In this document: positions 1-64,000 of the stretch, piece after piece
Layout of the letters: each line of letters opens with the position of its first letter
Numbering within the stretch: position 1 is the stretch's first letter
The notes under the pieces: generated by a model
What the model saw: only the letters and a program-made list of their open reading frames with translations
The model's database searches: none
What the model was told of the DNA's origin: nothing
Made by a program: the position numbers and the translations under genes
Origin: Corallococcus macrosporus
Lineage (GTDB): Bacteria > Myxococcota > Myxococcia > Myxococcales > Myxococcaceae
Direction: 5' to 3'
NCBI RefSeq assembly: GCF_017302985.1
Contig: NZ_JAFIMU010000007.1
Coordinates: 186,001 to 250,000 of the forward strand
DNA length: 64,000 bases

Positions 1-1803
1 GATGAGGTCGGACGCCTCGCGGGTGACCTCCGCGCCGGTGCGGCCCATGGCGATGCCGATGTGCGCCTCGCGCAGGGCCGGGGCGTCGTTCACGCCGTCG
101 CCCGTCATGGCGACCACCTCTCCGCGCGCCTTCCACCCCCGGACGATTTGAAGCTTCTGTTCCGCCGTGGCCCGCGCGTGCACGATGCCCTCCGGGGATT
201 CGCCCTCGCGCAGGAGGCCCAGCTCCTTCGCGATGGCCAGGGCCGTGGCGGGGTGGTCGCCGGTGATCATCACCGTGCGCACCCCGGCCTCGCGCGCCGC
301 GCGCACGGCCTCCACGGCTTCGGGCCGGGGCGGATCCGCCAGGCCCACCAGCCCCACCAGCGTGAGGTCCCGCTCCTCGGGGCCCTTCCCCTCCGCCACC
401 GCCAGCACGCGCAGGGCGCGCCCCGCCAGCGAGGCCAGGGCCTCCGTCACGCCCGGAGGCACCTGCTTGCACAGCGGCAGCAGCGCCTCCAGCGCGCCCT
501 TCACGTAGAGCACGCCGTCCGAGCGCAGGATGCTCATGCGCCGCCGGTCCGAATCAAAGGGCTGCTCCGACACGCGGGGGCGCTCGCGCTCCACGTCCGC
601 GCGCTCCACGCCCGTCGCCCGCGCGGCCACGAGCAGCGCCAGCTCCGTGGGGTCGCCCGCGCCGGGCCCCTCCTGGCCCCGCGCCGGCAGCTCCGCGTCA
701 CAGCACGCCGCGGCCACCTCCAGCACGCGGTGCGCGGACGCCGGGGGCCACACCTCGCGCACCTCCATGATGCCCAGGGTGAGCGTGCCCGTCTTGTCCG
801 TGCAGATGACCGTGGCGGAGCCCAGCGTCTCCACCGCTTGCATCCGCCGCACCAGCACGTGGCCCTTCACCATGCGCTGCACACCCACCGCGAGCGCGAG
901 CGTCACCACCGTGGGCAGCCCCTCCGGCACCGCCGCGACCGCGAGCGCCACCGCCGCGAGCAGCAGCGCCACGCCCGACTCGCCTCGCATCAGCCCCAGC
1001 CCCGCGACCAGGGCCCCCACCGCCACGCACAGCACCAGCAGCATGCGGGTGACGCCCTCCAGCCGCTGCTGCAGCGGGGTCTGCGACACCTGCGCCGTGC
1101 GCACCAGGTGCGCGATGCGGCCCAGCTCCGTCTCCATGCCGGTGGCCGTCACCTCCGCGACCGCCGTGCCCGCCGCCACGGACGTTCCCATGAAGACGCG
1201 GTCCCTGCGCTCCGCCAGCGGGGTGGAGTCCGGCAGCGCGCCCACCTGCTTGTCCACCGGCGTGCTCTCCCCGGTGAGCGCCGCCTCCAGGGTGAGCAGC
1301 GCGTGCGCGGTGAGCAGCCGCGCGTCCGCGGCCACCACGTCCCCGGCCTCCAGCACCAGCGCGTCCCCCGGCACCACCTGGGACGCCGGAATCACGGCGC
1401 TCACGCCGTCGCGCAGCACCCGTGCGCCAGGCGCGGTGAGCGCGCGCAGGGCCAGCACGGCGCGGTCCGCGCGGTACTCCTGGAGGAAACCCACCAGCGC
1501 GTTGAGCACCACGATGGTGGCGATGGCCACCGCGTCCGCGCCCTCCCCCAGCAGCGCCGCCACGCCGCACGCCCCCAGCAGCAGCCACACCATGCCGGAG
1601 CGGAACTGACGGGCCAGGAAGCGCCACGCGGAAGCGGGCTGCTCGCGCGTCAGCGTGTTGGGGCCATGCTGGCGGAGCCGCGCCTCCGCCTCCTGCTGGC
1701 CCAGCCCCATGCGCTGCTCCGGAGCCGCCGCCACCGCCACCGCCACCTCGCCATGTGCCGCGCTCACCGCGCCACCTTCCTTGGGGAGCGCCCGCCAGGG
1801 CAT
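1..1803 (-). CDS. P-type cation-transporting ATPase (partial, C-terminus outside window)
   Basis: An ATP-driven cation pump of the inner membrane, 601 codons visible, cut by the left edge. The actuator-domain TGES is at residues 177-180, the phosphorylated Asp is D336 in DKTGTLT, and the hinge TGDGVND is at 567-573. Hydrophobic pairs lie around residues 65-100 and 245-300. The N-terminal sequence (LRQHGPNTL, AWRFLARQF) is that of P2-type pumps such as bacterial Ca/Mg ATPases; the ion-binding helices that would decide the substrate lie outside. The ATG at 1803 is the first in-frame Met before the cation-ATPase N-domain. It is divergent from the universal stress gene across a 289-bp gap. Confidence 0.93.
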   Translation of the reverse strand, partial: MPWRALPKEGGAVSAAHGEVAVAVAAAPEQRMGLGQQEAEARLRQHGPNTLTREQPASAWRFLARQFRSGMVWLLLGACGVAALLGEGADAVAIATIVVLNALVGFLQEYRADRAVLALRALTAPGARVLRDGVSAVIPASQVVPGDALVLEAGDVVAADARLLTAHALLTLEAALTGESTPVDKQVGALPDSTPLAERRDRVFMGTSVAAGTAVAEVTATGMETELGRIAHLVRTAQVSQTPLQQRLEGVTRMLLVLCVAVGALVAGLGLMRGESGVALLLAAVALAVAAVPEGLPTVVTLALAVGVQRMVKGHVLVRRMQAVETLGSATVICTDKTGTLTLGIMEVREVWPPASAHRVLEVAAACCDAELPARGQEGPGAGDPTELALLVAARATGVERADVERERPRVSEQPFDSDRRRMSILRSDGVLYVKGALEALLPLCKQVPPGVTEALASLAGRALRVLAVAEGKGPEERDLTLVGLVGLADPPRPEAVEAVRAAREAGVRTVMITGDHPATALAIAKELGLLREGESPEGIVHARATAEQKLQIVRGWKARGEVVAMTGDGVNDAPALREAHIGIAMGRTGAEVTREASDLI

Positions 1804-2092
1804 CGCGCGCGGAGGCCGCGCTCGGGGTCCAGCCAGCCAGGTAGGCTCATCTCGGGTCGCTCCGGCGCCAGGGGTTGTCCGGCCGGATTGCGAAGCCCGT
1901 GCCGCGAGGAGATGGCAGGCCCGGAGCAGCGGAGCGCGCAGCTTTTGCGCCCGCGCCCCCAGCCACCGCAAGCGTTGCGCGGGCGGGGGCCGGGCGCGCC
2001 GGGCCGGCGGACGGCACGCATCCTGAAAAGGCCTGGGGGCAGCAATGGGGCGTGCCCCCAGCGTTCGCCAACCCTCCATCCGGAGTCATTCC

Positions 2093-3382
2093 ATGTCCAT
2101 CGTCTGCGCAACCGACCTCTCCGAGGGTTCCCGTCAGGCCGCGGAGGTGGCCGCGCGCATCGCGGCCCGCCGGGGCCAGCCGCTCTGGCTCGTCCATCAA
2201 ATCCATCCGGATCAGCTCCGGGTCGCGGCCGAGCCCGTGCGCGAGGGCCTGCGGGCGCTGCTGCGCGAGGAGACGCGGCGGCTGGAGCCCCTGGGCGCGC
2301 GGGTGGAGTCCACCCTGCTGGAGAGCGCCTCCGCGCGGGCCCTGGCCGTCTTCTGTGAAGCGCACGAGGCGCGGCTGCTGCTGGTGGGGACGCCGCGCGA
2401 CGAGCCCGCCGCCCTGGGTTCGGGCGTCAGCCTGGAGCGCATCGCGCGCAACTGCGCGGTGCCGCTGCTGCGGGTGCGCGACGCCGCGCCCTTCGAGGCC
2501 TGGCTTGGAGGGACCCGGCCCCTGCGCGTGATGTTCGGCGTGGACCGCTCCCACGGCAGCGAGGCCGCCCGGCGCTGGCTGACGGAGCTGGCCGCGGATG
2601 GGCCCCTGGAGCTGCTGGCGGGGCACGTCTACTACGCCTTCGAGCAGTGCCGGCGCCTGGGGCTGCCCACGCCCATGAACCTGGATGAGGTGGCGCCCCG
2701 CATCGAGGAGGTGCTCCACCGGGAGATCTCGGCGCTGGCGGCCCCGGACACCGGCGCCGCGCCGCGCGTGCACCTGCGCATGGCGGTGGGGCGCGCCGCG
2801 GACCACCTGGTGGACCTGGCCCGCGAGGCGGAGGCGGACCTGCTGGTGGTGGGAACGCACCCGCACAACGTCCTGGGCAACCTGGCCTCGGTGGCGCACC
2901 ACGCCCTGCGGCTCGCGCCCATGGCGGCGGCCGTGGTGCCGGTGACGCCCGCGGCCTCCCGTGGCGAGGCGCCGCTGCCCCAGGTGCGGCGGCTGCTGGT
3001 GGCCACGGACCTGTCGCCGCTCGCGGACGAGGCCATTCCGTTCGCCTTCGCGCTGGCCCCCACGGGCGCGGAGGTGCACCTGGTGACGGTGGTCCCCGAA
3101 CGCGCCGGCGCGGACCTCCACCGCGACCTGAAGCAGCGCCTGATGGAGCGCGTGCCGCGGGGGCTGGACACCCGGAACGTCACCACGCGGCTGGAGGTCC
3201 TCCACGGCGAGGACGTCGCGCTCGCGCTCGTGCAGGCCGCGGAGCGGATGGACGCGGAGCTGGTCTGCCTGGGCTCGCGCGGCCACGGGGGCATGAAGGA
3301 GGCGCTGCTCGGGTCGGTGGCGCGCAAGGTGCTGGCCCAGAGCCGCCGGCCCGTGCTCGTGCTGCGTCCGCCCGTGCGCTGA
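2093..3382 (+). CDS. Universal stress protein with three tandem Usp domains
   Basis: A 429-residue cytosolic stress protein. Three alpha/beta Usp units follow each other: about 1-145 (starts SIVCATDLSEGS), about 148-290 (RVMFGVDRSHGS, ends LLVVGTHPHNVLGNL) and about 298-429 (RLLVATDLSPLADEA). Only the last has an intact ATP-binding pattern G-x2-G-x9-G-S (GSRGHGG...LLGS); the first two are degenerate, so one unit probably binds nucleotide. Two-domain Usp proteins are common and three-domain ones less so. The ATG at 2093 is chosen because the Usp fold begins at once; an upstream ATG at 2045 would add 16 unrelated residues. It may share stress control with the divergent pump. Confidence 0.92.
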   Translation: MSIVCATDLSEGSRQAAEVAARIAARRGQPLWLVHQIHPDQLRVAAEPVREGLRALLREETRRLEPLGARVESTLLESASARALAVFCEAHEARLLLVGTPRDEPAALGSGVSLERIARNCAVPLLRVRDAAPFEAWLGGTRPLRVMFGVDRSHGSEAARRWLTELAADGPLELLAGHVYYAFEQCRRLGLPTPMNLDEVAPRIEEVLHREISALAAPDTGAAPRVHLRMAVGRAADHLVDLAREAEADLLVVGTHPHNVLGNLASVAHHALRLAPMAAAVVPVTPAASRGEAPLPQVRRLLVATDLSPLADEAIPFAFALAPTGAEVHLVTVVPERAGADLHRDLKQRLMERVPRGLDTRNVTTRLEVLHGEDVALALVQAAERMDAELVCLGSRGHGGMKEALLGSVARKVLAQSRRPVLVLRPPVR

Positions 3383-3414
3383 GAAGCGCGGACATCCCCG
3401 GCGCTCGCGCTTCT

Positions 3415-4212
3415 TCAGCGGGCGCCGGTGACGACGACGGCCTCGGGGGTGCACGCCAGCAGCGCCGCCAGCTCCTGAACGCTCTGCTCGCGGCGCACCC
3501 GCAGGGCGAGCACCTCCAGCTCCAGCGCCTGGTTCGCGCGCAGGAGCGCGAGCACGTCCTCCAGCGGCACCCGGCCCTCCACCAGTCCCCCCCGGGCCCG
3601 GGCGAACGCCTCCGCCTGGACGGGCACGAGCGCCGCCAGCGTGGCGAGCCGCGCCTGGAGCCCCGCGTGCTCACGCACGTATGCGCGCACCAGCTCGCGC
3701 CTGGAGGCGTCGTGAACGCGCGCCAGGAGGGGGGCCGGGTCCAGGGTCACGTCCGCGAGCCACGGCTCGGGCGGGTCCCCCGGAAGCCGCCGGAGCGCGG
3801 GGTCCAGCTCCAGCCCCGCGGCCAGCAGCCACCGGGCACGCTGGTCGGCCCGGGCGGCCACCCGTGCATCGAGCGCCGCCAGCTCCCGCTCCAATCGCCG
3901 CCGGTCGCGCTCGGGCAGCGGCGCGACGTCCCGCTCTGTCTCCGGGCCCGGGTTCCGCGTGCCGCGCGACAGCAGCTCCGCGACGTCATCGCGCGCCGCC
4001 GCCTCGATGCGCGCCGCCTCCTCGTTCTCCCGCAGGCGCAGCCCGGCCTGGGCGGCCTGCCGGGCACGCTCCCCGGACGCCACGCCCATCCGCGCGAGCC
4101 CATCCTGCGCCAGCGCGCCAGGAGGCCCCAGACACAGACACAGGGAGAGCAGCAGCCGGTGCGGGAAGCGCATGAGGGAACCCGACCGCCGGGGCAGGCC
4201 GCGGGCGCTCAC
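3415..4212 (-). CDS. Predicted secreted or periplasmic helical protein
   Basis: Function not recognised. A hydrophobic export signal (RLLLSLCLCLGPPGALAQ) is followed by about 230 mostly helical residues rich in Ala, Arg, Glu and Leu. The segment ARGGLVEGRVPLEDVLALLRANQALELEVLALRVRREQSVQEL resembles the long helices of TolC-like outer-membrane factors, but the protein is about half the usual length, so any TolC relationship is weak inference. Two starts are possible: GTG at 4212, whose GTGA overlaps the stop of the upstream gene (translational coupling), or ATG at 4173 directly before the signal peptide. It is the second gene of a two-gene unit. Confidence 0.75.
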   Translation of the reverse strand: MSARGLPRRSGSLMRFPHRLLLSLCLCLGPPGALAQDGLARMGVASGERARQAAQAGLRLRENEEAARIEAAARDDVAELLSRGTRNPGPETERDVAPLPERDRRRLERELAALDARVAARADQRARWLLAAGLELDPALRRLPGDPPEPWLADVTLDPAPLLARVHDASRRELVRAYVREHAGLQARLATLAALVPVQAEAFARARGGLVEGRVPLEDVLALLRANQALELEVLALRVRREQSVQELAALLACTPEAVVVTGAR

Positions 4213-4475
4213 CGGCGGGGCGCGGCGCGCCCGTCCCGGTGCTCGTGGATCTCCTTGTTCAGCTCGCGCAGGTGCCGCAGCAGCTCATCCATCAGCCACT
4301 GCCCTTCCCGCGTCATCTCGTCGGCCCGCTGCTCGGCCTCCCGCACCTGCGGCTCCAGCATCTGCCAGCGCTCGCGGACCTCCATCCCCGCGAGGTGCAT
4401 CTTCAACCGCAGTTCGTCGCGCAGCGTGCGAACCATCTCCAGCTTCGGCATCTGCTTCAGGGTGTTCTCAGCCAT
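4209..4475 (-). CDS. Small coiled-coil protein of unknown function
   Basis: An 88-residue cytosolic protein (MAENTLKQMPKLEMVRTLRD...) with a heptad-like pattern over nearly its whole length and many Glu, Arg and Leu residues, ending in a basic tail RAAPRR. No enzymatic motif is visible. It may be a small scaffold or partner protein. Its TGA overlaps a GTG start of the following gene by four bases, so the two are probably translated together. The ATG at 4475 is the only one that gives a compact protein; upstream in-frame sequence is intergenic in character. Confidence 0.7.
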   Translation of the reverse strand: MAENTLKQMPKLEMVRTLRDELRLKMHLAGMEVRERWQMLEPQVREAEQRADEMTREGQWLMDELLRHLRELNKEIHEHRDGRAAPRR

Positions 4476-4682
4476 GGTGTGCCCCTTCCGGTCCGAAGAC
4501 CGCGCCCCCTTCCATTGCATCAACGGCGCCAGCCCCACGGCGCCCTGGAGGGTTTCGCGTCCGCGCAATTCCTGCGGAGGCACGCGCAAGAAAGGCGCGC
4601 ACCCCCTGGCAAACACAGACGCGCGTCGCCTCCCGCGGCGTCTGGATTCACAAGCGGCGCGGCGCGGATAGAGTCCTGGCCC

Positions 4683-5543
4683 ATGCACGTCCTGCATCGC
4701 GGTCAGGCCCCTCAGCAGCCCCTCCTCCTGCGGCCCCTGTTCGGCGGGGTGCAGCGCATTGGCCTTCGCTCGGAGACCACCACCATGCTGCGCGACGCGG
4801 GCCGCAGCAGGCCCGGCGTCCCCATGCCGGGCGTGCAGATGGTGATGGCCGTGGAGGTGCTGCGCGTGCTCCCGGACGGCGCCGCGCGCTACCGCTTCAC
4901 GCTGGAGGAGGTGGACCTGCTCGTCGCCGCGCGCACGCCCGTGCGCACCGTGGAGGCGGCGCGCGCGCAGCTGTCGCCCCTGCCCGGCCTGAAGGGCGAA
5001 GGCCAGGTGGATCCGCGCGGCCGCTCCAGCGGCTTCGAGTGGAAGCTGCCCGCGGACCTCGCCGCGCCCGTGCGCGGTCAGATGCAGCAGCTGGCGGGCC
5101 TTCTCAAGGACCTGGGCAGCTTCCTGCCCACCGAAGCCGTGGGCGTGGGGGCCCGCTGGGAACAGCAGGGCGCGGGGAGCGGAGCCCTCACCGGAGCCAC
5201 CACGCGCGTGGAACTGCGCAGCCTGGAGGGCCTGTCCGTGGGGCTGCGCCTCCAGATGGAGACGCCGCGCACGCCCCAGCCCGTCCCCGCCTCGCTCCGC
5301 CCGCCCCCGGGTGAGAAGGGCGAGGCCACCATGCACACCGAGGCGAAGGGCCACGGCGGCTGCATGCTCTCCCTGGACCGGCTGTGGCCCGTCCGCCTGG
5401 AGCTGGACGTGGAGTCCCACGTCGCCGTCCGCGCCGGCACCGAGGACGCGCCCAAGCGCTTCGACGGGTTCACCACCTCCCGGCTCCAGGTCCGCGAGCT
5501 GTCCTTCACCCCGCCCCGTCTGCGTGCGGCTCGCACCGTGTAG
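4683..5543 (+). CDS. Hypothetical protein
   Basis: A 286-residue protein without signal peptide, lipobox or membrane segment. Alternating beta-strand-like segments (MVMAVEVLRVLPDGAARYRFTLEEVDLLVA) and a region matching whole-protein beta-sandwich behaviour (VRLELDVESHVAVRA) suggest a beta-rich fold. I do not recognise a named family with certainty. An alternative ATG at 4783 (MLRDAGRSRPG) would drop 33 residues. It stands alone, divergent from the small coiled-coil gene and 166 bp before the annexin-repeat gene. Confidence 0.7.
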   Translation: MHVLHRGQAPQQPLLLRPLFGGVQRIGLRSETTTMLRDAGRSRPGVPMPGVQMVMAVEVLRVLPDGAARYRFTLEEVDLLVAARTPVRTVEAARAQLSPLPGLKGEGQVDPRGRSSGFEWKLPADLAAPVRGQMQQLAGLLKDLGSFLPTEAVGVGARWEQQGAGSGALTGATTRVELRSLEGLSVGLRLQMETPRTPQPVPASLRPPPGEKGEATMHTEAKGHGGCMLSLDRLWPVRLELDVESHVAVRAGTEDAPKRFDGFTTSRLQVRELSFTPPRLRAARTV

Positions 5544-5709
5544 GCGCATGCCCACCTGAAAATCCGGTCCGCCGGGTCATCCGGCAACCCGGGGCCGGGC
5601 TGGTGCGATAATAGGGAAAAGGATTGCACCCGGTGGCGGGGGACGCCGCGGTTCCAGGGCGCCAGCATTTTGGACCCACCGAGGGCAGAGCAGTCTTCGG
5701 AGACAGACG

Positions 5710-8700
5710 ATGGCGATCGACGGACCTCGCAACAACGGCCTCCCGCGCACGCTCCCGCAGCAGCCGCCGGCGCCCAAGCCCGCTCCTCCCCCTCCACCCC
5801 CGCCGCCTCCGGCTCCCAAGCCCGCGCCCCGGGACAGCTCCAGCTTCGAGCCGCGCCCCCAGGCCCGGACCAGCGCGTCGCCGGGCGCGGCCGCCGCTGC
5901 CGCCGCCGCCGCCGCGAAGGCCGCCGCCGCAGCGAAGGCCGCCGCCGCAGCGACGACCGCGAACGCCGTCCCGCAGCGCAACACCGTCATCGGTCCGCCG
6001 GCCCCCGCTCAGCCTCAGGCGCCCGCCACCCCGCCGTACACCCAGGCCCAGGCGGACAAGGACGCCAGCGCCCTGCGTGAGGCCATGGACGGCGGCATGA
6101 CCGGGTGGGGCACCGACGAGGACAAGATCTTCAAGACGCTGGAGGGCAAGACGCCGGATCAAATCGCGATGATCCGCCAGTCCTACCAGGACCACTACGG
6201 CAAGAACCTGGACGCCAAGATCCGCGACGAGCTGGGCGGCTCCGACCTGCAGCGCGCGGAAGGGCTGCTCCAGGGCAACGCGGCGAAGAGCGACGCGGTC
6301 AACCTCCAGTCGGAGATGGACAGCGTCTTCGGCTCCAACGAGGACATGCTCAAGGTGCTGGAGAAGCGCTCCCCCGCGGAGCGCCACGCCATCGCCCAGC
6401 AGTTCGCGGACCTGCACGGCGGCACGCCCGCGGGCCAGAAGCCCGAGGACGTGCTGCTCGCCCGCCTGAGCCGGGAGATGGACGGCGCGCAGCTGGCGCG
6501 CGCCCGGAGCATGCTCGGCGCGGGACAGGCCTCCACGCCCGCGGAGGCGAACGCGCTGGAGACGCAGGCGCTCAAGGCCGGCCTGGAAGAGGACATGGCC
6601 GGCTGGGGCACCGACGAGGGCCGCATCTTCGAGCGCCTGGAGCGGGCCACCCCGGAGCAGCGCGCCGTCCTCGCGCAGGACGCGGGGCTCAAGGCGAAGC
6701 TCAAGGACGAGCTGTCCACCGAGGAGTACGACCGCGCCATCGGCCTGATGCAGGGCAACCCGGCCCAGGCGGACGCGGCCCGGCTGCGCGAGGCCATGAA
6801 CGGCTTCTTCGGCGCCGACGAGAGCGGCGTGCGCGACATCCTCCAGGGCAAGGAGAAGGACGAGCTCGCCGCCATCAAGGCCGAGTACCAGCGCCAGACG
6901 GGCAAGTCGCTGGAGAGCCAGATTCAAGGCTGGGACCGCGGCGACCGCGACGTCACGATGCGCCTGCTCAACCCGCCCGCCGCCAACGACAAGCAGGGCC
7001 AGGCGGAGGCCACCGCCGAGCGGCTGCACCTGGCCATGGACGGCCTGGGCACGGACGAGGACGCCATCCGCTCCGCGCTGGCCGGCAAGTCGAAGACGGA
7101 CCTGGACGCCGTCGCCGCCGCCTACCAGCAGAAGTACGGCAAGGACCTGCGCGCGGAGCTGGACGGCGAGCTGGACGGCCGCGACGAGCTGGAGCTGCTC
7201 AAGCAGGACTACGACCTGGGCGCCATCGACCCCAACGACCCCAACGGCGCGCAGGAGCGCGTGCGGCGGCTGCGCGAGGTCCAGTCCAACGAGTCCGGCT
7301 TCGGCGTGAACCTGCTGGACGGCATCCAGCACCTCACCAAGGGCGAGTCCGACAACGACATCCTCAACCGCAACCTGGCCCGCGCCGACACGGCCATCCA
7401 GGCGGGTGACACCCAGCGCGCGAACACGCTGACGGGCTACGCCACGGACGACCTGACGGCGCTGCAGTCCGCCAAGGACTCGCTGGCGGAGACCACCGCC
7501 ACCGTGGCCGTCGTCGCCGCCACCACCGTGGCCGTCGTCGCGACGGGCGGCGCGGCCACGCCCCTGGCCATCGCCGGGTACGCGACGGTGGGCGCCACCA
7601 CGCGCGCGGCGACGTACGCCGCCATCCAGGGCGACGCGGCCGGGGCGCAGGACCTGAGCCGCCAGGCGCTCATCGGCGCCGTGGAGGGCGGCACGGCCGT
7701 GATTCCCATTGGCAAGGGCGCCAGCGCCGTCACGGGCGGCACGCGCGCCGCGGCCACCACCGCCACGGAGGCCGCGGCCCGCACGGCCGTGCGCGAGACG
7801 ACGGAAGGCACGGTGCGCGCCGCCATCAAGCAGGGCGTGAAGGAGGGCGCCATCGGCGGCGCGGCGGGCGGCGCCACGGACGCGGCCACGCAGAGCGAGA
7901 CGTGGAAGGACGGCGCCCTGACGGGCATGGGCCGCGTGGCCACCCGCGCGGTGACGGACGGCACCGTGGGCGCGGTGACGGGCGGCATCGTCAGCGGCGG
8001 CCTGGCCAAGGGCGGCGAGCTGCTCAAGCCGCGCGAAATCCCCGTGCTGCGCAACCCGGACCTGCCGGGCAACACCACCAAGGTGCGCTACGACAACGGC
8101 CAGGTGCGCATCGAGGCGGGGCCGCTCGCCACGCCCGCGGACATCGCCGCGCACCAGGACACGGCCCGCCTGCTCCAGAAGTACGAGGGGCCCACCGGGC
8201 AGATCCGCCAGCTCAAGGACCGCGTCCAGCAGGCCCTCACCAAGACGCCGGGCTACGGCACGCAGGGCTTCGAGTCCAAGCTGGAGGTGCAGAAGCTCAA
8301 GAACATCCTCGGCGGCCTGGAGGCGGCGCAGCAGCGCATCGACGACAGCATCGCCAGCATGAGCGGCAAGCCCTCCGCGGCCACCGTCGCCGAGCGCGCG
8401 GCGCTCCAGCGCGACATCGCCAACGTGGAGTTCCAGATTGAATTCCACGCGAAGCGGCTGGAGTCGCTGGCGCCGGGCACGGGCTCCGTGGCCATGCACG
8501 GCACGCCCACCGCGACGCCGGACTGGCCGGACGTGGGCAAGACGGTGAACACCGTGGGCCAGGTGCAGCCGCCCCCGACGGCCCCGATGAACGCGGCGGA
8601 GCAGGCCGCCATCAACGACCCGCGCCTGCCGACGGAGACGAAGCCCCAGTTCAAGGCCCGCCAGGCGGACGGGCACCGCGCGTACGCGGAGCGCACCTAC

Positions 8701-9363
8701 GACCCGAAGACGCGCACCCAGGCGGAGCTCAACCGGGACATGGACCCGAGCCCCTTCACCCGGGTGGATCCGACGACCGGGCAGAAGGTGCCCGTGGAGA
8801 CGCAGCAGTACGCCCGGGTCCGCGCGGAGAAGGCCCAGACGGAGATCCTGCGCCGCGGCGTCATCCGCGAGCAGCAGCTGGCGGACGCGTTCCCGAACGG
8901 CCCCACGCTCAACGTCAACGCCAACGACGCGGCCCACGGCGCCGCCCACAACGCGCACACCATCGACCGGCACGGCGCGGCGCTGCCCACGAACGTCGTG
9001 GACGCGCCTCCCGGAGCCCGCACCATCGAGAGCCGCGTCACCACGGGCGACGGCTGGGGGAGCATCGAGAACAACTCGTTCCAGTGGTCCAGCGACGCGA
9101 CCATGGACGCGACCATCAACAAGTACGTCGCCGACAACTGGAGCACCATCAAGGACGAGCTCGCCCTGTACGGCTACAGCGACCGCCTGAACATCCCCGC
9201 GCCCCCTGGCGTGACGGTGGGCAAGGGCTTCACGGCCACGGTGGACACGGCGGGCAACCGGACGGTGTCCGCCGCCACCGCGGGCAGCTACAACATCCGG
9301 CTGCGCCTCATCGACGGCACCCCGCCGCAGGTGATGGTATTGACCGCCTTCCCTGGTCCCTGA
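5710..9363 (+). CDS. Annexin-repeat protein with C-terminal RNase-like (BECR-type) toxin domain
   Basis: A 1217-residue protein with no signal peptide. The order is: Pro-rich and poly-Ala linker (about 10-110); five annexin-like repeats at about 117-187, 193-268, 282-350, 356-420 and 434-498, three with the G-x-GTDE calcium/phospholipid loop (GWGTDED, GWGTDEG, GLGTDED); a hydrophobic Gly/Ala-rich segment at about 590-770; a charged linker; and a C-terminus of about 140 residues. That end has HTIDRHG (H1083, H1088), an NNSFQWSSD segment and a final VLTAFPGP, the pattern of BECR/RNase A-like polymorphic toxin tips. The annexin repeats are strongly supported and the toxin assignment moderately. 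Two unknown genes follow closely, fitting toxin plus immunity order. Confidence 0.88.
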   Translation: MAIDGPRNNGLPRTLPQQPPAPKPAPPPPPPPPPAPKPAPRDSSSFEPRPQARTSASPGAAAAAAAAAAKAAAAAKAAAAATTANAVPQRNTVIGPPAPAQPQAPATPPYTQAQADKDASALREAMDGGMTGWGTDEDKIFKTLEGKTPDQIAMIRQSYQDHYGKNLDAKIRDELGGSDLQRAEGLLQGNAAKSDAVNLQSEMDSVFGSNEDMLKVLEKRSPAERHAIAQQFADLHGGTPAGQKPEDVLLARLSREMDGAQLARARSMLGAGQASTPAEANALETQALKAGLEEDMAGWGTDEGRIFERLERATPEQRAVLAQDAGLKAKLKDELSTEEYDRAIGLMQGNPAQADAARLREAMNGFFGADESGVRDILQGKEKDELAAIKAEYQRQTGKSLESQIQGWDRGDRDVTMRLLNPPAANDKQGQAEATAERLHLAMDGLGTDEDAIRSALAGKSKTDLDAVAAAYQQKYGKDLRAELDGELDGRDELELLKQDYDLGAIDPNDPNGAQERVRRLREVQSNESGFGVNLLDGIQHLTKGESDNDILNRNLARADTAIQAGDTQRANTLTGYATDDLTALQSAKDSLAETTATVAVVAATTVAVVATGGAATPLAIAGYATVGATTRAATYAAIQGDAAGAQDLSRQALIGAVEGGTAVIPIGKGASAVTGGTRAAATTATEAAARTAVRETTEGTVRAAIKQGVKEGAIGGAAGGATDAATQSETWKDGALTGMGRVATRAVTDGTVGAVTGGIVSGGLAKGGELLKPREIPVLRNPDLPGNTTKVRYDNGQVRIEAGPLATPADIAAHQDTARLLQKYEGPTGQIRQLKDRVQQALTKTPGYGTQGFESKLEVQKLKNILGGLEAAQQRIDDSIASMSGKPSAATVAERAALQRDIANVEFQIEFHAKRLESLAPGTGSVAMHGTPTATPDWPDVGKTVNTVGQVQPPPTAPMNAAEQAAINDPRLPTETKPQFKARQADGHRAYAERTYDPKTRTQAELNRDMDPSPFTRVDPTTGQKVPVETQQYARVRAEKAQTEILRRGVIREQQLADAFPNGPTLNVNANDAAHGAAHNAHTIDRHGAALPTNVVDAPPGARTIESRVTTGDGWGSIENNSFQWSSDATMDATINKYVADNWSTIKDELALYGYSDRLNIPAPPGVTVGKGFTATVDTAGNRTVSAATAGSYNIRLRLIDGTPPQVMVLTAFPGP

Positions 9364-9376
9364 GGCGAACCTCCCC

Positions 9377-10006
9377 ATGAACGCCGATCCCAAGGCAAGC
9401 GCCCGCTTCGAAGAGCTCAAGGCACGCATGGAGGCCCTCCAGAAGGCGCCCGCGCTGGAGAAGGCGCGCACCTTCCTGGAGGCCTTCTGCGCCCCCAACG
9501 GGGCCCTGTCCGAAGTGGAGGACCAGATCCAGCACGCGCTGGGCTTCAACGCCATCCCGGTGCGGACGGGGCTCGAAGGGCTGGAGGCCGTGCTCGCGGA
9601 CGCGAAGGTGCCGTCCGCGACGCTCGTGTCGCTGGCGCGTGAGGACGCGAAGCGCCAGGAGCTGCCCGCCACGCCCACCGCTGCCCGGGACTACCTGGGC
9701 CAGGTCGTGGCCGTGCTGCGCAAGCACCTGCCCAAGGAGCCCGAGGTCGAGGGCGTGGCCGGCTTCGGCATCGACGAGGTCTACAACCTGCGAGACCCAG
9801 CCGGGAAGCTGGAGCGGCTGCGCTGCATCGACGTGGTGGGCGTGGGCAAGGAGAGCTTCGCGGTGCTCGTGCCGGAGCACGCCAGCGAGGACAAGGGCCC
9901 CTTCACCGTCTACCGCTACCAGGCGGTGGTCGGGCAGCCCTTCAAGTACGACCGCGTGTCGGACGCGGCGCTCATCGCGAAGGTGCTCAAGGCGACCCAG
10001 GGCTGA
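9377..10006 (+). CDS. Unknown protein, candidate immunity protein
   Basis: A 209-residue soluble protein starting 13 bp after the annexin/toxin-like gene, with a GAGG ribosome site nine bases before the ATG. The first half is helical (MNADPKASARFEELKARMEAL) and the second half beta-rich (LERLRCIDVVGVGKESFAVLVP, GPFTVYRYQAVVGQPF). It has no export signal and no catalytic motif I recognise. The position directly behind a protein with a toxin-like C-terminus is the usual place for a cognate immunity protein; that role is inference from position alone. Confidence 0.72.
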   Translation: MNADPKASARFEELKARMEALQKAPALEKARTFLEAFCAPNGALSEVEDQIQHALGFNAIPVRTGLEGLEAVLADAKVPSATLVSLAREDAKRQELPATPTAARDYLGQVVAVLRKHLPKEPEVEGVAGFGIDEVYNLRDPAGKLERLRCIDVVGVGKESFAVLVPEHASEDKGPFTVYRYQAVVGQPFKYDRVSDAALIAKVLKATQG

Positions 10007-10018
10007 GCCGAGGCCGCC

Positions 10019-10939
10019 GTGCCCCTGCCGCGCAACGACTACCTCCCGCAGCTCGCCGTCGTCGGAAACGCGCGGCTGCGGGGACACGACCTGCGGGCGC
10101 AGGTGATTGACGATCCCGGCGGCGCGGCGCTCGTGCGCGGGCCGGACGACTTCGGCGGCTTCGCCCTGCCGGACGGCGGCTTCGAGCCGTCGTTCTACGT
10201 CTGGCTGGACGTGATGAAGGCACGCGGGCTCGTCGCGCTCCGCGTGCTCACGGACAGCGACCCGGCGGACTGGATCCTCCAGGCGCCGCCCCCTCCCCTG
10301 CCCCGGTTGCCGGACTTCGTCCTCGTCTTCGGGGACCGGGAGACGGGCTACGCATTCCGCTTCGACGGCGACGCCACGGGCACGCGGGAGGTCTTCGTCC
10401 CGGTGGAGGTTCCCCGGAAGGTGGCGGTTCCAGCCGTGGACGCGGCGGAGCGCGAGCTGCTGGAGGCGACGCGCGACTCCGTGCGGTTCCTGGAGCTAAA
10501 GGTCCCGCGCGACGACCGCACCGCCGTCTTCCACGAGGCCATGGGGCGCGAGGCGCTGGAGCTGCTCACGGCCTCCGAGGCGCGCTTCGGGGAGCTGCTC
10601 GCGGCTCGGCGGCGGGCTCGGTTGAACCAGCTGCGCAAGGACTACAAGCCCCAGCCCGGCTACACGAAGGCGATGCGGCCGGCGGTGCTGGAGCAGGCGG
10701 ACCGCGTCCAGCGGATGACCGACCTCGCGCGTGTCATGGAGGAGGCGGGGCTGTCCTGGCGCGCGCAGCGGCTGGCGCTGGTGACGTCAGGACTCCACCC
10801 GCTCAACATGCGCCACGAGCGCACGTCGGAGGACGTGCTCCCGGACTACGTGCGCCACCCCGGCTACATCGCGGTGGGCTCCAGGTTGGATCAGGCCGCG
10901 GCGGCCGCGCGCAACGCGGCGCTGAACGCCACGGCCTGA
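10019..10939 (+). CDS. Hypothetical protein downstream of the annexin/toxin-like gene
   Basis: A 306-residue protein with a GTG start 12 bp after the previous stop, so it is the third gene of a compact unit. It has no signal peptide or membrane segment. The N-terminal 150 residues are beta-rich (LPRLPDFVLVFGDRETGYAFRF); the C-terminal part is helical and basic (ARRRARLNQLRKDYKPQPG). The two halves suggest two domains, but neither is recognised. It may be a second immunity protein, an adaptor for export of the 1217-residue protein, or unrelated. Confidence 0.7.
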   Translation: MPLPRNDYLPQLAVVGNARLRGHDLRAQVIDDPGGAALVRGPDDFGGFALPDGGFEPSFYVWLDVMKARGLVALRVLTDSDPADWILQAPPPPLPRLPDFVLVFGDRETGYAFRFDGDATGTREVFVPVEVPRKVAVPAVDAAERELLEATRDSVRFLELKVPRDDRTAVFHEAMGREALELLTASEARFGELLAARRRARLNQLRKDYKPQPGYTKAMRPAVLEQADRVQRMTDLARVMEEAGLSWRAQRLALVTSGLHPLNMRHERTSEDVLPDYVRHPGYIAVGSRLDQAAAAARNAALNATA

Positions 10940-10948
10940 CGCTCGCGT

Positions 10949-11821
10949 TCAGCGGCGCGCGTAGGAACCGGTGCGCAGCTCCTCGAGGAGGCTCGGTCCC
11001 TTGGGCGCCCAGCCAAGGAGCTTCTCCGCTTTCTGGGACGTGAACTGCTGATCCAGCGCCAGCGCGTCCGCGAAGGGGCCGAACTGCTTGCGCGCCTCCT
11101 CCAGCGGCCAGGCCTTCGTCTTGCCGGCCACGCCCGCTCCCTCGCTCGCCGCCTGGGCAATGTCCTTCACCTTCACGGGCTTGCCCTGCGTGGCCAGGAG
11201 CACCGTGCCCGAGGGGGCCTTCTCCACGGCGCGCACGTAGAGGTCCGCCAGGTCCTCCACGAACACCACCGGCCAGTGGTTCTCACCCGTGCCCACGTAG
11301 GTGACGGCGCCCGAGTCCTTCACGGACCCGGTGAGCATGGCGGGAATGCCGGTGCCCTGCCCGTAGACGACGCCCGGACGGATGACGATGCCGCGCACGC
11401 CCGGGGTGTTCAGCACGCGCTGCTCCACGCCGGGGCGCCACGCGACGAGCGGCGTGGCGTTCAGCGGCGAGTCCTCGTTGGCGACGCCCTGCGTGTGGCC
11501 GTGCACCCAGACACCGCTCGTGTAGAGGAACGTCTTGTTCGTGCCCTGGAGCGCGCCCAGCACCGCCGCCACGGCCGGCGTGTCCACGTCCTTGTCGTTG
11601 GCCGTCGCCGTCCAGAGGACCGCGTCCACGTCCTTCGCCACGGCCGCCAGCCCCGCCGGGTCCTTCAGGTCGCCCTGCGCCACCTGGACGCCCCTGGCGG
11701 CCAGCTTGCTCCGCGCGTCGTCCGACCGTGCCAGCCCCACCACCTGGTGGCCCGCGCGCTTGAGCGCGTCCACGACCGCCGCACCGATGTACCCCGTCGC
11801 GCCCGTCACAAGGATTCTCAT
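10949..11821 (-). CDS. NAD(P)-dependent SDR/NmrA-like oxidoreductase (copy 1)
   Basis: A 290-residue extended short-chain dehydrogenase. The dinucleotide-binding Rossmann motif is at the very N-terminus (ILVTGATGYIGAAVV, GxxGxxG), followed by the DVDAVLWTATA strand and IVIRPGVVYG, typical of NAD-dependent epimerase/dehydratase proteins. The usual Tyr-x3-Lys is not obvious; TSGVWVHG replaces it, as in atypical NmrA-like members, so a binding or regulatory role is possible. The substrate is unknown. A copy with roughly three-quarters identical residues lies at 17210-18085 in the same orientation. The stop is 9 bp from that of the convergent gene ending at 10939. Confidence 0.9.
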   Translation of the reverse strand: MRILVTGATGYIGAAVVDALKRAGHQVVGLARSDDARSKLAARGVQVAQGDLKDPAGLAAVAKDVDAVLWTATANDKDVDTPAVAAVLGALQGTNKTFLYTSGVWVHGHTQGVANEDSPLNATPLVAWRPGVEQRVLNTPGVRGIVIRPGVVYGQGTGIPAMLTGSVKDSGAVTYVGTGENHWPVVFVEDLADLYVRAVEKAPSGTVLLATQGKPVKVKDIAQAASEGAGVAGKTKAWPLEEARKQFGPFADALALDQQFTSQKAEKLLGWAPKGPSLLEELRTGSYARR

Positions 11822-11935
11822 GGTCCGCCCCTTCTTCCGATTCGGGTTCGCGCCCCCAGATGCGCTGCGGCCCTCCGGGTTTCACCCCGGCAGGAGGGAG
11901 GCATCCGGGGCGCGGATGGCCTACCCTGGGGCCCC

Positions 11936-12421
11936 ATGAGCTTCGCCGACAAGCTGCGCGTCTGGATGCCCCTGCACGAGAACGGCGTCAGCCGCGCCGT
12001 GCACTTCGTGGGGGCCTACCTCTTCACCTTCGCCCTGCTGGTGCCCCTGTGCTGGGTGCGCGTGCCCGGCACGCCGCTGACCGCCGCGCACCTGCTGGTG
12101 GCCGCGGTGGCCCTGTACGCCGTGACGCTGGAGTGGACCGCCGGCCTGCTCATGGCCCTGCCGCTCATCCCCACGCTCCTCTCCGCCCAGGCCGTGGCCG
12201 GGCTGCCCACGGGGACGGCCGCGGGTATCGCCCTGGGCGTCATGGTCTTCCGTTTCGCGCTGGTGGTGGGCGCGCACGTCGTCTTCGAGAAGAAGACCCA
12301 CGGCCTGTCCCTGGGCGGCCCGCTGCTCTTCTTCATCGAGCCCGTGTACCTGCTCACCCTGGTGCTCTTCTCCCTGGGCATGAAGCAGGACCTGCGCGCG
12401 CGCGTGGCCGCCAGCGCCTGA
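11936..12421 (+). CDS. Mpo1-like (DUF962) family membrane protein
   Basis: A 161-residue membrane protein with four or five hydrophobic segments. It shows the DUF962/YGL010w pattern: an N-terminal His-rich start (HENGVSRAVHFVGAYLF), a second conserved His before an acidic residue (VVGAHVVFEKKTHGLSLGG) and a terminal FFIEPVYLL helix. The yeast homologue Mpo1 is a metal-dependent dioxygenase in alpha-oxidation of 2-hydroxy fatty acids; transfer of that activity to this protein is inference. The ATG at 11936 precedes the first conserved helix. It is divergent from SDR copy 1 and convergent with the transporter at 12435-13340. Confidence 0.85.
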   Translation: MSFADKLRVWMPLHENGVSRAVHFVGAYLFTFALLVPLCWVRVPGTPLTAAHLLVAAVALYAVTLEWTAGLLMALPLIPTLLSAQAVAGLPTGTAAGIALGVMVFRFALVVGAHVVFEKKTHGLSLGGPLLFFIEPVYLLTLVLFSLGMKQDLRARVAASA

Positions 12422-12434
12422 GGCGTCCAGGCCC

Positions 12435-13340
12435 TCAGGGCGCCCGGGCGTTCACCATGGCGATGCCCGCCAGGATGACGCCGATGGCCAGCAGCATGGG
12501 CAGCGTCAGGTGCTCGTTGAAGAAGAGCAGCCCGGACAGCACGCCCGTCGCGGAGACGACGTAGCCGAACTGGCTGAAGTACACCGGGTCCGCGACGCGC
12601 TGGAAGTGGAAGTACACGCGGTAGCCCAGGCTGGTGAAGACACACTGGGCCAGGATGACCGTCCAGCCCGCCATGCCCGGGCGGGTCAGCCCGCCGTTCG
12701 CCGCCAGCAGCGGCAGCAGCGCCAGCGCCCCGCCCAGCAGCATGCCGCCGGCCAGGAGGCTGGCGGACGCGCCCTTGGGCATGCGCAGCTTCCGGTACAC
12801 GTTGCCGGCCGCGATGCTGATGGGCGTGCAGAGCGCCAGCGCCAGCCACCACGCGGAGCCCGAGCCGCCCGCCATGCCCCGCCCCAGCACCAGCAGGGCC
12901 GCGCCCCCCAGCCCCACCACGATGCCCGCCAGCCGCAGGGGCCGGTAGCGCTCGATGCCCAGGCCCCAGGCAAAGGCATACGTGAACAGCGGCGGCAGCG
13001 TGTACACCAGCGACGTCACGCTGGTGCCCACGCTCTGCATGACGATGAACGTGACGCTGTTGGGCACGGCGACGCTCAGCACCCCGGCGATGAGGCTGTA
13101 GGTCAGCACGGGCCGGGCCTCCGGCGCCGTGGCGGAGCCGCGCGCTCCCGCGAACGCCAGCGCGAGGCCGCTGCCCAGCGCCGGCCAGAAGGCGAAAGCC
13201 AGCGGCGACCAGCCCTCCGCGCGGGCCACGCGCGACATGGGGAGCATGCTGCCCAGCAGCACACCGGTGGCGACCAGCAGGAGCAGCGGCGCGTCTCCCA
13301 GCTGGCGCAGCCGGGTTCCGACAAGGGTGGGGCTGTTCAT
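12435..13340 (-). CDS. DMT-superfamily (EamA) transporter
   Basis: A 301-residue inner-membrane protein with about ten hydrophobic helices arranged as two EamA halves (about 18-145 and 160-298). Helix-boundary signatures such as SLVYTLPPLFTYAFAW and the final ILAGIAMVN are typical of drug/metabolite transporters. EamA proteins export or import amino acids, sugars or other metabolites; nothing here fixes the substrate. The start lies 13 bp after the stop of the outer-membrane beta-barrel gene on the same strand, so the two are probably co-transcribed and could act on the same small molecule across both membranes. Confidence 0.9.
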   Translation of the reverse strand: MNSPTLVGTRLRQLGDAPLLLLVATGVLLGSMLPMSRVARAEGWSPLAFAFWPALGSGLALAFAGARGSATAPEARPVLTYSLIAGVLSVAVPNSVTFIVMQSVGTSVTSLVYTLPPLFTYAFAWGLGIERYRPLRLAGIVVGLGGAALLVLGRGMAGGSGSAWWLALALCTPISIAAGNVYRKLRMPKGASASLLAGGMLLGGALALLPLLAANGGLTRPGMAGWTVILAQCVFTSLGYRVYFHFQRVADPVYFSQFGYVVSATGVLSGLLFFNEHLTLPMLLAIGVILAGIAMVNARAP

Positions 13341-13353
13341 GGCAGGGCGTCCG

Positions 13354-14187
13354 TCAGAAGGTGGTGCCCAGCGCCAGCGCCGCGGCCCACAGGCCGTTGT
13401 CGGAGAAGGCGAAGCCCAGCGGCGCGTCCAGGTTCATCACCAGCCGCCCCTCCACGAAGCCCGCCGAGCCGTACACCCGGACATGCGGGATGAGCGCCAG
13501 GAAGGTGGGGTCCGCGCCCTCCGCCGCCGTGGAGACGAAGATGGCCTGGAAGGTGGAGCCCAGGAGGACGTGTGAGGTGAGGTCCACGCTCGCGGTGCCG
13601 GAGCCCTGGAAGACCGCGTCCACCCGCTGGCCGCGCTTCTCCGACAGCTGGGCGGACATGGGGACGCGCCCGTCCAGGCCGAAGCGCCACCGTCCCTGGC
13701 GCAGCGTCACGTCCGCCCAGGGCGTCAGGCCCAGCAGTCCCGGGGACACCAGGCTGAAGCCGCTGTTGCCGCGCAGCGTGGCCGCGCGCCGCAGCAGCGC
13801 CGTGCCGAAGTCGTCCGGGTCGGTGATGAGCGTGAAGGGCAGCACCAGGTTGCCACCCGCGCGGACCTTCAGCGCGCCGTCGTCGTGCAGCACGCCGCCC
13901 AGGCCCACGGACGGGTTGCCCGCCTGGAACGCGGTGGGGCCTCCCGCCCGCGACGGCGCGTAGGCGAACAGCCAGGCGGCGCTGAGGCTCAGGCGCTCCG
14001 ACAGGGGAATGGAGCCGGAGATCGCGGGCGCGAACACCGTGGTGGGCTGCCCGTTGAGCGTCCCGGAGAAGGCATACGTCTCATAGAGCAGCGAGCTCGG
14101 AGGACGCGGCGCGGGCTCCACGGCCAGCGCCCGAGGGGCGGCGAAGAGCAGCGCGGCGGCGCTGAGACAGCGGATGAGAGGGTTCAT
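13354..14187 (-). CDS. Predicted outer-membrane beta-barrel protein
   Basis: A 277-residue protein with a clear Sec signal peptide (CLSAAALLFAAPRALA) and then alternating amphipathic strands separated by short turns (LSLSAAWLFAYAP, LKVRAGGNLVLPFTLI, VYGSAGFVEGRLVMNL). It ends in a C-terminal Phe (LALGTTF), the usual outer-membrane insertion signal. No enzymatic motif is seen, so it is a pore or structural barrel by inference. It is the first gene of a likely two-gene unit with the EamA transporter. Confidence 0.82.
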   Translation of the reverse strand: MNPLIRCLSAAALLFAAPRALAVEPAPRPPSSLLYETYAFSGTLNGQPTTVFAPAISGSIPLSERLSLSAAWLFAYAPSRAGGPTAFQAGNPSVGLGGVLHDDGALKVRAGGNLVLPFTLITDPDDFGTALLRRAATLRGNSGFSLVSPGLLGLTPWADVTLRQGRWRFGLDGRVPMSAQLSEKRGQRVDAVFQGSGTASVDLTSHVLLGSTFQAIFVSTAAEGADPTFLALIPHVRVYGSAGFVEGRLVMNLDAPLGFAFSDNGLWAAALALGTTF

Positions 14188-14226
14188 GACGGAGGACTGC
14201 GTGAGAGAGGAAGGGAAAGACGAAGG

Positions 14227-15156
14227 TCACGGGACCGGGGACGCCCAGCTGGCGCCGAACTCGAGCAGCTCCCGGCCCAGGCCCAGGGCCATGCACAACG
14301 GAGCACTCAGCGTGCGCTCCGGAACCCCTGGTGCTTCTAAGGAAGCGGATGAACTCTCCGCGCCGGAGCGCGGCGCACAGTCAGGCTCCGGCTCGCTCGC
14401 GGCCCCGGCGGTGGACGGCGGACAGGCGGCATCGAACCGGCCATGCGGGGACCGAAGCTGGTGCGGCACGTCCGGCAGCGCCGCCGTCACCGCCCGGACG
14501 ATGGGGTCTTGCCCATCGGAGACGACGCCGACGACGGGCACGTCCAGCGCGCGCACCAGCGTCTGGAGTTGCTCCACCAGGTCGCCGGCCCGCGCTTCCG
14601 GCAGGCTCCAGGCCGCCAGCACTTCTGAAGACAGACAGTCCCGCGCCACCCAGAGCACGGCGTTGCCCGCCTCCGGCACCAGGCCGCTCAGGGCCAGCAC
14701 CACGCGGCCCAGCCTGCGCGTCACGGCCTGGAGGCGCGCGGGATCCAGTGAGCGTGGCGCCAGCAGGGCGTCATAGCGCTCCAGCAGGTTGGAGACGCTG
14801 CGCTCGGAGATGGGCACGTCCCGGGCGCGCAGGGCGGCGTGGATGGCGGGCACGCTGCGCTTCTCCTGGTGGCGCAGCGCCCCGATGAGGGCGATGACGT
14901 CCAGGCCGAACTCGTGCTCCGGCAGCACCCACAGCCCCTCCTCCTCCGCGCGGATGGCCTTCTGGCGCAGCGGACAGCCCTCGCGGTGACACACCCGCAC
15001 CTGCACCTTGAGCGCGACGACGCCGTTGAGCGTCACCACGTTGCGGCGGGCCCGGTAGTCCGCGGGTGCTTGTCCGCCACAGGCGGCACACTGCCGCCGC
15101 CGATTGTCGAGCCCCACCCGCCGGCTGGCCGGGGGATGTCCGTTGGTCCGCGCCAT
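14227..15156 (-). pseudogene. Truncated transposase with N-terminal zinc finger
   Basis: A 309-codon frame whose first 230 residues look like an insertion-sequence transposase: a CxxC...C...C zinc finger (CAACGG, CHREGC), a helix-turn-helix region (ISERSVSNLLERYD) and RNase H-like strands with candidate acidic residues (LWVARDCLSSEV and VVGVVSDGQDPIVRAV). The similarity stops after LPDVPHQL, where such proteins normally continue to the last catalytic acidic residue. The remaining 80 residues are low-complexity Pro/Ser/Glu-rich. I therefore read it as a 3-prime-deleted remnant with new sequence fused on. It is unlikely to be an active enzyme. No flanking inverted repeats were found by eye. Confidence 0.65.
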
Positions 15157-15207
15157 GACGCCACTCCCTGGGAAGGCGGCACCGCCGCAGGCCGGTGCCA
15201 GACGTGG

Positions 15208-15837
15208 CTAGGGCGTGTTGCCCGCGGCCGACTTCACCGGCTGCGCCGGCTGCTTCTTCACGAGTTCGATCTCCAGCGTGATGGAGACCTCCTCCCCCAC
15301 CGCCACGCCGCCCGTCTCCAGCGCCGCGTTCCACTTCAGGCCGAAGTCCTTGCGGGCAATCTTCGTGGTGGCCGTGCCGCCCCGCTTGACGTTGCCGTAC
15401 GGGTCCTTCGACTCCACGTCGAAGCCGTCCAGCTGCAACACCACGGGCTTCTTCACGCCGCGGATGGTGAGGTCGCCCGTCAGCTTCAGGCCGTCGCCGG
15501 ACTTCTCCACCTTCGTGGACTTGAACGTGAGCGTGGGGAACTTCTTCACGTCGAAGAAGTCCGGCCCGCGCAGGTGCTCGTCGCGCGAGGCGTCGTTGGT
15601 GGTGACGGTGGTCGCGTCGATGACCGCCTCCACCGACGACTTCGTCAGGTCCTTCTCGTCCAGTTGCACCGTGCCGGTCACCTTGGAGAAGGAGCCGCGC
15701 ACGTTGGACACCATCATGTGCTTCACGGAGAAGAGCGCGGACGAGTTCGTCGGGTGGATGTCGTACGCGGTGGCGCCGGCCAGCGAGGGCACGGCGAGGG
15801 CGGCCACGAGGGCCAGGGACTTGAGGAACGACGTCAT
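15208..15837 (-). CDS. YceI family periplasmic lipid-binding protein
   Basis: A 209-residue protein with a signal peptide (SLALVAALAVPSLAGA) and the complete YceI signature: YDIHPTNSSALFSVKHMMVSNVRGSF, then FFDVKKFPTLTFKSTKVE, LTIRGVKKPVVLQLDGF and KDFGLKWNAALETGG. YceI proteins are periplasmic lipocalin-like barrels that bind polyisoprenoids or amphiphiles. The ATG at 15837 is preferred over one five codons upstream because a GGAG lies nine bases before it. It follows the HMG-CoA synthase-like gene by 39 bp on the same strand. A link between an isoprenoid-precursor enzyme and an isoprenoid-binding protein is attractive but unproven. Confidence 0.92.
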   Translation of the reverse strand: MTSFLKSLALVAALAVPSLAGATAYDIHPTNSSALFSVKHMMVSNVRGSFSKVTGTVQLDEKDLTKSSVEAVIDATTVTTNDASRDEHLRGPDFFDVKKFPTLTFKSTKVEKSGDGLKLTGDLTIRGVKKPVVLQLDGFDVESKDPYGNVKRGGTATTKIARKDFGLKWNAALETGGVAVGEEVSITLEIELVKKQPAQPVKSAAGNTP

Positions 15838-15876
15838 GGTGCGTGTCTCCAACGGGGGGGAAGAAGTGCGGTGGCT

Positions 15877-17067
15877 TCAGGTGGCGTAGATGCGCTTGTG
15901 GTCGCGCGTGCCCTGGTAGCGGAAGCCGGAGCCGGCGGCGTCCGCGGCGGGCCGCTCGTCCAGGTGCTCGCGCGCGCGCATCACGTCCTCGTACTCGGGG
16001 ATGGACAGCGCGCGGCGGCGGGTGAGGCGGGCCTCCAGCCCCAGCGCCTTCACGCGCTCCTGCGCGCCGGCCTGCACCACGCCGCTGAAGAACTCCGCGC
16101 AGGACCCGCTGCCGTAGGAGAACAGGCCCACGCGCTGGCCGGTGAGGTCCTGGGACGCCGTGGACAGGAGGCTCGCCAGCGCCAGGTACATGGAGCCCGT
16201 GTAGATGTTGCCCACCTGCGACGGCAGCACCAGGCTGTTGCCCACCAGCCGGTCGAAGCTCGCGTCCGGCGCGGTGTCTCCGTCCAGCGTGCGCAGGTGC
16301 CGGTGCGCCTTGCGGGACATCTTCCCGTAGGGCACGTGGTAGACGAGCGCGGCGAAGCGGTCGCTGTACGCGCCCTCACCCGCGGGCTCCGCGGCGGACT
16401 CCTGGTAGGCCCGGTACGCGCCCTCCAGCGCGTCCAGGTAGCACTGCACGGAGTAGTGCCCGTCCACCAGCGCGTCCTTCGAGTACAGCGGACGCCAGAA
16501 ATCCATCACGTCCTTGGAGTAGACGCCCGTCTTGCCCGCCTCCAGGGCCAGCAGCGCGGGCGTGTCCGAGACCAGCATCGCCACCGCGCCGGCGCCCTGC
16601 GTGGGCTCACCGGGCGTGCCCACGCCGTAGCGGGCGATGTCCGAGCACACGATGAGCGCCTTGCGGCCCTTCGCGCTGCCGGAGCGCACCCAGTCGAGCG
16701 CCATCTGGAGCGCCGCGGTGCCGCCGTAGCAGGCGTGCTTCGTCTCGAAGATGCGGCAGCGCGTGGGCAGCCCCAGGAGCCCCTGGACGTAGGAGGCCAC
16801 CGGCTTGGAGTGGTCCACCGCCGTCTCCGTGCCCACCACCAGCAGGCCCACGTCCTCCGGCGAGCAGCCCGCGGACTCCAGCGCCATGCGCGCCGCGCGG
16901 GCCGCCAGCGTCACGGTGTCCTCGTTCACCAGGGGCACGCCCATGCGCGTCACCCCCAGGCCCTCCACGTACTTGCCGGGCGCCACGCCGCGCGCCATGG
17001 CCAGGTCCGCCAGCTCCACGTAGGTGTCCGGTACGGCGACCCCGATTGCTTCCAGTCCTGCCTGCAT
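15877..17067 (-). CDS. Hydroxymethylglutaryl-CoA synthase family protein
   Basis: A 396-residue thiolase-fold enzyme that would condense acetyl-CoA with acetoacetyl-CoA (or an acyl-ACP) to a 3-hydroxy-3-methylglutaryl product. The catalytic triad is in place: E81 (VVGTETAVD), nucleophile C113 (ETKHACYGGTAAL) and H244 (VYHVPYGKM). The length fits bacterial HMGS, and GYGSGSCAEFF-type C-terminal sequence is present. The ATG at 17067 follows a GAGGGGG ribosome site. It could be mevalonate-type MvaS or a beta-branching enzyme for a polyketide pathway; no mevalonate or PKS genes are beside it, so the pathway is open. The YceI gene lies downstream on the same strand. Confidence 0.88.
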   Translation of the reverse strand: MQAGLEAIGVAVPDTYVELADLAMARGVAPGKYVEGLGVTRMGVPLVNEDTVTLAARAARMALESAGCSPEDVGLLVVGTETAVDHSKPVASYVQGLLGLPTRCRIFETKHACYGGTAALQMALDWVRSGSAKGRKALIVCSDIARYGVGTPGEPTQGAGAVAMLVSDTPALLALEAGKTGVYSKDVMDFWRPLYSKDALVDGHYSVQCYLDALEGAYRAYQESAAEPAGEGAYSDRFAALVYHVPYGKMSRKAHRHLRTLDGDTAPDASFDRLVGNSLVLPSQVGNIYTGSMYLALASLLSTASQDLTGQRVGLFSYGSGSCAEFFSGVVQAGAQERVKALGLEARLTRRRALSIPEYEDVMRAREHLDERPAADAAGSGFRYQGTRDHKRIYAT

Positions 17068-17209
17068 GATGTCCCCCTCGACTTGCTGCGAGATGTCTTC
17101 TTTTTCGCGCGCACGTCTCCCGTGCACCGCGGGCTGCGCGGTGTCCGGGGACGTGAGCGGAGGTGTCTGGGATTGCGGCCCGGCGCGAGACGGGCCCCTT
17201 CGCTTTGCG

Positions 17210-18085
17210 TCAGCCTCGCGCGTACGAGCCGCTGCGCAGCTCGTCGATGATGCCGGGGCCCTTGGGCGTCCAGCCCAGCAGCGACTGGGCCTTCTGGGCG
17301 GAGAAGCGCTGATCCAGCGCCAGCGCGTCCGCGAACGCGCCGAACTGCTTGCGCGCCTCCTCCAGCGGCCACGCCACCGTCTTGCCGCCCGCGCCCGCGC
17401 CCTCGCTGGCCGCCTGGGCAATGTCCTTGAGCTTCACGGCCGGGCCCTGCACGGCGACCAGCACGGTGCCCGCGGGGGCCTTCTCCACGGCGCGCACGTA
17501 GAGGTCCGCCAGGTCCTCCACGAACACCACCGGCCAGTGGTTCTCACCGGTGCCCACGAAGCGGGCCGCGCCGTCCTGCTTCGCGGAGGAGGTGAGCATG
17601 GAGGGGATGCCCACGGCGCGTCCGTAGACGATGCCCGGGCGGATGACGACGCCGCGCACGCCCGGCGTGTTCAGCGCGCGCTGCTCCACCGCCGGGCGCC
17701 AGGCCACCAGCGCCGCCGCGGCCAGCGGCGAGTCCTCCGTGACGACGGCGCCCTGCGTGTCGCCGTGCACCCAGACGCCGCTCGTGTAGACGAACGCCTT
17801 GTTCGTGCCCTTGAGCGCGTCCAGCACCGCCGCGACGGCGGGCGCGTCCACGGCCTCGCTGTTCGCCGTGGCCGTCCAGACGACCGCGTCCAGGTCCTTC
17901 ACCAGCGCGGCCAGCCCCTTGGCGTCCGCCATGTCGCCCGCCACCGCCGGGATGCCGCGGGCGGTGAGCTTGTTGCGCGCGTCTTCGGAGCGCGCCAGCC
18001 CCAGGACCTGGTGGCCCGCCTGCTTGAGCGCGTCCACGACCGCCCCGCCGATGTAGCCCGTCGCGCCCGTCACAAGGATCTTCAT
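17210..18085 (-). CDS. NAD(P)-dependent SDR/NmrA-like oxidoreductase (copy 2)
   Basis: A 291-residue paralogue of the protein at 10949-11821, with the same Rossmann start (ILVTGATGYIGGAVV), DLDAVVWTATA, TSGVWVHGDTQG, VVIRPGIVYG and TGENHWPVVFVEDLADLYVRAVEKAP. The last block is identical in both copies. The ATG at 18085 starts directly with the nucleotide-binding strand. It follows the luciferase-domain lipoprotein gene by 29 bp on the same strand, and that pair is divergent from a LysR regulator, which is the likely controller. The substrate is unknown. Confidence 0.9.
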   Translation of the reverse strand: MKILVTGATGYIGGAVVDALKQAGHQVLGLARSEDARNKLTARGIPAVAGDMADAKGLAALVKDLDAVVWTATANSEAVDAPAVAAVLDALKGTNKAFVYTSGVWVHGDTQGAVVTEDSPLAAAALVAWRPAVEQRALNTPGVRGVVIRPGIVYGRAVGIPSMLTSSAKQDGAARFVGTGENHWPVVFVEDLADLYVRAVEKAPAGTVLVAVQGPAVKLKDIAQAASEGAGAGGKTVAWPLEEARKQFGAFADALALDQRFSAQKAQSLLGWTPKGPGIIDELRSGSYARG

Positions 18086-18114
18086 GGTGTGCCTCTTCTC
18101 ACGTTCAGGTTGCG

Positions 18115-18738
18115 TCATTCGACCGTCACACCCACGTCCTGGCCATCGTGGGCCCAGGCGTAGGAGCGCAGCAGCAGCTGCCACACGACTTCCAGCTCGG
18201 CCTCGTCGCGTGGACCAAAGAGCATGGGCGTCCCGGAGCGCGGATGCGGCATGCCCCAGCCCTGCTGGAACACCCGACGCGCCATCTCCGGAGGGAACGT
18301 CAGGTGCAGGCTGCCGTCCTCCGCCGGGTGGATGTGCGCGAACTCCGTCCCCACCTGGAACGCCGCGCGAGGCCCCCGCGACGCCTCCGGCCGCAGCCAG
18401 AAGGCACGCGCGCCCGGCACGGAGATGCCGCTCGGCGCCACGCGCACGTCCGGCAGCGCGGCGGCGCGGGTGAACAGGCGCTCCTGCAGGTCCGTGGGCG
18501 CAATCTGGCTCAGCTGCCGGTGCGCCAGCGGCGTCCCCGGCGGCGCGTCCGTCGTCTCCGGACGGGGCCCCTTGCGCACGGGCAGCCGGAAGGACGGCTC
18601 CGGCGTCGTGGACGCCAGCACCCTGGACGACAGGACCGCCGGCTCCGCGCGCTGCACGTCACCGGTCTGCGGCGTGCAGGACAGCGCGGTCAGCAGCAGC
18701 GCCGCCAGGCCCAGGAACACCGTGCGTGGGGAATCCAT
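18115..18738 (-). CDS. Lipoprotein with luciferase/DUF5519-like domain
   Basis: A 207-residue predicted lipoprotein: hydrophobic signal and lipobox (LLLTALSC, lipid Cys at 21). The C-terminal half shows the DUF5519 or luciferase-family pattern, in particular FAHIHPAEDGSLHLTFPPEMARRVFQQGWGMPHP with paired His and DGSLHL. The family name comes from fungal luciferase but members are mostly uncharacterised; light emission should not be assumed. It is transcribed away from the LysR gene and sits 29 bp before SDR copy 2. Confidence 0.78.
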   Translation of the reverse strand: MDSPRTVFLGLAALLLTALSCTPQTGDVQRAEPAVLSSRVLASTTPEPSFRLPVRKGPRPETTDAPPGTPLAHRQLSQIAPTDLQERLFTRAAALPDVRVAPSGISVPGARAFWLRPEASRGPRAAFQVGTEFAHIHPAEDGSLHLTFPPEMARRVFQQGWGMPHPRSGTPMLFGPRDEAELEVVWQLLLRSYAWAHDGQDVGVTVE

Positions 18739-18757
18739 GACTTTCCTATAGAGCGCG

Positions 18758-18782
18758 TTGACGTCTGGACACTACGCGTCAA
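18758..18782. promoter_or_regulatory. Candidate LysR operator in divergent promoter region
   Basis: An inverted repeat TTGACG-N13-CGTCAA lies between the divergent lipoprotein and LysR genes, in the place expected for an autoregulatory LysR site. The spacing is longer than the classic T-N11-A core, so this is a suggestion only. Confidence 0.4.
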
Positions 18783-18818
18783 TTGGAAAAGGATTGTTTC
18801 CTGGAGGTGACCAATCCC

Positions 18819-19748
18819 ATGGAGCAGGTGGCGCCGTATTTCACGTTCGCGGAGGTGGTGCGCACCGGCAGCTTCACGGTGGCGGCGCGCTCGCTGGGGC
18901 TGTCCAAGGCGACCGTGAGCAAGCAGGTGATGGCGCTGGAGGAGGCGCTGGGCGTGCGGCTGTTGCAGCGCACCACGCGCAAGCTGTCGCCCACGGCGGA
19001 GGGCCGGGCGCTGGCGGCGCGGTGTCAGCGGATGACGCAGGAGCTGGAGGCGGCGAAGGCGGAGGTGCTGCTGTTGCGCCGCAAGCCTCGCGGCCCGCTG
19101 CGCGTGAGCATCCCCATGTCCTTCGGGCTGCTGCGGGTGCTGCCCGCCATGCCGGAGTTCCTGGAGCGCTACCCGGAGATTGAGTTGGACATCCAGCTGG
19201 ATGACCGGGTGGTGGACCTGGTGGAGCAGGGCTTCGACGCGTGCATCCGCATCGCGCAGCTACCGGACTCGTCGCTGCTCGCGCGGAAGCTGGCGTCCAG
19301 CCGCCGCGTCATCTGCGCGACGCCCGCGTACCTGCACCGGCACGGCACGCCGCACCGGCCGGAGGACCTGCGCCAGCACCGCTGCCTCCAGTACACGTAC
19401 CTGGCCTCCGGCGCCGCGTGGCGCCTGCGCGGCCCGGGCGACGTGGAGTCCCTGGTGGAGACCACCGGCACGCTGAAGGCCAACAGCAGCCTGGCCCTGA
19501 AGACGGCGGTGCTGGGCCACGCGGGCATCGCGCAGTTCCCGCTCTTCGCCGTGTGGGAGGAGCTGCGGGACGGACAGCTCGTGGAGGTGCTGGATGATTA
19601 CACGCTCCCGGAGCTGTCCATCTGGGCCGTGCACGCGCAGGGGCGCACCGTCACGCCGAAGGTGGGCGCGTGGATGGACTTCCTGGCGCGGCGCTTCGCG
19701 GACGAGCCCGGGTGGAACCTGGGCGCCCAGGCGAAGCGCGGCGCCTGA
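18819..19748 (+). CDS. LysR family transcriptional regulator
   Basis: A 309-residue regulator. The winged helix-turn-helix is at about 1-65 (FTFAEVVRTGSFTVAARSLGLSKATVSKQVMALEEALGVRLLQRTTR) and the periplasmic-binding-like effector domain at about 90-295 (GPLRVSIPMSFG..., DACIRIAQLPDSSLLARKL). The sequence belongs to the CrgA/DsdC-like group of LysR proteins. The start is the ATG at 18819, ten bases after a strong GGAGGT site; a TTG at 18785 frame-mate upstream is not needed. It is divergent from the lipoprotein-SDR pair and convergent with the thioesterase gene (stops 2 bp apart), so its likely target is the SDR unit. Confidence 0.95.
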   Translation: MEQVAPYFTFAEVVRTGSFTVAARSLGLSKATVSKQVMALEEALGVRLLQRTTRKLSPTAEGRALAARCQRMTQELEAAKAEVLLLRRKPRGPLRVSIPMSFGLLRVLPAMPEFLERYPEIELDIQLDDRVVDLVEQGFDACIRIAQLPDSSLLARKLASSRRVICATPAYLHRHGTPHRPEDLRQHRCLQYTYLASGAAWRLRGPGDVESLVETTGTLKANSSLALKTAVLGHAGIAQFPLFAVWEELRDGQLVEVLDDYTLPELSIWAVHAQGRTVTPKVGAWMDFLARRFADEPGWNLGAQAKRGA

Positions 19749-19750
19749 CT

Positions 19751-20224
19751 TCAGCCCTTGCGGGTGTTGCTCTGCCAGTCGTGGCGCATGCGCAGCTTGC
19801 TCAACTGCGCGGACGCCACCTGCGTGCGCGCGCCGTCCGGGGCCAGCTTCCAGGCGTGGCTCTGGGTGAAGATGACGTTGCGGCCGCCGCGCAGCACGGT
19901 GGCCTCGAACTCCACCACCGTGCCCAGCGGCGTGGCGGACAGCATCATCGCGTTGAAGTTGCTGGTGAGCGCGTACTCGTCCGGCCCCAGCATGGGCAGC
20001 GTGGCCAGCATGCTGACCACGTCCAGCATGGAGTAGATGACCCCGCCGTGCAGCGTGTGGCTGAGGTTGTCGATGGCCTCCGTGACGCGCAGGCGGCACT
20101 TGCAGAAGCCGGGGCGCTGCTCCAAGAGCTCCAGGCCGCAGTAGCGCTGGTAGGCGTGCTCCAGGAGGGCGCGGGAGTGCGCCAGGGCGTGCTCGCTCAG
20201 GTCCGTCGTCGTGTCGTTCGTCAC
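19751..20224 (-). CDS. PaaI/hotdog-fold thioesterase
   Basis: A 157-residue single hotdog domain. The signature helix and strand RVTEAIDNLSHTLHGGVIYSMLDVVSMLATLP contains the HGG motif of PaaI/4-hydroxybenzoyl-CoA thioesterases, with the acidic catalytic residue in the following helix. It would hydrolyse an acyl-CoA thioester. The GTG start at 20224 overlaps the TGA of the acyl-CoA dehydrogenase gene (GTGA), indicating translational coupling. It is the last gene of a four-gene operon and probably releases the product as a free acid. Confidence 0.9.
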   Translation of the reverse strand: MTNDTTTDLSEHALAHSRALLEHAYQRYCGLELLEQRPGFCKCRLRVTEAIDNLSHTLHGGVIYSMLDVVSMLATLPMLGPDEYALTSNFNAMMLSATPLGTVVEFEATVLRGGRNVIFTQSHAWKLAPDGARTQVASAQLSKLRMRHDWQSNTRKG

Positions 20225-21306
20225 AGGGTCCGTCCGATGATGTCCAGCATGACTTCCCGGGCGCCGCCGCCAATGCCCAGCAGGCGCGCGTCGCGGTAGA
20301 TGCGCTCCACGCGCGAGGGTTCGACGCAGCCGTGCGCGCCGTGCAACTGCACCGCGTCGTGCGCGATGCGCTCCAGCACGTCCACGGCGGTGTTCTTCGC
20401 GATGGCGGCGCGTGCCGCCGTGAGCTGTCCTTCCGCCTGCCAGCGCACGGCCTGCTCCACGAAGACGCGCGCCACGGTCAATTCGGAGTGCCGCTCCGCC
20501 AGGCGCTGGCGCAGCACGGACTTGTCCAGGAGCGCTTCGGGCCCCACGCGCCGCTCGCGGCAGTGCTCCACGGTGTCGCGAAGGGCCAGCTCCGCGGAGG
20601 CGAGGGCCATCACCGCCAGGTTCAGCCGCTCCTGTTGCAGGCACTGCTGGAGGAGCCGTCCCGCCTCGCGGCCGTGGATGAGGAGGCGCGCGGGCGTGGA
20701 CTCGAAGCGCAGGGCCGCGAGCGGCAGGCTGCGCCAGCCCAGGCACGCCAGCCGCGTGTGGCTCAGGCCCGGGGCGTTGCCCTCCACCAGGAACAGCGCC
20801 AGGGCCCCGTCCAGGAGCGCGCCCACCAGGAGCAGGTCCGCGCGGCCGCCGTTGCAGATGAAGCGCTTGTCGCCGGTGAGCCGGTGGCCGTCGCCGTGGG
20901 GTTCGGCGCGGCACTCGAAGGCGCGCAGGTCCGAGCCCGCCTGCGGCTCGGTCAGCGCGAGCACGATGCTCTTGTCGCCCCGGAGCACGGAGGGCACCAC
21001 CCGGGCCGCCACCGCCGCGTCCGCGCCCTGCACCGCCTTGAGGCTGACGAAGTGGGAGCCGAGCCCCATGGTGATGCCCTGAGAGCCGCCCAGGGTCAGC
21101 TCCTCCACCAGCACCGCCAGCGCGCCCGGGTCGTCCGGGAGCCGCTCCGGGGAGTGCCCCAGCGACAGCAGGCCTGCCCTGCCCGCCTGCCGCCAGAGTG
21201 ACAGCGGGTACGCGCCGTCGCGCTCCCACGCGTCCACGTGGGGCCGCACGTGGTCGTTGACGAAGGTGCGCACCCGTCCCCGGAAGTCTTCCGTCGTGGC
21301 GTCCAT
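20221..21306 (-). CDS. Acyl-CoA dehydrogenase
   Basis: A 361-residue flavoprotein with the three-part acyl-CoA dehydrogenase fold: N-terminal helical domain, middle beta domain with the FAD/substrate motif LALTEPQAGSDLRAF, and C-terminal helical domain with QLHGAHGCVEPSRVERIYRDARLLGIGGGAREV, where the usual catalytic-base region of the family lies. It would oxidise an acyl thioester to the enoyl form, with electrons passed to ETF. Its ATG directly abuts the TAG of the monooxygenase gene (TAGATG), and its stop overlaps the thioesterase start, so it is embedded in a coupled operon. The substrate may be a carrier-bound amino or fatty acyl group. Confidence 0.92.
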   Translation of the reverse strand: MDATTEDFRGRVRTFVNDHVRPHVDAWERDGAYPLSLWRQAGRAGLLSLGHSPERLPDDPGALAVLVEELTLGGSQGITMGLGSHFVSLKAVQGADAAVAARVVPSVLRGDKSIVLALTEPQAGSDLRAFECRAEPHGDGHRLTGDKRFICNGGRADLLLVGALLDGALALFLVEGNAPGLSHTRLACLGWRSLPLAALRFESTPARLLIHGREAGRLLQQCLQQERLNLAVMALASAELALRDTVEHCRERRVGPEALLDKSVLRQRLAERHSELTVARVFVEQAVRWQAEGQLTAARAAIAKNTAVDVLERIAHDAVQLHGAHGCVEPSRVERIYRDARLLGIGGGAREVMLDIIGRTL

Positions 21307-22431
21307 CTAGAACACCGTGCTCTGGGCCAGCTCCTGGAAGCGCTGGACGATGGGCGCGAGCCTCGCGGGGGACACCTCTCCCTCCGGCTCGAAGTAGTAG
21401 AGCCGGGTGAAGTCGTTCATCACCTGGAGCATCTCCCGCGAGCGCCGCGCGGCGCGGATTTCATAGCGCTGGAGCGCCGCCTCCAGGCTTTCGTCGCAGT
21501 GCCCCACCAGGGCCTGCGCCAGCATGAAGCCGTTCTCCAGGCCCAGCGTCAGCCCGTAGCCCAGGGTGGGCAGCATCGCGTGGATGCTGTCCCCCAGGAG
21601 CACCACCCGGCCCCGGAACCACTGCCCCTCGCCCGTCAGCGCCTTGAGCTTGTGGGTGAGGATGTCCTCCTCGGGCGTCTGGCCCATCATCCGCAACAGG
21701 TCCTGGGGCAGCGGCGCGAACAGCTCCAGCAGCCCCTGCCGGTCCAGCAGCGGCTGGTTGCGGTGCTGGTAGGCCGCGAACCAGTAGCGCAGCGACGTGG
21801 CCTTGTTCAGCGGGTACGTCACCACGCGCGAGTGCCGCGACGTGAAGATCTGACACCGGTCCGAATGCAGCAGCGGCGAGTCGAAGTTCACCACGCCCCG
21901 GCTGGCGACGAGGCCCGTGTCATGGGGCACGAGCCCCGGGTTGACGAAGGAGCGCGTCGTGGACGACACGCCGTCCGCGCCCACCGCGAGGTCGAAGTCG
22001 AAGCGGTGGCCGTTGGTGAAGGTGAGGCGCACCTGGTCGCCCACGTTTTCCAGCGACTCGCAGCCCATGCCGTAGTGGATGTCGTCCTCGTCCAGGCGGT
22101 CCGCGAGCAGGCGGAAGAGCTCCGTGCGCAGGAACATCATCGCGGGCGCGGGCAGCCCCAGCCCGGCCGGGCGCACCGGCTGGCTGTGGACCAGCCGCCC
22201 GTGCTTGTCGTGCGTGTCCAGGAACTCGATGGGCTGCCCCCGGGAGAGGAAGGCGCGGTCCTTGAGCACGAAGCGCAGCACCTGCATGGCCTGGGGCCAG
22301 ACGTAGATGCCCGTCCCGGAGTCCCGGGGCCCCGTGCCGCGCTCGAAGACGACGCAGTCCACGCCCAGCCGCTTGAGCATGACGGCGCAGGCCAGCCCGT
22401 TGAGGCCCGCGCCGATGATGGCGACCCTCAT
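21307..22431 (-). CDS. FAD-dependent aromatic-type monooxygenase
   Basis: A 374-residue class A flavoprotein hydroxylase. The FAD Rossmann motif is N-terminal (VAIIGAGLNGLACAVML), the DG motif is near the centre (FDLAVGADGVSSTTR) and the GD motif follows (VVLLGDSIHAMLPTLGYG). Members hydroxylate aromatic or polyketide-type substrates using NAD(P)H and O2. The ATG overlaps the stop of the asparagine synthase gene as ATGA. The lineup with amide-forming, dehydrogenating and hydrolysing neighbours suggests tailoring of a small metabolite rather than catabolism. Confidence 0.92.
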   Translation of the reverse strand: MRVAIIGAGLNGLACAVMLKRLGVDCVVFERGTGPRDSGTGIYVWPQAMQVLRFVLKDRAFLSRGQPIEFLDTHDKHGRLVHSQPVRPAGLGLPAPAMMFLRTELFRLLADRLDEDDIHYGMGCESLENVGDQVRLTFTNGHRFDFDLAVGADGVSSTTRSFVNPGLVPHDTGLVASRGVVNFDSPLLHSDRCQIFTSRHSRVVTYPLNKATSLRYWFAAYQHRNQPLLDRQGLLELFAPLPQDLLRMMGQTPEEDILTHKLKALTGEGQWFRGRVVLLGDSIHAMLPTLGYGLTLGLENGFMLAQALVGHCDESLEAALQRYEIRAARRSREMLQVMNDFTRLYYFEPEGEVSPARLAPIVQRFQELAQSTVF

Positions 22432-24380
22432 GCCGCCTCCTCGCGGGCACTCCACAGGGGCTGGCTGGTGGACGCGCGCAGCGAGTACCGGTTCTGCAAC
22501 AGGCACAGGCTGGTCAGCTCCATCAGCATGGGGTCCAGCAGGCCCTGCTCATGCGCGCTCAGCGTGGGCAGCTTCTCCAGCAGGCCGCGCACGCGCGCCG
22601 GGTCGAAGAAGGGCAGCGCGTCCAGCTCCGAGCCGTTCAGCACGTCGCGCACCAGCTGGTACAGCCGGCCCTTCTGCTGGAGCGTGGCGGGCGGTGCGCG
22701 GAAGTAGTGCTTCTTGCGCTTGTAGAGGGCGTCCGGCAGGTACGGCCGCATGGCCTCGCGGAAGACGTACTTCTCCGTGGAGCCGCGCACCTTCATCCAG
22801 ACGGGCATCTGGCACGCCAGCTCCACCACGTGGTGGTCCAGCAGCGGCACGCGGCCCTCGATGCTGTGGGCCATCTCCATGCGGTCGCCCAGCGTGGTGA
22901 GCACGAAGTTGGGCAGGTACGACTTGGCCCACAGGTACATGGACTTGTGGACGGGGTCGCGCCCCTCCAGGTTGCGGTGATCCAACCGGTCGTAGAACTG
23001 GCGGTAGGGGTCGCTGCCCGCGAACTGCTCGCGGAAGTCCGGGCGGTAGAGCGCCTCCAGCGCCTTGAACCAGCCGGCCTGGTTGTCCAGCCAGGACACG
23101 CCGTGGGACAGCTGCTGGACCATCCAGTGGATGTCCTGGGGCATGTCCGGCTGGACATAGCCGTTCTCGCTCTCCTGGATGCGCTGGCGCAGCTTGGTGA
23201 CGAGCGCCGGGTCCTGCCGCTCCGGGTTGTACAGCAGCATGTCGCGGCGGAAGTGCGGGTAGCCGGCGAACACCTCGTCGGCGCCCTCGCCGGTGAGGAC
23301 GACCTTCATGCCCGCGTCGCGCACCGTCTCACTGAGGATGTACTTGGCCACGCCGTGCGCGTTGAAGAACGGCGTCTCGTTGTGCCAGAGCGCCTGCTCG
23401 AAGTGGTCCGCCAGGTCGTCCTGGGACACAGCCACGGTGTGGAAGCGCGCGCCGTTGTGCTCCGCGGCCAGCCGCGCGAACTTGTTCTCGTCGTAGTCAT
23501 CCATGTCCGTGAAGGACAGGTTGAACGCGTCCAGCGGCTGGCCGGACAGCTGCGTGGCCACGCCCAGCATGGCGGAGGAGTCGATGCCGCCGCTCAGGTA
23601 GACGCCCATGGGCACGTCCGCGCGCAGGCGCAGGCGCACGGACTGCTCCACCGCGGCGCGGATGGCCTCCACCATGCCCTGCTCGTCCGCGGGGTCCGGC
23701 GCGTCCTGGCGGGCGAACTCCATGTCCCAGTAGCGGCCGTGGTGCAGGCCGCCGCTGTCCGCCATCACCCAGCACCCGGGCTGCACGCTCTTCACGCCCT
23801 TGAAGAGCGTGTGATCGCGCAGGTAGAAGGCGCGGCTCGCGTACGCGTGCTCGTCCCACTCCGCCGGGACGCCCGCGGCCAGGAGCGCCTTCACCTCCGA
23901 GGCGAAGTACCAGGCGCCCCGGTGCTGCGCGTAGAACATGGGCTTGATGCCCATGCGGTCGCGCACGGCGAGCATCAGGCGGCGCTGCCGGTCGAAGAGC
24001 AGGATGGCGAACTCGCCGCGCAGCTGCTTCAGGCCCGCCAGGCCCGAGCGGCGATACAGGTGCAGGGCAATCTCGCTGTCGGAGTCCGTCTTGAACTGGC
24101 ACCCGAGCGCCTGGAGCTCGCGGCGGATCCGCTCGTGGTCGTACAGCTCGCCGTTGACCACCAGCGCGATGTCGCCCTCGTCCGCGACGATGGGCTGCCG
24201 GCCGTTGTCCAGACCGATGATGCTCAGCCGGACGTGGCCCAGCACCGCGCGGCCGGCCGGGTCATGCCACAGGCTGCGCTCGTCGGGGCCACGGTGGTGG
24301 AGGGTGGTCAGCGCGGTGAGGAGGCTCCGCTCGTCGAAGCCGGAGGGGGAACGCTGGTAGACGCCAATGAATCCGCACAT
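22428..24380 (-). CDS. asnB: Glutamine-hydrolysing asparagine synthase family protein
   Basis: A 650-residue two-domain amidotransferase. Cys2 (MCGFIGVY) is the glutaminase nucleophile, with RLSIIGLDNGRQPI and NGELYDH of the class II glutaminase domain. The synthetase domain has the PP-loop SGGIDS at 263-268 and LTGEGADEVFAGYPHFRR. It makes Asn from Asp, or in secondary-metabolite clusters amidates or cyclises another carboxylate. Bacterial AsnB is usually near 550-650 residues, so the length fits. The start at 24380 is fixed by the required N-terminal Cys2. Being first in a coupled operon with a monooxygenase, an acyl-CoA dehydrogenase and a thioesterase argues for a specialised, biosynthetic role. 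Confidence 0.93.
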   Translation of the reverse strand: MCGFIGVYQRSPSGFDERSLLTALTTLHHRGPDERSLWHDPAGRAVLGHVRLSIIGLDNGRQPIVADEGDIALVVNGELYDHERIRRELQALGCQFKTDSDSEIALHLYRRSGLAGLKQLRGEFAILLFDRQRRLMLAVRDRMGIKPMFYAQHRGAWYFASEVKALLAAGVPAEWDEHAYASRAFYLRDHTLFKGVKSVQPGCWVMADSGGLHHGRYWDMEFARQDAPDPADEQGMVEAIRAAVEQSVRLRLRADVPMGVYLSGGIDSSAMLGVATQLSGQPLDAFNLSFTDMDDYDENKFARLAAEHNGARFHTVAVSQDDLADHFEQALWHNETPFFNAHGVAKYILSETVRDAGMKVVLTGEGADEVFAGYPHFRRDMLLYNPERQDPALVTKLRQRIQESENGYVQPDMPQDIHWMVQQLSHGVSWLDNQAGWFKALEALYRPDFREQFAGSDPYRQFYDRLDHRNLEGRDPVHKSMYLWAKSYLPNFVLTTLGDRMEMAHSIEGRVPLLDHHVVELACQMPVWMKVRGSTEKYVFREAMRPYLPDALYKRKKHYFRAPPATLQQKGRLYQLVRDVLNGSELDALPFFDPARVRGLLEKLPTLSAHEQGLLDPMLMELTSLCLLQNRYSLRASTSQPLWSAREEAA

Positions 24381-24820
24381 AGCAGGGCCGCTTCCTTCAA
24401 ATGGATATGTGTGTCCGTCAGCGCGCGAGACCCCGGGAAAGGCCTTCGACGGCTGGTCTGGCAATGGATTGCGAAACGGCTGGAGGAGCTGGCGCGTTCT
24501 CAGCCATGCCCCGGTCCAGCGAAGCTGTTCAGGCGGTCATCGAGTGCTTCCGGTACCGCGACAGTCTCTACCCATGATTCCCCCTCTGAAGCCCGGCCCA
24601 CGGCGATCCATCGGCGGATGGTCTCACCGCGACCGACGGCCATTGGACATAACATCATCAAAAACAAATCGATAGCAGAAATCTCGTAACAACCCTCTTA
24701 ACGAGGCAGCAGAAATCACCTGATGCAGATAACGCCTGTCTTGGTTCTACAGCTCATACACAGACATGCATTCACACGAGGATTGAGCCCGGGGCCCGGG
24801 CGGGGTTTGGTACGTCCTCC
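24381..24820. other. 440-bp intergenic region with an AT-rich core
   Basis: No gene seen. The stretch 24640-24780 is strikingly AT-rich for this genome (CATCATCAAAAACAAATC, AATCTCGTAACAACC). It lies between divergent genes, the asparagine synthase operon to the left and a membrane protein to the right. It must hold at least one of their promoters and may be foreign DNA or a nucleoid-protein binding region. Confidence 0.6.
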
Positions 24821-25936
24821 ATGGAAGGCCCCGGCACCCTTGTCCGACATCCCGCTACGCGGTGGGCGCTGCTCGCCCTGCTGTCGCTGCTCCTGCTGTC
24901 CGCCGTTCCCCTGTCCGGGGTGACGTCGCGGGGGACGCTGAAGGAGGGCTACACCGATCACGTCCGCCACCCGTACGTGGTCTGGGTGGGGCTGCATCGC
25001 GGGCTCCAGGCCCTCTACACCGCGCCGCTGGGCGAGCTGCGCGAGGGCATCCCCTACCGGCAGGCCCTCGACGAATGGCTGGACGTGCCCTACGTGTATC
25101 CGCCCGGGGCGCTGGTGCTCTTCCTGCCCCTGGCGCTCGTGGGCGAGTGGGTGCCCATGTCGCCCCTGGCCTTCGGGCAGCTGTGCCTGCTGTACCTGCT
25201 CGTGTTCGCGCACGGGGCGCTCTACGCGGCGCTGCGGCTGCTGGACGGGCTCCCGGCGGGAGGCCGCTGGGCGGTGGGGTTCCTCTGCTGGCTGGAGCTG
25301 ATGCGGCTGGCGCTCTACGGCCAGTATGACGGCGCGTGGCTCGTCTGCGGGGTGCTGGCGCTGGCGGCGCTCGCGAAGGACCGCCCGGTGGTGGCGCTCC
25401 GCTGGCTGGCGGTGGCGGCGCTGCTGCACTACCGGGCGCTCGTCCTCATCGCCGTGGGCGTGGTGGCGCTGTGGCGCGTGGTGCGCGGGCGGCCGGCGCG
25501 CCAGTGGCCGTGGGGCACGCTCTTCGGAGTCGCGGCGGCCGGGGTCCTCTGCGTGCGCACGTTCCTATGGATGGCGCCGCTGGCCGCCCGGACGGACGCG
25601 GCCACGCCCTCCATCCTGGGCGAGCCCGGCACGGTGGCCCTGGTGATGGGCCTGAGCGTGGCGGTGCTGGCGCTGTCCTGGCGCGGGGCGGATGGCCTGG
25701 TGACGGCATCGGTGGGGCTGGGCGTCGTGCTCGCGGTCATCGACACGCGCCACTGGTGGCATGCCTCCGCGCTGATGCTGGTGCCGCTGACCGTGGGCGT
25801 GCTGCGAGTGCCACGCTGGCCCACGGCGGTGCGCCTGGGGCTCGTCGTCTGGGCGGGGGTGCTGGAGATGGCCGTGTGGTACGGCAATCCCCTCTGGCTG
25901 TTCCGGGACCTCAACCGCTTCCTGCGGCTGGTGTGA
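24821..25936 (+). CDS. Polytopic membrane protein, possible GT-C type glycosyltransferase
   Basis: A 371-residue integral membrane protein with about nine or ten hydrophobic helices. The first extracytoplasmic loop (about 35-85) carries charged residues and YVYPPGALVLFLPLA, and a second region has LYGQYDGAWLV. The Asp-containing first loop and the GQYDG motif recall GT-C polyprenyl-phosphate mannosyltransferases (DUF2029/PIG-M-like), but the similarity is by eye only. It is a single gene, convergent with the WD40 lipoprotein (5-bp gap). Confidence 0.65.
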   Translation: MEGPGTLVRHPATRWALLALLSLLLLSAVPLSGVTSRGTLKEGYTDHVRHPYVVWVGLHRGLQALYTAPLGELREGIPYRQALDEWLDVPYVYPPGALVLFLPLALVGEWVPMSPLAFGQLCLLYLLVFAHGALYAALRLLDGLPAGGRWAVGFLCWLELMRLALYGQYDGAWLVCGVLALAALAKDRPVVALRWLAVAALLHYRALVLIAVGVVALWRVVRGRPARQWPWGTLFGVAAAGVLCVRTFLWMAPLAARTDAATPSILGEPGTVALVMGLSVAVLALSWRGADGLVTASVGLGVVLAVIDTRHWWHASALMLVPLTVGVLRVPRWPTAVRLGLVVWAGVLEMAVWYGNPLWLFRDLNRFLRLV

Positions 25937-25941
25937 CGCCG

Positions 25942-28023
25942 TCAGCGGTGCTGGAGGAGGAAGCGGGCCTCGTCCCACACGAGCCCGTAGCGGCGCAGGA
26001 GGTCCTCGAGGCCCGCGCCCGCCGGGGGCGGATGGGCGATGGACTGGAAGCGGATCAACTGAAGCGTCCGGTCCGAGGCCGCGGAGACGAGGAGCGCTCC
26101 GTCCGGGGAGAACGCCAGGGCCGACAGGAAGCCCTGCTGCCCCGTGACGGTCCCCAGCGGCTCTCCGGAGGGCAGGCCCCAGACCTTCACCACCTCCTCC
26201 ACGCCGGACGACGCCAGGAAGCGCCCGTCCGGTGACACGGCCAGGGCCAGCACGCCCACGGTGTGCGCATCCAGCGTCCGCAACAGCCGGCCCTCCTCCA
26301 CGTCCCAGACGCGGATGGGCTGCCGCATGCCCGCCGTCACCAGGTGGGGCTCGGAGGGCGTGAAGGCCACGGCGCGCACGGGCTCGCCCATGTCGAGCCG
26401 CAGCAGGGCCTGACGGCGCTCCACGTCCCAGGTGCGCACCGTCTTGTCCGCGCCGCCGGACGCGAGCCTGCGCCCCGTGCTGTCGAAGGCCAGGGTCCAG
26501 ACCTTGGCCGTATGTCCCTGGAGCAGCCCCACGGGCCGGCCGTCGGCCACGGACCAGAGCTGGATGTCCGGGTCCCCCGCCACCGCGACGAGCGTCCCAT
26601 CCGGACTGAAGGCCACCGCGCGCACGGAGCCCTTCACCCCGGGCAGCTCCAGCAGCACGCGTCCCGAACGCGCCTCCAGCACCAACGCCTTGCCCTTCAG
26701 CGTGCCCACCACCAGGCGCTCGCGGTCCGGGCTCACCGCCAGGGACACCGCGGCCTCCGTGGCGCCAGACTCGGAGGCAGGCGTGCTCGTGTCCGCGAGG
26801 TGCCACCGCCGCCAGCCGTCCTCACCGCCTGAGATGAGCTCACGGTCCTGGGTGAACGCGACCGCCTCCACCCAGACGGAGTGCCCGCGCAGCAGCGCCT
26901 CCGCGGGGACCTCCGGCCGGCGCCACACGTCGAGGACTCCGTCCATCCCGCCCGAAGCGAACGTGCGTCCGTCCGGAGCCAGGGCCACGCTCATCACGGC
27001 GGCGGGGTGCGCATCCAGCCGCTCCAGCAGCGCGCCCCCGGGCCCCTCACTGAGCCGCACGCTCCCGTCCCACCCTCCCTGGACCAGGAGCTGGAACGCG
27101 CCGTCGATGGCGGCGACGGAGACGTTGCCGGAGTCGCGCAGCACGTCCACGAGCTGCCCCGACCGCGCATCCCAGAAGCGCACGGCGCGGTCGCCCGCCG
27201 CCGTCATGATGCGCTGTCCGTCCGAGGAGAACGCGCCCGCCTCCACCTTCTCCCCATGGCCCACGAGGCGGTGGACCTCCTTGCGCGACGTCAGGTCCCA
27301 GACCCGGGCGCTCCGGTCCGCGCTCGTCGACAGGAGCCGTCCGCCCTCCGGAGAGAAGGCGACGGCGATGACGTTGTCGTCATGTTCGAAGCGCAGCGTT
27401 TCAGCACCGGTCGCGACGTCCCAGACGCGGACCGCATTGTCCAGGCCACCGGAGGCCAGCCGCCCTCCGTCAGGAGAGAAGGCCAGCCCGAGCACCACGT
27501 CGGTGTGCCCCGGAATCACCGCGTGCTGCCGGCCCCGGCGCCAATCCCAGACACGGATCTCCCCGGGTCTGCCCGCGGAAGCCAGCCAGCGTCCGTCCGG
27601 GGAGAAGGCGACGGCGTGGACCTCGGCCGTGTGTCCCCGGAGCTCCGCCAGCAGCTCGCCGCGCTCCACGGCCCAGAGCCGCACGACGGAGTCGTAGTGC
27701 CCGGAGGCCAGCACCCGGCCATCCGGCGTGAACGCGAGGGCCAGCACCGAGCCCGTGATCCGCTGCGACCAGCGCAGCGTGGAGGCATGGTCCACCGCCC
27801 GGCCCAATCCCCACTGCGCCGCGAGCGAGTCCCGCGATGCGCGGGCCAGCGCGAACGACGCCGCCGCCACGCCCCACTGCCGTGACTCGGTGGCCGCCTT
27901 CCCCTGCGCCTCGTGGACGCGGGCGCGCAGGTCCCGCTCCGTCGCGGTGTCCGGCGCGTCGCCACCAGAGGGCCGGTGCGCCGAACAGGAAGCAAGCAAC
28001 AGCGCGAGACACCACCACCGCAT
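25942..28023 (-). CDS. WD40-repeat lipoprotein
   Basis: A 693-residue predicted lipoprotein: signal and lipobox (LALLLASCS, lipid Cys near 13), a short helical stretch with tetratricopeptide-like character (AAASFALARASRDSLAAQWGLGRA), then about 14 WD40-type repeats with the recurring pattern V-x-A-V-A-F-S-P-D-G...LAS-G...V-x-V-W-D. Fourteen repeats fit two seven-bladed propellers. Repeats 6 and 9 are degenerate. Such propellers act as binding platforms; exposure on the periplasmic side or cell surface is implied by the lipobox. The ATG at 28023 is the one followed directly by the signal sequence. Confidence 0.9.
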   Translation of the reverse strand: MRWWCLALLLASCSAHRPSGGDAPDTATERDLRARVHEAQGKAATESRQWGVAAASFALARASRDSLAAQWGLGRAVDHASTLRWSQRITGSVLALAFTPDGRVLASGHYDSVVRLWAVERGELLAELRGHTAEVHAVAFSPDGRWLASAGRPGEIRVWDWRRGRQHAVIPGHTDVVLGLAFSPDGGRLASGGLDNAVRVWDVATGAETLRFEHDDNVIAVAFSPEGGRLLSTSADRSARVWDLTSRKEVHRLVGHGEKVEAGAFSSDGQRIMTAAGDRAVRFWDARSGQLVDVLRDSGNVSVAAIDGAFQLLVQGGWDGSVRLSEGPGGALLERLDAHPAAVMSVALAPDGRTFASGGMDGVLDVWRRPEVPAEALLRGHSVWVEAVAFTQDRELISGGEDGWRRWHLADTSTPASESGATEAAVSLAVSPDRERLVVGTLKGKALVLEARSGRVLLELPGVKGSVRAVAFSPDGTLVAVAGDPDIQLWSVADGRPVGLLQGHTAKVWTLAFDSTGRRLASGGADKTVRTWDVERRQALLRLDMGEPVRAVAFTPSEPHLVTAGMRQPIRVWDVEEGRLLRTLDAHTVGVLALAVSPDGRFLASSGVEEVVKVWGLPSGEPLGTVTGQQGFLSALAFSPDGALLVSAASDRTLQLIRFQSIAHPPPAGAGLEDLLRRYGLVWDEARFLLQHR

Positions 28024-28105
28024 GGGGCTCCTCCCTCGGGCGTAGAGCCTCCGCGCCCTGGGCCCGGGACCGTACCCCGGAGCCGGGAGGAAGCCATGCC
28101 CGCGC

Positions 28106-29449
28106 CTACAGGCCCGTCGGATAGGTCTCCGGCGCTTCGCCGCGCTCCCAGCCGGCGGTGCGCTCCAGCGGTTCGAGCGCACGCGTCTCATCGATGTGCA
28201 ACATCGCGTCGAACTGCTCGGGCAGCCGGGTGTGGAAGTAGTGGCTCATGCGCTCCGATTGGGGCCGGTAGATGACGCCGATGGCCCGCTGCAGGCGCCG
28301 CTCCCGGAGCGCTCCGGCGGCCTCGCCCAGCTCGCGGAGGTCCAGCAGGAAGCCCGGCATCCCGACCTGGTGGAAGAGGGACTCGTAGCTGCCCGGCAGC
28401 CCGTGGCGGACCTTCTTGCGCTCGGCGGATCCGCCCCAGTTGGAGGCCGCGGTGACGGTGCCCCGGTACGTGCTGAAGCCGATGAGCCGCGTCGCGCCCG
28501 GGTGCCGCTGGCGCGTCAGCTGTCCCAGGTTCACCTCGCCCGCGCCCCCCATCTCCGTCGCGCGGGCATCCCCGACATGGGAGTTGTGAGCCCAGACCAC
28601 GACCCGCGCGTCGCCGGAGCGCCGCGACAGGAACGCCCGCAGCGTGTCCAGCGTGTCCGCCATGTGCGTGTCGCGCAGGTTCCAGGACGAGACGCGCCCA
28701 TGGAACATGGACCGGTAGTACTCCTCCGCGTTCTGGACGACGCGCGCGTTCTGCTCCGCCTCGAACTGCGCGTCCTCCGCCGCGTGCCCGTCCCGGTGCA
28801 GCAGGGACTCGCGCTCCCGCTGAAGTTCTCGCAGTTGAGCAATGACCTGCCGCTCGCAGTCCGGTGACAGCCCCAGCGTGGTCGCGTGGCCGTAGTCCTG
28901 CGGATCCTCCCCGAAGTGCTCGAAGCACGCGTAGCGGTGCCGGGCGCGCCTGGCGGCCTCGGGATCCGCCCGGTCCAGGTACGTCAGCACCGCGCCCATG
29001 GAGGCATGGAGGCTGTAGAGGTCCAGCCCGTAGAACCCGACCTTCTCCCGCACCGGGAGCCGGTCGTTGTGCGTCCGCAGCCAGCCCGCGAAGTCCAGCA
29101 CGTCCGCGTTGCGCCACATCCACGAGGGGAAGCGCTGGAAGTCGGCGAGCGACTCCACCGCGTCCACGTCCGTGCCCACCGCGCGCACGTAGCGGTTGAT
29201 GCGGTACGCGTCCGGCCAGTCCGCCTCCACCGCGACGGCGCTGAAGCCCTTCTCCTCGATGAGCCGCCGCGTCAGCAGCGCGCGCAGCCGGTAGAACTCG
29301 TGCGTGCCGTGGGTCGCCTCCCCAATCAGCACGCACCGCGCGTCGCCCACCAGGTCCATCAGCGGATCCAGGTCTTCCCGCGTCCCCTGGAGCGGCCGCA
29401 CGGTCTCCGCGATGGCTCGCACCAGCAGTGCGTCCTCTCGGGTCGCCAT
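28106..29449 (-). CDS. Erythromycin esterase family protein
   Basis: A 447-residue protein with the erythromycin esterase/succinoglycan-biosynthesis signature: VLIGEATHGTHEFYRLRALLTRRLIEEKGFSAVAVEADW (catalytic-site Glu and His) and a later WAHNSHVGDARATEMG. Characterised members (EreA/EreB) open the macrolide lactone ring, but many homologues, including ones in antibiotic-producing bacteria, have unknown substrates. A GGAG ribosome site lies six bases before the ATG at 29449. It is divergent from the repeat-protein/ATP-grasp operon across 168 bp. Confidence 0.9.
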   Translation of the reverse strand: MATREDALLVRAIAETVRPLQGTREDLDPLMDLVGDARCVLIGEATHGTHEFYRLRALLTRRLIEEKGFSAVAVEADWPDAYRINRYVRAVGTDVDAVESLADFQRFPSWMWRNADVLDFAGWLRTHNDRLPVREKVGFYGLDLYSLHASMGAVLTYLDRADPEAARRARHRYACFEHFGEDPQDYGHATTLGLSPDCERQVIAQLRELQRERESLLHRDGHAAEDAQFEAEQNARVVQNAEEYYRSMFHGRVSSWNLRDTHMADTLDTLRAFLSRRSGDARVVVWAHNSHVGDARATEMGGAGEVNLGQLTRQRHPGATRLIGFSTYRGTVTAASNWGGSAERKKVRHGLPGSYESLFHQVGMPGFLLDLRELGEAAGALRERRLQRAIGVIYRPQSERMSHYFHTRLPEQFDAMLHIDETRALEPLERTAGWERGEAPETYPTGL

Positions 29450-29617
29450 GGTGTCTCCTCCCCTTCTCTTCAAGGGTTGGGACGCGTCCGTGCGGATGGG
29501 AGTCAGCAGGCGGCCAGGCGGCGCGCAAGTCCCTGGGACTCCACGGGGACTCTCACCTTCAGAGAATCAAGCAACTCCGGGCCCCGAGGAGGCGATAACC
29601 CCTCACAAAGGACTCCC

Positions 29618-30226
29618 ATGACCCAGATCAAATCCCCCACGGGCTTCGTGTCGTCGCTGAAGACCGCTCTGAAGACGGCCAGCACGGACGGCAAGGCAGT
29701 GGGCGCTCCGGCCCTGAAGAAGGCGCTCCAGGGTGCCGACGCCGGCAAGCTGAGCCCCCAGCAGAAGAACCAGGTGCGTGACGCCTTCGAGCAGGTGAAG
29801 TTGACCCCGAAGGCCCGCGAGATCGCGGACAGCTTCGTGAAGGCCAAGGACGCCAGCATCCTGAACCCGAACGACGACGTCATCGTGAAGATCATCGCGG
29901 ACGACCCGGTCCGTGGCGGCGGCACCACGGAGGGCGGCCCCGGCCTCCAGTTCCCGGACGACGGCGTCATCGTGAAGATCGTCGCGGACGACCCCCTGCG
30001 TGGCGGCAACACGGAAGGCTCCAGCGTCAAGCCGCAGCACGGTGGCGGCATGGTGAAGGTCATGATGGATGACCCCACCCGTGGCTCGAAGCTGCCGGAC
30101 TTCAAGCTGCCGGACGGGGGCCGCGTGAAGATCCGGATGGACGACCCCACCGGCGGGCTGAAGGTGCCGGACTTCAAGCCGCTGGATGGCGGCATCGTGA
30201 AGGTCAAGATGGACAGCCCGGTCTGA
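29618..30226 (+). CDS. Leader-plus-repeat protein, candidate RiPP (graspetide-type) precursor
   Basis: A 202-residue protein. Residues 1-85 are a soluble, leader-like helical segment (SSLKTALKTASTDGKAVGAP). Residues 86-202 hold five imperfect repeats: VKIIADDPVRG (90-100), VKIVADDPLRG (119-129), VKVMMDDPTRG (146-156), VKIRMDDPTGG (170-180) and VKVKMDSPV (194-202). The consensus VK-[IV]-x-[AM]-DDP-x-[RG]-G offers regularly spaced Lys, Asp and Thr side chains for side-chain cross-linking. It lies 28 bp before an ATP-grasp ligase gene. Graspetide precursors often have several tandem core repeats; the precursor role here is inference from repeat pattern and gene order. The large size is unusual for a RiPP precursor. 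Confidence 0.8.
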   Translation: MTQIKSPTGFVSSLKTALKTASTDGKAVGAPALKKALQGADAGKLSPQQKNQVRDAFEQVKLTPKAREIADSFVKAKDASILNPNDDVIVKIIADDPVRGGGTTEGGPGLQFPDDGVIVKIVADDPLRGGNTEGSSVKPQHGGGMVKVMMDDPTRGSKLPDFKLPDGGRVKIRMDDPTGGLKVPDFKPLDGGIVKVKMDSPV

Positions 30227-30254
30227 GCGACCGGCGGACGAAGTCACGGTCCCC

Positions 30255-31193
30255 ATGACGTCCCGCAAGAAGGTCGTGGTCATCGGCTCGCGTTCGGATG
30301 ACGCCACCCGCTTCGTCGCTGAAGCGGTGGAGCGTCGCCGCGCGCGAGCCGTCGTCCTGGAGACGGACCGGGTCCCGGACTCCGCCGCGTTGAGCTGGGA
30401 GGACGGCGACGTGCACTGGGACGGTGAATGTCTCAGCGACCTGCGCTCGTTCTACCTGAAGAACGTGCGGCTCTCGCTCCCGGTCCCCGAGGCCGAGGCC
30501 CTGTCCAGCCGCAACTTCCCGCGCTGGCAGGAGCAGTACCTGGCGGAGCGCGAGCGCCAGTCGTTCCTCCACTCCGTGCTGCGCTCGCTCCACCGGCGCG
30601 GCGGCTCGTTCGTCAACCCGCTGGAGGCGGTGGAGCTGCACTACCTGAAGCTGCAGCAGCTGGCCCTGCTGCGCCGTCACCGCATCCCCGTGCCCAGCAG
30701 CCTGGCCACCGCGTCGCCGGACGCGGTGCGCGAGTTCGTCGCGCGCCACGGCTCCGTCATCTACAAGCCGCTGGGCGGCGGCGCGATGGTGCGCAAGGTG
30801 GAGGAGTCGGACCTCACCGACGAACGGCTCCAACTGCTCGCCAACTGCCCCGTGCTGTTCCAGGAGCAGATCCCCGGCGACGAGTTCCGCGCCTACGTGC
30901 TCGACGGAGAGCCCGTGGCCGCCTTCCACATCCCCACGGACGGCGTGGTGGACGCGCGGCAGAACCTGCACCGGGTGAAGCCCGCCCGTCTGCCGAAGGA
31001 AGCCTGGGCGATGTGCCTCAAGGGAGCCAGGGCGCTGGGCATGGTCTTCACGGCGGTGGACCTGCGGCGCACGCCCGAGGGAGCCTTCGTGGCGCTTGAG
31101 TTCAACCCCACCCCCGCCATTTCCTTTTTCGATGATCCGCGCGACGGCAAAGTCATCACCCGGCTCGCCAGCTACCTCGTCTCCAAGGCCTGA
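30255..31193 (+). CDS. ATP-grasp ligase, graspetide/RimK-like
   Basis: A 312-residue ATP-grasp enzyme. The N-terminal pre-ATP-grasp part has VVVIGSRSDDATRFVAEAVERR; the ATP-binding lysine region is VIYKPLGGGAMVRKV, the phosphate/hinge region is VLFQEQIPGDEFRAYVLDG, and the metal-binding end is FVALEFNPTPAISFFDD. The ending resembles peptide-modifying ligases such as MvdD/MvdC that form omega-ester or omega-amide bonds, more than RimK itself. It would activate Asp side chains by phosphorylation and ligate them to Thr, Ser or Lys. The partner is probably the repeat protein immediately upstream. The oxygenase gene overlaps its 3-prime end. Confidence 0.88.
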   Translation: MTSRKKVVVIGSRSDDATRFVAEAVERRRARAVVLETDRVPDSAALSWEDGDVHWDGECLSDLRSFYLKNVRLSLPVPEAEALSSRNFPRWQEQYLAERERQSFLHSVLRSLHRRGGSFVNPLEAVELHYLKLQQLALLRRHRIPVPSSLATASPDAVREFVARHGSVIYKPLGGGAMVRKVEESDLTDERLQLLANCPVLFQEQIPGDEFRAYVLDGEPVAAFHIPTDGVVDARQNLHRVKPARLPKEAWAMCLKGARALGMVFTAVDLRRTPEGAFVALEFNPTPAISFFDDPRDGKVITRLASYLVSKA

Positions 31194-31896
31194 GCGCCCG
31201 AGCGGGTTCTTCATCGCGGACTTCGCCGACAGCATCTTCGGCCCCGTCCGCCCTCCCAAACCGGAGGTGTTCCCGCCGTCCGCGGCCGCCTGGACGAGGC
31301 TCGCGTCCGCGTCAGAGTCCCTCCACGCCGCCATCCGCCACGAGTTCGCCGCAGGGGGCCGGGTGCTGCACGTCTGCCTCCGAGACGTCCTCTTCCCCGA
31401 GCGCGCCGAGGCAATGCACCAGGCCCTGCGCGACGCGAGCTTCGTGCGCCATCACCACGGCGCCTATGCCCTGCACATCGCGCCGTTGGATCAACAGGCG
31501 CCCTCCGCCCTGACGGACTTCTGCGCGTGGCTCAAGAGCGAGGACGGCGCGGCCTTCCACGCCGCGCTTGTGGGCTGGCCCGAGCCCCTGGAGACCCGCC
31601 AGGTGCAGGTGTCGCGCATGGAGGCAGGCGAGCACTTCCCGGAGCACCGGGACACGGACGAGGAAGGGCTCGCGGTCGTCTACAACTTCACGCGCCCCTG
31701 GGAGGACGGCTTCGGAGGCGTCCTGACCTTCCGGCATCCGGAAGCGGACGCGGACCTGATGCGCGTCCCCCCGCTCTTCAACTCGGTGTTCATCTTCCGA
31801 GCGAGGGGCGCCCCCCATCGGGTCACGGAGTGGACATCCGCGGCCCAGGGACACCAGCGCTACTCGGTCACGGCCTTCATCCTCGCGAAGCGTTGA
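31132..31896 (+). CDS. 2-oxoglutarate/Fe(II)-dependent oxygenase (prolyl-hydroxylase-like)
   Basis: A 254-residue double-stranded beta-helix oxygenase. The iron ligands are H172 and D174 (EHFPEHRDTDEEG) and H229 (GAPHRVTEW), with a later Arg in GHQRYSVT for 2-oxoglutarate. The strand LAVVYNFTRPWEDGFGGVLTF is typical of prolyl 4-hydroxylase-like members. The start is uncertain: the ATG at 31132 overlaps the ATP-grasp gene by 62 bases; a GTG at 31267 is possible but leaves little before the fold. The overlap indicates co-expression with the ligase. It could hydroxylate the repeat protein (for example at Asp or Pro of DDP), which is inference. Confidence 0.85.
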   Translation: MIRATAKSSPGSPATSSPRPERPSGFFIADFADSIFGPVRPPKPEVFPPSAAAWTRLASASESLHAAIRHEFAAGGRVLHVCLRDVLFPERAEAMHQALRDASFVRHHHGAYALHIAPLDQQAPSALTDFCAWLKSEDGAAFHAALVGWPEPLETRQVQVSRMEAGEHFPEHRDTDEEGLAVVYNFTRPWEDGFGGVLTFRHPEADADLMRVPPLFNSVFIFRARGAPHRVTEWTSAAQGHQRYSVTAFILAKR

Positions 31897-31920
31897 GCGC
31901 GAGGGTCTACACTCGAGCGC

Positions 31921-33135
31921 ATGTCCAACCATGACCTGGCGCTTCGCGGTCTTTCCCAGCCACGGCTCGCGGACCTGACGTCCGCCCTGAGAGGCCACGT
32001 CGAGCGAGGAGACCTGCCGGGCCTCGTCGCGCTGGTGGCGCGAGGGGACACCGTGCACGTGGACGCGCTGGGAACGCAGGGCCTCACCGAGGGTCCCCCC
32101 ATGCGGCGGGACAGCCTCTTCCGCCTCGCGTCCATGGGCAAGCCCATCACGGCGGTGGCCACGCTGCTGCTCGTGGAGGAAGGAAAGCTGTCGCTCGATG
32201 CAGCCGTGGACCCATGGCTGCCGGAGCTGGCGAACCGCCGCGTCCTGCGCAGGCCCGACGGCCCGCTGGACGACACCGTTCCCGCGAAGCGAGCCATCAC
32301 CGTGCGAGACCTGCTCACGCTGCGCTGGGGCCTGGGCGCGGTGATGGCGCCGCCCGGCACGCATCCCATCCAGCGGGCCATGGCCGAGGCCCGGGTGACG
32401 CCCGGCTTCAACGCCATCACGGATCCGCCCGACGAGTACCTGCGCCGGCTGGGCACGCTGCCGCTCCTGCATCAACCCGGAGAGCGGTGGGCCTATCACA
32501 CGGGCTACGAGGTCCTGGGCGTGCTGGTCGCGCGAGCGTCGGGCATGCGCTTCGACGACTTCCTGCGCGAGCGGCTCTTCCTGCCGCTGGGCATGAGCGA
32601 CACGGCGTTCGTCGTGCCCGAGGAGAAGCTCGACCGGCTCACGACGGCCTACGCGCGGGACCCGGCCACGGGCAGGCTGGAGGCCTGGGACACGCCCACG
32701 AACAGCCACTGGTCGCGGCCGCCCGCCTTCCTCTCGGGAGGGGGCCAGGGCGGGCTGGTGTCCACGGCGGATGACCTCCTGGCCTTCTGCCGGATGCTGC
32801 TGGGCGGCGGTCCCCGGGTGCTCTCCCGAGCAAGCCTCCAGCAAATGCTGACGGATCAGATTCCGGAGGCGCAGAAGGCCGCCTCCCCCTTCTACCCCGG
32901 CTTCTGGGATGCATCCGGGTGGGGCTTCGGAGGGTCGGTCACCACGAAGCCGGACGGCGTCTCCCCCACCGCCGGTCGCTACGGCTGGGCCGGCGGTTAC
33001 GGCCCGATGTTCTTCATTGATCCCCAGCAGGGCCTGACAGCCCTTCTCCTGCTCCAGCGGAGGATGCAGGGCCCGGACGACGAGGCCCTGGCCATGGAGT
33101 TCTCCAGGGCAGCGTACCGGACGCTGGAGGACTGA
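31921..33135 (+). CDS. Serine hydrolase, class C beta-lactamase/esterase family
   Basis: A 404-residue penicillin-binding-like hydrolase. The nucleophile motif S-x-x-K is RLASMGKP, the second motif is Y-x-T in RWAYHTGYEVLG, and the C-terminal WGFGGSVTT plus YGWAGGYGPMFFIDP takes the place of the KTG box. There is no signal peptide, so it is likely cytosolic. Such enzymes are esterases, D-aminopeptidases or lactonases. It lies 24 bp after the oxygenase on the same strand and may belong to the same transcript, where it could trim or hydrolyse a product, but this is not required. Confidence 0.9.
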   Translation: MSNHDLALRGLSQPRLADLTSALRGHVERGDLPGLVALVARGDTVHVDALGTQGLTEGPPMRRDSLFRLASMGKPITAVATLLLVEEGKLSLDAAVDPWLPELANRRVLRRPDGPLDDTVPAKRAITVRDLLTLRWGLGAVMAPPGTHPIQRAMAEARVTPGFNAITDPPDEYLRRLGTLPLLHQPGERWAYHTGYEVLGVLVARASGMRFDDFLRERLFLPLGMSDTAFVVPEEKLDRLTTAYARDPATGRLEAWDTPTNSHWSRPPAFLSGGGQGGLVSTADDLLAFCRMLLGGGPRVLSRASLQQMLTDQIPEAQKAASPFYPGFWDASGWGFGGSVTTKPDGVSPTAGRYGWAGGYGPMFFIDPQQGLTALLLLQRRMQGPDDEALAMEFSRAAYRTLED

Positions 33136-33145
33136 GGCACGCGCC

Positions 33146-33730
33146 TCAGAGCGCCGGAGCGGGGGTCGCGCCGGGCTGGGCACTCGCGGTGGTGGACGGG
33201 GCACCGCTGCGCGCGGCGGCGTCCAGGTTCGCGAGTCCCCGCTCGAAGTCCTTGCCGATCATCGTGTCCATGTTCACGACGAGCGACATCACCTTGCCCA
33301 TCAGGGTGTTCTCGCCCTCCATGCTCCAGCTCACGCGGGTGCCGCCGTTCTCGGGCGTGAGGGTGAAGACGGCCTGGTTGGTGGCTTCGAACGGCTTGAA
33401 GAACTCCAGCTTGAGGACGACGCGAGCATCGGGCTGGCTCTCCACGATGGTCATGCGGCCATCCCCGGACTTGCCGCCGCCGTAGGTGAAGCTGGCGCCG
33501 GGTCCTTCATCGGGCCCAGCGAAGGACTGGGTCACGCCGGGAGCGGGCTCGGAGCGGTACGGGTTCCACGTGTCGAACCGGCGCAGGTCGTTGATCAGCG
33601 CGAAGACAGTGGCCGGGGGCGCGGCCACGAGCGCGTTGCGCTCGATGCGGAAGCGGTCAGGCCGGGTGGCGACGAAGGCGCCCAGCGCGACGACGAGGAT
33701 GAGGGCTGCGATAGCGAGCTTGATGGCCAT
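33146..33730 (-). CDS. Membrane-anchored SRPBCC/START-like protein
   Basis: A 194-residue protein: one N-terminal membrane anchor (AIKLAIAALILVVALGAFVA), then an SRPBCC domain of about 150 residues (RNALVAAPPATVFALINDLRRFDTWNPY..., GGTRVSWSMEGENTLMGKVMSL), the usual signature of polyketide cyclase/dehydrase-like hydrophobic-ligand binders, and a Pro/Ala/Thr-rich tail. A GGAG precedes the ATG at 33730. The role is probably lipid or hydrophobic ligand binding at the membrane; the ligand is unknown. It is convergent with the serine hydrolase (10-bp gap). Confidence 0.9.
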   Translation of the reverse strand: MAIKLAIAALILVVALGAFVATRPDRFRIERNALVAAPPATVFALINDLRRFDTWNPYRSEPAPGVTQSFAGPDEGPGASFTYGGGKSGDGRMTIVESQPDARVVLKLEFFKPFEATNQAVFTLTPENGGTRVSWSMEGENTLMGKVMSLVVNMDTMIGKDFERGLANLDAAARSGAPSTTASAQPGATPAPAL

Positions 33731-33834
33731 GGAGGGCTCCCTGTTCGTGAGAAGGCAGCTCCCGGGGTGAGCGGGAGGGTTCATCTCCACGTCGAACGAG
33801 GCCCCCCGAAATCGACACGGCATTTCCGCCCCTA

Positions 33835-33864
33835 TTTCCGGAGGCGGAGGTACCTCCCCGGAAA
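33835..33864. terminator. Candidate terminator hairpin
   Basis: TTTCCGG at 33835-33841 pairs with CCGGAAA at 33858-33864, and an inner GGAGG-TA-CCTCC extends the stem. It lies just after the stop of the minus-strand acetamidase-like gene. Confidence 0.5.
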
Positions 33865-33869
33865 GGAGG

Positions 33870-35171
33870 TCACTTCCCTACGGGCCGGAGCACCTGGAGC
33901 CGGGCCTTGTCCAGCTTCGCGGCGACGCCCACGCTGCGCCCCGCGAGGTTCGCGACGACGTACTGCACGGAGCTGCCCAGCACCTGCGCGCTCTCCGAGA
34001 GCGTAAGCCCGTAATCCTGCTCCAGCCACTGCGTCAGTCCCTGCGTCGCGGAGCGCAGGGCGTCATCCAGCGAACCGCCCTGCCCCAGCGTCATGAGGTG
34101 CGTGGGTGACTCCACCCGGGGCGTCGAAGGTGGCGGCTTGCCGTGGAGAACATCCACGGAGAACTCGACGTCCATGGAGGTCTCCAGCGCGTACTGAGAC
34201 GTCTCACCATCGCCCTGCGCGGCGTGTGCGTCCCCCAGGTACAGGAGTGCGCCGGGCTGCGCCACGGGCAGGTAGACGGTGTTGCCCTCCACGACCTCGT
34301 TGAAGTCCATGTTGCCGCCATAGCGGCCCGTGTCACCGGTGGACAGGGGCGCGGAGCCGAACCCAGGCGCCACCGCCAGGCCGCCGAGCATGGGCCGCAG
34401 CGGCACGGTGAAGGTCTTCAGCCGTTCCGTAGGAGTCTCCGGCGCCGCCACGCCTCGCTCCGGGTCGAGCTTCCACCGAACGGGCTTGCCCAGCTCCGTC
34501 GCCTTCGCGGCGAGGCCCGTCGTGAGCGCGCGGCCCACGATGCTGTCCAGGCTGTCCGCGAACGAGCGGTTCAGATTGAGGCGGCGGATGCGAACGGCCA
34601 GTGTGTCGCCCGGGTTCGCGGTGGCGATGAAGAACGGACCGGTCTGCGGGTTGCCGAAGAGAGCGCGGGTCACGCCCTTCGAGTCCATGCCACCAGAATC
34701 AAGCGTGGAGGTCCGCACCGTATCGCCCGGCCAGACCGTGAGCACCGGCGCGCGGTGCGCGGTGAACTCGTTGGACCACGAGGTGGGCGTGAAGTCGTGC
34801 ACGCGAGGAGCCCCAGCGGGACGCAAAGGAAGCAAGCGAGCCGAGAAGGCATGCGGCACCCGCGCCTTTGGGTTGTTGCTGTCTGGGTAGTCCGCAGTGC
34901 CGCGAAGCGACTCGCCGTTCACCTTGCCATCGAAGACGTAGGTCTGTTGCCGCGAGTCCGTGACAACGAAGTGGACAGCGTTGCCCGTGCGCTCCCCTTT
35001 CAGGGCATCTCCATCCAGTTCCCCAGAAAGCCGCTTCCCGTCGCGCTCCAGTGTGAGCAGTTGATACGCGGGGTTGCCCCACAGGTCAGTCGTCACGAGC
35101 CACGACTCAGAGGCCGCAAGCGCACTGACCGGAAGACAGCAGCAGAGGAGAACGGAGAGGGAACGGAGCAT
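33870..35171 (-). CDS. Secreted acetamidase/formamidase family protein
   Basis: A 433-residue protein with a signal peptide (SLSVLLCCCLPVSALAA), an extra N-terminal beta domain of about 100 residues (YQLLTLERDGKRLSGELDG..., QQTYVFDGKVNGESLRG) and then the FmdA/AmdA fold: HRAPVLTVWPGDTVRTSTLDSGG, GNMDFNEVVEGNTVYLPV and the hallmark GDAHAAQGDGE. Cytosolic family members hydrolyse acetamide or formamide; export and the added domain suggest another amide substrate in the periplasm. The short GD-x-H-AAQGDGE motif is intact, so activity is plausible. Confidence 0.9.
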   Translation of the reverse strand: MLRSLSVLLCCCLPVSALAASESWLVTTDLWGNPAYQLLTLERDGKRLSGELDGDALKGERTGNAVHFVVTDSRQQTYVFDGKVNGESLRGTADYPDSNNPKARVPHAFSARLLPLRPAGAPRVHDFTPTSWSNEFTAHRAPVLTVWPGDTVRTSTLDSGGMDSKGVTRALFGNPQTGPFFIATANPGDTLAVRIRRLNLNRSFADSLDSIVGRALTTGLAAKATELGKPVRWKLDPERGVAAPETPTERLKTFTVPLRPMLGGLAVAPGFGSAPLSTGDTGRYGGNMDFNEVVEGNTVYLPVAQPGALLYLGDAHAAQGDGETSQYALETSMDVEFSVDVLHGKPPPSTPRVESPTHLMTLGQGGSLDDALRSATQGLTQWLEQDYGLTLSESAQVLGSSVQYVVANLAGRSVGVAAKLDKARLQVLRPVGK

Positions 35172-35415
35172 GGGCCGAAGCAGTGTAGAGGAAGGCCCCC
35201 GTCACGCGAGGACCCGAAGCACCAGGCGCTGCCACATGAAGCACCAAAGATTCAAAGACGTAGACCCCTCAAGCTCAGGAGCAAGTCGCCAGTCCCCCCT
35301 CAATAGTCTCCGCGACCCAAGAATCTCCCCGAGAACACGCGCCGCATGGAGTCGGGAACGCGCCGGAACGGGAGCCGGAGAGGACGGTGAGTCCGCGGGC
35401 TCCTCAACCCTACCG

Positions 35416-35640
35416 GACTGTTGAACAGGTCTTGCCGCGCGGCCCCCGAGCCGAACTGTCTCAGTAGATGACGAGGGCAGTGGGCCCGCGCGTCCATGTC
35501 AGGCCCGCGTGGCCGGGAGCGCTTTGCGCAAACCTGTCCGACTGTCGGACAGGTTTTGGCCGCATGGTCCCCGGGGCCCAGTCGGCCTGGAAGGTGACGA
35601 GGACCGCAGGCCCGCGAGTCCATGTCAGACCCCGGTGGTT
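35416..35640. repeat. Imperfect tandem repeat, two units with 124-bp offset
   Basis: Unit 1 begins at 35416 (GACTGTTGAACAGGTCTTG) and unit 2 at 35540 (GACTGTCGGACAGGTTTTG). They stay alignable through GCCCGCGCGTCCATGTCAGG versus GCCCGCGAGTCCATGTCAGA near their ends. Unit 2 runs into the GntR leader. Each unit carries a version of the 25-bp palindrome, decayed in unit 1. Confidence 0.75.
35531..35555. repeat. 25-bp perfect palindrome (copy 1)
   Basis: Arms AACCTGTCCGAC and GTCGGACAGGTT around a single T. A second copy with the same core TCCGAC-T-GTCGGA lies at 63009-63033, showing a dispersed intergenic palindrome family or a shared operator. Confidence 0.75.
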
Positions 35641-35675
35641 GGATGCGCGTGGCGTGGGTGAGGAGGAGGACGGTG

Positions 35676-36749
35676 ATGGAACGGGTGGGACGCGTGGCGT
35701 ACGTGGAGGAGCAGCTCGAGCGCTACATTTCGCTGGGGATGCTGCCGCGGGGGCAGTTCGCCTCGGAAGAGAAGCTGGCGGGTGAATTCAACTGCTGCCG
35801 GGGCACCGTGCGCGAGGCGTTCCGGCGACTGGCGGCGCGAGGCCTGGTGGTGCAGCACCCCGGGCGCAAGACGCGCGCGGTGGCGCTGGATGAATCGCTG
35901 ACGCTGGAGAACCTGGGCCTTGCGCTGCATCACCGGCACACCGAGGAGGGCCGGCGGCTTTTTGAGGGCTTCTTCAGCCTCAAGCGGCAGGTGCTGGTGG
36001 AGCTGCTGGCCGACTGCTGCACGAAGGCCTCCGCGTCGCAGGTGGACCAGTTGGAGTCCGTCTGTTACGCGCTCTCGGACGCGGCGCGCTGGCACCCCGG
36101 AGAGCGCTGCGCGGAGCTGGAATTCGAATTGCTGCGGCTGGCGGCCCATGCGGCTGCGCGTCCCGGGCATCTGCTCCTCATCCAGTCACTGCAACGGGCC
36201 CTGCGAGGCAACGCGGCCCGGCTGCTGTCCTTCATGGGCGGAGAGTCGCTGCGCGAGTGGGCCCGCTGCGCGATGCACGCCCTCGGCGAGCGCGATGTGC
36301 GAACGCTCCAGCACCAGTTGCCGGCGCTGCTGAAGGCTTGCGATGAGGGCGTGCTGGACGCTTTTGCTCCTGCACCTCGGGAGGCTGCTCTGCCTGAGGA
36401 GCCCGATGCATCTTCGTCAGTCCCCTCTCAGGATGAAGCTTTGGAGGTGCTTGGCATCAATGCCTCCGTTTCAGTGACTGAGCAGGACAATGCATTGGAT
36501 GTACGACGGGGTGTTGCGGCCTGTGACCTCGATGTCTCCGCGTCAGCCCCTCAGCAGGACAAAGCACTGGCGGAGCGTGGCGTCAGCCTTTGCCGCTGCG
36601 TGGGGGACGACGGCCTCGACCACCTCGCGGCAGTTGCTGAGGTCGCCAAGGAACTCAGGGTGGAGATTGACAACGAGGTGCTGCTCTCCTGCGAGGAGGA
36701 CGTGACGGGAGAGATCTTGGGCAACCTCTCCGCGGACGAACCTGATTGA
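35676..36749 (+). CDS. GntR family regulator with FCD-like domain and repeat tail
   Basis: A 357-residue regulator. The winged helix-turn-helix is at about 1-72 (YVEEQLERYISLGMLPRGQFASEEKLAGEFNCCRGTVREAFRRLAARGLVVQHPGRKTRAV), followed by a helical effector domain to about 225 like FadR/FCD proteins. Residues about 240-300 hold three imperfect repeats (SSVPSQDEALEVLGI, SVTEQDNALDVRRGV, SAPQQDKALAERGVS) of unknown purpose, in DNA with lower GC. A strong AGGAGGAGG site at 35661-35669 supports the ATG at 35676; earlier ATGs lie inside the intergenic repeat. Its target is unknown; it may bind the palindrome upstream. Confidence 0.88.
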   Translation: MERVGRVAYVEEQLERYISLGMLPRGQFASEEKLAGEFNCCRGTVREAFRRLAARGLVVQHPGRKTRAVALDESLTLENLGLALHHRHTEEGRRLFEGFFSLKRQVLVELLADCCTKASASQVDQLESVCYALSDAARWHPGERCAELEFELLRLAAHAAARPGHLLLIQSLQRALRGNAARLLSFMGGESLREWARCAMHALGERDVRTLQHQLPALLKACDEGVLDAFAPAPREAALPEEPDASSSVPSQDEALEVLGINASVSVTEQDNALDVRRGVAACDLDVSASAPQQDKALAERGVSLCRCVGDDGLDHLAAVAEVAKELRVEIDNEVLLSCEEDVTGEILGNLSADEPD

Positions 36750-36824
36750 CGGAGTGAATGCAGGGCGGACCGGTTTGGGCCCGGTGGGCTCCTCATTCCT
36801 ACGATTGAAGCTGTGGCTTCTCCT

Positions 36825-39800
36825 TTAGCGCAGCCGCTGGCCGAAGGCCTTCAGGCGGTCTCGGGCCTTCAACAGCTTCTCTCGGGGAATGGAGAACACT
36901 GCGCGTACGCGCTCCGGGTCTCCGCACCATGCGCCTCCGTTGAGCACGACGTGGGTGTGCTCGTAGACGACGCGCGGCAGGTTCTCCGGCGTGAGCTTCA
37001 CGCCATCCATTGAGCGTCCCAGCCACGCCGTCATCGGCGGCGCGAGGAAGAGGCCTCCCGCTTCGGTGGCCTCCGCTCGGCCGTCGTCGGGCAGCGCCTC
37101 CGCCAGCAGTGCTCGCTTCTCCGCGAGGTCGCGCCGCATCCGGGCCAGGTAGTTCCTCAGTGCCTTGTGCCTCGCGGCGTAGAGCAGCTGTCCATCCGGT
37201 CCCCGTGCGTGCGCTGCGTACAGGTATGCCGCCGCTCGCGCGGTGGGCGTGTGCAGCACGCCTGGAGCGCTGTCGCGCAGCGCCGCCACCAGCGCCCGGT
37301 CTTTCGTGGCCACCCAGCCCACTCGCAGGCCTCCGGCCGCGAACTCCTTGGACAGTCCTCCCAGGAGCACCGTCCTCGCGCCGATGCCTGGCACCGCGCC
37401 CTCCAACGTCACCGGGCTGTGCACCGTCTCCGCCGTGGGATTGGTGAGGTTCACCAGACCGAAAATTTCATCCGAGATCCAGAGGCAGCGCTGCTCCACC
37501 ACGAACGTCGCCAGCGCCATCAACTCCTCATGCGACAGGTAGTGGCCCGTGGGGTTCGCTGGCTGGGACAGCACCACCGCGTCAGGCGTGCCGCCTCGCG
37601 CCCGGCGGGACAGCAGCGTGCCCAGCGGTCCGGACTCCACCTCGCACCCCGCGGCGAGGAACGTAGGCGCGAGCACTCCGTAGCAGGGCGTCACCAGGAA
37701 CACTCTCGGTCCCCGGCCCAGCCGATGGCGCAGCGCCACTCCCAGGTGGTGCATCAGTGGCCAGACTCCCGGGGCCACGACGACGTCCTCGGGGGCATAA
37801 CGGGCCCCTCGCGTCTCCAGAAGGAAGGCCGCCACGGCCTCCGCCAGCCCCGTCTGCGTTCCGTCCGCTCGCGGCGCGACTCCCGCCGCGATGAGCCCTT
37901 CCACCAGCGGCAGTGGCAGCGGACCCTCGTTCTCGCCGTAGTCCAGGCGCACGAGCTGAGGGTCGTCATCGCGGAAGAACTTCGGCGCGAACGCGGGCAG
38001 CTCCCCCAACTGCTTGATGCGCCTGGAGCGGGGCAGCGGTACTTCCGGCACCCGGTGCGGCGAGGGCGGCTCCGGCTCCGCGAAGGCCATGCGGAAGGCG
38101 AGCAGCTCCGAGAAGGTGCGCTCGTAGAACCACTCCGCCAGGACGCTGATGCGCGAGTACGTCACCTCCGCGGCCACCTCCAGGTCCGCTCGCAGCGGCT
38201 CCGGCACGGGGAGCAGCAGCGTCAGCTCCAGGTCCGGCCATACCGCGTTCTTGATGAGGCCGTACAGGATGACCAGGTTGGGCGCGTGCTGCGTGCGCGC
38301 GAGGAACTCGAAGAGGGTGCGCGGCTCCACCTCGCCGGTGATGTTGAAGAAGGCGCTCTCGTCCAGCACCACCCAGATGCCCCGCCGCGCGGCTTCGGCA
38401 ACGATGTCTCTCAGCACCGCCAGGTTGGTGCGCTCGCCCGGCTCCACCGTCAGGAGCACCGCCTTCACGTCGAAGGCGGTGAGCAGGCGGCGGATCTCCC
38501 CCAGTGTGTTGTGCGTCACGGTGGCGCGCACGCCTGCCTTGTCCAGCGCTCGCGCATAGAGCGGGTGCAGGCTGCGCGACACCAGCACCGTGTCCCCGGG
38601 GTCACACGTGGCGAGCAGCAGCGAATAGACGGCCTGCTCCCGCTCCGGCGCGACGAACAGCGAGTCCTCCGACAACCTCAGGCCGAAGTGCCGGTCCAGG
38701 TAGCGGGCCACCAGCCGCCGGAAGGACGCGTCCCCGGCCTCGTGCGCGTAGGGCAGGAAGGGCGCCTGTGACAGGCGCTCCGCGAGCGCCGTGACGAAGC
38801 CCAGCTGCTCCGCGGACGCCGCCCCCAGGTCCAGCTCCTCCTGGAGCGGCGCGATGCCCAGGGAGCGCAGCGCGGCGCGCAGGGCCAGCGTCTCCCGGGG
38901 CAGCGACAGGTGGGCCTCCCACACCGCCACCTCGTGCCAGATGGGATGGCCCGCCTGGAGCCAGCCCAGCGCCGTCGCCGCGCGCAGGGGCTCCGGGCTG
39001 TGGGCCTCCATGAAGAACTCGAACTCCCGCCCGGTGCGCTGCTCCAGCGACACCAGGGGCCGGATGTCCGTGTCCGCCGCCTGCATCACCCGCCGCGCCA
39101 CGCGCACCCGGGTGGTGAAGCCGCGCCGGGTGAACATGCGCGCGATGATGGCCCGCCCCGGACGGCCCGCCAGGTTCAGGAGCAGCCGGCCTCCGGCCAG
39201 GAGCCGCTCGGGGGCCTCGTCCAGCAGCCTCGCGATGAGCCCCAGGCCGAAGTGGTCCTCGTAGACGTTCTGCAGCGAGGTGTAGTTGGACAGGTCCAGC
39301 AACGCCTGCTCATCCGCCTGCGCCAGCTCCGCGGGCAGCTCGTCACCGCGCAGCACCTGGGGGATGCACCCCACGATGAAGTCCCACGCGGGCGCCTGCG
39401 GCAGGCCTCGCAGCAGGTCGCTCTCCCCGAAGGACAGCCGCGACACCAGCTGTTCATCTCCGTTGAGCCACGCGTTGCACAGCCCCACCGCCGGAGCCTG
39501 TGGGTTCAGGTCCAGCCCCTGGATGCGCTTGAGCCCCGTGAACTTCGCCAGCGCGATGCAGATCCACCCGGAGCCGGAGCCCACCTCCACCAGCTGCTTG
39601 CCGGCGTACTCGTCCAGCGGAACCTTCAGCAGGCCCTCCAGGAACGTGAACGCCCACGCCTCCGGCGCGAAGATGGATGGCGGAATCAGCAGCTCCAGCC
39701 GCTCCTGGGACGCGCCCACCGCCACCACCACCGACGCCAGCCTCAGCGGCGCGCCCTCCGGCTTGTCCCTCGCCAGCTCCGCCAGCTCGCGCAGCTCCGC

Positions 39801-39896
39801 CAGCGCCCGAGGACGCTCGTCCGGCCGGGCCAGCGCCTCGGAAAGCGTACGCAACTGGACAAAGGCTTCACGGGGAGACGCGGGGTAGGTGGCCAT
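36825..39896 (-). CDS. Methyltransferase-aminotransferase fusion, methionine S-methyltransferase-like
   Basis: A 1023-residue two-domain protein. Residues about 1-310 form an SAM-dependent methyltransferase with IPPSIFAPEAWAFTFLEGLL followed by LVEVGSGSGWICIALAKF and IQGLDLNP, and a substrate-site DFIVGCIPQVL in place of NPPY. Residues about 330-1020 are a PLP aminotransferase-like part with VVLDESAFFNITGE, SDEIFGLVN and GGLSKEFAAGGLRVGW, where the Lys of SKEF is the PLP candidate. This order and length match plant methionine S-methyltransferase, which makes S-methylmethionine; bacterial homologues are rare and their function less known. The ATG at 39896 is preferred. It stands alone. Confidence 0.87.
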   Translation of the reverse strand: MATYPASPREAFVQLRTLSEALARPDERPRALAELRELAELARDKPEGAPLRLASVVVAVGASQERLELLIPPSIFAPEAWAFTFLEGLLKVPLDEYAGKQLVEVGSGSGWICIALAKFTGLKRIQGLDLNPQAPAVGLCNAWLNGDEQLVSRLSFGESDLLRGLPQAPAWDFIVGCIPQVLRGDELPAELAQADEQALLDLSNYTSLQNVYEDHFGLGLIARLLDEAPERLLAGGRLLLNLAGRPGRAIIARMFTRRGFTTRVRVARRVMQAADTDIRPLVSLEQRTGREFEFFMEAHSPEPLRAATALGWLQAGHPIWHEVAVWEAHLSLPRETLALRAALRSLGIAPLQEELDLGAASAEQLGFVTALAERLSQAPFLPYAHEAGDASFRRLVARYLDRHFGLRLSEDSLFVAPEREQAVYSLLLATCDPGDTVLVSRSLHPLYARALDKAGVRATVTHNTLGEIRRLLTAFDVKAVLLTVEPGERTNLAVLRDIVAEAARRGIWVVLDESAFFNITGEVEPRTLFEFLARTQHAPNLVILYGLIKNAVWPDLELTLLLPVPEPLRADLEVAAEVTYSRISVLAEWFYERTFSELLAFRMAFAEPEPPSPHRVPEVPLPRSRRIKQLGELPAFAPKFFRDDDPQLVRLDYGENEGPLPLPLVEGLIAAGVAPRADGTQTGLAEAVAAFLLETRGARYAPEDVVVAPGVWPLMHHLGVALRHRLGRGPRVFLVTPCYGVLAPTFLAAGCEVESGPLGTLLSRRARGGTPDAVVLSQPANPTGHYLSHEELMALATFVVEQRCLWISDEIFGLVNLTNPTAETVHSPVTLEGAVPGIGARTVLLGGLSKEFAAGGLRVGWVATKDRALVAALRDSAPGVLHTPTARAAAYLYAAHARGPDGQLLYAARHKALRNYLARMRRDLAEKRALLAEALPDDGRAEATEAGGLFLAPPMTAWLGRSMDGVKLTPENLPRVVYEHTHVVLNGGAWCGDPERVRAVFSIPREKLLKARDRLKAFGQRLR

Positions 39897-40076
39897 GGCG
39901 CGCCCGACTGTCCGGGCCCGCCCCTCCCCTGTCAACGACAGCCTTTCACCTCAGCCTGACGCATCGCAGTACGGATTTACAGATTGTCATTCCCAGTTTA
40001 CATGGGAAATCTTGAGTCAAACGTCAGTATGCAGCGTGCCCACCGGGCGTCCCCTCTCGTCCGGTGAGGACGCCCC

Positions 40077-43000
40077 ATGAAAAGACAGTCGCAGCTGGCC
40101 TTGTTCGCGGTGTTCGCTGTCATCCTGATACACACGCGTCCGGCCCAGGCGCAGATTGCCGCCGCGCACGTGTATCACAATCACATGCCCAACTTCTGGG
40201 CGTACTACGACCTGACCCAATACAACGCGACGCCGGTGGGCGGCCCGATCCGCTACGCGTATGACGGGCAGGTCATCCAGATAAAGCAGTCACCGCCGGC
40301 CAATTACACCTACTTCCTGCCGTCGGGCGCGCCCATGCCGCACGACGACCTGGTGACGTACTACTCGCACCACGCGAAGGTGGGCGCGTATCAGTTCTGG
40401 CCGCCGGACGTCGCCGCGGACATGAAGGCCAATGCCTCCACGGGACAGATTCACGTCACCATGTCCGGCGCGGTGGTGAACAACGTCAACGACCTGGTCA
40501 CCCGCAAGAACGTGTCCGGCTACGACAATGCCAACTGGGGCGCGACCTGGAGGGACCGCTACGCCAACCTGCGCACGCCCGCGGGCAACCGCTCGCTGGA
40601 CCTCATCCACTTCACGGGCCACCACTCCATGGGCCCGCTGGTGGGGCCGGACTACTTCCTCAAGGACCTCATCTACCAGAGCGCCACGCTGTCCCAGTCG
40701 TACTTCCTGGGCAGCGGCTTCACGGCCTCCAAGGGCTTCTTCCCCACGGAGCTGGGCTTCTCCGAGCGGCTCATCCCCACGCTGGCGAAGCTGGGCGTGA
40801 AGTGGGCCGTCATCGGTGACAACCACTTCTCCCGCACGCTGAAGGACTACCCGTTCCTCAACGACCCGGGCTCCGACACGCTGGTGTCCCCGCCCAACCG
40901 CGCGGACCTCCAGAACACCAGCACCGTGGGCGCCTGGGTGAGCGAGTCCATGGCGCACGAGCAGCAGGTCATCCGCAACAAGTACCCCTTCGCCTCCACG
41001 CCGCACTGGGTGCGCTACGTGGACCCCGCCACGGGCGCCGAGTCGCGCGTCGTGGGCATCCCCGTCAACCAGAACGGCTCCTGGCTGGAGGGCTGGGAGG
41101 GCCAGGCCACGGTGGACGTGGTGGGCCTGCGCAACTTCGAGGGGCTGACGCCCCAGAAGCAGTTCTTCGTGCTCGCGCATGACGGCGACAACTCGGGCGG
41201 ACGGGCGGGTTCGCTCGACACGTGGCTCAACGGCCGCTCCGTCACCTGCACCGGCGGCGTGCAGTGCCTGGGCATCGACGAGTACCTGGTCAACAACACG
41301 CCGGCCGCCTCGGACGTGGTGCACGTGCAGGACGGCTCGTGGGTGGACACGCGCGACTCCTCGTCGGACCCGCAGTGGCACCACTGGCGGCTGCCCTTCG
41401 GCATCTGGAAGGGACAGTTCCCGGCGTTCAACTCCGCCACCGGCCTCAACCTGGCGCCCAAGACGAACCTGAGCGGCATCCAGGAAGGCATGACGGTGTC
41501 GCTGGAGCACGGCTGGCACTACCTGGAGCGCAACTTCGCGCTGCTCCAGGCCGCGATGAACTACGCGAAGACGGCCGAGCAGGTCTGGCTGGATGCGCAC
41601 CCCAACTACTGGAAGCCCACCACGGCGCTGGATTCGCAGGTCACGCACGCGGGCAACCAGCTCAACCCGTGGATGCTGTCCTTCCCGGTGAAGGGCGACG
41701 CGGCGAACGACTGGGCGGGCGGCGCGAACCCCGCGGAGCTGGCCTGGTACTTCCTCCTGCCCGCCATGGACTCCGGCTTCGGCTACTACGACGAGAACGT
41801 GGACGACAACGTGAAGCCCACGCTGTCCTTCAACCAGTCGCTCTACTTCTCCAAGCCGTACGTGCAGGACCGGCTGGCGCAGGACCGCACGGGCCCGTCC
41901 GTCTGGTGGCCGCAGCGCTGGCCGTACAACCCGGGCAGCGCCAACACGGACAAGTCCGAGGGGTGGACGCTGCACCACTTCGACAACAACTTCGCGCTGT
42001 ATACCTACGCCTTCGACGTCAGCGGCATCACCAGCATCAAGGCGCGCGTGCGCGTGCACGCCTCGAAGAGCATCGACCCGCTGGACAACACGCCTCGCGT
42101 CCATGACCCGGCGGCGCTGAAGGCGGCGGGCGTGCCCAACATCGACCCGGCCCGCGTGGGCGCGTGGGTGGACTACCCGCTCCAGCGGCGCGAGCTGCGG
42201 CCCGTGATGAACGGCGTGGCCTGGCAGCCGGCGCACCTGCCGGTGATGCAGAAGGTGGCCGCGCAGGAGATTGGCGACCTGTACTACGCCTACCTGAGCG
42301 CGTACCGCGACCAGGTGCTCGACTACTACATCGAGGCCACCGACTCGCGCGGCAACGTGACCCGCAGCGAGATCCAGTCCGTCTACGTGGGCGCGGGCCG
42401 GTACCGGCTGGAGGGCGGCAAGTACATCGAGGACCTCAACGGCACCGTGACGGGCACCTACCCGTTCCTCCGCGTGGACACCACCGCGCCGTCCGTCCCC
42501 ACGGGGCTCGCGGCGACGCGCACGGACCGCTCGGTGACGCTTGGCTGGACGGCCTCCACGGACAACGTGGGCGTGACGGGCTACCTCGTGTTCCGCAATG
42601 GCACGCAGGTCGGCACGCCTGCGACGACGAGCTACACCGACAGCGGGCTCACGGCGGGGACCGCATACAGCTACACGGTGAGGGCGCGCGACGCGGCGGG
42701 CAACACGTCCGCGGCGAGCAGCGCGCTGTCCGTCACCACCCTGCCCCCGGACACCACGGCGCCGTCGGCGCCCTCGGGGTTGAGTGCTTCGGGCGTCACC
42801 AGCTCGTCGGTGGTGCTCGGCTGGACGGCCGCCACGGACAACTACGGCGTAAGCGATTACCTCGTGTTCCGCAATGGCACCCAGGTGGCCGCGCCCACGG
42901 CGACGACGTACACGGACACGGGGCTGTCCTCGAGCACGGCGTACAGCTACACCGTGAAGGCTCGCGACGCGGCGGGGAACACCTCGGTCGCCAGCGCGGC

Positions 43001-44432
43001 GCTCTCCGTCACCACCGGCCTGGGGTACACGACGACGGTCTATTACAAGAAGGGCTTCACGACGCCGTACCTCCACTACCGCCCCGCGGGCGGCACGTGG
43101 ACCACCGCTCCCGGCGTGCTCATGCCGGACGCGGAGGTGGCGGGCTACGCGAAGTACACGGTGAACCTGGGCTCCGTGCAGCAGTTGGAGGCTGTCTTCA
43201 ACAACGGCAGCGGGACGTGGGACAACAACAACGGGAGCAACTACCTGTTCCCTGCGGGCACCTCCACGTTCAACGCCGGAGTCATCACGGCGGGCGGCCC
43301 GGTGAATGACACGACCGCGCCCACGGTGCCTTCAGGGCTCACGTCCCCGTCGAAGTCCGCGACGACGGTGTCGCTGAGCTGGACCGTGTCCACGGACAAC
43401 GTGGGCGTGACGGGCTACCTCGTGTTCCGCAATGGCACACAGGTCGGTACGCCCACGGCGACGACGTACACGGACAGCGGGCTGTCCTCGAACACGGCCT
43501 ACAGCTACACGGTGAAGGCTCGCGACGCGGCGGGCAACACGTCCGCGGCGAGCACCGCGCTCTCCGTCACGACGAGCACGGGCAATACCGCGACCGTCTA
43601 TTACAAGAAGGGCTACGCCACGCCGTACCTCCACTATCGCCCCGCGGGCGGCACGTGGACGACGTCGCCGGGCGTGGCCATGGCCACGGCGGAGGTCGCG
43701 GGCTACGCGAAGTACACGGTGAGCCTGGGCTCGGCCACGCAGCTGGAGGCGGTCTTCAACAACGGCAGCGGGACGTGGGACAACAACGGCGGGCTCAACT
43801 ACTTCTTCCCCGCCGGCACCTCCACGTTCAACGCGGGGAGCATCACCTCGGGGGCTCCGTCGCTGGACACCACCGCGCCGTCGGTGCCTACGGGCCTGGC
43901 GGCACCTTCGAAGACGGCGACCACCGTGTCGCTGACGTGGACGGCGTCCACCGACGCCAGCGGCATCGCGGGCTATGACGTGTATCGCAATGGTTCGCTG
44001 GTGGGCTCGCCCACGACGGCGGGCTACACGGACACGGGGCTGACGGTGGGCACGGCGTACAGCTACACCGTGCGGGCCCGGGACACGGCGGGCAACGCGT
44101 CCGCGCTGTCCTCGGCGCTCTCCGTCACCACGTCCACCAGCGGCGCCACGGTGACGTTCAACGTCACGGCGAGCACCGTGATGGGACAGAGCGTGTACGT
44201 GGTGGGCAGCGTCGCCGCGCTGGGGAGCTGGAGCCCCGCGAGCGCCATCCTGCTGTCCGCGGACAACTACCCCACGTGGGGCGCGGCCGTCGGGCTGCCG
44301 GGCTCCACGGCCATTGAGTACAAGTTCATCAAGAAGGACGCCGCCAACAACGTCACCTGGGAGAGCGGCGCCAACCGCACCCTGACGACGCCGGCCACGG
44401 GCAGCACGACCGTGAACGACACCTGGCGCTGA
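40077..44432 (+). CDS. Secreted multi-module starch-active protein (GH57-like, FN3, CBM25, CBM20)
   Basis: A 1451-residue exported protein: signal peptide (LALFAVFAVILIHTRPAQA); an 800-residue N-terminal region starting with the GH57-like H-x-H motif (HVYHNHMPNFWAYYDL) and a later LAHDGDNSGG; FN3 at about 800-890 and 891-979; CBM25 at about 985-1075 (VYYKKG...YLHYRPAGGTW); FN3 at about 1078-1164; CBM25 at about 1172-1260; FN3 at about 1264-1352; and CBM20 at about 1358-1451 (VYVVGSVAALGSWSP, ending VNDTWR). The binding modules point to starch or glycogen. The catalytic residues were not identified, so GH57 is the best reading, not certain. GAGG precedes the ATG. Confidence 0.88.
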   Translation: MKRQSQLALFAVFAVILIHTRPAQAQIAAAHVYHNHMPNFWAYYDLTQYNATPVGGPIRYAYDGQVIQIKQSPPANYTYFLPSGAPMPHDDLVTYYSHHAKVGAYQFWPPDVAADMKANASTGQIHVTMSGAVVNNVNDLVTRKNVSGYDNANWGATWRDRYANLRTPAGNRSLDLIHFTGHHSMGPLVGPDYFLKDLIYQSATLSQSYFLGSGFTASKGFFPTELGFSERLIPTLAKLGVKWAVIGDNHFSRTLKDYPFLNDPGSDTLVSPPNRADLQNTSTVGAWVSESMAHEQQVIRNKYPFASTPHWVRYVDPATGAESRVVGIPVNQNGSWLEGWEGQATVDVVGLRNFEGLTPQKQFFVLAHDGDNSGGRAGSLDTWLNGRSVTCTGGVQCLGIDEYLVNNTPAASDVVHVQDGSWVDTRDSSSDPQWHHWRLPFGIWKGQFPAFNSATGLNLAPKTNLSGIQEGMTVSLEHGWHYLERNFALLQAAMNYAKTAEQVWLDAHPNYWKPTTALDSQVTHAGNQLNPWMLSFPVKGDAANDWAGGANPAELAWYFLLPAMDSGFGYYDENVDDNVKPTLSFNQSLYFSKPYVQDRLAQDRTGPSVWWPQRWPYNPGSANTDKSEGWTLHHFDNNFALYTYAFDVSGITSIKARVRVHASKSIDPLDNTPRVHDPAALKAAGVPNIDPARVGAWVDYPLQRRELRPVMNGVAWQPAHLPVMQKVAAQEIGDLYYAYLSAYRDQVLDYYIEATDSRGNVTRSEIQSVYVGAGRYRLEGGKYIEDLNGTVTGTYPFLRVDTTAPSVPTGLAATRTDRSVTLGWTASTDNVGVTGYLVFRNGTQVGTPATTSYTDSGLTAGTAYSYTVRARDAAGNTSAASSALSVTTLPPDTTAPSAPSGLSASGVTSSSVVLGWTAATDNYGVSDYLVFRNGTQVAAPTATTYTDTGLSSSTAYSYTVKARDAAGNTSVASAALSVTTGLGYTTTVYYKKGFTTPYLHYRPAGGTWTTAPGVLMPDAEVAGYAKYTVNLGSVQQLEAVFNNGSGTWDNNNGSNYLFPAGTSTFNAGVITAGGPVNDTTAPTVPSGLTSPSKSATTVSLSWTVSTDNVGVTGYLVFRNGTQVGTPTATTYTDSGLSSNTAYSYTVKARDAAGNTSAASTALSVTTSTGNTATVYYKKGYATPYLHYRPAGGTWTTSPGVAMATAEVAGYAKYTVSLGSATQLEAVFNNGSGTWDNNGGLNYFFPAGTSTFNAGSITSGAPSLDTTAPSVPTGLAAPSKTATTVSLTWTASTDASGIAGYDVYRNGSLVGSPTTAGYTDTGLTVGTAYSYTVRARDTAGNASALSSALSVTTSTSGATVTFNVTASTVMGQSVYVVGSVAALGSWSPASAILLSADNYPTWGAAVGLPGSTAIEYKFIKKDAANNVTWESGANRTLTTPATGSTTVNDTWR

Positions 44433-44447
44433 GCGGCTGACACCTTG

Positions 44448-44475
44448 CGGCGGGCCTGTCGCATGGGGCCCGCCG
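44448..44475 (+). terminator. Terminator hairpin after starch-active gene
   Basis: CGGCGGGCC at 44448-44456 pairs perfectly with GGCCCGCCG at 44467-44475 over a 10-base loop and is followed by TAAAA. It starts 15 bp after the stop. Confidence 0.6.
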
Positions 44476-44487
44476 TAAAATGAGCGG

Positions 44488-45273
44488 ATGGAACGACTGC
44501 CGGAGCAGGTCATGCAGGCCCTGCGGGAGCTGCTGGCGGAGGCGCCGGAGTACCGCGTGGGGCAGGCGCTCGCCATCGCCACGGCCCGGACGACGGGCTT
44601 CTTCGATCCCTTCTCCGTGGAGGACGCGGCGCTGCTCAAGGCGCTCCAGCAGCTGACCGCGGAGGCTCGCGCGCGCAAGGGTCTCCTCTTCCCCAAGGAG
44701 GGCAGCCTGGAGGCCTACGTCGCCGAGCCGCACGATGGCCTCCTGTTCGGGTGGATTTTCAACCTGGCGCAGTGGGGCCACCGTCCCCTGGCCCTCGCCG
44801 CCTTCGCCGTGGCCGAGCCCTGCCTGGGCATCTGGCAGTACGGCGTGCCCGAGGATGCACCCTGGCAGCACCACTTCGCCAACGCCGCCGAACCTGCCGC
44901 CGCGATGAAGGCGCTGCGGCAATGGCTTGCGGATCCGGCGACGCCCCTCGAACCGCACCTGAAACCCTTGAACCGGCTCATCGTGAAATCGAACCTCATC
45001 GCGAGCGATCCCGCTCAAAGCGACGAGCGCATCGGGAAGCGCCAGCGGTGCGTCGCCGCCGGCCAGGTGCTGCTGCATGCACTCAATGCAGCGGCATGGA
45101 CGCCGGAGCAGCCCACCCAAGGTGCTCCGGGCGAAGCCGAGCGGCAGGAGGAGGCGGCGACGAGGCCGCACTGGGAAGCCTGGGAAGCCGTGCGCTCCTT
45201 CCTGGCCGCTCATCCAGAGGCCAGCGAGCAGAGCGTGAGGGAGCATGTGCGGCGCGTGGTGCTGGCGCCGTGA
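44488..45273 (+). CDS. Hypothetical protein
   Basis: A 261-residue soluble protein, not recognised. The N-terminal 110 residues are helical (EQVMQALRELLAEAPEYRVGQALAIATART), the middle has GLLFGWIFNLAQWGHRPLALAAFAVAEPCLGIWQYG, and the C-terminal third is again helical and charged, ending SVREHVRRVVLAP. No signal peptide or catalytic motif. It lies only 56 bp after the starch-active gene, but a terminator hairpin separates them. The start at the first ATG (44488) lacks a clear ribosome site. Confidence 0.65.
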   Translation: MERLPEQVMQALRELLAEAPEYRVGQALAIATARTTGFFDPFSVEDAALLKALQQLTAEARARKGLLFPKEGSLEAYVAEPHDGLLFGWIFNLAQWGHRPLALAAFAVAEPCLGIWQYGVPEDAPWQHHFANAAEPAAAMKALRQWLADPATPLEPHLKPLNRLIVKSNLIASDPAQSDERIGKRQRCVAAGQVLLHALNAAAWTPEQPTQGAPGEAERQEEAATRPHWEAWEAVRSFLAAHPEASEQSVREHVRRVVLAP

Positions 45274-45308
45274 ACCCGGCGTCCGCTGAAGCGCTTGCGA
45301 TTGACCGT

Positions 45309-45390
45309 TGAAGACGCGTGCCCGTGACGTGGACGGACTCCACCGACACTGCCTGCATCGCTGGCCATGACGTGTGTTCCCGTGGCGGCC
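45309..45390 (+). pseudogene. Decayed fragment of an FN3 coding module
   Basis: The 82 bases align closely with the fourth FN3 module of the gene at 40077-44432 (from about 43911): TGGACGGACTCCACCGACAC versus TGGACGGCGTCCACCGACGC, and ATGACGTGTGTTCC versus ATGACGTGTATCGC. Reading the aligned frame gives VTWTDSTDTACIAGHDVCS against LTWTASTDASGIAGYDVYR. There is no open gene around it, so this is a remnant of a duplicated copy of the starch-active gene or a lost second one. Confidence 0.65.
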
Positions 45391-45433
45391 TGGACCGCCG
45401 CGAGGTGTAGTGTCAGGCCGTGGAGGGCATTGG

Positions 45434-52893: not shown

Positions 52894-54159
52894 ATGAGCG
52901 TCCGCCTTCCGTCTGGTCTCCCCCGCCCGGGCCTCCCCCTTCAGGGCCCCGCGCAGGAGAAGGGTGAGAAGGCGCAGTCCGGCGAGGGCAAGACGCCGGG
53001 CAAGGCCACCGGCAAGGGCGTCCCGGCCAAGGGCGGCCTCTCCGTCAAGGGTGGCGCCGCGCAGGGCGCCTCCGGCAAGGCCAGCGCGGAGCAGGCCGGC
53101 GCCCAGGACGGCATGGACTCCGCCGTCCGCTCGGGCGAGGCGGAGCGCAACGAAGGCGGCGGCGCCCGGGCCGCGCCGCAGCAGGACGGGATGGCGGCCG
53201 GCACGTCGCGCGGCGCCGCCGGGCTGGCCGCCCTGGAACAGCCCCCTCCTCCCGCCCAGACGCTCCAGGCGCCCGCGCAGCCCCAGCCTCCGCCGGTGGT
53301 CCCGCAGGTGGAGGTGGCGCCCCTCCTCGCGCGCCAGGCCGGCACCTCCGAGTCCGCCAATGAGCGCACCGCCTCCGACGGCCGTTCCCAGGACGCCGCG
53401 CGGCAGGCGCTGGAGGGACGCGCGAAGCTGCGCGTGGCCATCCTCAACCGCCTCCACCGGGGCCTCACGGAGGTGGAGAAGAAGCTGGGCGCGTTCCTCG
53501 CCAACCCCGGGCGCCAGGGCGTCGTCACGCTGCCCGTGGTGCTGAGCGAGAGCTCCGTCACCCACGAGTGGTGGAAGTCCGCGAACGCGGTCCCCGAGGA
53601 CCGGGCCTACCTGGCCCAGGCCCTGGGCGAGCCCGGCTCGGTGGATGACGCCACGCTCTTGGGCACGCTGCGCGAGGAGGTGCGTCAGGCCTTCGCGGAG
53701 TTCCCCCGCACGCCCGCGGGCGTGGAGGCGCGCAAGCTGTACGACGCCGTCCTCCAGAAGTACGAAGCCGCCCGCATCCAGCCCGTCATCTCCGGCCACG
53801 ACACCGGCCCGCTGGTGGAGGAGTGCGCGCGGCTGGGCCTGACGTACGGCAAGGACTTCACCCGCTCCCTGCTCCTGTCCCCGTGGATGCTGGCCATCAG
53901 CCAGAGCCCGGACGAGGGCTCGAAGACGCAGGTGATGGTGGCGGGCCTCACGCTGCCCCAACTGGGCGCGCTGGTGGGCCACCTGCGCCAGTTGAACCCC
54001 CTGCTCAGCAACGCGCAGCTGCGCGCGCTGCTCGTGCGCGCCTCCACGGACATGAAGCTGTCCCTGCGCAAGGTGCTGGGCCAGCAGGAGGTGGAGCAGG
54101 TGCAGGCCCTGGCGAGGCAGCTGCTCCGGCTCCAGGCCGTGCAGCGCCTCACCGTCTGA
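52894..54159 (+). CDS. Hypothetical protein, second gene of the effector-like unit
   Basis: A 421-residue protein with no signal peptide. Residues 1-150 are disordered and rich in Gly, Ala, Lys, Pro and Gln (SVRLPSGLPRPGLPLQGPA); residues 160-421 are mainly helical (AKLRVAILNRLHRGLTEVEKKLGAFL, QEVEQVQALARQLLRLQAVQRL), with a middle part VISGHDTGPLVEECARLGLTYGKDFTRSLLLSPWM. No family is recognised. Its start is 25 bp after the thaumatin-like gene, so the sigma-54 promoter at 51804 probably drives both. It is convergent with the C39-like protease gene (7-bp gap). Confidence 0.75.
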   Translation: MSVRLPSGLPRPGLPLQGPAQEKGEKAQSGEGKTPGKATGKGVPAKGGLSVKGGAAQGASGKASAEQAGAQDGMDSAVRSGEAERNEGGGARAAPQQDGMAAGTSRGAAGLAALEQPPPPAQTLQAPAQPQPPPVVPQVEVAPLLARQAGTSESANERTASDGRSQDAARQALEGRAKLRVAILNRLHRGLTEVEKKLGAFLANPGRQGVVTLPVVLSESSVTHEWWKSANAVPEDRAYLAQALGEPGSVDDATLLGTLREEVRQAFAEFPRTPAGVEARKLYDAVLQKYEAARIQPVISGHDTGPLVEECARLGLTYGKDFTRSLLLSPWMLAISQSPDEGSKTQVMVAGLTLPQLGALVGHLRQLNPLLSNAQLRALLVRASTDMKLSLRKVLGQQEVEQVQALARQLLRLQAVQRLTV

Positions 54160-54166
54160 CAGCGCC

Positions 54167-55099
54167 TTATGAGGACTCGCGGCCGAAGTTGGCCATGGCG
54201 CGCGAGCCGCCGCCGTCGGTGTTGCCGAGCGCGACGGCCTTGAGCCCGCCCTCCGCCGCGGCCTGGGCCTCGGAGGTGCCATTGGCGCCCTCCACGAGCA
54301 TCATCCCGCCGCCCTGGTGCTGGTTCCAGCTGATCTCCATGGAGTCCGCCAGCCGCTGCGCGTCCGCCGGAATCTTGGTGCCGGTGCTGGGGTCCTTGAG
54401 CAGGTAGCGGCCCTGGTCGTCCTTGCCCTCCACGGAGACCCAGTGCGCGCGGCCCGTCTCACCGGGCTTCGTCGTGGGGTCCACGAGGCAGGAGTCCACC
54501 TGCACCGCGGCCTTGCCGCCGCGGGCCAGGGCCTCGTCCAGGGCCTTCGTGTCCAGCTTGGACGACGTCTGCGTCACCTTCACGCCCTGGTTGGCCAGCA
54601 TGTTGGACAGCTCGTGCGGCGAGGTGCCCTGGCCCTGCGTGAAGCGCGACTCCAGCGCGTCCATCTTCTGCGCGTCCGTGCCGGGCTGCGTCTTGCTGGT
54701 GCCCAGGTCGTTGCCCAGCATCACCGCCACGGCGGCGCCGCAGTTGTTCTGCTTCGTCTGCTTGAGGACGGCGGGGTCCGTGCCCACCGCGTCCCAGCCC
54801 CCCAGCTCCGGGGCCTGGGGCGCGGCCGCGAGCGTCCCCGGGATGCCCAGCTCCTGCGCGGTGGCGCCCGCGTTCACCTGGAAACGGTTGGCCCACGCCG
54901 GGTCGGCGGCCAGCGCCGCGGCGAAGGCGTCCGTGGCCTGCTCCAGTTGCACGGGGGTGGGCGCTCCCTCCACCTGGGAGACGACCTTCTCCTCCGGCAA
55001 ACCGACCTGCTGCGCGGTCTGCTGGGGCTGGGCGGACGGCTTGACCTCCGCCAGCTGCTGGAAGGTACGGAGGAGGTTGGTAGAGAGGTTCACGCTCAC
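54167..55099 (-). CDS. C39-like papain-fold peptidase without signal peptide
   Basis: A 310-residue protein. Residues 1-100 are a disordered Gln/Ala/Pro-rich segment. The catalytic domain is at about 105-265 with Q117 and nucleophile C120 (KQNNCGAAVAVML), H219 (GRAHWVSVEG) and D236 (LLKDPSTG): the Gln/Cys/His/Asp set of C39-like cysteine peptidases. No membrane domain or ABC transporter is attached, unlike bacteriocin-processing C39 proteins. The GTG start at 55099 lies 57 bp after the FHA-activator stop on the same strand, so it is the third gene of the kinase/activator operon. It might process neighbouring proteins or be an effector itself. Confidence 0.82.
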   Translation of the reverse strand: MSVNLSTNLLRTFQQLAEVKPSAQPQQTAQQVGLPEEKVVSQVEGAPTPVQLEQATDAFAAALAADPAWANRFQVNAGATAQELGIPGTLAAAPQAPELGGWDAVGTDPAVLKQTKQNNCGAAVAVMLGNDLGTSKTQPGTDAQKMDALESRFTQGQGTSPHELSNMLANQGVKVTQTSSKLDTKALDEALARGGKAAVQVDSCLVDPTTKPGETGRAHWVSVEGKDDQGRYLLKDPSTGTKIPADAQRLADSMEISWNQHQGGGMMLVEGANGTSEAQAAAEGGLKAVALGNTDGGGSRAMANFGRESS

Positions 55100-55156
55100 G
55101 GTGGGGGCTCCGGAGGGGGATGGGGGATGCCATCCTACCCGGGATGCCGCCCCGTG

Positions 55157-56518
<1,362 letters not shown>

Positions 56519-56554
56519 GCCGCGCCACGGCCGCCAGCAGCCGCGCGTGACTGT

Positions 56555-59356
56555 CTACCGGCGCCGGCCCCGGGGCGGCTTGCGGGCAGGCGGACGCGGG
56601 GACTCCGGGGGCAGGGTCTGGAGCCACGAGTCCACCTCCCCCACCCGCGCGTCCAACCCGGACTCGGTGAAGCGCTCCCGGGCGCGGGTGGCCTCGCCGC
56701 GGGCCTCCGCCCGGACCTCGGGAGTCTGGCCCGTCTGGTACAGCGCCCGCGCCAGCGCGAAGCCGGACTCCGCCAGCGCGTCCGGGGGAGCGGAGGCGAA
56801 GGACACCGCCTGCCGCAGCGGCGCCACCGAGTCACGCGCCCGCCCCAGTCCCAGCAGCGCCTGGCCCACGCCGTCGTAGGAGGGCTGGAGCCCCTCGTCG
56901 TCCGCGGGCAGCACCTCGCGCTTGAGGGCCACGGCCTGCTCGTAGGTCTTCAGCGCGTCCTCGTAGCGCTTCATCCCGAGCTGGCACATGCCCAGCTCGT
57001 CCAGCGCCTCGCCCATCTGCGGGCTCTTGTCTCCGTGGAAGGCCCTGTAGAGGTCCACCACCGCCTGGGCGTGCGGCAGGGCGCGCGCGGGTTCGCCGGC
57101 CTCGCGCAGGGCCAGGGACAAGAGGCCGTGCCTGCGGGCCATGTCCGGGTGCACCGGCCCCACCGCCGCCTCTGTCCGGGCGAGCGAGGCCTCCAGCAGC
57201 GGCACCGCGCCCTTCGCGTCGCCGGTGCCCAGCACCAGCCGCCCCAGGAGGAACAGGGCCCGTGCGCGCTTGGGGTGCTCGGGCGGCAGCGCCTTGTCGT
57301 AGAGGGCGCTCGCCTCCTCCAGGCGCTTGCGGCCCTCCTCCATGTGGCCCTGGGACATGGCGAGGTTGGCCTGGTTCACCTTCACGTCGGCCTCCAGCAC
57401 GGGCTCGCCGCCCAGCCGCTGGAGGGTGGCCTCCGCCAGGGCGCCCCAGTTCGCCGCCGGGTCGAAGTGCCGCTGGCCGTCCTCCACGTAGAGCAGCTTG
57501 TTGAGGATGGCGACCTTCAGCCGGTCCGCCCGCCCCGCCTCCGCGTCGAAGACGGCGCGCGACAGCAGGCGGGACGCCTCCGGGGACTGGCCCGTCTGTT
57601 CCTGGAGCCAGCCCAGATGGAAGCGCATCTCCGCCTGGAGCGGCAGGTAGCCCGTCTTCTCCACGGGCGCCTCCAGCGCCTTCACCGCCGCGAGCGCCGC
57701 CGGGTAGCGCCCCGCGTCCACCTGCGCGCGCACCTCCGCCAGCCGGTCCTCCAGCGCCTCAATCGCGTCGCGCAGGGCGGGGTCGGAGGGGCGGCGCTGC
57801 TGGTCGGCCAGGGACTCCACGTCCTCGCACTCGTGCAGCGCAGGCAGCGCGTGCACCATGTCCACGGACTTCTCCACCAGGGCGGCGTCCGCGTTGGCGA
57901 GCAGGTCCACCGTCGCGCGCAGGTCCTTGCGCCGGCGCTCCAGGCACACCACCTGCCGGTCCAGCTGCTCCTCCGGCTTCACGCCGCTCACGCGCGTGTC
58001 CTCGCAGGCCTGGACGCGCTGGTGCTTCCACGCGTCCGCGTAGTGCGTCAGCACCTGCGTGGCGCGCGCGGCCATGCCTTCCGCGAAGGGCTTGCCGGTG
58101 GCGCGGAAGGAGGCCTCCAGCCGCGCCCGTGCGTCGCCGGTCCAGACGGTGTCCATCAGCGCGCCCGCGTCCGCGCACACCTGGGACTGCTGCCACGCCA
58201 CGCCGCCCGCCACCGCCAGCGCGGTGGTCATCGCGCCCGCCGCCCCCGCCCAGCGCCGGCGCCGCCCCAGGCGCTGCTCCTGGGAGAGCGCGTCCAGCAG
58301 CGCCTGCATCGAGGGGAAGCGCGCATCCGCGTCCAGCGCCAGTCCGCGCAGCACCGCCTGCCGCACCCAGCCGGGCACCTTCGCGTCGCGCGGAGGCTCG
58401 CGGATCAGCGCGGGCGGCGGCGCGACGGCGGCCTTCGCCGGGGCCGCGTTCAGCGACTGCGTGCCGCCCAGCGACTGCGTGCCGTCGGCTTCCAGCTCCG
58501 CGCTGCGGCTGGCGGACACGTAGGCCTTGATGCTGCCCGGGTCGAAGGGGCGCGTGCCGTAGAGCGCGCCGTAGAGCGCCGCGCAGAAGCTGAACTGGTC
58601 CGTGCGCGCGTCCAGCCGCGAGCCCCGGAACTGCTCCGGGGACATGTAGTTGGGCGTGCCCACCAGCAGGCCCGCCTCCGTGAGCGTGGTGTCCAGCATC
58701 CGCCGGTCGGACGACTCCAGCAGCCGGGCCTCCTCCGGCGAGGAGGCGACCTCCGGCCCGTCGCCCACCTGCCGCGCCAGCCCGAAGTCCGTCACGTACG
58801 CGCGGCCCGCGCGGCTCACCAGCACGTTGGCGGGCTTGAAGTCGCGGTGCACCAGCCCCGCTTCGTGCGCGGCCTGGAGCCCCCGGCCCGCCTGGAGGTA
58901 GCGCTCCAGCACCTCGCGCCAGGACGGCTTCGCCTCCTTCAGCCACGAGCCCAGCGTGCCGCCGTCCACCAGCTCCATGGCGACGAAGACCTGGTCGCCC
59001 CACATGCCCACGTCGAAGACGGGGATGACGTTGGGATGGGAGACGCGCGCCATGGCCTGCGCCTCGCGCAGCAGCCGGGACCGCGCCTCCTCGTTGTCGT
59101 GGTTGGCGTTGGGGTGCAGGAGCTTCAGCGCGACCTTGCGGTCCAGGTCCGGATCATAGGCGGCGTACACCACGCCCATGCCGCCCTGTCCCAGCTTGCG
59201 CAGGAGCAGGTAGCGGCCCACCTGGGGAACGGGCGGGACGTCCTCCGCACGGCGGGGCCCGGAGCCGCCGGTGCCGCGACCCGTGCCGGCACCCGAGCGC
59301 GCCGAGTCCAACGGGCCCGTCCCTGCGCTTCCCCTGCCGGTGTCTCGTCTGGTCAT
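56555..59356 (-). CDS. Ser/Thr protein kinase with TPR C-terminus
   Basis: A 933-residue Hanks-type kinase. The kinase domain is at about 48-360: glycine loop GQGGMG (56-61), K78, HRD at 170-172, DFG at 190-192 and GTPNYMSPEQFRG. A membrane segment at about 368-390 (AMTTALAVAGGVAW) separates it from a helical sensory half with tetratricopeptide repeats (about 540-900: ALALKRYEDALKTYEQAVALKREVLPADDEG). The TPR part lies outside the cytoplasm if the N-terminus is inside. A duplicated GTQSL within the juxtamembrane linker could be a phosphosite. It is first gene of the kinase/FHA-activator/peptidase operon and divergent from the 846-residue protein gene. Confidence 0.94.
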   Translation of the reverse strand: MTRRDTGRGSAGTGPLDSARSGAGTGRGTGGSGPRRAEDVPPVPQVGRYLLLRKLGQGGMGVVYAAYDPDLDRKVALKLLHPNANHDNEEARSRLLREAQAMARVSHPNVIPVFDVGMWGDQVFVAMELVDGGTLGSWLKEAKPSWREVLERYLQAGRGLQAAHEAGLVHRDFKPANVLVSRAGRAYVTDFGLARQVGDGPEVASSPEEARLLESSDRRMLDTTLTEAGLLVGTPNYMSPEQFRGSRLDARTDQFSFCAALYGALYGTRPFDPGSIKAYVSASRSAELEADGTQSLGGTQSLNAAPAKAAVAPPPALIREPPRDAKVPGWVRQAVLRGLALDADARFPSMQALLDALSQEQRLGRRRRWAGAAGAMTTALAVAGGVAWQQSQVCADAGALMDTVWTGDARARLEASFRATGKPFAEGMAARATQVLTHYADAWKHQRVQACEDTRVSGVKPEEQLDRQVVCLERRRKDLRATVDLLANADAALVEKSVDMVHALPALHECEDVESLADQQRRPSDPALRDAIEALEDRLAEVRAQVDAGRYPAALAAVKALEAPVEKTGYLPLQAEMRFHLGWLQEQTGQSPEASRLLSRAVFDAEAGRADRLKVAILNKLLYVEDGQRHFDPAANWGALAEATLQRLGGEPVLEADVKVNQANLAMSQGHMEEGRKRLEEASALYDKALPPEHPKRARALFLLGRLVLGTGDAKGAVPLLEASLARTEAAVGPVHPDMARRHGLLSLALREAGEPARALPHAQAVVDLYRAFHGDKSPQMGEALDELGMCQLGMKRYEDALKTYEQAVALKREVLPADDEGLQPSYDGVGQALLGLGRARDSVAPLRQAVSFASAPPDALAESGFALARALYQTGQTPEVRAEARGEATRARERFTESGLDARVGEVDSWLQTLPPESPRPPARKPPRGRRR

Positions 59357-59442
59357 GGTCGGTGCACCTGATCCGCGACTCTACCGCCGGCCCTCGTCCG
59401 CTCCGAACATCCTTCCGCGATGCGTCAACCACGGCCGCCTGC

Positions 59443-59482
59443 CTGGTGACGGGGGTCACCAGCGCCCGACGGCAGTCATCAG
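59443..59482 (+). promoter_or_regulatory. Shared 40-bp upstream element, copy B
   Basis: Starts CTGGTGAC and ends GACGGCAGTCATCAG; 35 of 40 bases match copy A at 51690. An inner CTGGTGAC-GGGG-GTCACCAG is a perfect 8-bp palindrome. It lies 62 bp upstream of a sigma-54 promoter match. Confidence 0.8.
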
Positions 59483-59544
59483 CACCTGCACGCGGGGTGG
59501 AGGACAAACGCCTGGAAACAGGAATGGGACGAGCCCTTCCGGGC

Positions 59545-59560
59545 TGGCACGCCAGCCGCA
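59545..59560 (+). promoter_or_regulatory. Sigma-54 promoter match, gene at 59615
   Basis: TGGCACGCCAGCCGCA has a perfect -24 box and GG-N10-GC spacing, with two changes in the -12 box. It ends 54 bp before the start codon of the 846-residue protein gene. Confidence 0.7.
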
Positions 59561-59614
59561 ATGAGGGCCCGCATCGCCGTCCTCGCAGCCCGCCCCCTCC
59601 TGGAGTCCTCCCCC

Positions 59615-62155
59615 ATGGCGCTCGCCCCCATCGCCCGGAAGCCGCTGGCTCCCGTCATTCAGCCCGCCGTCACCGAGAAGCCGCGCGCGGCCGTTCCCCA
59701 GGCCGCGCCCGTGCAGGTGAGGAAGCCCGCGGTCGTCGCGGATGGCTTCGACGTGAAGAAGCCCACGACGGGCCCGGAGCTCAGCGGCATGGGCCAGGCC
59801 GTGAAGCCCGCCGTCCCCCAACTGCGCGTGGGCCTGGGCGCGACGGGCGCGGCGCCGGTGGAGCGCCAGACGGTGTCCGGCGAGGACAAGGCAAAGCAGG
59901 CGGTGGACATGAAGACGGTGGGCGAGCGCCGCGCCGAGACGGTGGATGCGCAGAAGGCCCTGCGGGAGAAGACCACGCAGGAGGCCGACAGGCTCTTCGC
60001 CATGGCGGACGGCAAGGCGCCCGTGCCCGAGGGCGCCAGCGTCAAGCGCCTGTCCGACACCCAGGTGGAGCTCACCCGCGTCAACGGCCAGAAGGAGGTC
60101 GTGGAGCGCTCCGTCGCGACGAAGCAGGACGGCGCGGTGGTGATGGACACGGCCGCCTACGCGGATGGCGTCAACACGCGCGACCGGCTGGAGCTGAAGG
60201 ACGACGGCAGCTCGCTGGTGGAGCGCGCCGAGTGGAAGGGCGACCGGAACGAGACCGCGGACCTCAAGTCCTTCGGGGACATCTCCACGGCGAAGGACCC
60301 GGGGCTCACGTACACGCGCAACGCGGTCCACATCGAGCCGGACAAGGACGGCGACCGGCTCATCACCGACGCGTACTCGCAGGCGGACGGCGGCGCGCAG
60401 ACGAGCCGCACGGCCTACTACCAGCAGAAGGGAGGGGGCTCCATCGACAACAAGCTCAAGGGCCCGTTCGACTTCGGCAAGCCGGTGGATCGCGCGGACA
60501 CGTACACCTATACGATTCCGCCGCGCGGCGAGGACGGCAAGCAGGGCGACGTGCAGTACAGCCGCGTGCAGGACTTCTCCCAGGAGAACGTGAAGGCGAC
60601 GTCCTACGTGGACCGCACGCTGGACGGCCACACGCACCTGGCGGGTGAAGGGCCCCACACGATGGAGGGCCTGCACAAGGTCCGCGACGCGTACGGCAAG
60701 GAAGGCGGCGAGAACTACGACGCGGACAAGACCGGCGACGGCCGCCCGCCGAAGCGCTGGACGGTGGACATTCAAAAGGGCGCGGACCGGCTGGACTCGC
60801 AGACCTTCATCGAGGGCTACCCGGACGCGACCATCAAGACGCAGCGGACACGCGAGGGCAGCACGGTGAAGGAGACGTTCGAGGGCAAGACCTTCGAGAA
60901 GGCGGACTCCTCCAAGCGCGTGCCCGTGAGCGGCGAGTCCTCCACCACGTACGGCCAGGACGGCTCCATCGAGAAGCTGGACGCGAAGAGCCGCGAGCCG
61001 GACGGCTCCGACCTGGAGCAGCACTACACCAGCAGCCGCAAGGCCACCGGCCAGGGCCTGGAGCTCCAGGAGTCACTGGAGACGAAGCGCACGAAGGACG
61101 ACAAGACGGAGAGCGCGCTCAAGGAGGACACGTCGCTGCTCTCCGGCCGGGGCGCGCAGTTGGTGAGCTCACGCACCACGGTGACGGACGCGGACGGCCG
61201 CAAGGGCCTCCACGAGGTGGGCCCGGACGGCGAGCGGCTACAACTGTCCGGCAAGGGTGGCGCCGACATGCGCGACGTCACCGACGCGGAGGCCTTCAAG
61301 GACGACGCCTTCGGCAAGGTGCTGCTGGAGCAGGCGTCCATCTACACCGCGAACACGGTGAACCAGTACGCCAACAGCGGCGGCGCGCAGGCGCTGAACA
61401 TCCTCAAGGGCCTGAGCCAGGACGCGGGCCGGCTGCCGGCGAGGGCGACGGAGGTCCTGGGCCGGGACAGCCTCTCCAAGGGCCTGAACGCGGCACAGGG
61501 TGGCGCGAGCGCGCTGGGCGGCGTGGCGGGCGTGGTGGCCGGCGGCATGTCGCTGGCGCGGGGCATCCGCGAGAACAACATGCCGGACATCGTGAAGGGT
61601 GTGTCGGACACGGCCAACGGCGCGCTGAACATGTACTCGGGCGGCAAGGCGTTCACGGAGGCCATCAAGGACTTCAAGAACGCGGGCGCGCTCACTGCCA
61701 CCACGCCCCCCACCGCGGCGAAGAGCATGCCCTGGGCGAAGTCGCTGGCGAACCCGAAGGTGGGCAACGCCCTCACGAGCACGGTGCTGGACTCGGTGAA
61801 GGGCATGGGCGGCATCGGCAAGGTGGCCGGGGTGACGGCGAGCGCCGGCAGCAAGGCGCTCTCCGCGCTCAAGGCGGCGGGCGGCGCGGCCAACGTGCTG
61901 GGCGCGGTGGGCGGCGCGGCCGGCGGCGTGATGGACATCGTCAACGGCGCGAAGGTGAACGACGGCGCGCAGATCGCCAAGGGCGCCGTCGGCATCGCGG
62001 GCAGCCTGGGCGGCGCGGTGGCGGTGGGCGCGATTGGCGGACCGCTGGGCATGGCGGTGGGCGCCGGCATCGGCCTGCTGGCCTTCGGCTTCGGGAAGCT
62101 GATGGACCTCATCAGCGACAAGCCGCACAAGATCTCCGAGCTGCAGATCGACTGA
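59615..62155 (+). CDS. Putative effector with C-terminal glycine-zipper membrane domain
   Basis: An 846-residue protein with no signal peptide and an N-terminus like that of the 51888 protein (MALAPIARKPLAPV). Residues 1-110 are disordered. Residues 120-560 are hydrophilic and beta-rich with recurring KDDGSSLVERAEWKG, KADSSKRVPVSGE and Lys/Asp/Gly-rich segments. The last 260 residues are Gly/Ala-rich and hydrophobic (GGVAGVVAGGMSLARG, GSLGGAVAVGAIGGPLGMAVGAGIGLLAFGFGKLM), resembling glycine-zipper, pore-forming or translocation domains. A GGAG site precedes the ATG at 59615. The sigma-54 promoter and shared element put it under the same control as the 51888 unit. Membrane attack or anchoring is inference. 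Confidence 0.82.
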   Translation: MALAPIARKPLAPVIQPAVTEKPRAAVPQAAPVQVRKPAVVADGFDVKKPTTGPELSGMGQAVKPAVPQLRVGLGATGAAPVERQTVSGEDKAKQAVDMKTVGERRAETVDAQKALREKTTQEADRLFAMADGKAPVPEGASVKRLSDTQVELTRVNGQKEVVERSVATKQDGAVVMDTAAYADGVNTRDRLELKDDGSSLVERAEWKGDRNETADLKSFGDISTAKDPGLTYTRNAVHIEPDKDGDRLITDAYSQADGGAQTSRTAYYQQKGGGSIDNKLKGPFDFGKPVDRADTYTYTIPPRGEDGKQGDVQYSRVQDFSQENVKATSYVDRTLDGHTHLAGEGPHTMEGLHKVRDAYGKEGGENYDADKTGDGRPPKRWTVDIQKGADRLDSQTFIEGYPDATIKTQRTREGSTVKETFEGKTFEKADSSKRVPVSGESSTTYGQDGSIEKLDAKSREPDGSDLEQHYTSSRKATGQGLELQESLETKRTKDDKTESALKEDTSLLSGRGAQLVSSRTTVTDADGRKGLHEVGPDGERLQLSGKGGADMRDVTDAEAFKDDAFGKVLLEQASIYTANTVNQYANSGGAQALNILKGLSQDAGRLPARATEVLGRDSLSKGLNAAQGGASALGGVAGVVAGGMSLARGIRENNMPDIVKGVSDTANGALNMYSGGKAFTEAIKDFKNAGALTATTPPTAAKSMPWAKSLANPKVGNALTSTVLDSVKGMGGIGKVAGVTASAGSKALSALKAAGGAANVLGAVGGAAGGVMDIVNGAKVNDGAQIAKGAVGIAGSLGGAVAVGAIGGPLGMAVGAGIGLLAFGFGKLMDLISDKPHKISELQID

Positions 62156-62235
62156 AGGCGCGGCTCGGATGGAGGCGGCGGTGGACGGAGCCACCGCCGC
62201 CTTCTGGCGCCTGATGCGGCCGCTCGCCAGCGGCC

Positions 62236-62260
62236 TGACACCGGGTACGCTCCGGTGTCA
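62236..62260. promoter_or_regulatory. Hairpin/operator overlapping a start codon
   Basis: TGACACCGG (62236-62244) and CCGGTGTCA (62252-62260) form a perfect 9-bp inverted repeat with a 7-base loop; the last A is the A of the ATG of the next gene. It can act as a terminator of the 846-residue gene, an operator, or an RNA hairpin that limits initiation. Confidence 0.6.
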
Positions 62261-62595
62261 TGGGAATGTACGGAGAGGTCCTGGGCATCGGCCCGTTCCG
62301 CCGCGAGCTGGTGCCGTTCCTCCAGCAGCCGGAGACGTGGCATCAGGGCACCCGCGACGGGGCCATCATCGTCGTCCCCGTGTTCCTGGCGACGGAGGGC
62401 AGCTCCCGCAGCCGCGAACTGGCCCGTTGCATGGGCGCGGAAGCCTGGGACTTCAACACCCATGCGCTCGACCCATGGCGTGCGGACGTGGACGCGCTCC
62501 GGCGGTTCCTGTCCCCCGGGGAGGAGCACAAGTTGGAGTGCTTCCTGAAGCTGCGGGACGCGAGCTTTGACTTCTTCTTCCAGCCGAACGGATAG
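62260..62595 (+). CDS. Small hypothetical protein, first of two tandem paralogues
   Basis: A 111-residue soluble protein starting GMYGEVLGIGPFRRELVPFL and containing AEAWDFNTHALDP. It shares GPFRR-x-LVPFL, WDFNTH-x-x-DP and the KL-x-DA-x-F-x-FFF-like ending with its neighbour, so the pair arose by duplication. No known family recognised. It begins 105 bp after the 846-residue protein and could be immunity or accessory protein to it; this is positional inference. A hairpin overlaps its start codon. Confidence 0.72.
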   Translation: MGMYGEVLGIGPFRRELVPFLQQPETWHQGTRDGAIIVVPVFLATEGSSRSRELARCMGAEAWDFNTHALDPWRADVDALRRFLSPGEEHKLECFLKLRDASFDFFFQPNG

Positions 62596-62598
62596 GCC

Positions 62599-62970
62599 AT
62601 GACACCGCCGGCTCTCCCTTCCGTGGTCGCGGGGGTCGTCGCCACGGGCCCCTTCCGACGGACCCTGGTGCCGTTCCTCGATTACGGCGCGAGCTTCTAC
62701 GAGCACACGCGCGAGGGCACGCGGATCCTCGTGACGTTGATGTTCGACCTCCACGACCCGGTGCAACTGCGCGACGCGGGCCAGTGCCTGGGGGTGGATC
62801 CCTGGGACTTCAACACGCACGTCATCGACCCCGCGCGGGTCGACCTGGAAGGCCTGGGCATCGTCTGGGAGGACGACGGCCTGCCGGACAGGTTCACCGC
62901 GCTGAAGGACGCGGGGTTCCAGTTCCTCTTCCGGATGGAACCCTCGCGCCTCGCGCCCACTTCACCGTGA
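62599..62970 (+). CDS. Small hypothetical protein, second of two tandem paralogues
   Basis: A 123-residue protein starting 3 bp after its paralogue. It keeps GPFRRTLVPFL, WDFNTHVIDP and LKDAGFQFLFRM. It has a slightly longer N-terminus and C-terminus. Compact size, no signal peptide and tandem copies upstream recall immunity families, but it may be any small cytosolic protein. Confidence 0.72.
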   Translation: MTPPALPSVVAGVVATGPFRRTLVPFLDYGASFYEHTREGTRILVTLMFDLHDPVQLRDAGQCLGVDPWDFNTHVIDPARVDLEGLGIVWEDDGLPDRFTALKDAGFQFLFRMEPSRLAPTSP

Positions 62971-63200
62971 GGACGCCCATGCGGAGCACCTCCCGCCCGG
63001 CGCGGCCCAACTGGTCCGACTGTCGGACCAGTTCGGAGGGTGCGCCGCGGCCGGGAGGCCCCACGGGGTTCTCACCTTCTCAGCCGCAGCGACAGGCAGG
63101 CGTCACGCGTGGACGGAAGCGGAAATCCCCGTGACGTGCGGGTTGACGCGCGTCCCTGGCGCCCCTCTTATCTGTCCCTCCCCTTGATCAGGAGTCCCCG
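62971..63200. other. Intergenic region with a perfect palindrome
   Basis: No gene seen in this 230-bp gap. It contains the 25-bp palindrome copy 2 and the AGGAG ribosome site of the next gene. Confidence 0.6.
63009..63033. repeat. 25-bp perfect palindrome (copy 2)
   Basis: Arms AACTGGTCCGAC and GTCGGACCAGTT around a single T. The core TCCGAC-T-GTCGGA is shared with the copy at 35531-35555 while two outer bases per arm differ symmetrically, so pairing is conserved. Confidence 0.75.
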
Positions 63201-64000
63201 TTGGCAGGTGTGCCGGTTGAATTGACCCCGGAGGATTACGAGGCAGTCACCCAGCGGCCCGGTATGTGCATCGTGGACTTCTGGGCCCCGTGGTGTGACC
63301 CCTGCCACGCCTTCGCCCCCATCTTCACGGAGGCGGCCGCGCGGTTCCCGGACATCACCTTCGCCCGGCTGGACGCGGAGGCCCATGAGGCGGTGGCCGA
63401 GCCGCTGGGCATCGACTCCTTCCCCACCCTCGTCGCGTTCAAGGACGGCCTGGAGGTCCACCGCGTCTCCGAGGCGCTGTCCCCCGAGTCGCTGGACCGG
63501 CTGCTCGGCGCGCTGCGGGCCGTGGACGTCGCGGAGGAGCAGCGCCGCACCGCGAACCGAGAGCGGACCGAAGCCGGCGAGCGCCCCTCCGGCGTCCCTG
63601 ACGGCGCCACCTGGGACGAGGGCGACAAGGAGTGGTCCTTCGGCCCCAAGGACGTCACCGGCCGGCCCCACGGCACGTGGCGGTACTGGCGCGCGGACGG
63701 CACGCTCTGCAACGAATGCATCCTGAAGCACGGCGCGCCGCACGGCCCCTTCAAGCGCTTCCACGAGGACGGCTCGGTGTCCCAGGAGGGCGCCTTCGAG
63801 AAGGGCCAGCTCCACGGCCCTCGCACCTGGTTCGCGTCCGAGCACTTCACCACCGAGCGCATGCACGAAGGCGGCGTGAACCCACGCGTGCGCAAGACGG
63901 TGATGCACTACGAGCACGGCACCGTGCGGCAGGTGCAGCACTTCGACGGCAAGGGCCAGCGCGTGGTGCCCTCCACCGGCGAGCCCTACCCCACCCGCCC
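63201..64000 (+). CDS. Thioredoxin-fold protein with MORN/YwqK-like repeats (partial)
   Basis: A protein cut by the right edge, 266 complete codons visible. Residues about 1-115 are a thioredoxin domain with active site WCDPC (FWAPWCDPCHAF, usual WCGPC) and cis-Pro in DSFPTL. From about 140 a second part has repeated aromatic/Gly strands (HGTWRYWRADGTL, HGPFKRFHEDGSV, HGPRTWF, YEHGTVRQVQHFDGKG) like MORN or YwqK-type repeats. It is probably cytosolic, since no signal is present. The TTG start at 63201 follows an AGGAG site six bases upstream. The fusion may make a redox enzyme with a binding tail. Confidence 0.85.
   Translation, partial: MAGVPVELTPEDYEAVTQRPGMCIVDFWAPWCDPCHAFAPIFTEAAARFPDITFARLDAEAHEAVAEPLGIDSFPTLVAFKDGLEVHRVSEALSPESLDRLLGALRAVDVAEEQRRTANRERTEAGERPSGVPDGATWDEGDKEWSFGPKDVTGRPHGTWRYWRADGTLCNECILKHGAPHGPFKRFHEDGSVSQEGAFEKGQLHGPRTWFASEHFTTERMHEGGVNPRVRKTVMHYEHGTVRQVQHFDGKGQRVVPSTGEPYPTR

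What the first reader, a model, noticed from the sequence alone, without database searches (positions are those of the whole stretch)
29618..31896. Candidate graspetide-like RiPP pathway: repeat precursor, ATP-grasp ligase, 2OG oxygenase
Seen: a 202-residue protein with five VK-x-x-x-DDP repeats behind a leader-like region, followed by a peptide-ligase-like ATP-grasp enzyme and an overlapping 2OG-Fe(II) oxygenase. Known: graspetide ligases form side-chain omega-ester or amide links on precursors with tandem cores (for example plesiocin from a myxobacterium). Inference: Asp residues of DDP are linked to Lys or Thr, and the oxygenase adds hydroxylation, perhaps on Asp or Pro. The long precursor and the oxygenase partner are the unusual parts.
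Basis: partly seen in the sequence, partly recalled or inferred. Interest (0 to 1): 0.85.

Follow-up and report, generated by a model that had tools for sequence, protein, structure and literature searches.

The report
Corallotide stapled-peptide gene cluster in Corallococcus
A soil predator bacterium carries the already published corallotide pathway, which staples a lysine to an aspartate in each repeat of a small protein and then hydroxylates it; what is new is that its switch looks the same as the one in front of the bacterium's type III secretion genes, hinting at a role in attacking prey.

Summary
Window 29618-30226 encodes a 202-aa protein with five K-x-x-x-D-[D/S]-P repeats; 30255-31193 a PsnB-like ATP-grasp ligase; an overlapping ORF to 31896 a 2OG-Fe(II) oxygenase. 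The system is published: it is the corallotide (cor) pathway, graspetide group 15, worked out in Corallococcus exercitus (Carter et al. 2026, PMC13097080). There CorB links Lys to the first Asp of each KxxxD and CorC then hydroxylates the Lys delta-carbon.

Beyond that paper I found corABC outside the window's genus, in three more genera of its family; a CorB-CorC fusion and a precursor mixing KxxxD with TT-x4-EE repeats in other families; and corD kept in both genus members that lack corB, so CorD is probably a neighbour, not a pathway part.

The main new lead: corA sits behind a promoter-like element (GCAAC-N16-19-CGATAA) found at 12 sites in this genome. The same element stands before T3SS-cluster genes in three genera and before genes whose products mostly lack signal peptides. 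Corallotide may therefore be a T3SS-co-regulated, perhaps exported, predation product. That last step is inference.

The parts
29571..29598 (+). Promoter-like bipartite element GCAACT-N16-CGATAA, ending 19 nt before the corA ATG
   Evidence: 2 matches of GCAACN{16,19}CGATAA in the window, 0.01 expected from shuffles; 12 in the genome against 2 for the reversed control; present before corA in 18 of 20 loci, absent in L072 and L073
29618..30226 (+). corA: precursor protein, 202 aa, calculated 21.1 kDa
   Evidence: translation, mass, homologues
29618..29875 (+). N-terminal region of CorA (residues 1-86); the paper reports the same region as alpha-helical in C. exercitus CorA
   Evidence: sequence; PMC13097080 section 12
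29888..29908 (+). repeat 1 KIIADDP (residues 91-97)
29975..29995 (+). repeat 2 KIVADDP (residues 120-126); same heptapeptide as in the published NMR fragment
30056..30076 (+). repeat 3 KVMMDDP (residues 147-153)
30128..30148 (+). repeat 4 KIRMDDP (residues 171-177)
30200..30220 (+). repeat 5 KVKMDSP (residues 195-201)
30255..31193 (+). corB: ATP-grasp graspetide synthetase, 312 aa
   Evidence: PF08443 E 1.8e-6, TIGR04187 E 5.3e-27, 7drm E 5.9e-42, 96.5% identical to the C. exercitus AB043A homologue (L057)
31132..31896 (+). corC: 2OG-Fe(II) oxygenase, 254 aa from ATG 31132 (ORF open to TTG 31096; start unsettled)
   Evidence: PF13640; His172, Asp174, His229 and Arg243, read by me as metal and 2OG ligands, invariant in the 12 homologues aligned; model resembles prolyl-hydroxylase folds
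31921..33135 (+). corD: beta-lactamase/esterase-fold protein, 404 aa; part of the published cluster, here judged a syntenic neighbour
   Evidence: PF00144 E 6.9e-68; SxxK and Tyr motifs kept in 14 of 14 aligned, the copies of G008 and G013 not among them; kept in two genomes without corB

Best explanation
This is the corallotide (cor) pathway of a Corallococcus genome. CorB, a PsnB-like ATP-grasp ligase, condenses the Lys side chain with the first Asp side chain of each KxxxD motif (macrolactam, minus 18 Da per repeat). CorC then hydroxylates the Lys delta-carbon (plus 16 Da) and also activates CorB as a partner protein. Five repeats give five 5-hydroxyisopeptide staples. These chemical steps are shown in the published C. 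exercitus system and inferred here by homology. CorD is probably a neighbour rather than a biosynthetic part (inferred from gene loss patterns). The operon is driven by a promoter class that also serves the genome's type III secretion cluster (shown as shared sequence; the regulation itself is inferred).
For: Gene order, families and motif match the paper. Identity to the C. exercitus AB043A homologues: CorB 96.5%, CorC 94.9%, CorD 89.7% (L057). In 20 precursors, counting the window, the 134 K...D.P motifs keep K, D and P by construction; the fair test is the other way: of 140 D-x-P sites 134 have Lys at -4, and the 6 others are D-G-P in spacers. CorC keeps the presumed metal and 2OG ligands in 12 of 12 aligned. 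The CorB-CorC fusion in L108 fits the published CorB-CorC complex. The published NMR peptide shares PDDGVIVKIVADDPLR with the window's second repeat; only its first residue differs, Asn there and Phe here.
Against: The chemistry was not tested for this orthologue. The C. exercitus AB043A precursor that I read has seven motifs while the published CorA has five and about 22 kDa, so the studied strain or allele differs. CorB scores below the TIGR04187 cut-off. The CorC model is of modest confidence (mean pLDDT 61.4).
Confidence: 0.95

Rival explanations
1. CorA is a substrate or partner of the myxobacterial type III secretion system: the stapled, hydroxylated protein is exported or delivered at prey contact, with its N-terminal region acting as secretion signal or chaperone site. 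(This adds to the best explanation; it concerns the role, not the chemistry.)
For: corA has the element GCAAC-N16-19-CGATAA 19 nt before its ATG. The same element precedes needle-like, TPR-chaperone or SctI-like genes of T3SS clusters in G000, G007, G011, G069, G072, G024 and G025. Of the 12 first genes behind the element in G000, corA among them, 11 have no strongly hydrophobic N-terminus (best 12-residue mean at most 1.1 in the first 40 residues). The 20 CorA sequences reach at most 0.82. T3SS* effectors are described as unknown.
Against: Co-regulation is not secretion. One of the 12 genes (L164) encodes a protein with a lipoprotein-like N-terminus (2.16). The two g4 cor loci lack the element at corA although their T3SS clusters have it. 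Other exporters may serve: by eye G017 has an MFS-like gene downstream of corC and G008 an ABC exporter set. The paper saw no activity in a disk assay on soil bacteria.
Confidence: 0.35
2. Corallotide is a structural matrix protein: staples and 5-hydroxylysine-like chemistry make a collagen-like, aggregating material for the cell surface or the swarm, unrelated to secretion of effectors.
For: The paper reports rapid precipitation of the core and a CD minimum near 205 nm as in some collagens. The two g4 precursors have Gly-Lys-Pro spacers between KxxxD motifs. Repeat number varies from 4 to 9, as in structural repeat proteins.
Against: No signal peptide-like stretch. The Gly-Lys-Pro runs are short, and on reading the 20 precursors I saw them in those two alone; they were counted only there.
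Confidence: 0.3
3. A small-molecule or ribosomal-protein-modifying ATP-grasp enzyme beside an unrelated repeat protein.
For: RimK and LysX models also score.
Against: TIGR04187 and MvdC score higher; nearest solved structure is 7drm; the repeat gene is upstream of corB in 19 of 19 loci; published reconstitution of the orthologue.
Confidence: 0.01

Closest known systems
Corallotide (cor cluster, graspetide group 15), Corallococcus exercitus, Carter et al. 2026, PMC13097080
   Same: Gene order A-B-C-D, KxxxD repeats, TIGR04187-type ligase, PF13640 oxygenase, PF00144 neighbour
   Different: Window precursor has other spacers and its own mix of repeats; five motifs here, seven in C. exercitus AB043A as I read it
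Plesiocin (PsnB; 7drm series; names recalled)
   Same: Ligase family; tandem cores behind an N-terminal region
   Different: Plesiocin uses TT-x4-EE ester rings (recalled); here Lys-Asp amides plus an oxygenase. One relative (L110) carries both motif types and two ATP-grasp genes
SmaO and SmaX oxygenases of graspetide group 18 (as described in PMC13097080, section 10)
   Same: Oxygenases beside a graspetide synthetase
   Different: They beta-hydroxylate Asp and convert it to aminomalonic acid on a linear peptide; CorC hydroxylates Lys after cyclisation
Myxococcus xanthus T3SS* (PMC12075869, PMC10433427; passages seen)
   Same: The cluster that shares the element has SctJ, Q, R, S, T, U, V, N and LcrH-like chaperones
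   Different: T3SS* is described as needleless; the Corallococcus cluster has weak needle-like candidates (PF09392 E 0.018 and 0.033), below Pfam's cut-off. Orthology with T3SS* was not tested

Membership tests
Graspetide | ATP-grasp ligase of the RiPP-maturase branch | tested here: met
   best NCBIfam TIGR04187 E 5.3e-27 though under its cut-off; 7drm E 5.9e-42; no tree was built
Graspetide | precursor with recurring acceptor and donor side chains encoded beside the ligase | tested here: met
   19 of 19 corB loci; 134 KxxxDxP motifs in 20 precursors
Graspetide | side-chain lactam or lactone formed by the ligase | not testable with these tools
   published for the C. exercitus orthologue; not done for this sequence
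Corallotide group 15 | KxxxD repeats in an unusually large precursor | tested here: met
   five in the window; 4-9 across 20 precursors
Corallotide group 15 | divergent 2OG-Fe(II) oxygenase with intact metal site | tested here: met
   PF13640 E 7.5e-11; H172, D174, H229, R243 invariant in 12
Corallotide group 15 | adjacent beta-lactamase-fold CorD | tested here: met
   31921-33135. As a defining feature of the pathway it fails elsewhere: no corD in the fetched loci of G069, G072, G075, G017, G024, G025
Corallotide group 15 | hydroxyl on the Lys delta-carbon | not testable with these tools
   published NMR of the orthologue
T3SS substrate | shared upstream element with the T3SS cluster | tested here: met
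T3SS substrate | T3SS-dependent export | not testable with these tools
   needs a secretion assay with an sct mutant

The most novel reading that the evidence does not exclude
Corallotide is a product of the myxobacterial type III secretion regulon. CorA, stapled by CorB and hydroxylated by CorC, is exported by or acts with the predation T3SS. The element GCAAC-N16-19-CGATAA marks that regulon in the family and lists candidate substrates of a machine whose effectors are described as unknown. This would be the first RiPP delivered by, or co-operating with, a T3SS that I know of (not searched).
Probability: 0.35. Interest if true: 0.85.

Novelty: new member of a known kind. Interest (0 to 1): 0.5.

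Why it matters
The chemistry is already known, so the window's operon by itself adds an orthologue. What would matter is its context. The paper leaves the biological role of corallotide and the function of CorD open. Gene loss patterns suggest CorD is a bystander, and the shared promoter-like element ties corA to type III secretion genes of the kind that relatives use in predation. If right, one motif gives a testable list of T3SS substrates in predatory myxobacteria and a place to look for what corallotide does. The wider family (B-C fusion, KxxxD motifs on proteins of about 470 residues, a precursor mixing two graspetide motif types) offers new enzymes for stapling proteins.

Tried and rejected
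Small-molecule ligase reading: rejected; no tree was built. CorD as a pathway enzyme: weakened, because G013 and G014, the two genus members without corB, keep corD (81 and 85% identical), while six genomes outside the genus have corABC with no corD in the fetched loci of 11.5-13.5 kb. Of those six, G017 has a 53% relative elsewhere, G069 and G072 have 38-39% ones, and G075, G024 and G025 none at E 1e-30. G008 keeps corD about 5 kb away, behind genes that look by eye like an ABC exporter set.

Other graspetide synthetases: a CorB profile matches 74 of 195 genomes at E 1e-25. I fetched 16 of the non-cor places. My scan upstream of the ligase, which printed only ORFs with two or more loose motif hits, showed KIRADDP in G183 alone (L135, the same place as L109); L134 and L138 gave one K...D.P each in long, unrelated-looking ORFs, L139 gave TT-type repeats, and the other 12 printed nothing.

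Structure of the 474-aa relative in L109: poor model (mean pLDDT 50.3), not used further.

Papers: eight searches covered graspetide plus ATP-grasp, corallotide, Corallococcus plus graspetide, and myxobacterial promoters, T3SS, effectors and regulons. 'Corallotide' occurs in one held paper only, PMC13097080. No listed title or abstract opening mentions the promoter-like element, but I saw listings, not the texts, and one search listed 12 of 29; the library lacks most subscription journals and holds no bioRxiv collection. PMC8939145 was seen in outline only.

Gene-start test: 70 fetched loci of the 299 sites counted were entered; three (L174, L175, L185) were dropped because the motif was not found at the expected place in a short locus. 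One search shows L175 to be a T3SS-cluster site and L174 and L185 homologues of the L153 gene.
Full report
Observation. The 202-aa protein (29618-30226) carries KIIADDP, KIVADDP, KVMMDDP, KIRMDDP and KVKMDSP at residues 91, 120, 147, 171 and 195. Shuffling its 117-residue core 100,000 times gave at most four K...D.P motifs, twice; five are observed. The ligase (30255-31193) and the overlapping oxygenase (to 31896) were confirmed by Pfam. Downstream lies a beta-lactamase-fold gene (31921-33135; PF00144 E 6.9e-68); upstream, on the other strand, an erythromycin-esterase-family gene (28106-29473; PF05139 E 1.8e-137).

It is the published corallotide cluster. Carter et al. 2026 (PMC13097080; abstract and sections 7, 10, 11, 12 and 13 read) describe corABCD of Corallococcus exercitus: a large precursor with five KxxxD motifs, a TIGR04187 ligase, a PF13640 oxygenase and a PF00144 protein. 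CorB makes a Lys-Asp isopeptide in each motif; CorC needs the cyclised peptide, 2OG and Fe(II), and hydroxylates the Lys delta-carbon; CorC also activates CorB and co-purifies with it; the role of CorD and the biological role of the product are left open. The paper found group 15 only in Corallococcus. The window proteins are 96.5% (CorB), 94.9% (CorC) and 89.7% (CorD) identical to those of C. exercitus AB043A (L057). In that genome I count seven motifs, so the studied precursor (about 22 kDa, five motifs) must come from another strain or allele; I did not resolve this.

Ligase and oxygenase. CorB's best NCBIfam model is the graspetide maturase TIGR04187 (94.8 bits, under the cut-off of 350), ahead of MvdC, RimK and LysX, and its best solved relative is 7drm (E 5.9e-42), with 5ig9 next at 3.7e-11 (7drm is PsnB of plesiocin by recall). 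CorC keeps His172, Asp174, His229 and Arg243, which I read as the metal and 2OG ligands, in the 12 homologues aligned. A model from ten sequences has mean pLDDT 61.4 and resembles peptide prolyl hydroxylases (Tpa1, OGFOD1, PHD2; Foldseek E 4.5e-10 and weaker), consistent with a protein hydroxylase.

Distribution. In the genus, 15 of 16 genomes match CorA: 14 have corABC, one of them (G011, a MAG by the title of its contig) with a CorB shortened inside; G014 keeps only fused pieces of corA and corC, plus corD; G013 has corD alone. With a CorC profile, 23 of 195 genomes of the phylum match at E 1e-10: 20 corABC loci in the window's family, the G014 remnant, and G182 and G185 from other families. 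Six of the 20 lie outside the genus, in three genera (G069, G072, G075; G017; G024, G025). The last two are titled Archangium sp.; I believe the first three are Myxococcus, from size only. So the cluster is not confined to Corallococcus.

Precursor evolution. Across 20 precursors (window and 19 loci) I count 4-9 motifs, 134 in all (the G075 precursor holds undetermined bases, so its count is a lower bound). Of 140 D-x-P sites, 134 have Lys at -4; the other six are D-G-P in spacers. Asp is coded by GAC 99 and GAT 35 times, which fits selection on the residue; Lys is always AAG, so it gives no such test. The fourth residue of the motif is M, A or S and the sixth is D, E, S, T, V or Q: of the two acidic places only the first Asp is fixed, as the published link requires. 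Only 63-66 residues precede the first motif in G007, G009, G011 and G015, and 11-12 in G024 and G025; the last two have Gly-Lys-Pro runs in their spacers.

Variants outside the family. In L108 (G185) one ORF of 587 aa holds both ligase and oxygenase (RimK E 3.8e-7, 2OG-FeII_Oxy_3 E 2.8e-10), which fits the published CorB-CorC complex. Its upstream protein of about 470 aa has two KIRADDP motifs; in L109 (G183) a homologue, 48% identical, has one, with a ligase and no oxygenase found in the 12-kb region L135. VIFKIRADDP is identical in both. These large proteins were found in 2 of 195 genomes. In L110 (G182), cut by the contig end, the precursor alternates KVRADDP with TT-x4-EE motifs and is followed by two ATP-grasp genes and a CorC.

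CorD. The two genus members without corB keep corD (81 and 85%; in G013 it lies beside the esterase gene, corABC absent), and G008 has it about 5 kb away from corABC. No corD lies in the fetched loci of the six genomes outside the genus; weaker relatives lie elsewhere in G017 (53%), G069 and G072 (38-39%). Its SxxK and Tyr motifs are intact in 14 of 14 aligned. This reads as an old neighbour with its own role. It is an inference from few events.

Shared upstream element. Aligning the DNA before corA shows a conserved block, GCAAC-N16-17-CGATAA, ending 19 nt before the start in the window; the pattern is present in 18 of the 20 corA loci, window included, and absent from G024 and G025. In the window's genome GCAACN{16,19}CGATAA occurs 12 times against 2 for the reversed pattern. 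Summed over the 16 genus genomes it is 170 against 14, and over ten other genomes of the family 129 against 14, no better than control in G024 and G025 (4 against 3, 6 against 4). Of 67 loci tested, 54 have an ATG with a ribosome-binding-like sequence and an ORF of at least 80 codons 10-110 nt downstream, against 36 of 395 shifted positions in the same loci; three loci were dropped. The loci are those that the tools kept, about a quarter of the sites, and many are orthologues, so these are not 67 independent events.

What the element stands before. One site in the genome (G000:C9:16364) lies at the start of a type III secretion cluster: a 187-aa protein with a weak needle match (PF09392 E 0.033), a TPR protein, a weak SctI match, SctJ (PF01514 E 4.5e-22; its NCBIfam score 145.8 is under the cut-off of 161.95), SctN (634.5 bits, cut-off 604.75), then SctQ, R (232.3, 208.6), S, T, U (390.6, 358), V (815.1, 692.25) and LcrH/SycD chaperones (112.2 against 104.8, and a second at 77.2, below it). 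The element also precedes homologues of the needle-like gene in G007, G011, G069, G072, G024 and G025, in all six with the TPR gene following in at least one locus, and of SctI and SctJ in G024; the rest of those clusters was not fetched. The other 11 sites in the window's genome precede corA; a 1217-aa annexin-repeat protein in this same window (5584-5611 and 5710-9363; PF00191 E 1.3e-31 on its first 467 residues); a metallopeptidase-like protein (DUF6782, 26.6 bits against a cut-off of 27); seven proteins without a Pfam match better than E 0.03; and L164, not searched. Eleven of the 12 first genes, corA and the T3SS gene included, lack a strongly hydrophobic N-terminus; L164 has one. Passages of PMC10433427 state that T3SS* effectors are unknown, and of PMC12075869 that the system is needleless.

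Interpretation. Shown here: the locus is an orthologue of the corallotide cluster, the family is wider than stated, and corA shares a rare upstream element with a T3SS cluster. Inferred: that the element is a promoter, that one regulator serves both, and that corallotide is exported by or works with the T3SS. I put the first inference at about 0.85, the second at about 0.7 and the last at 0.35. The main rival for its role is a collagen-like structural material, a likeness that the paper points out.

Noticed in passing
window 5584-5611 and 5710-9363: A second copy of the corA-type upstream element precedes a 1217-aa annexin-repeat protein with a proline-rich N-terminus and no signal peptide-like stretch.
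   Followed up: partly
L199:10675-10899, 11108-11332, 11966-12190 (minus strand; G000 contig C9): Three 74-aa genes in the T3SS cluster, identical in the part printed in full, with a weak match to type III needle proteins (PF09392 E 0.018, one copy searched), although the related M. xanthus T3SS* is called needleless.
   Followed up: partly
L108:5914-7677 (G185): CorB and CorC fused in one ORF of 587 aa, next to a protein of about 470 aa with two KIRADDP motifs.
   Followed up: partly
L109:4352-6627 (G183): A 474-aa protein with a single KIRADDP motif beside a CorB-like ligase, with no CorC found in the 12-kb region.
   Followed up: partly
L110:6045-9146, minus strand (G182, contig end): Truncated precursor mixing KVRADDP with TT-x4-EE motifs, followed by two ATP-grasp genes and a CorC.
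   Followed up: partly
L072:7310-7633 (minus strand) and L073:4823-5326: Precursors without the N-terminal region and with Gly-Lys-Pro runs between KxxxD motifs.
   Followed up: partly
   Followed up: no
L139, about 2974-3564, minus strand (G113): Precursor-like ORF with TTLPAGGAEE-type repeats beside another graspetide synthetase.
   Followed up: no
window 36825-39935, minus strand: 1036-aa ORF that looks by eye like a methyltransferase fused to aminotransferase domains; not searched.
   Followed up: no
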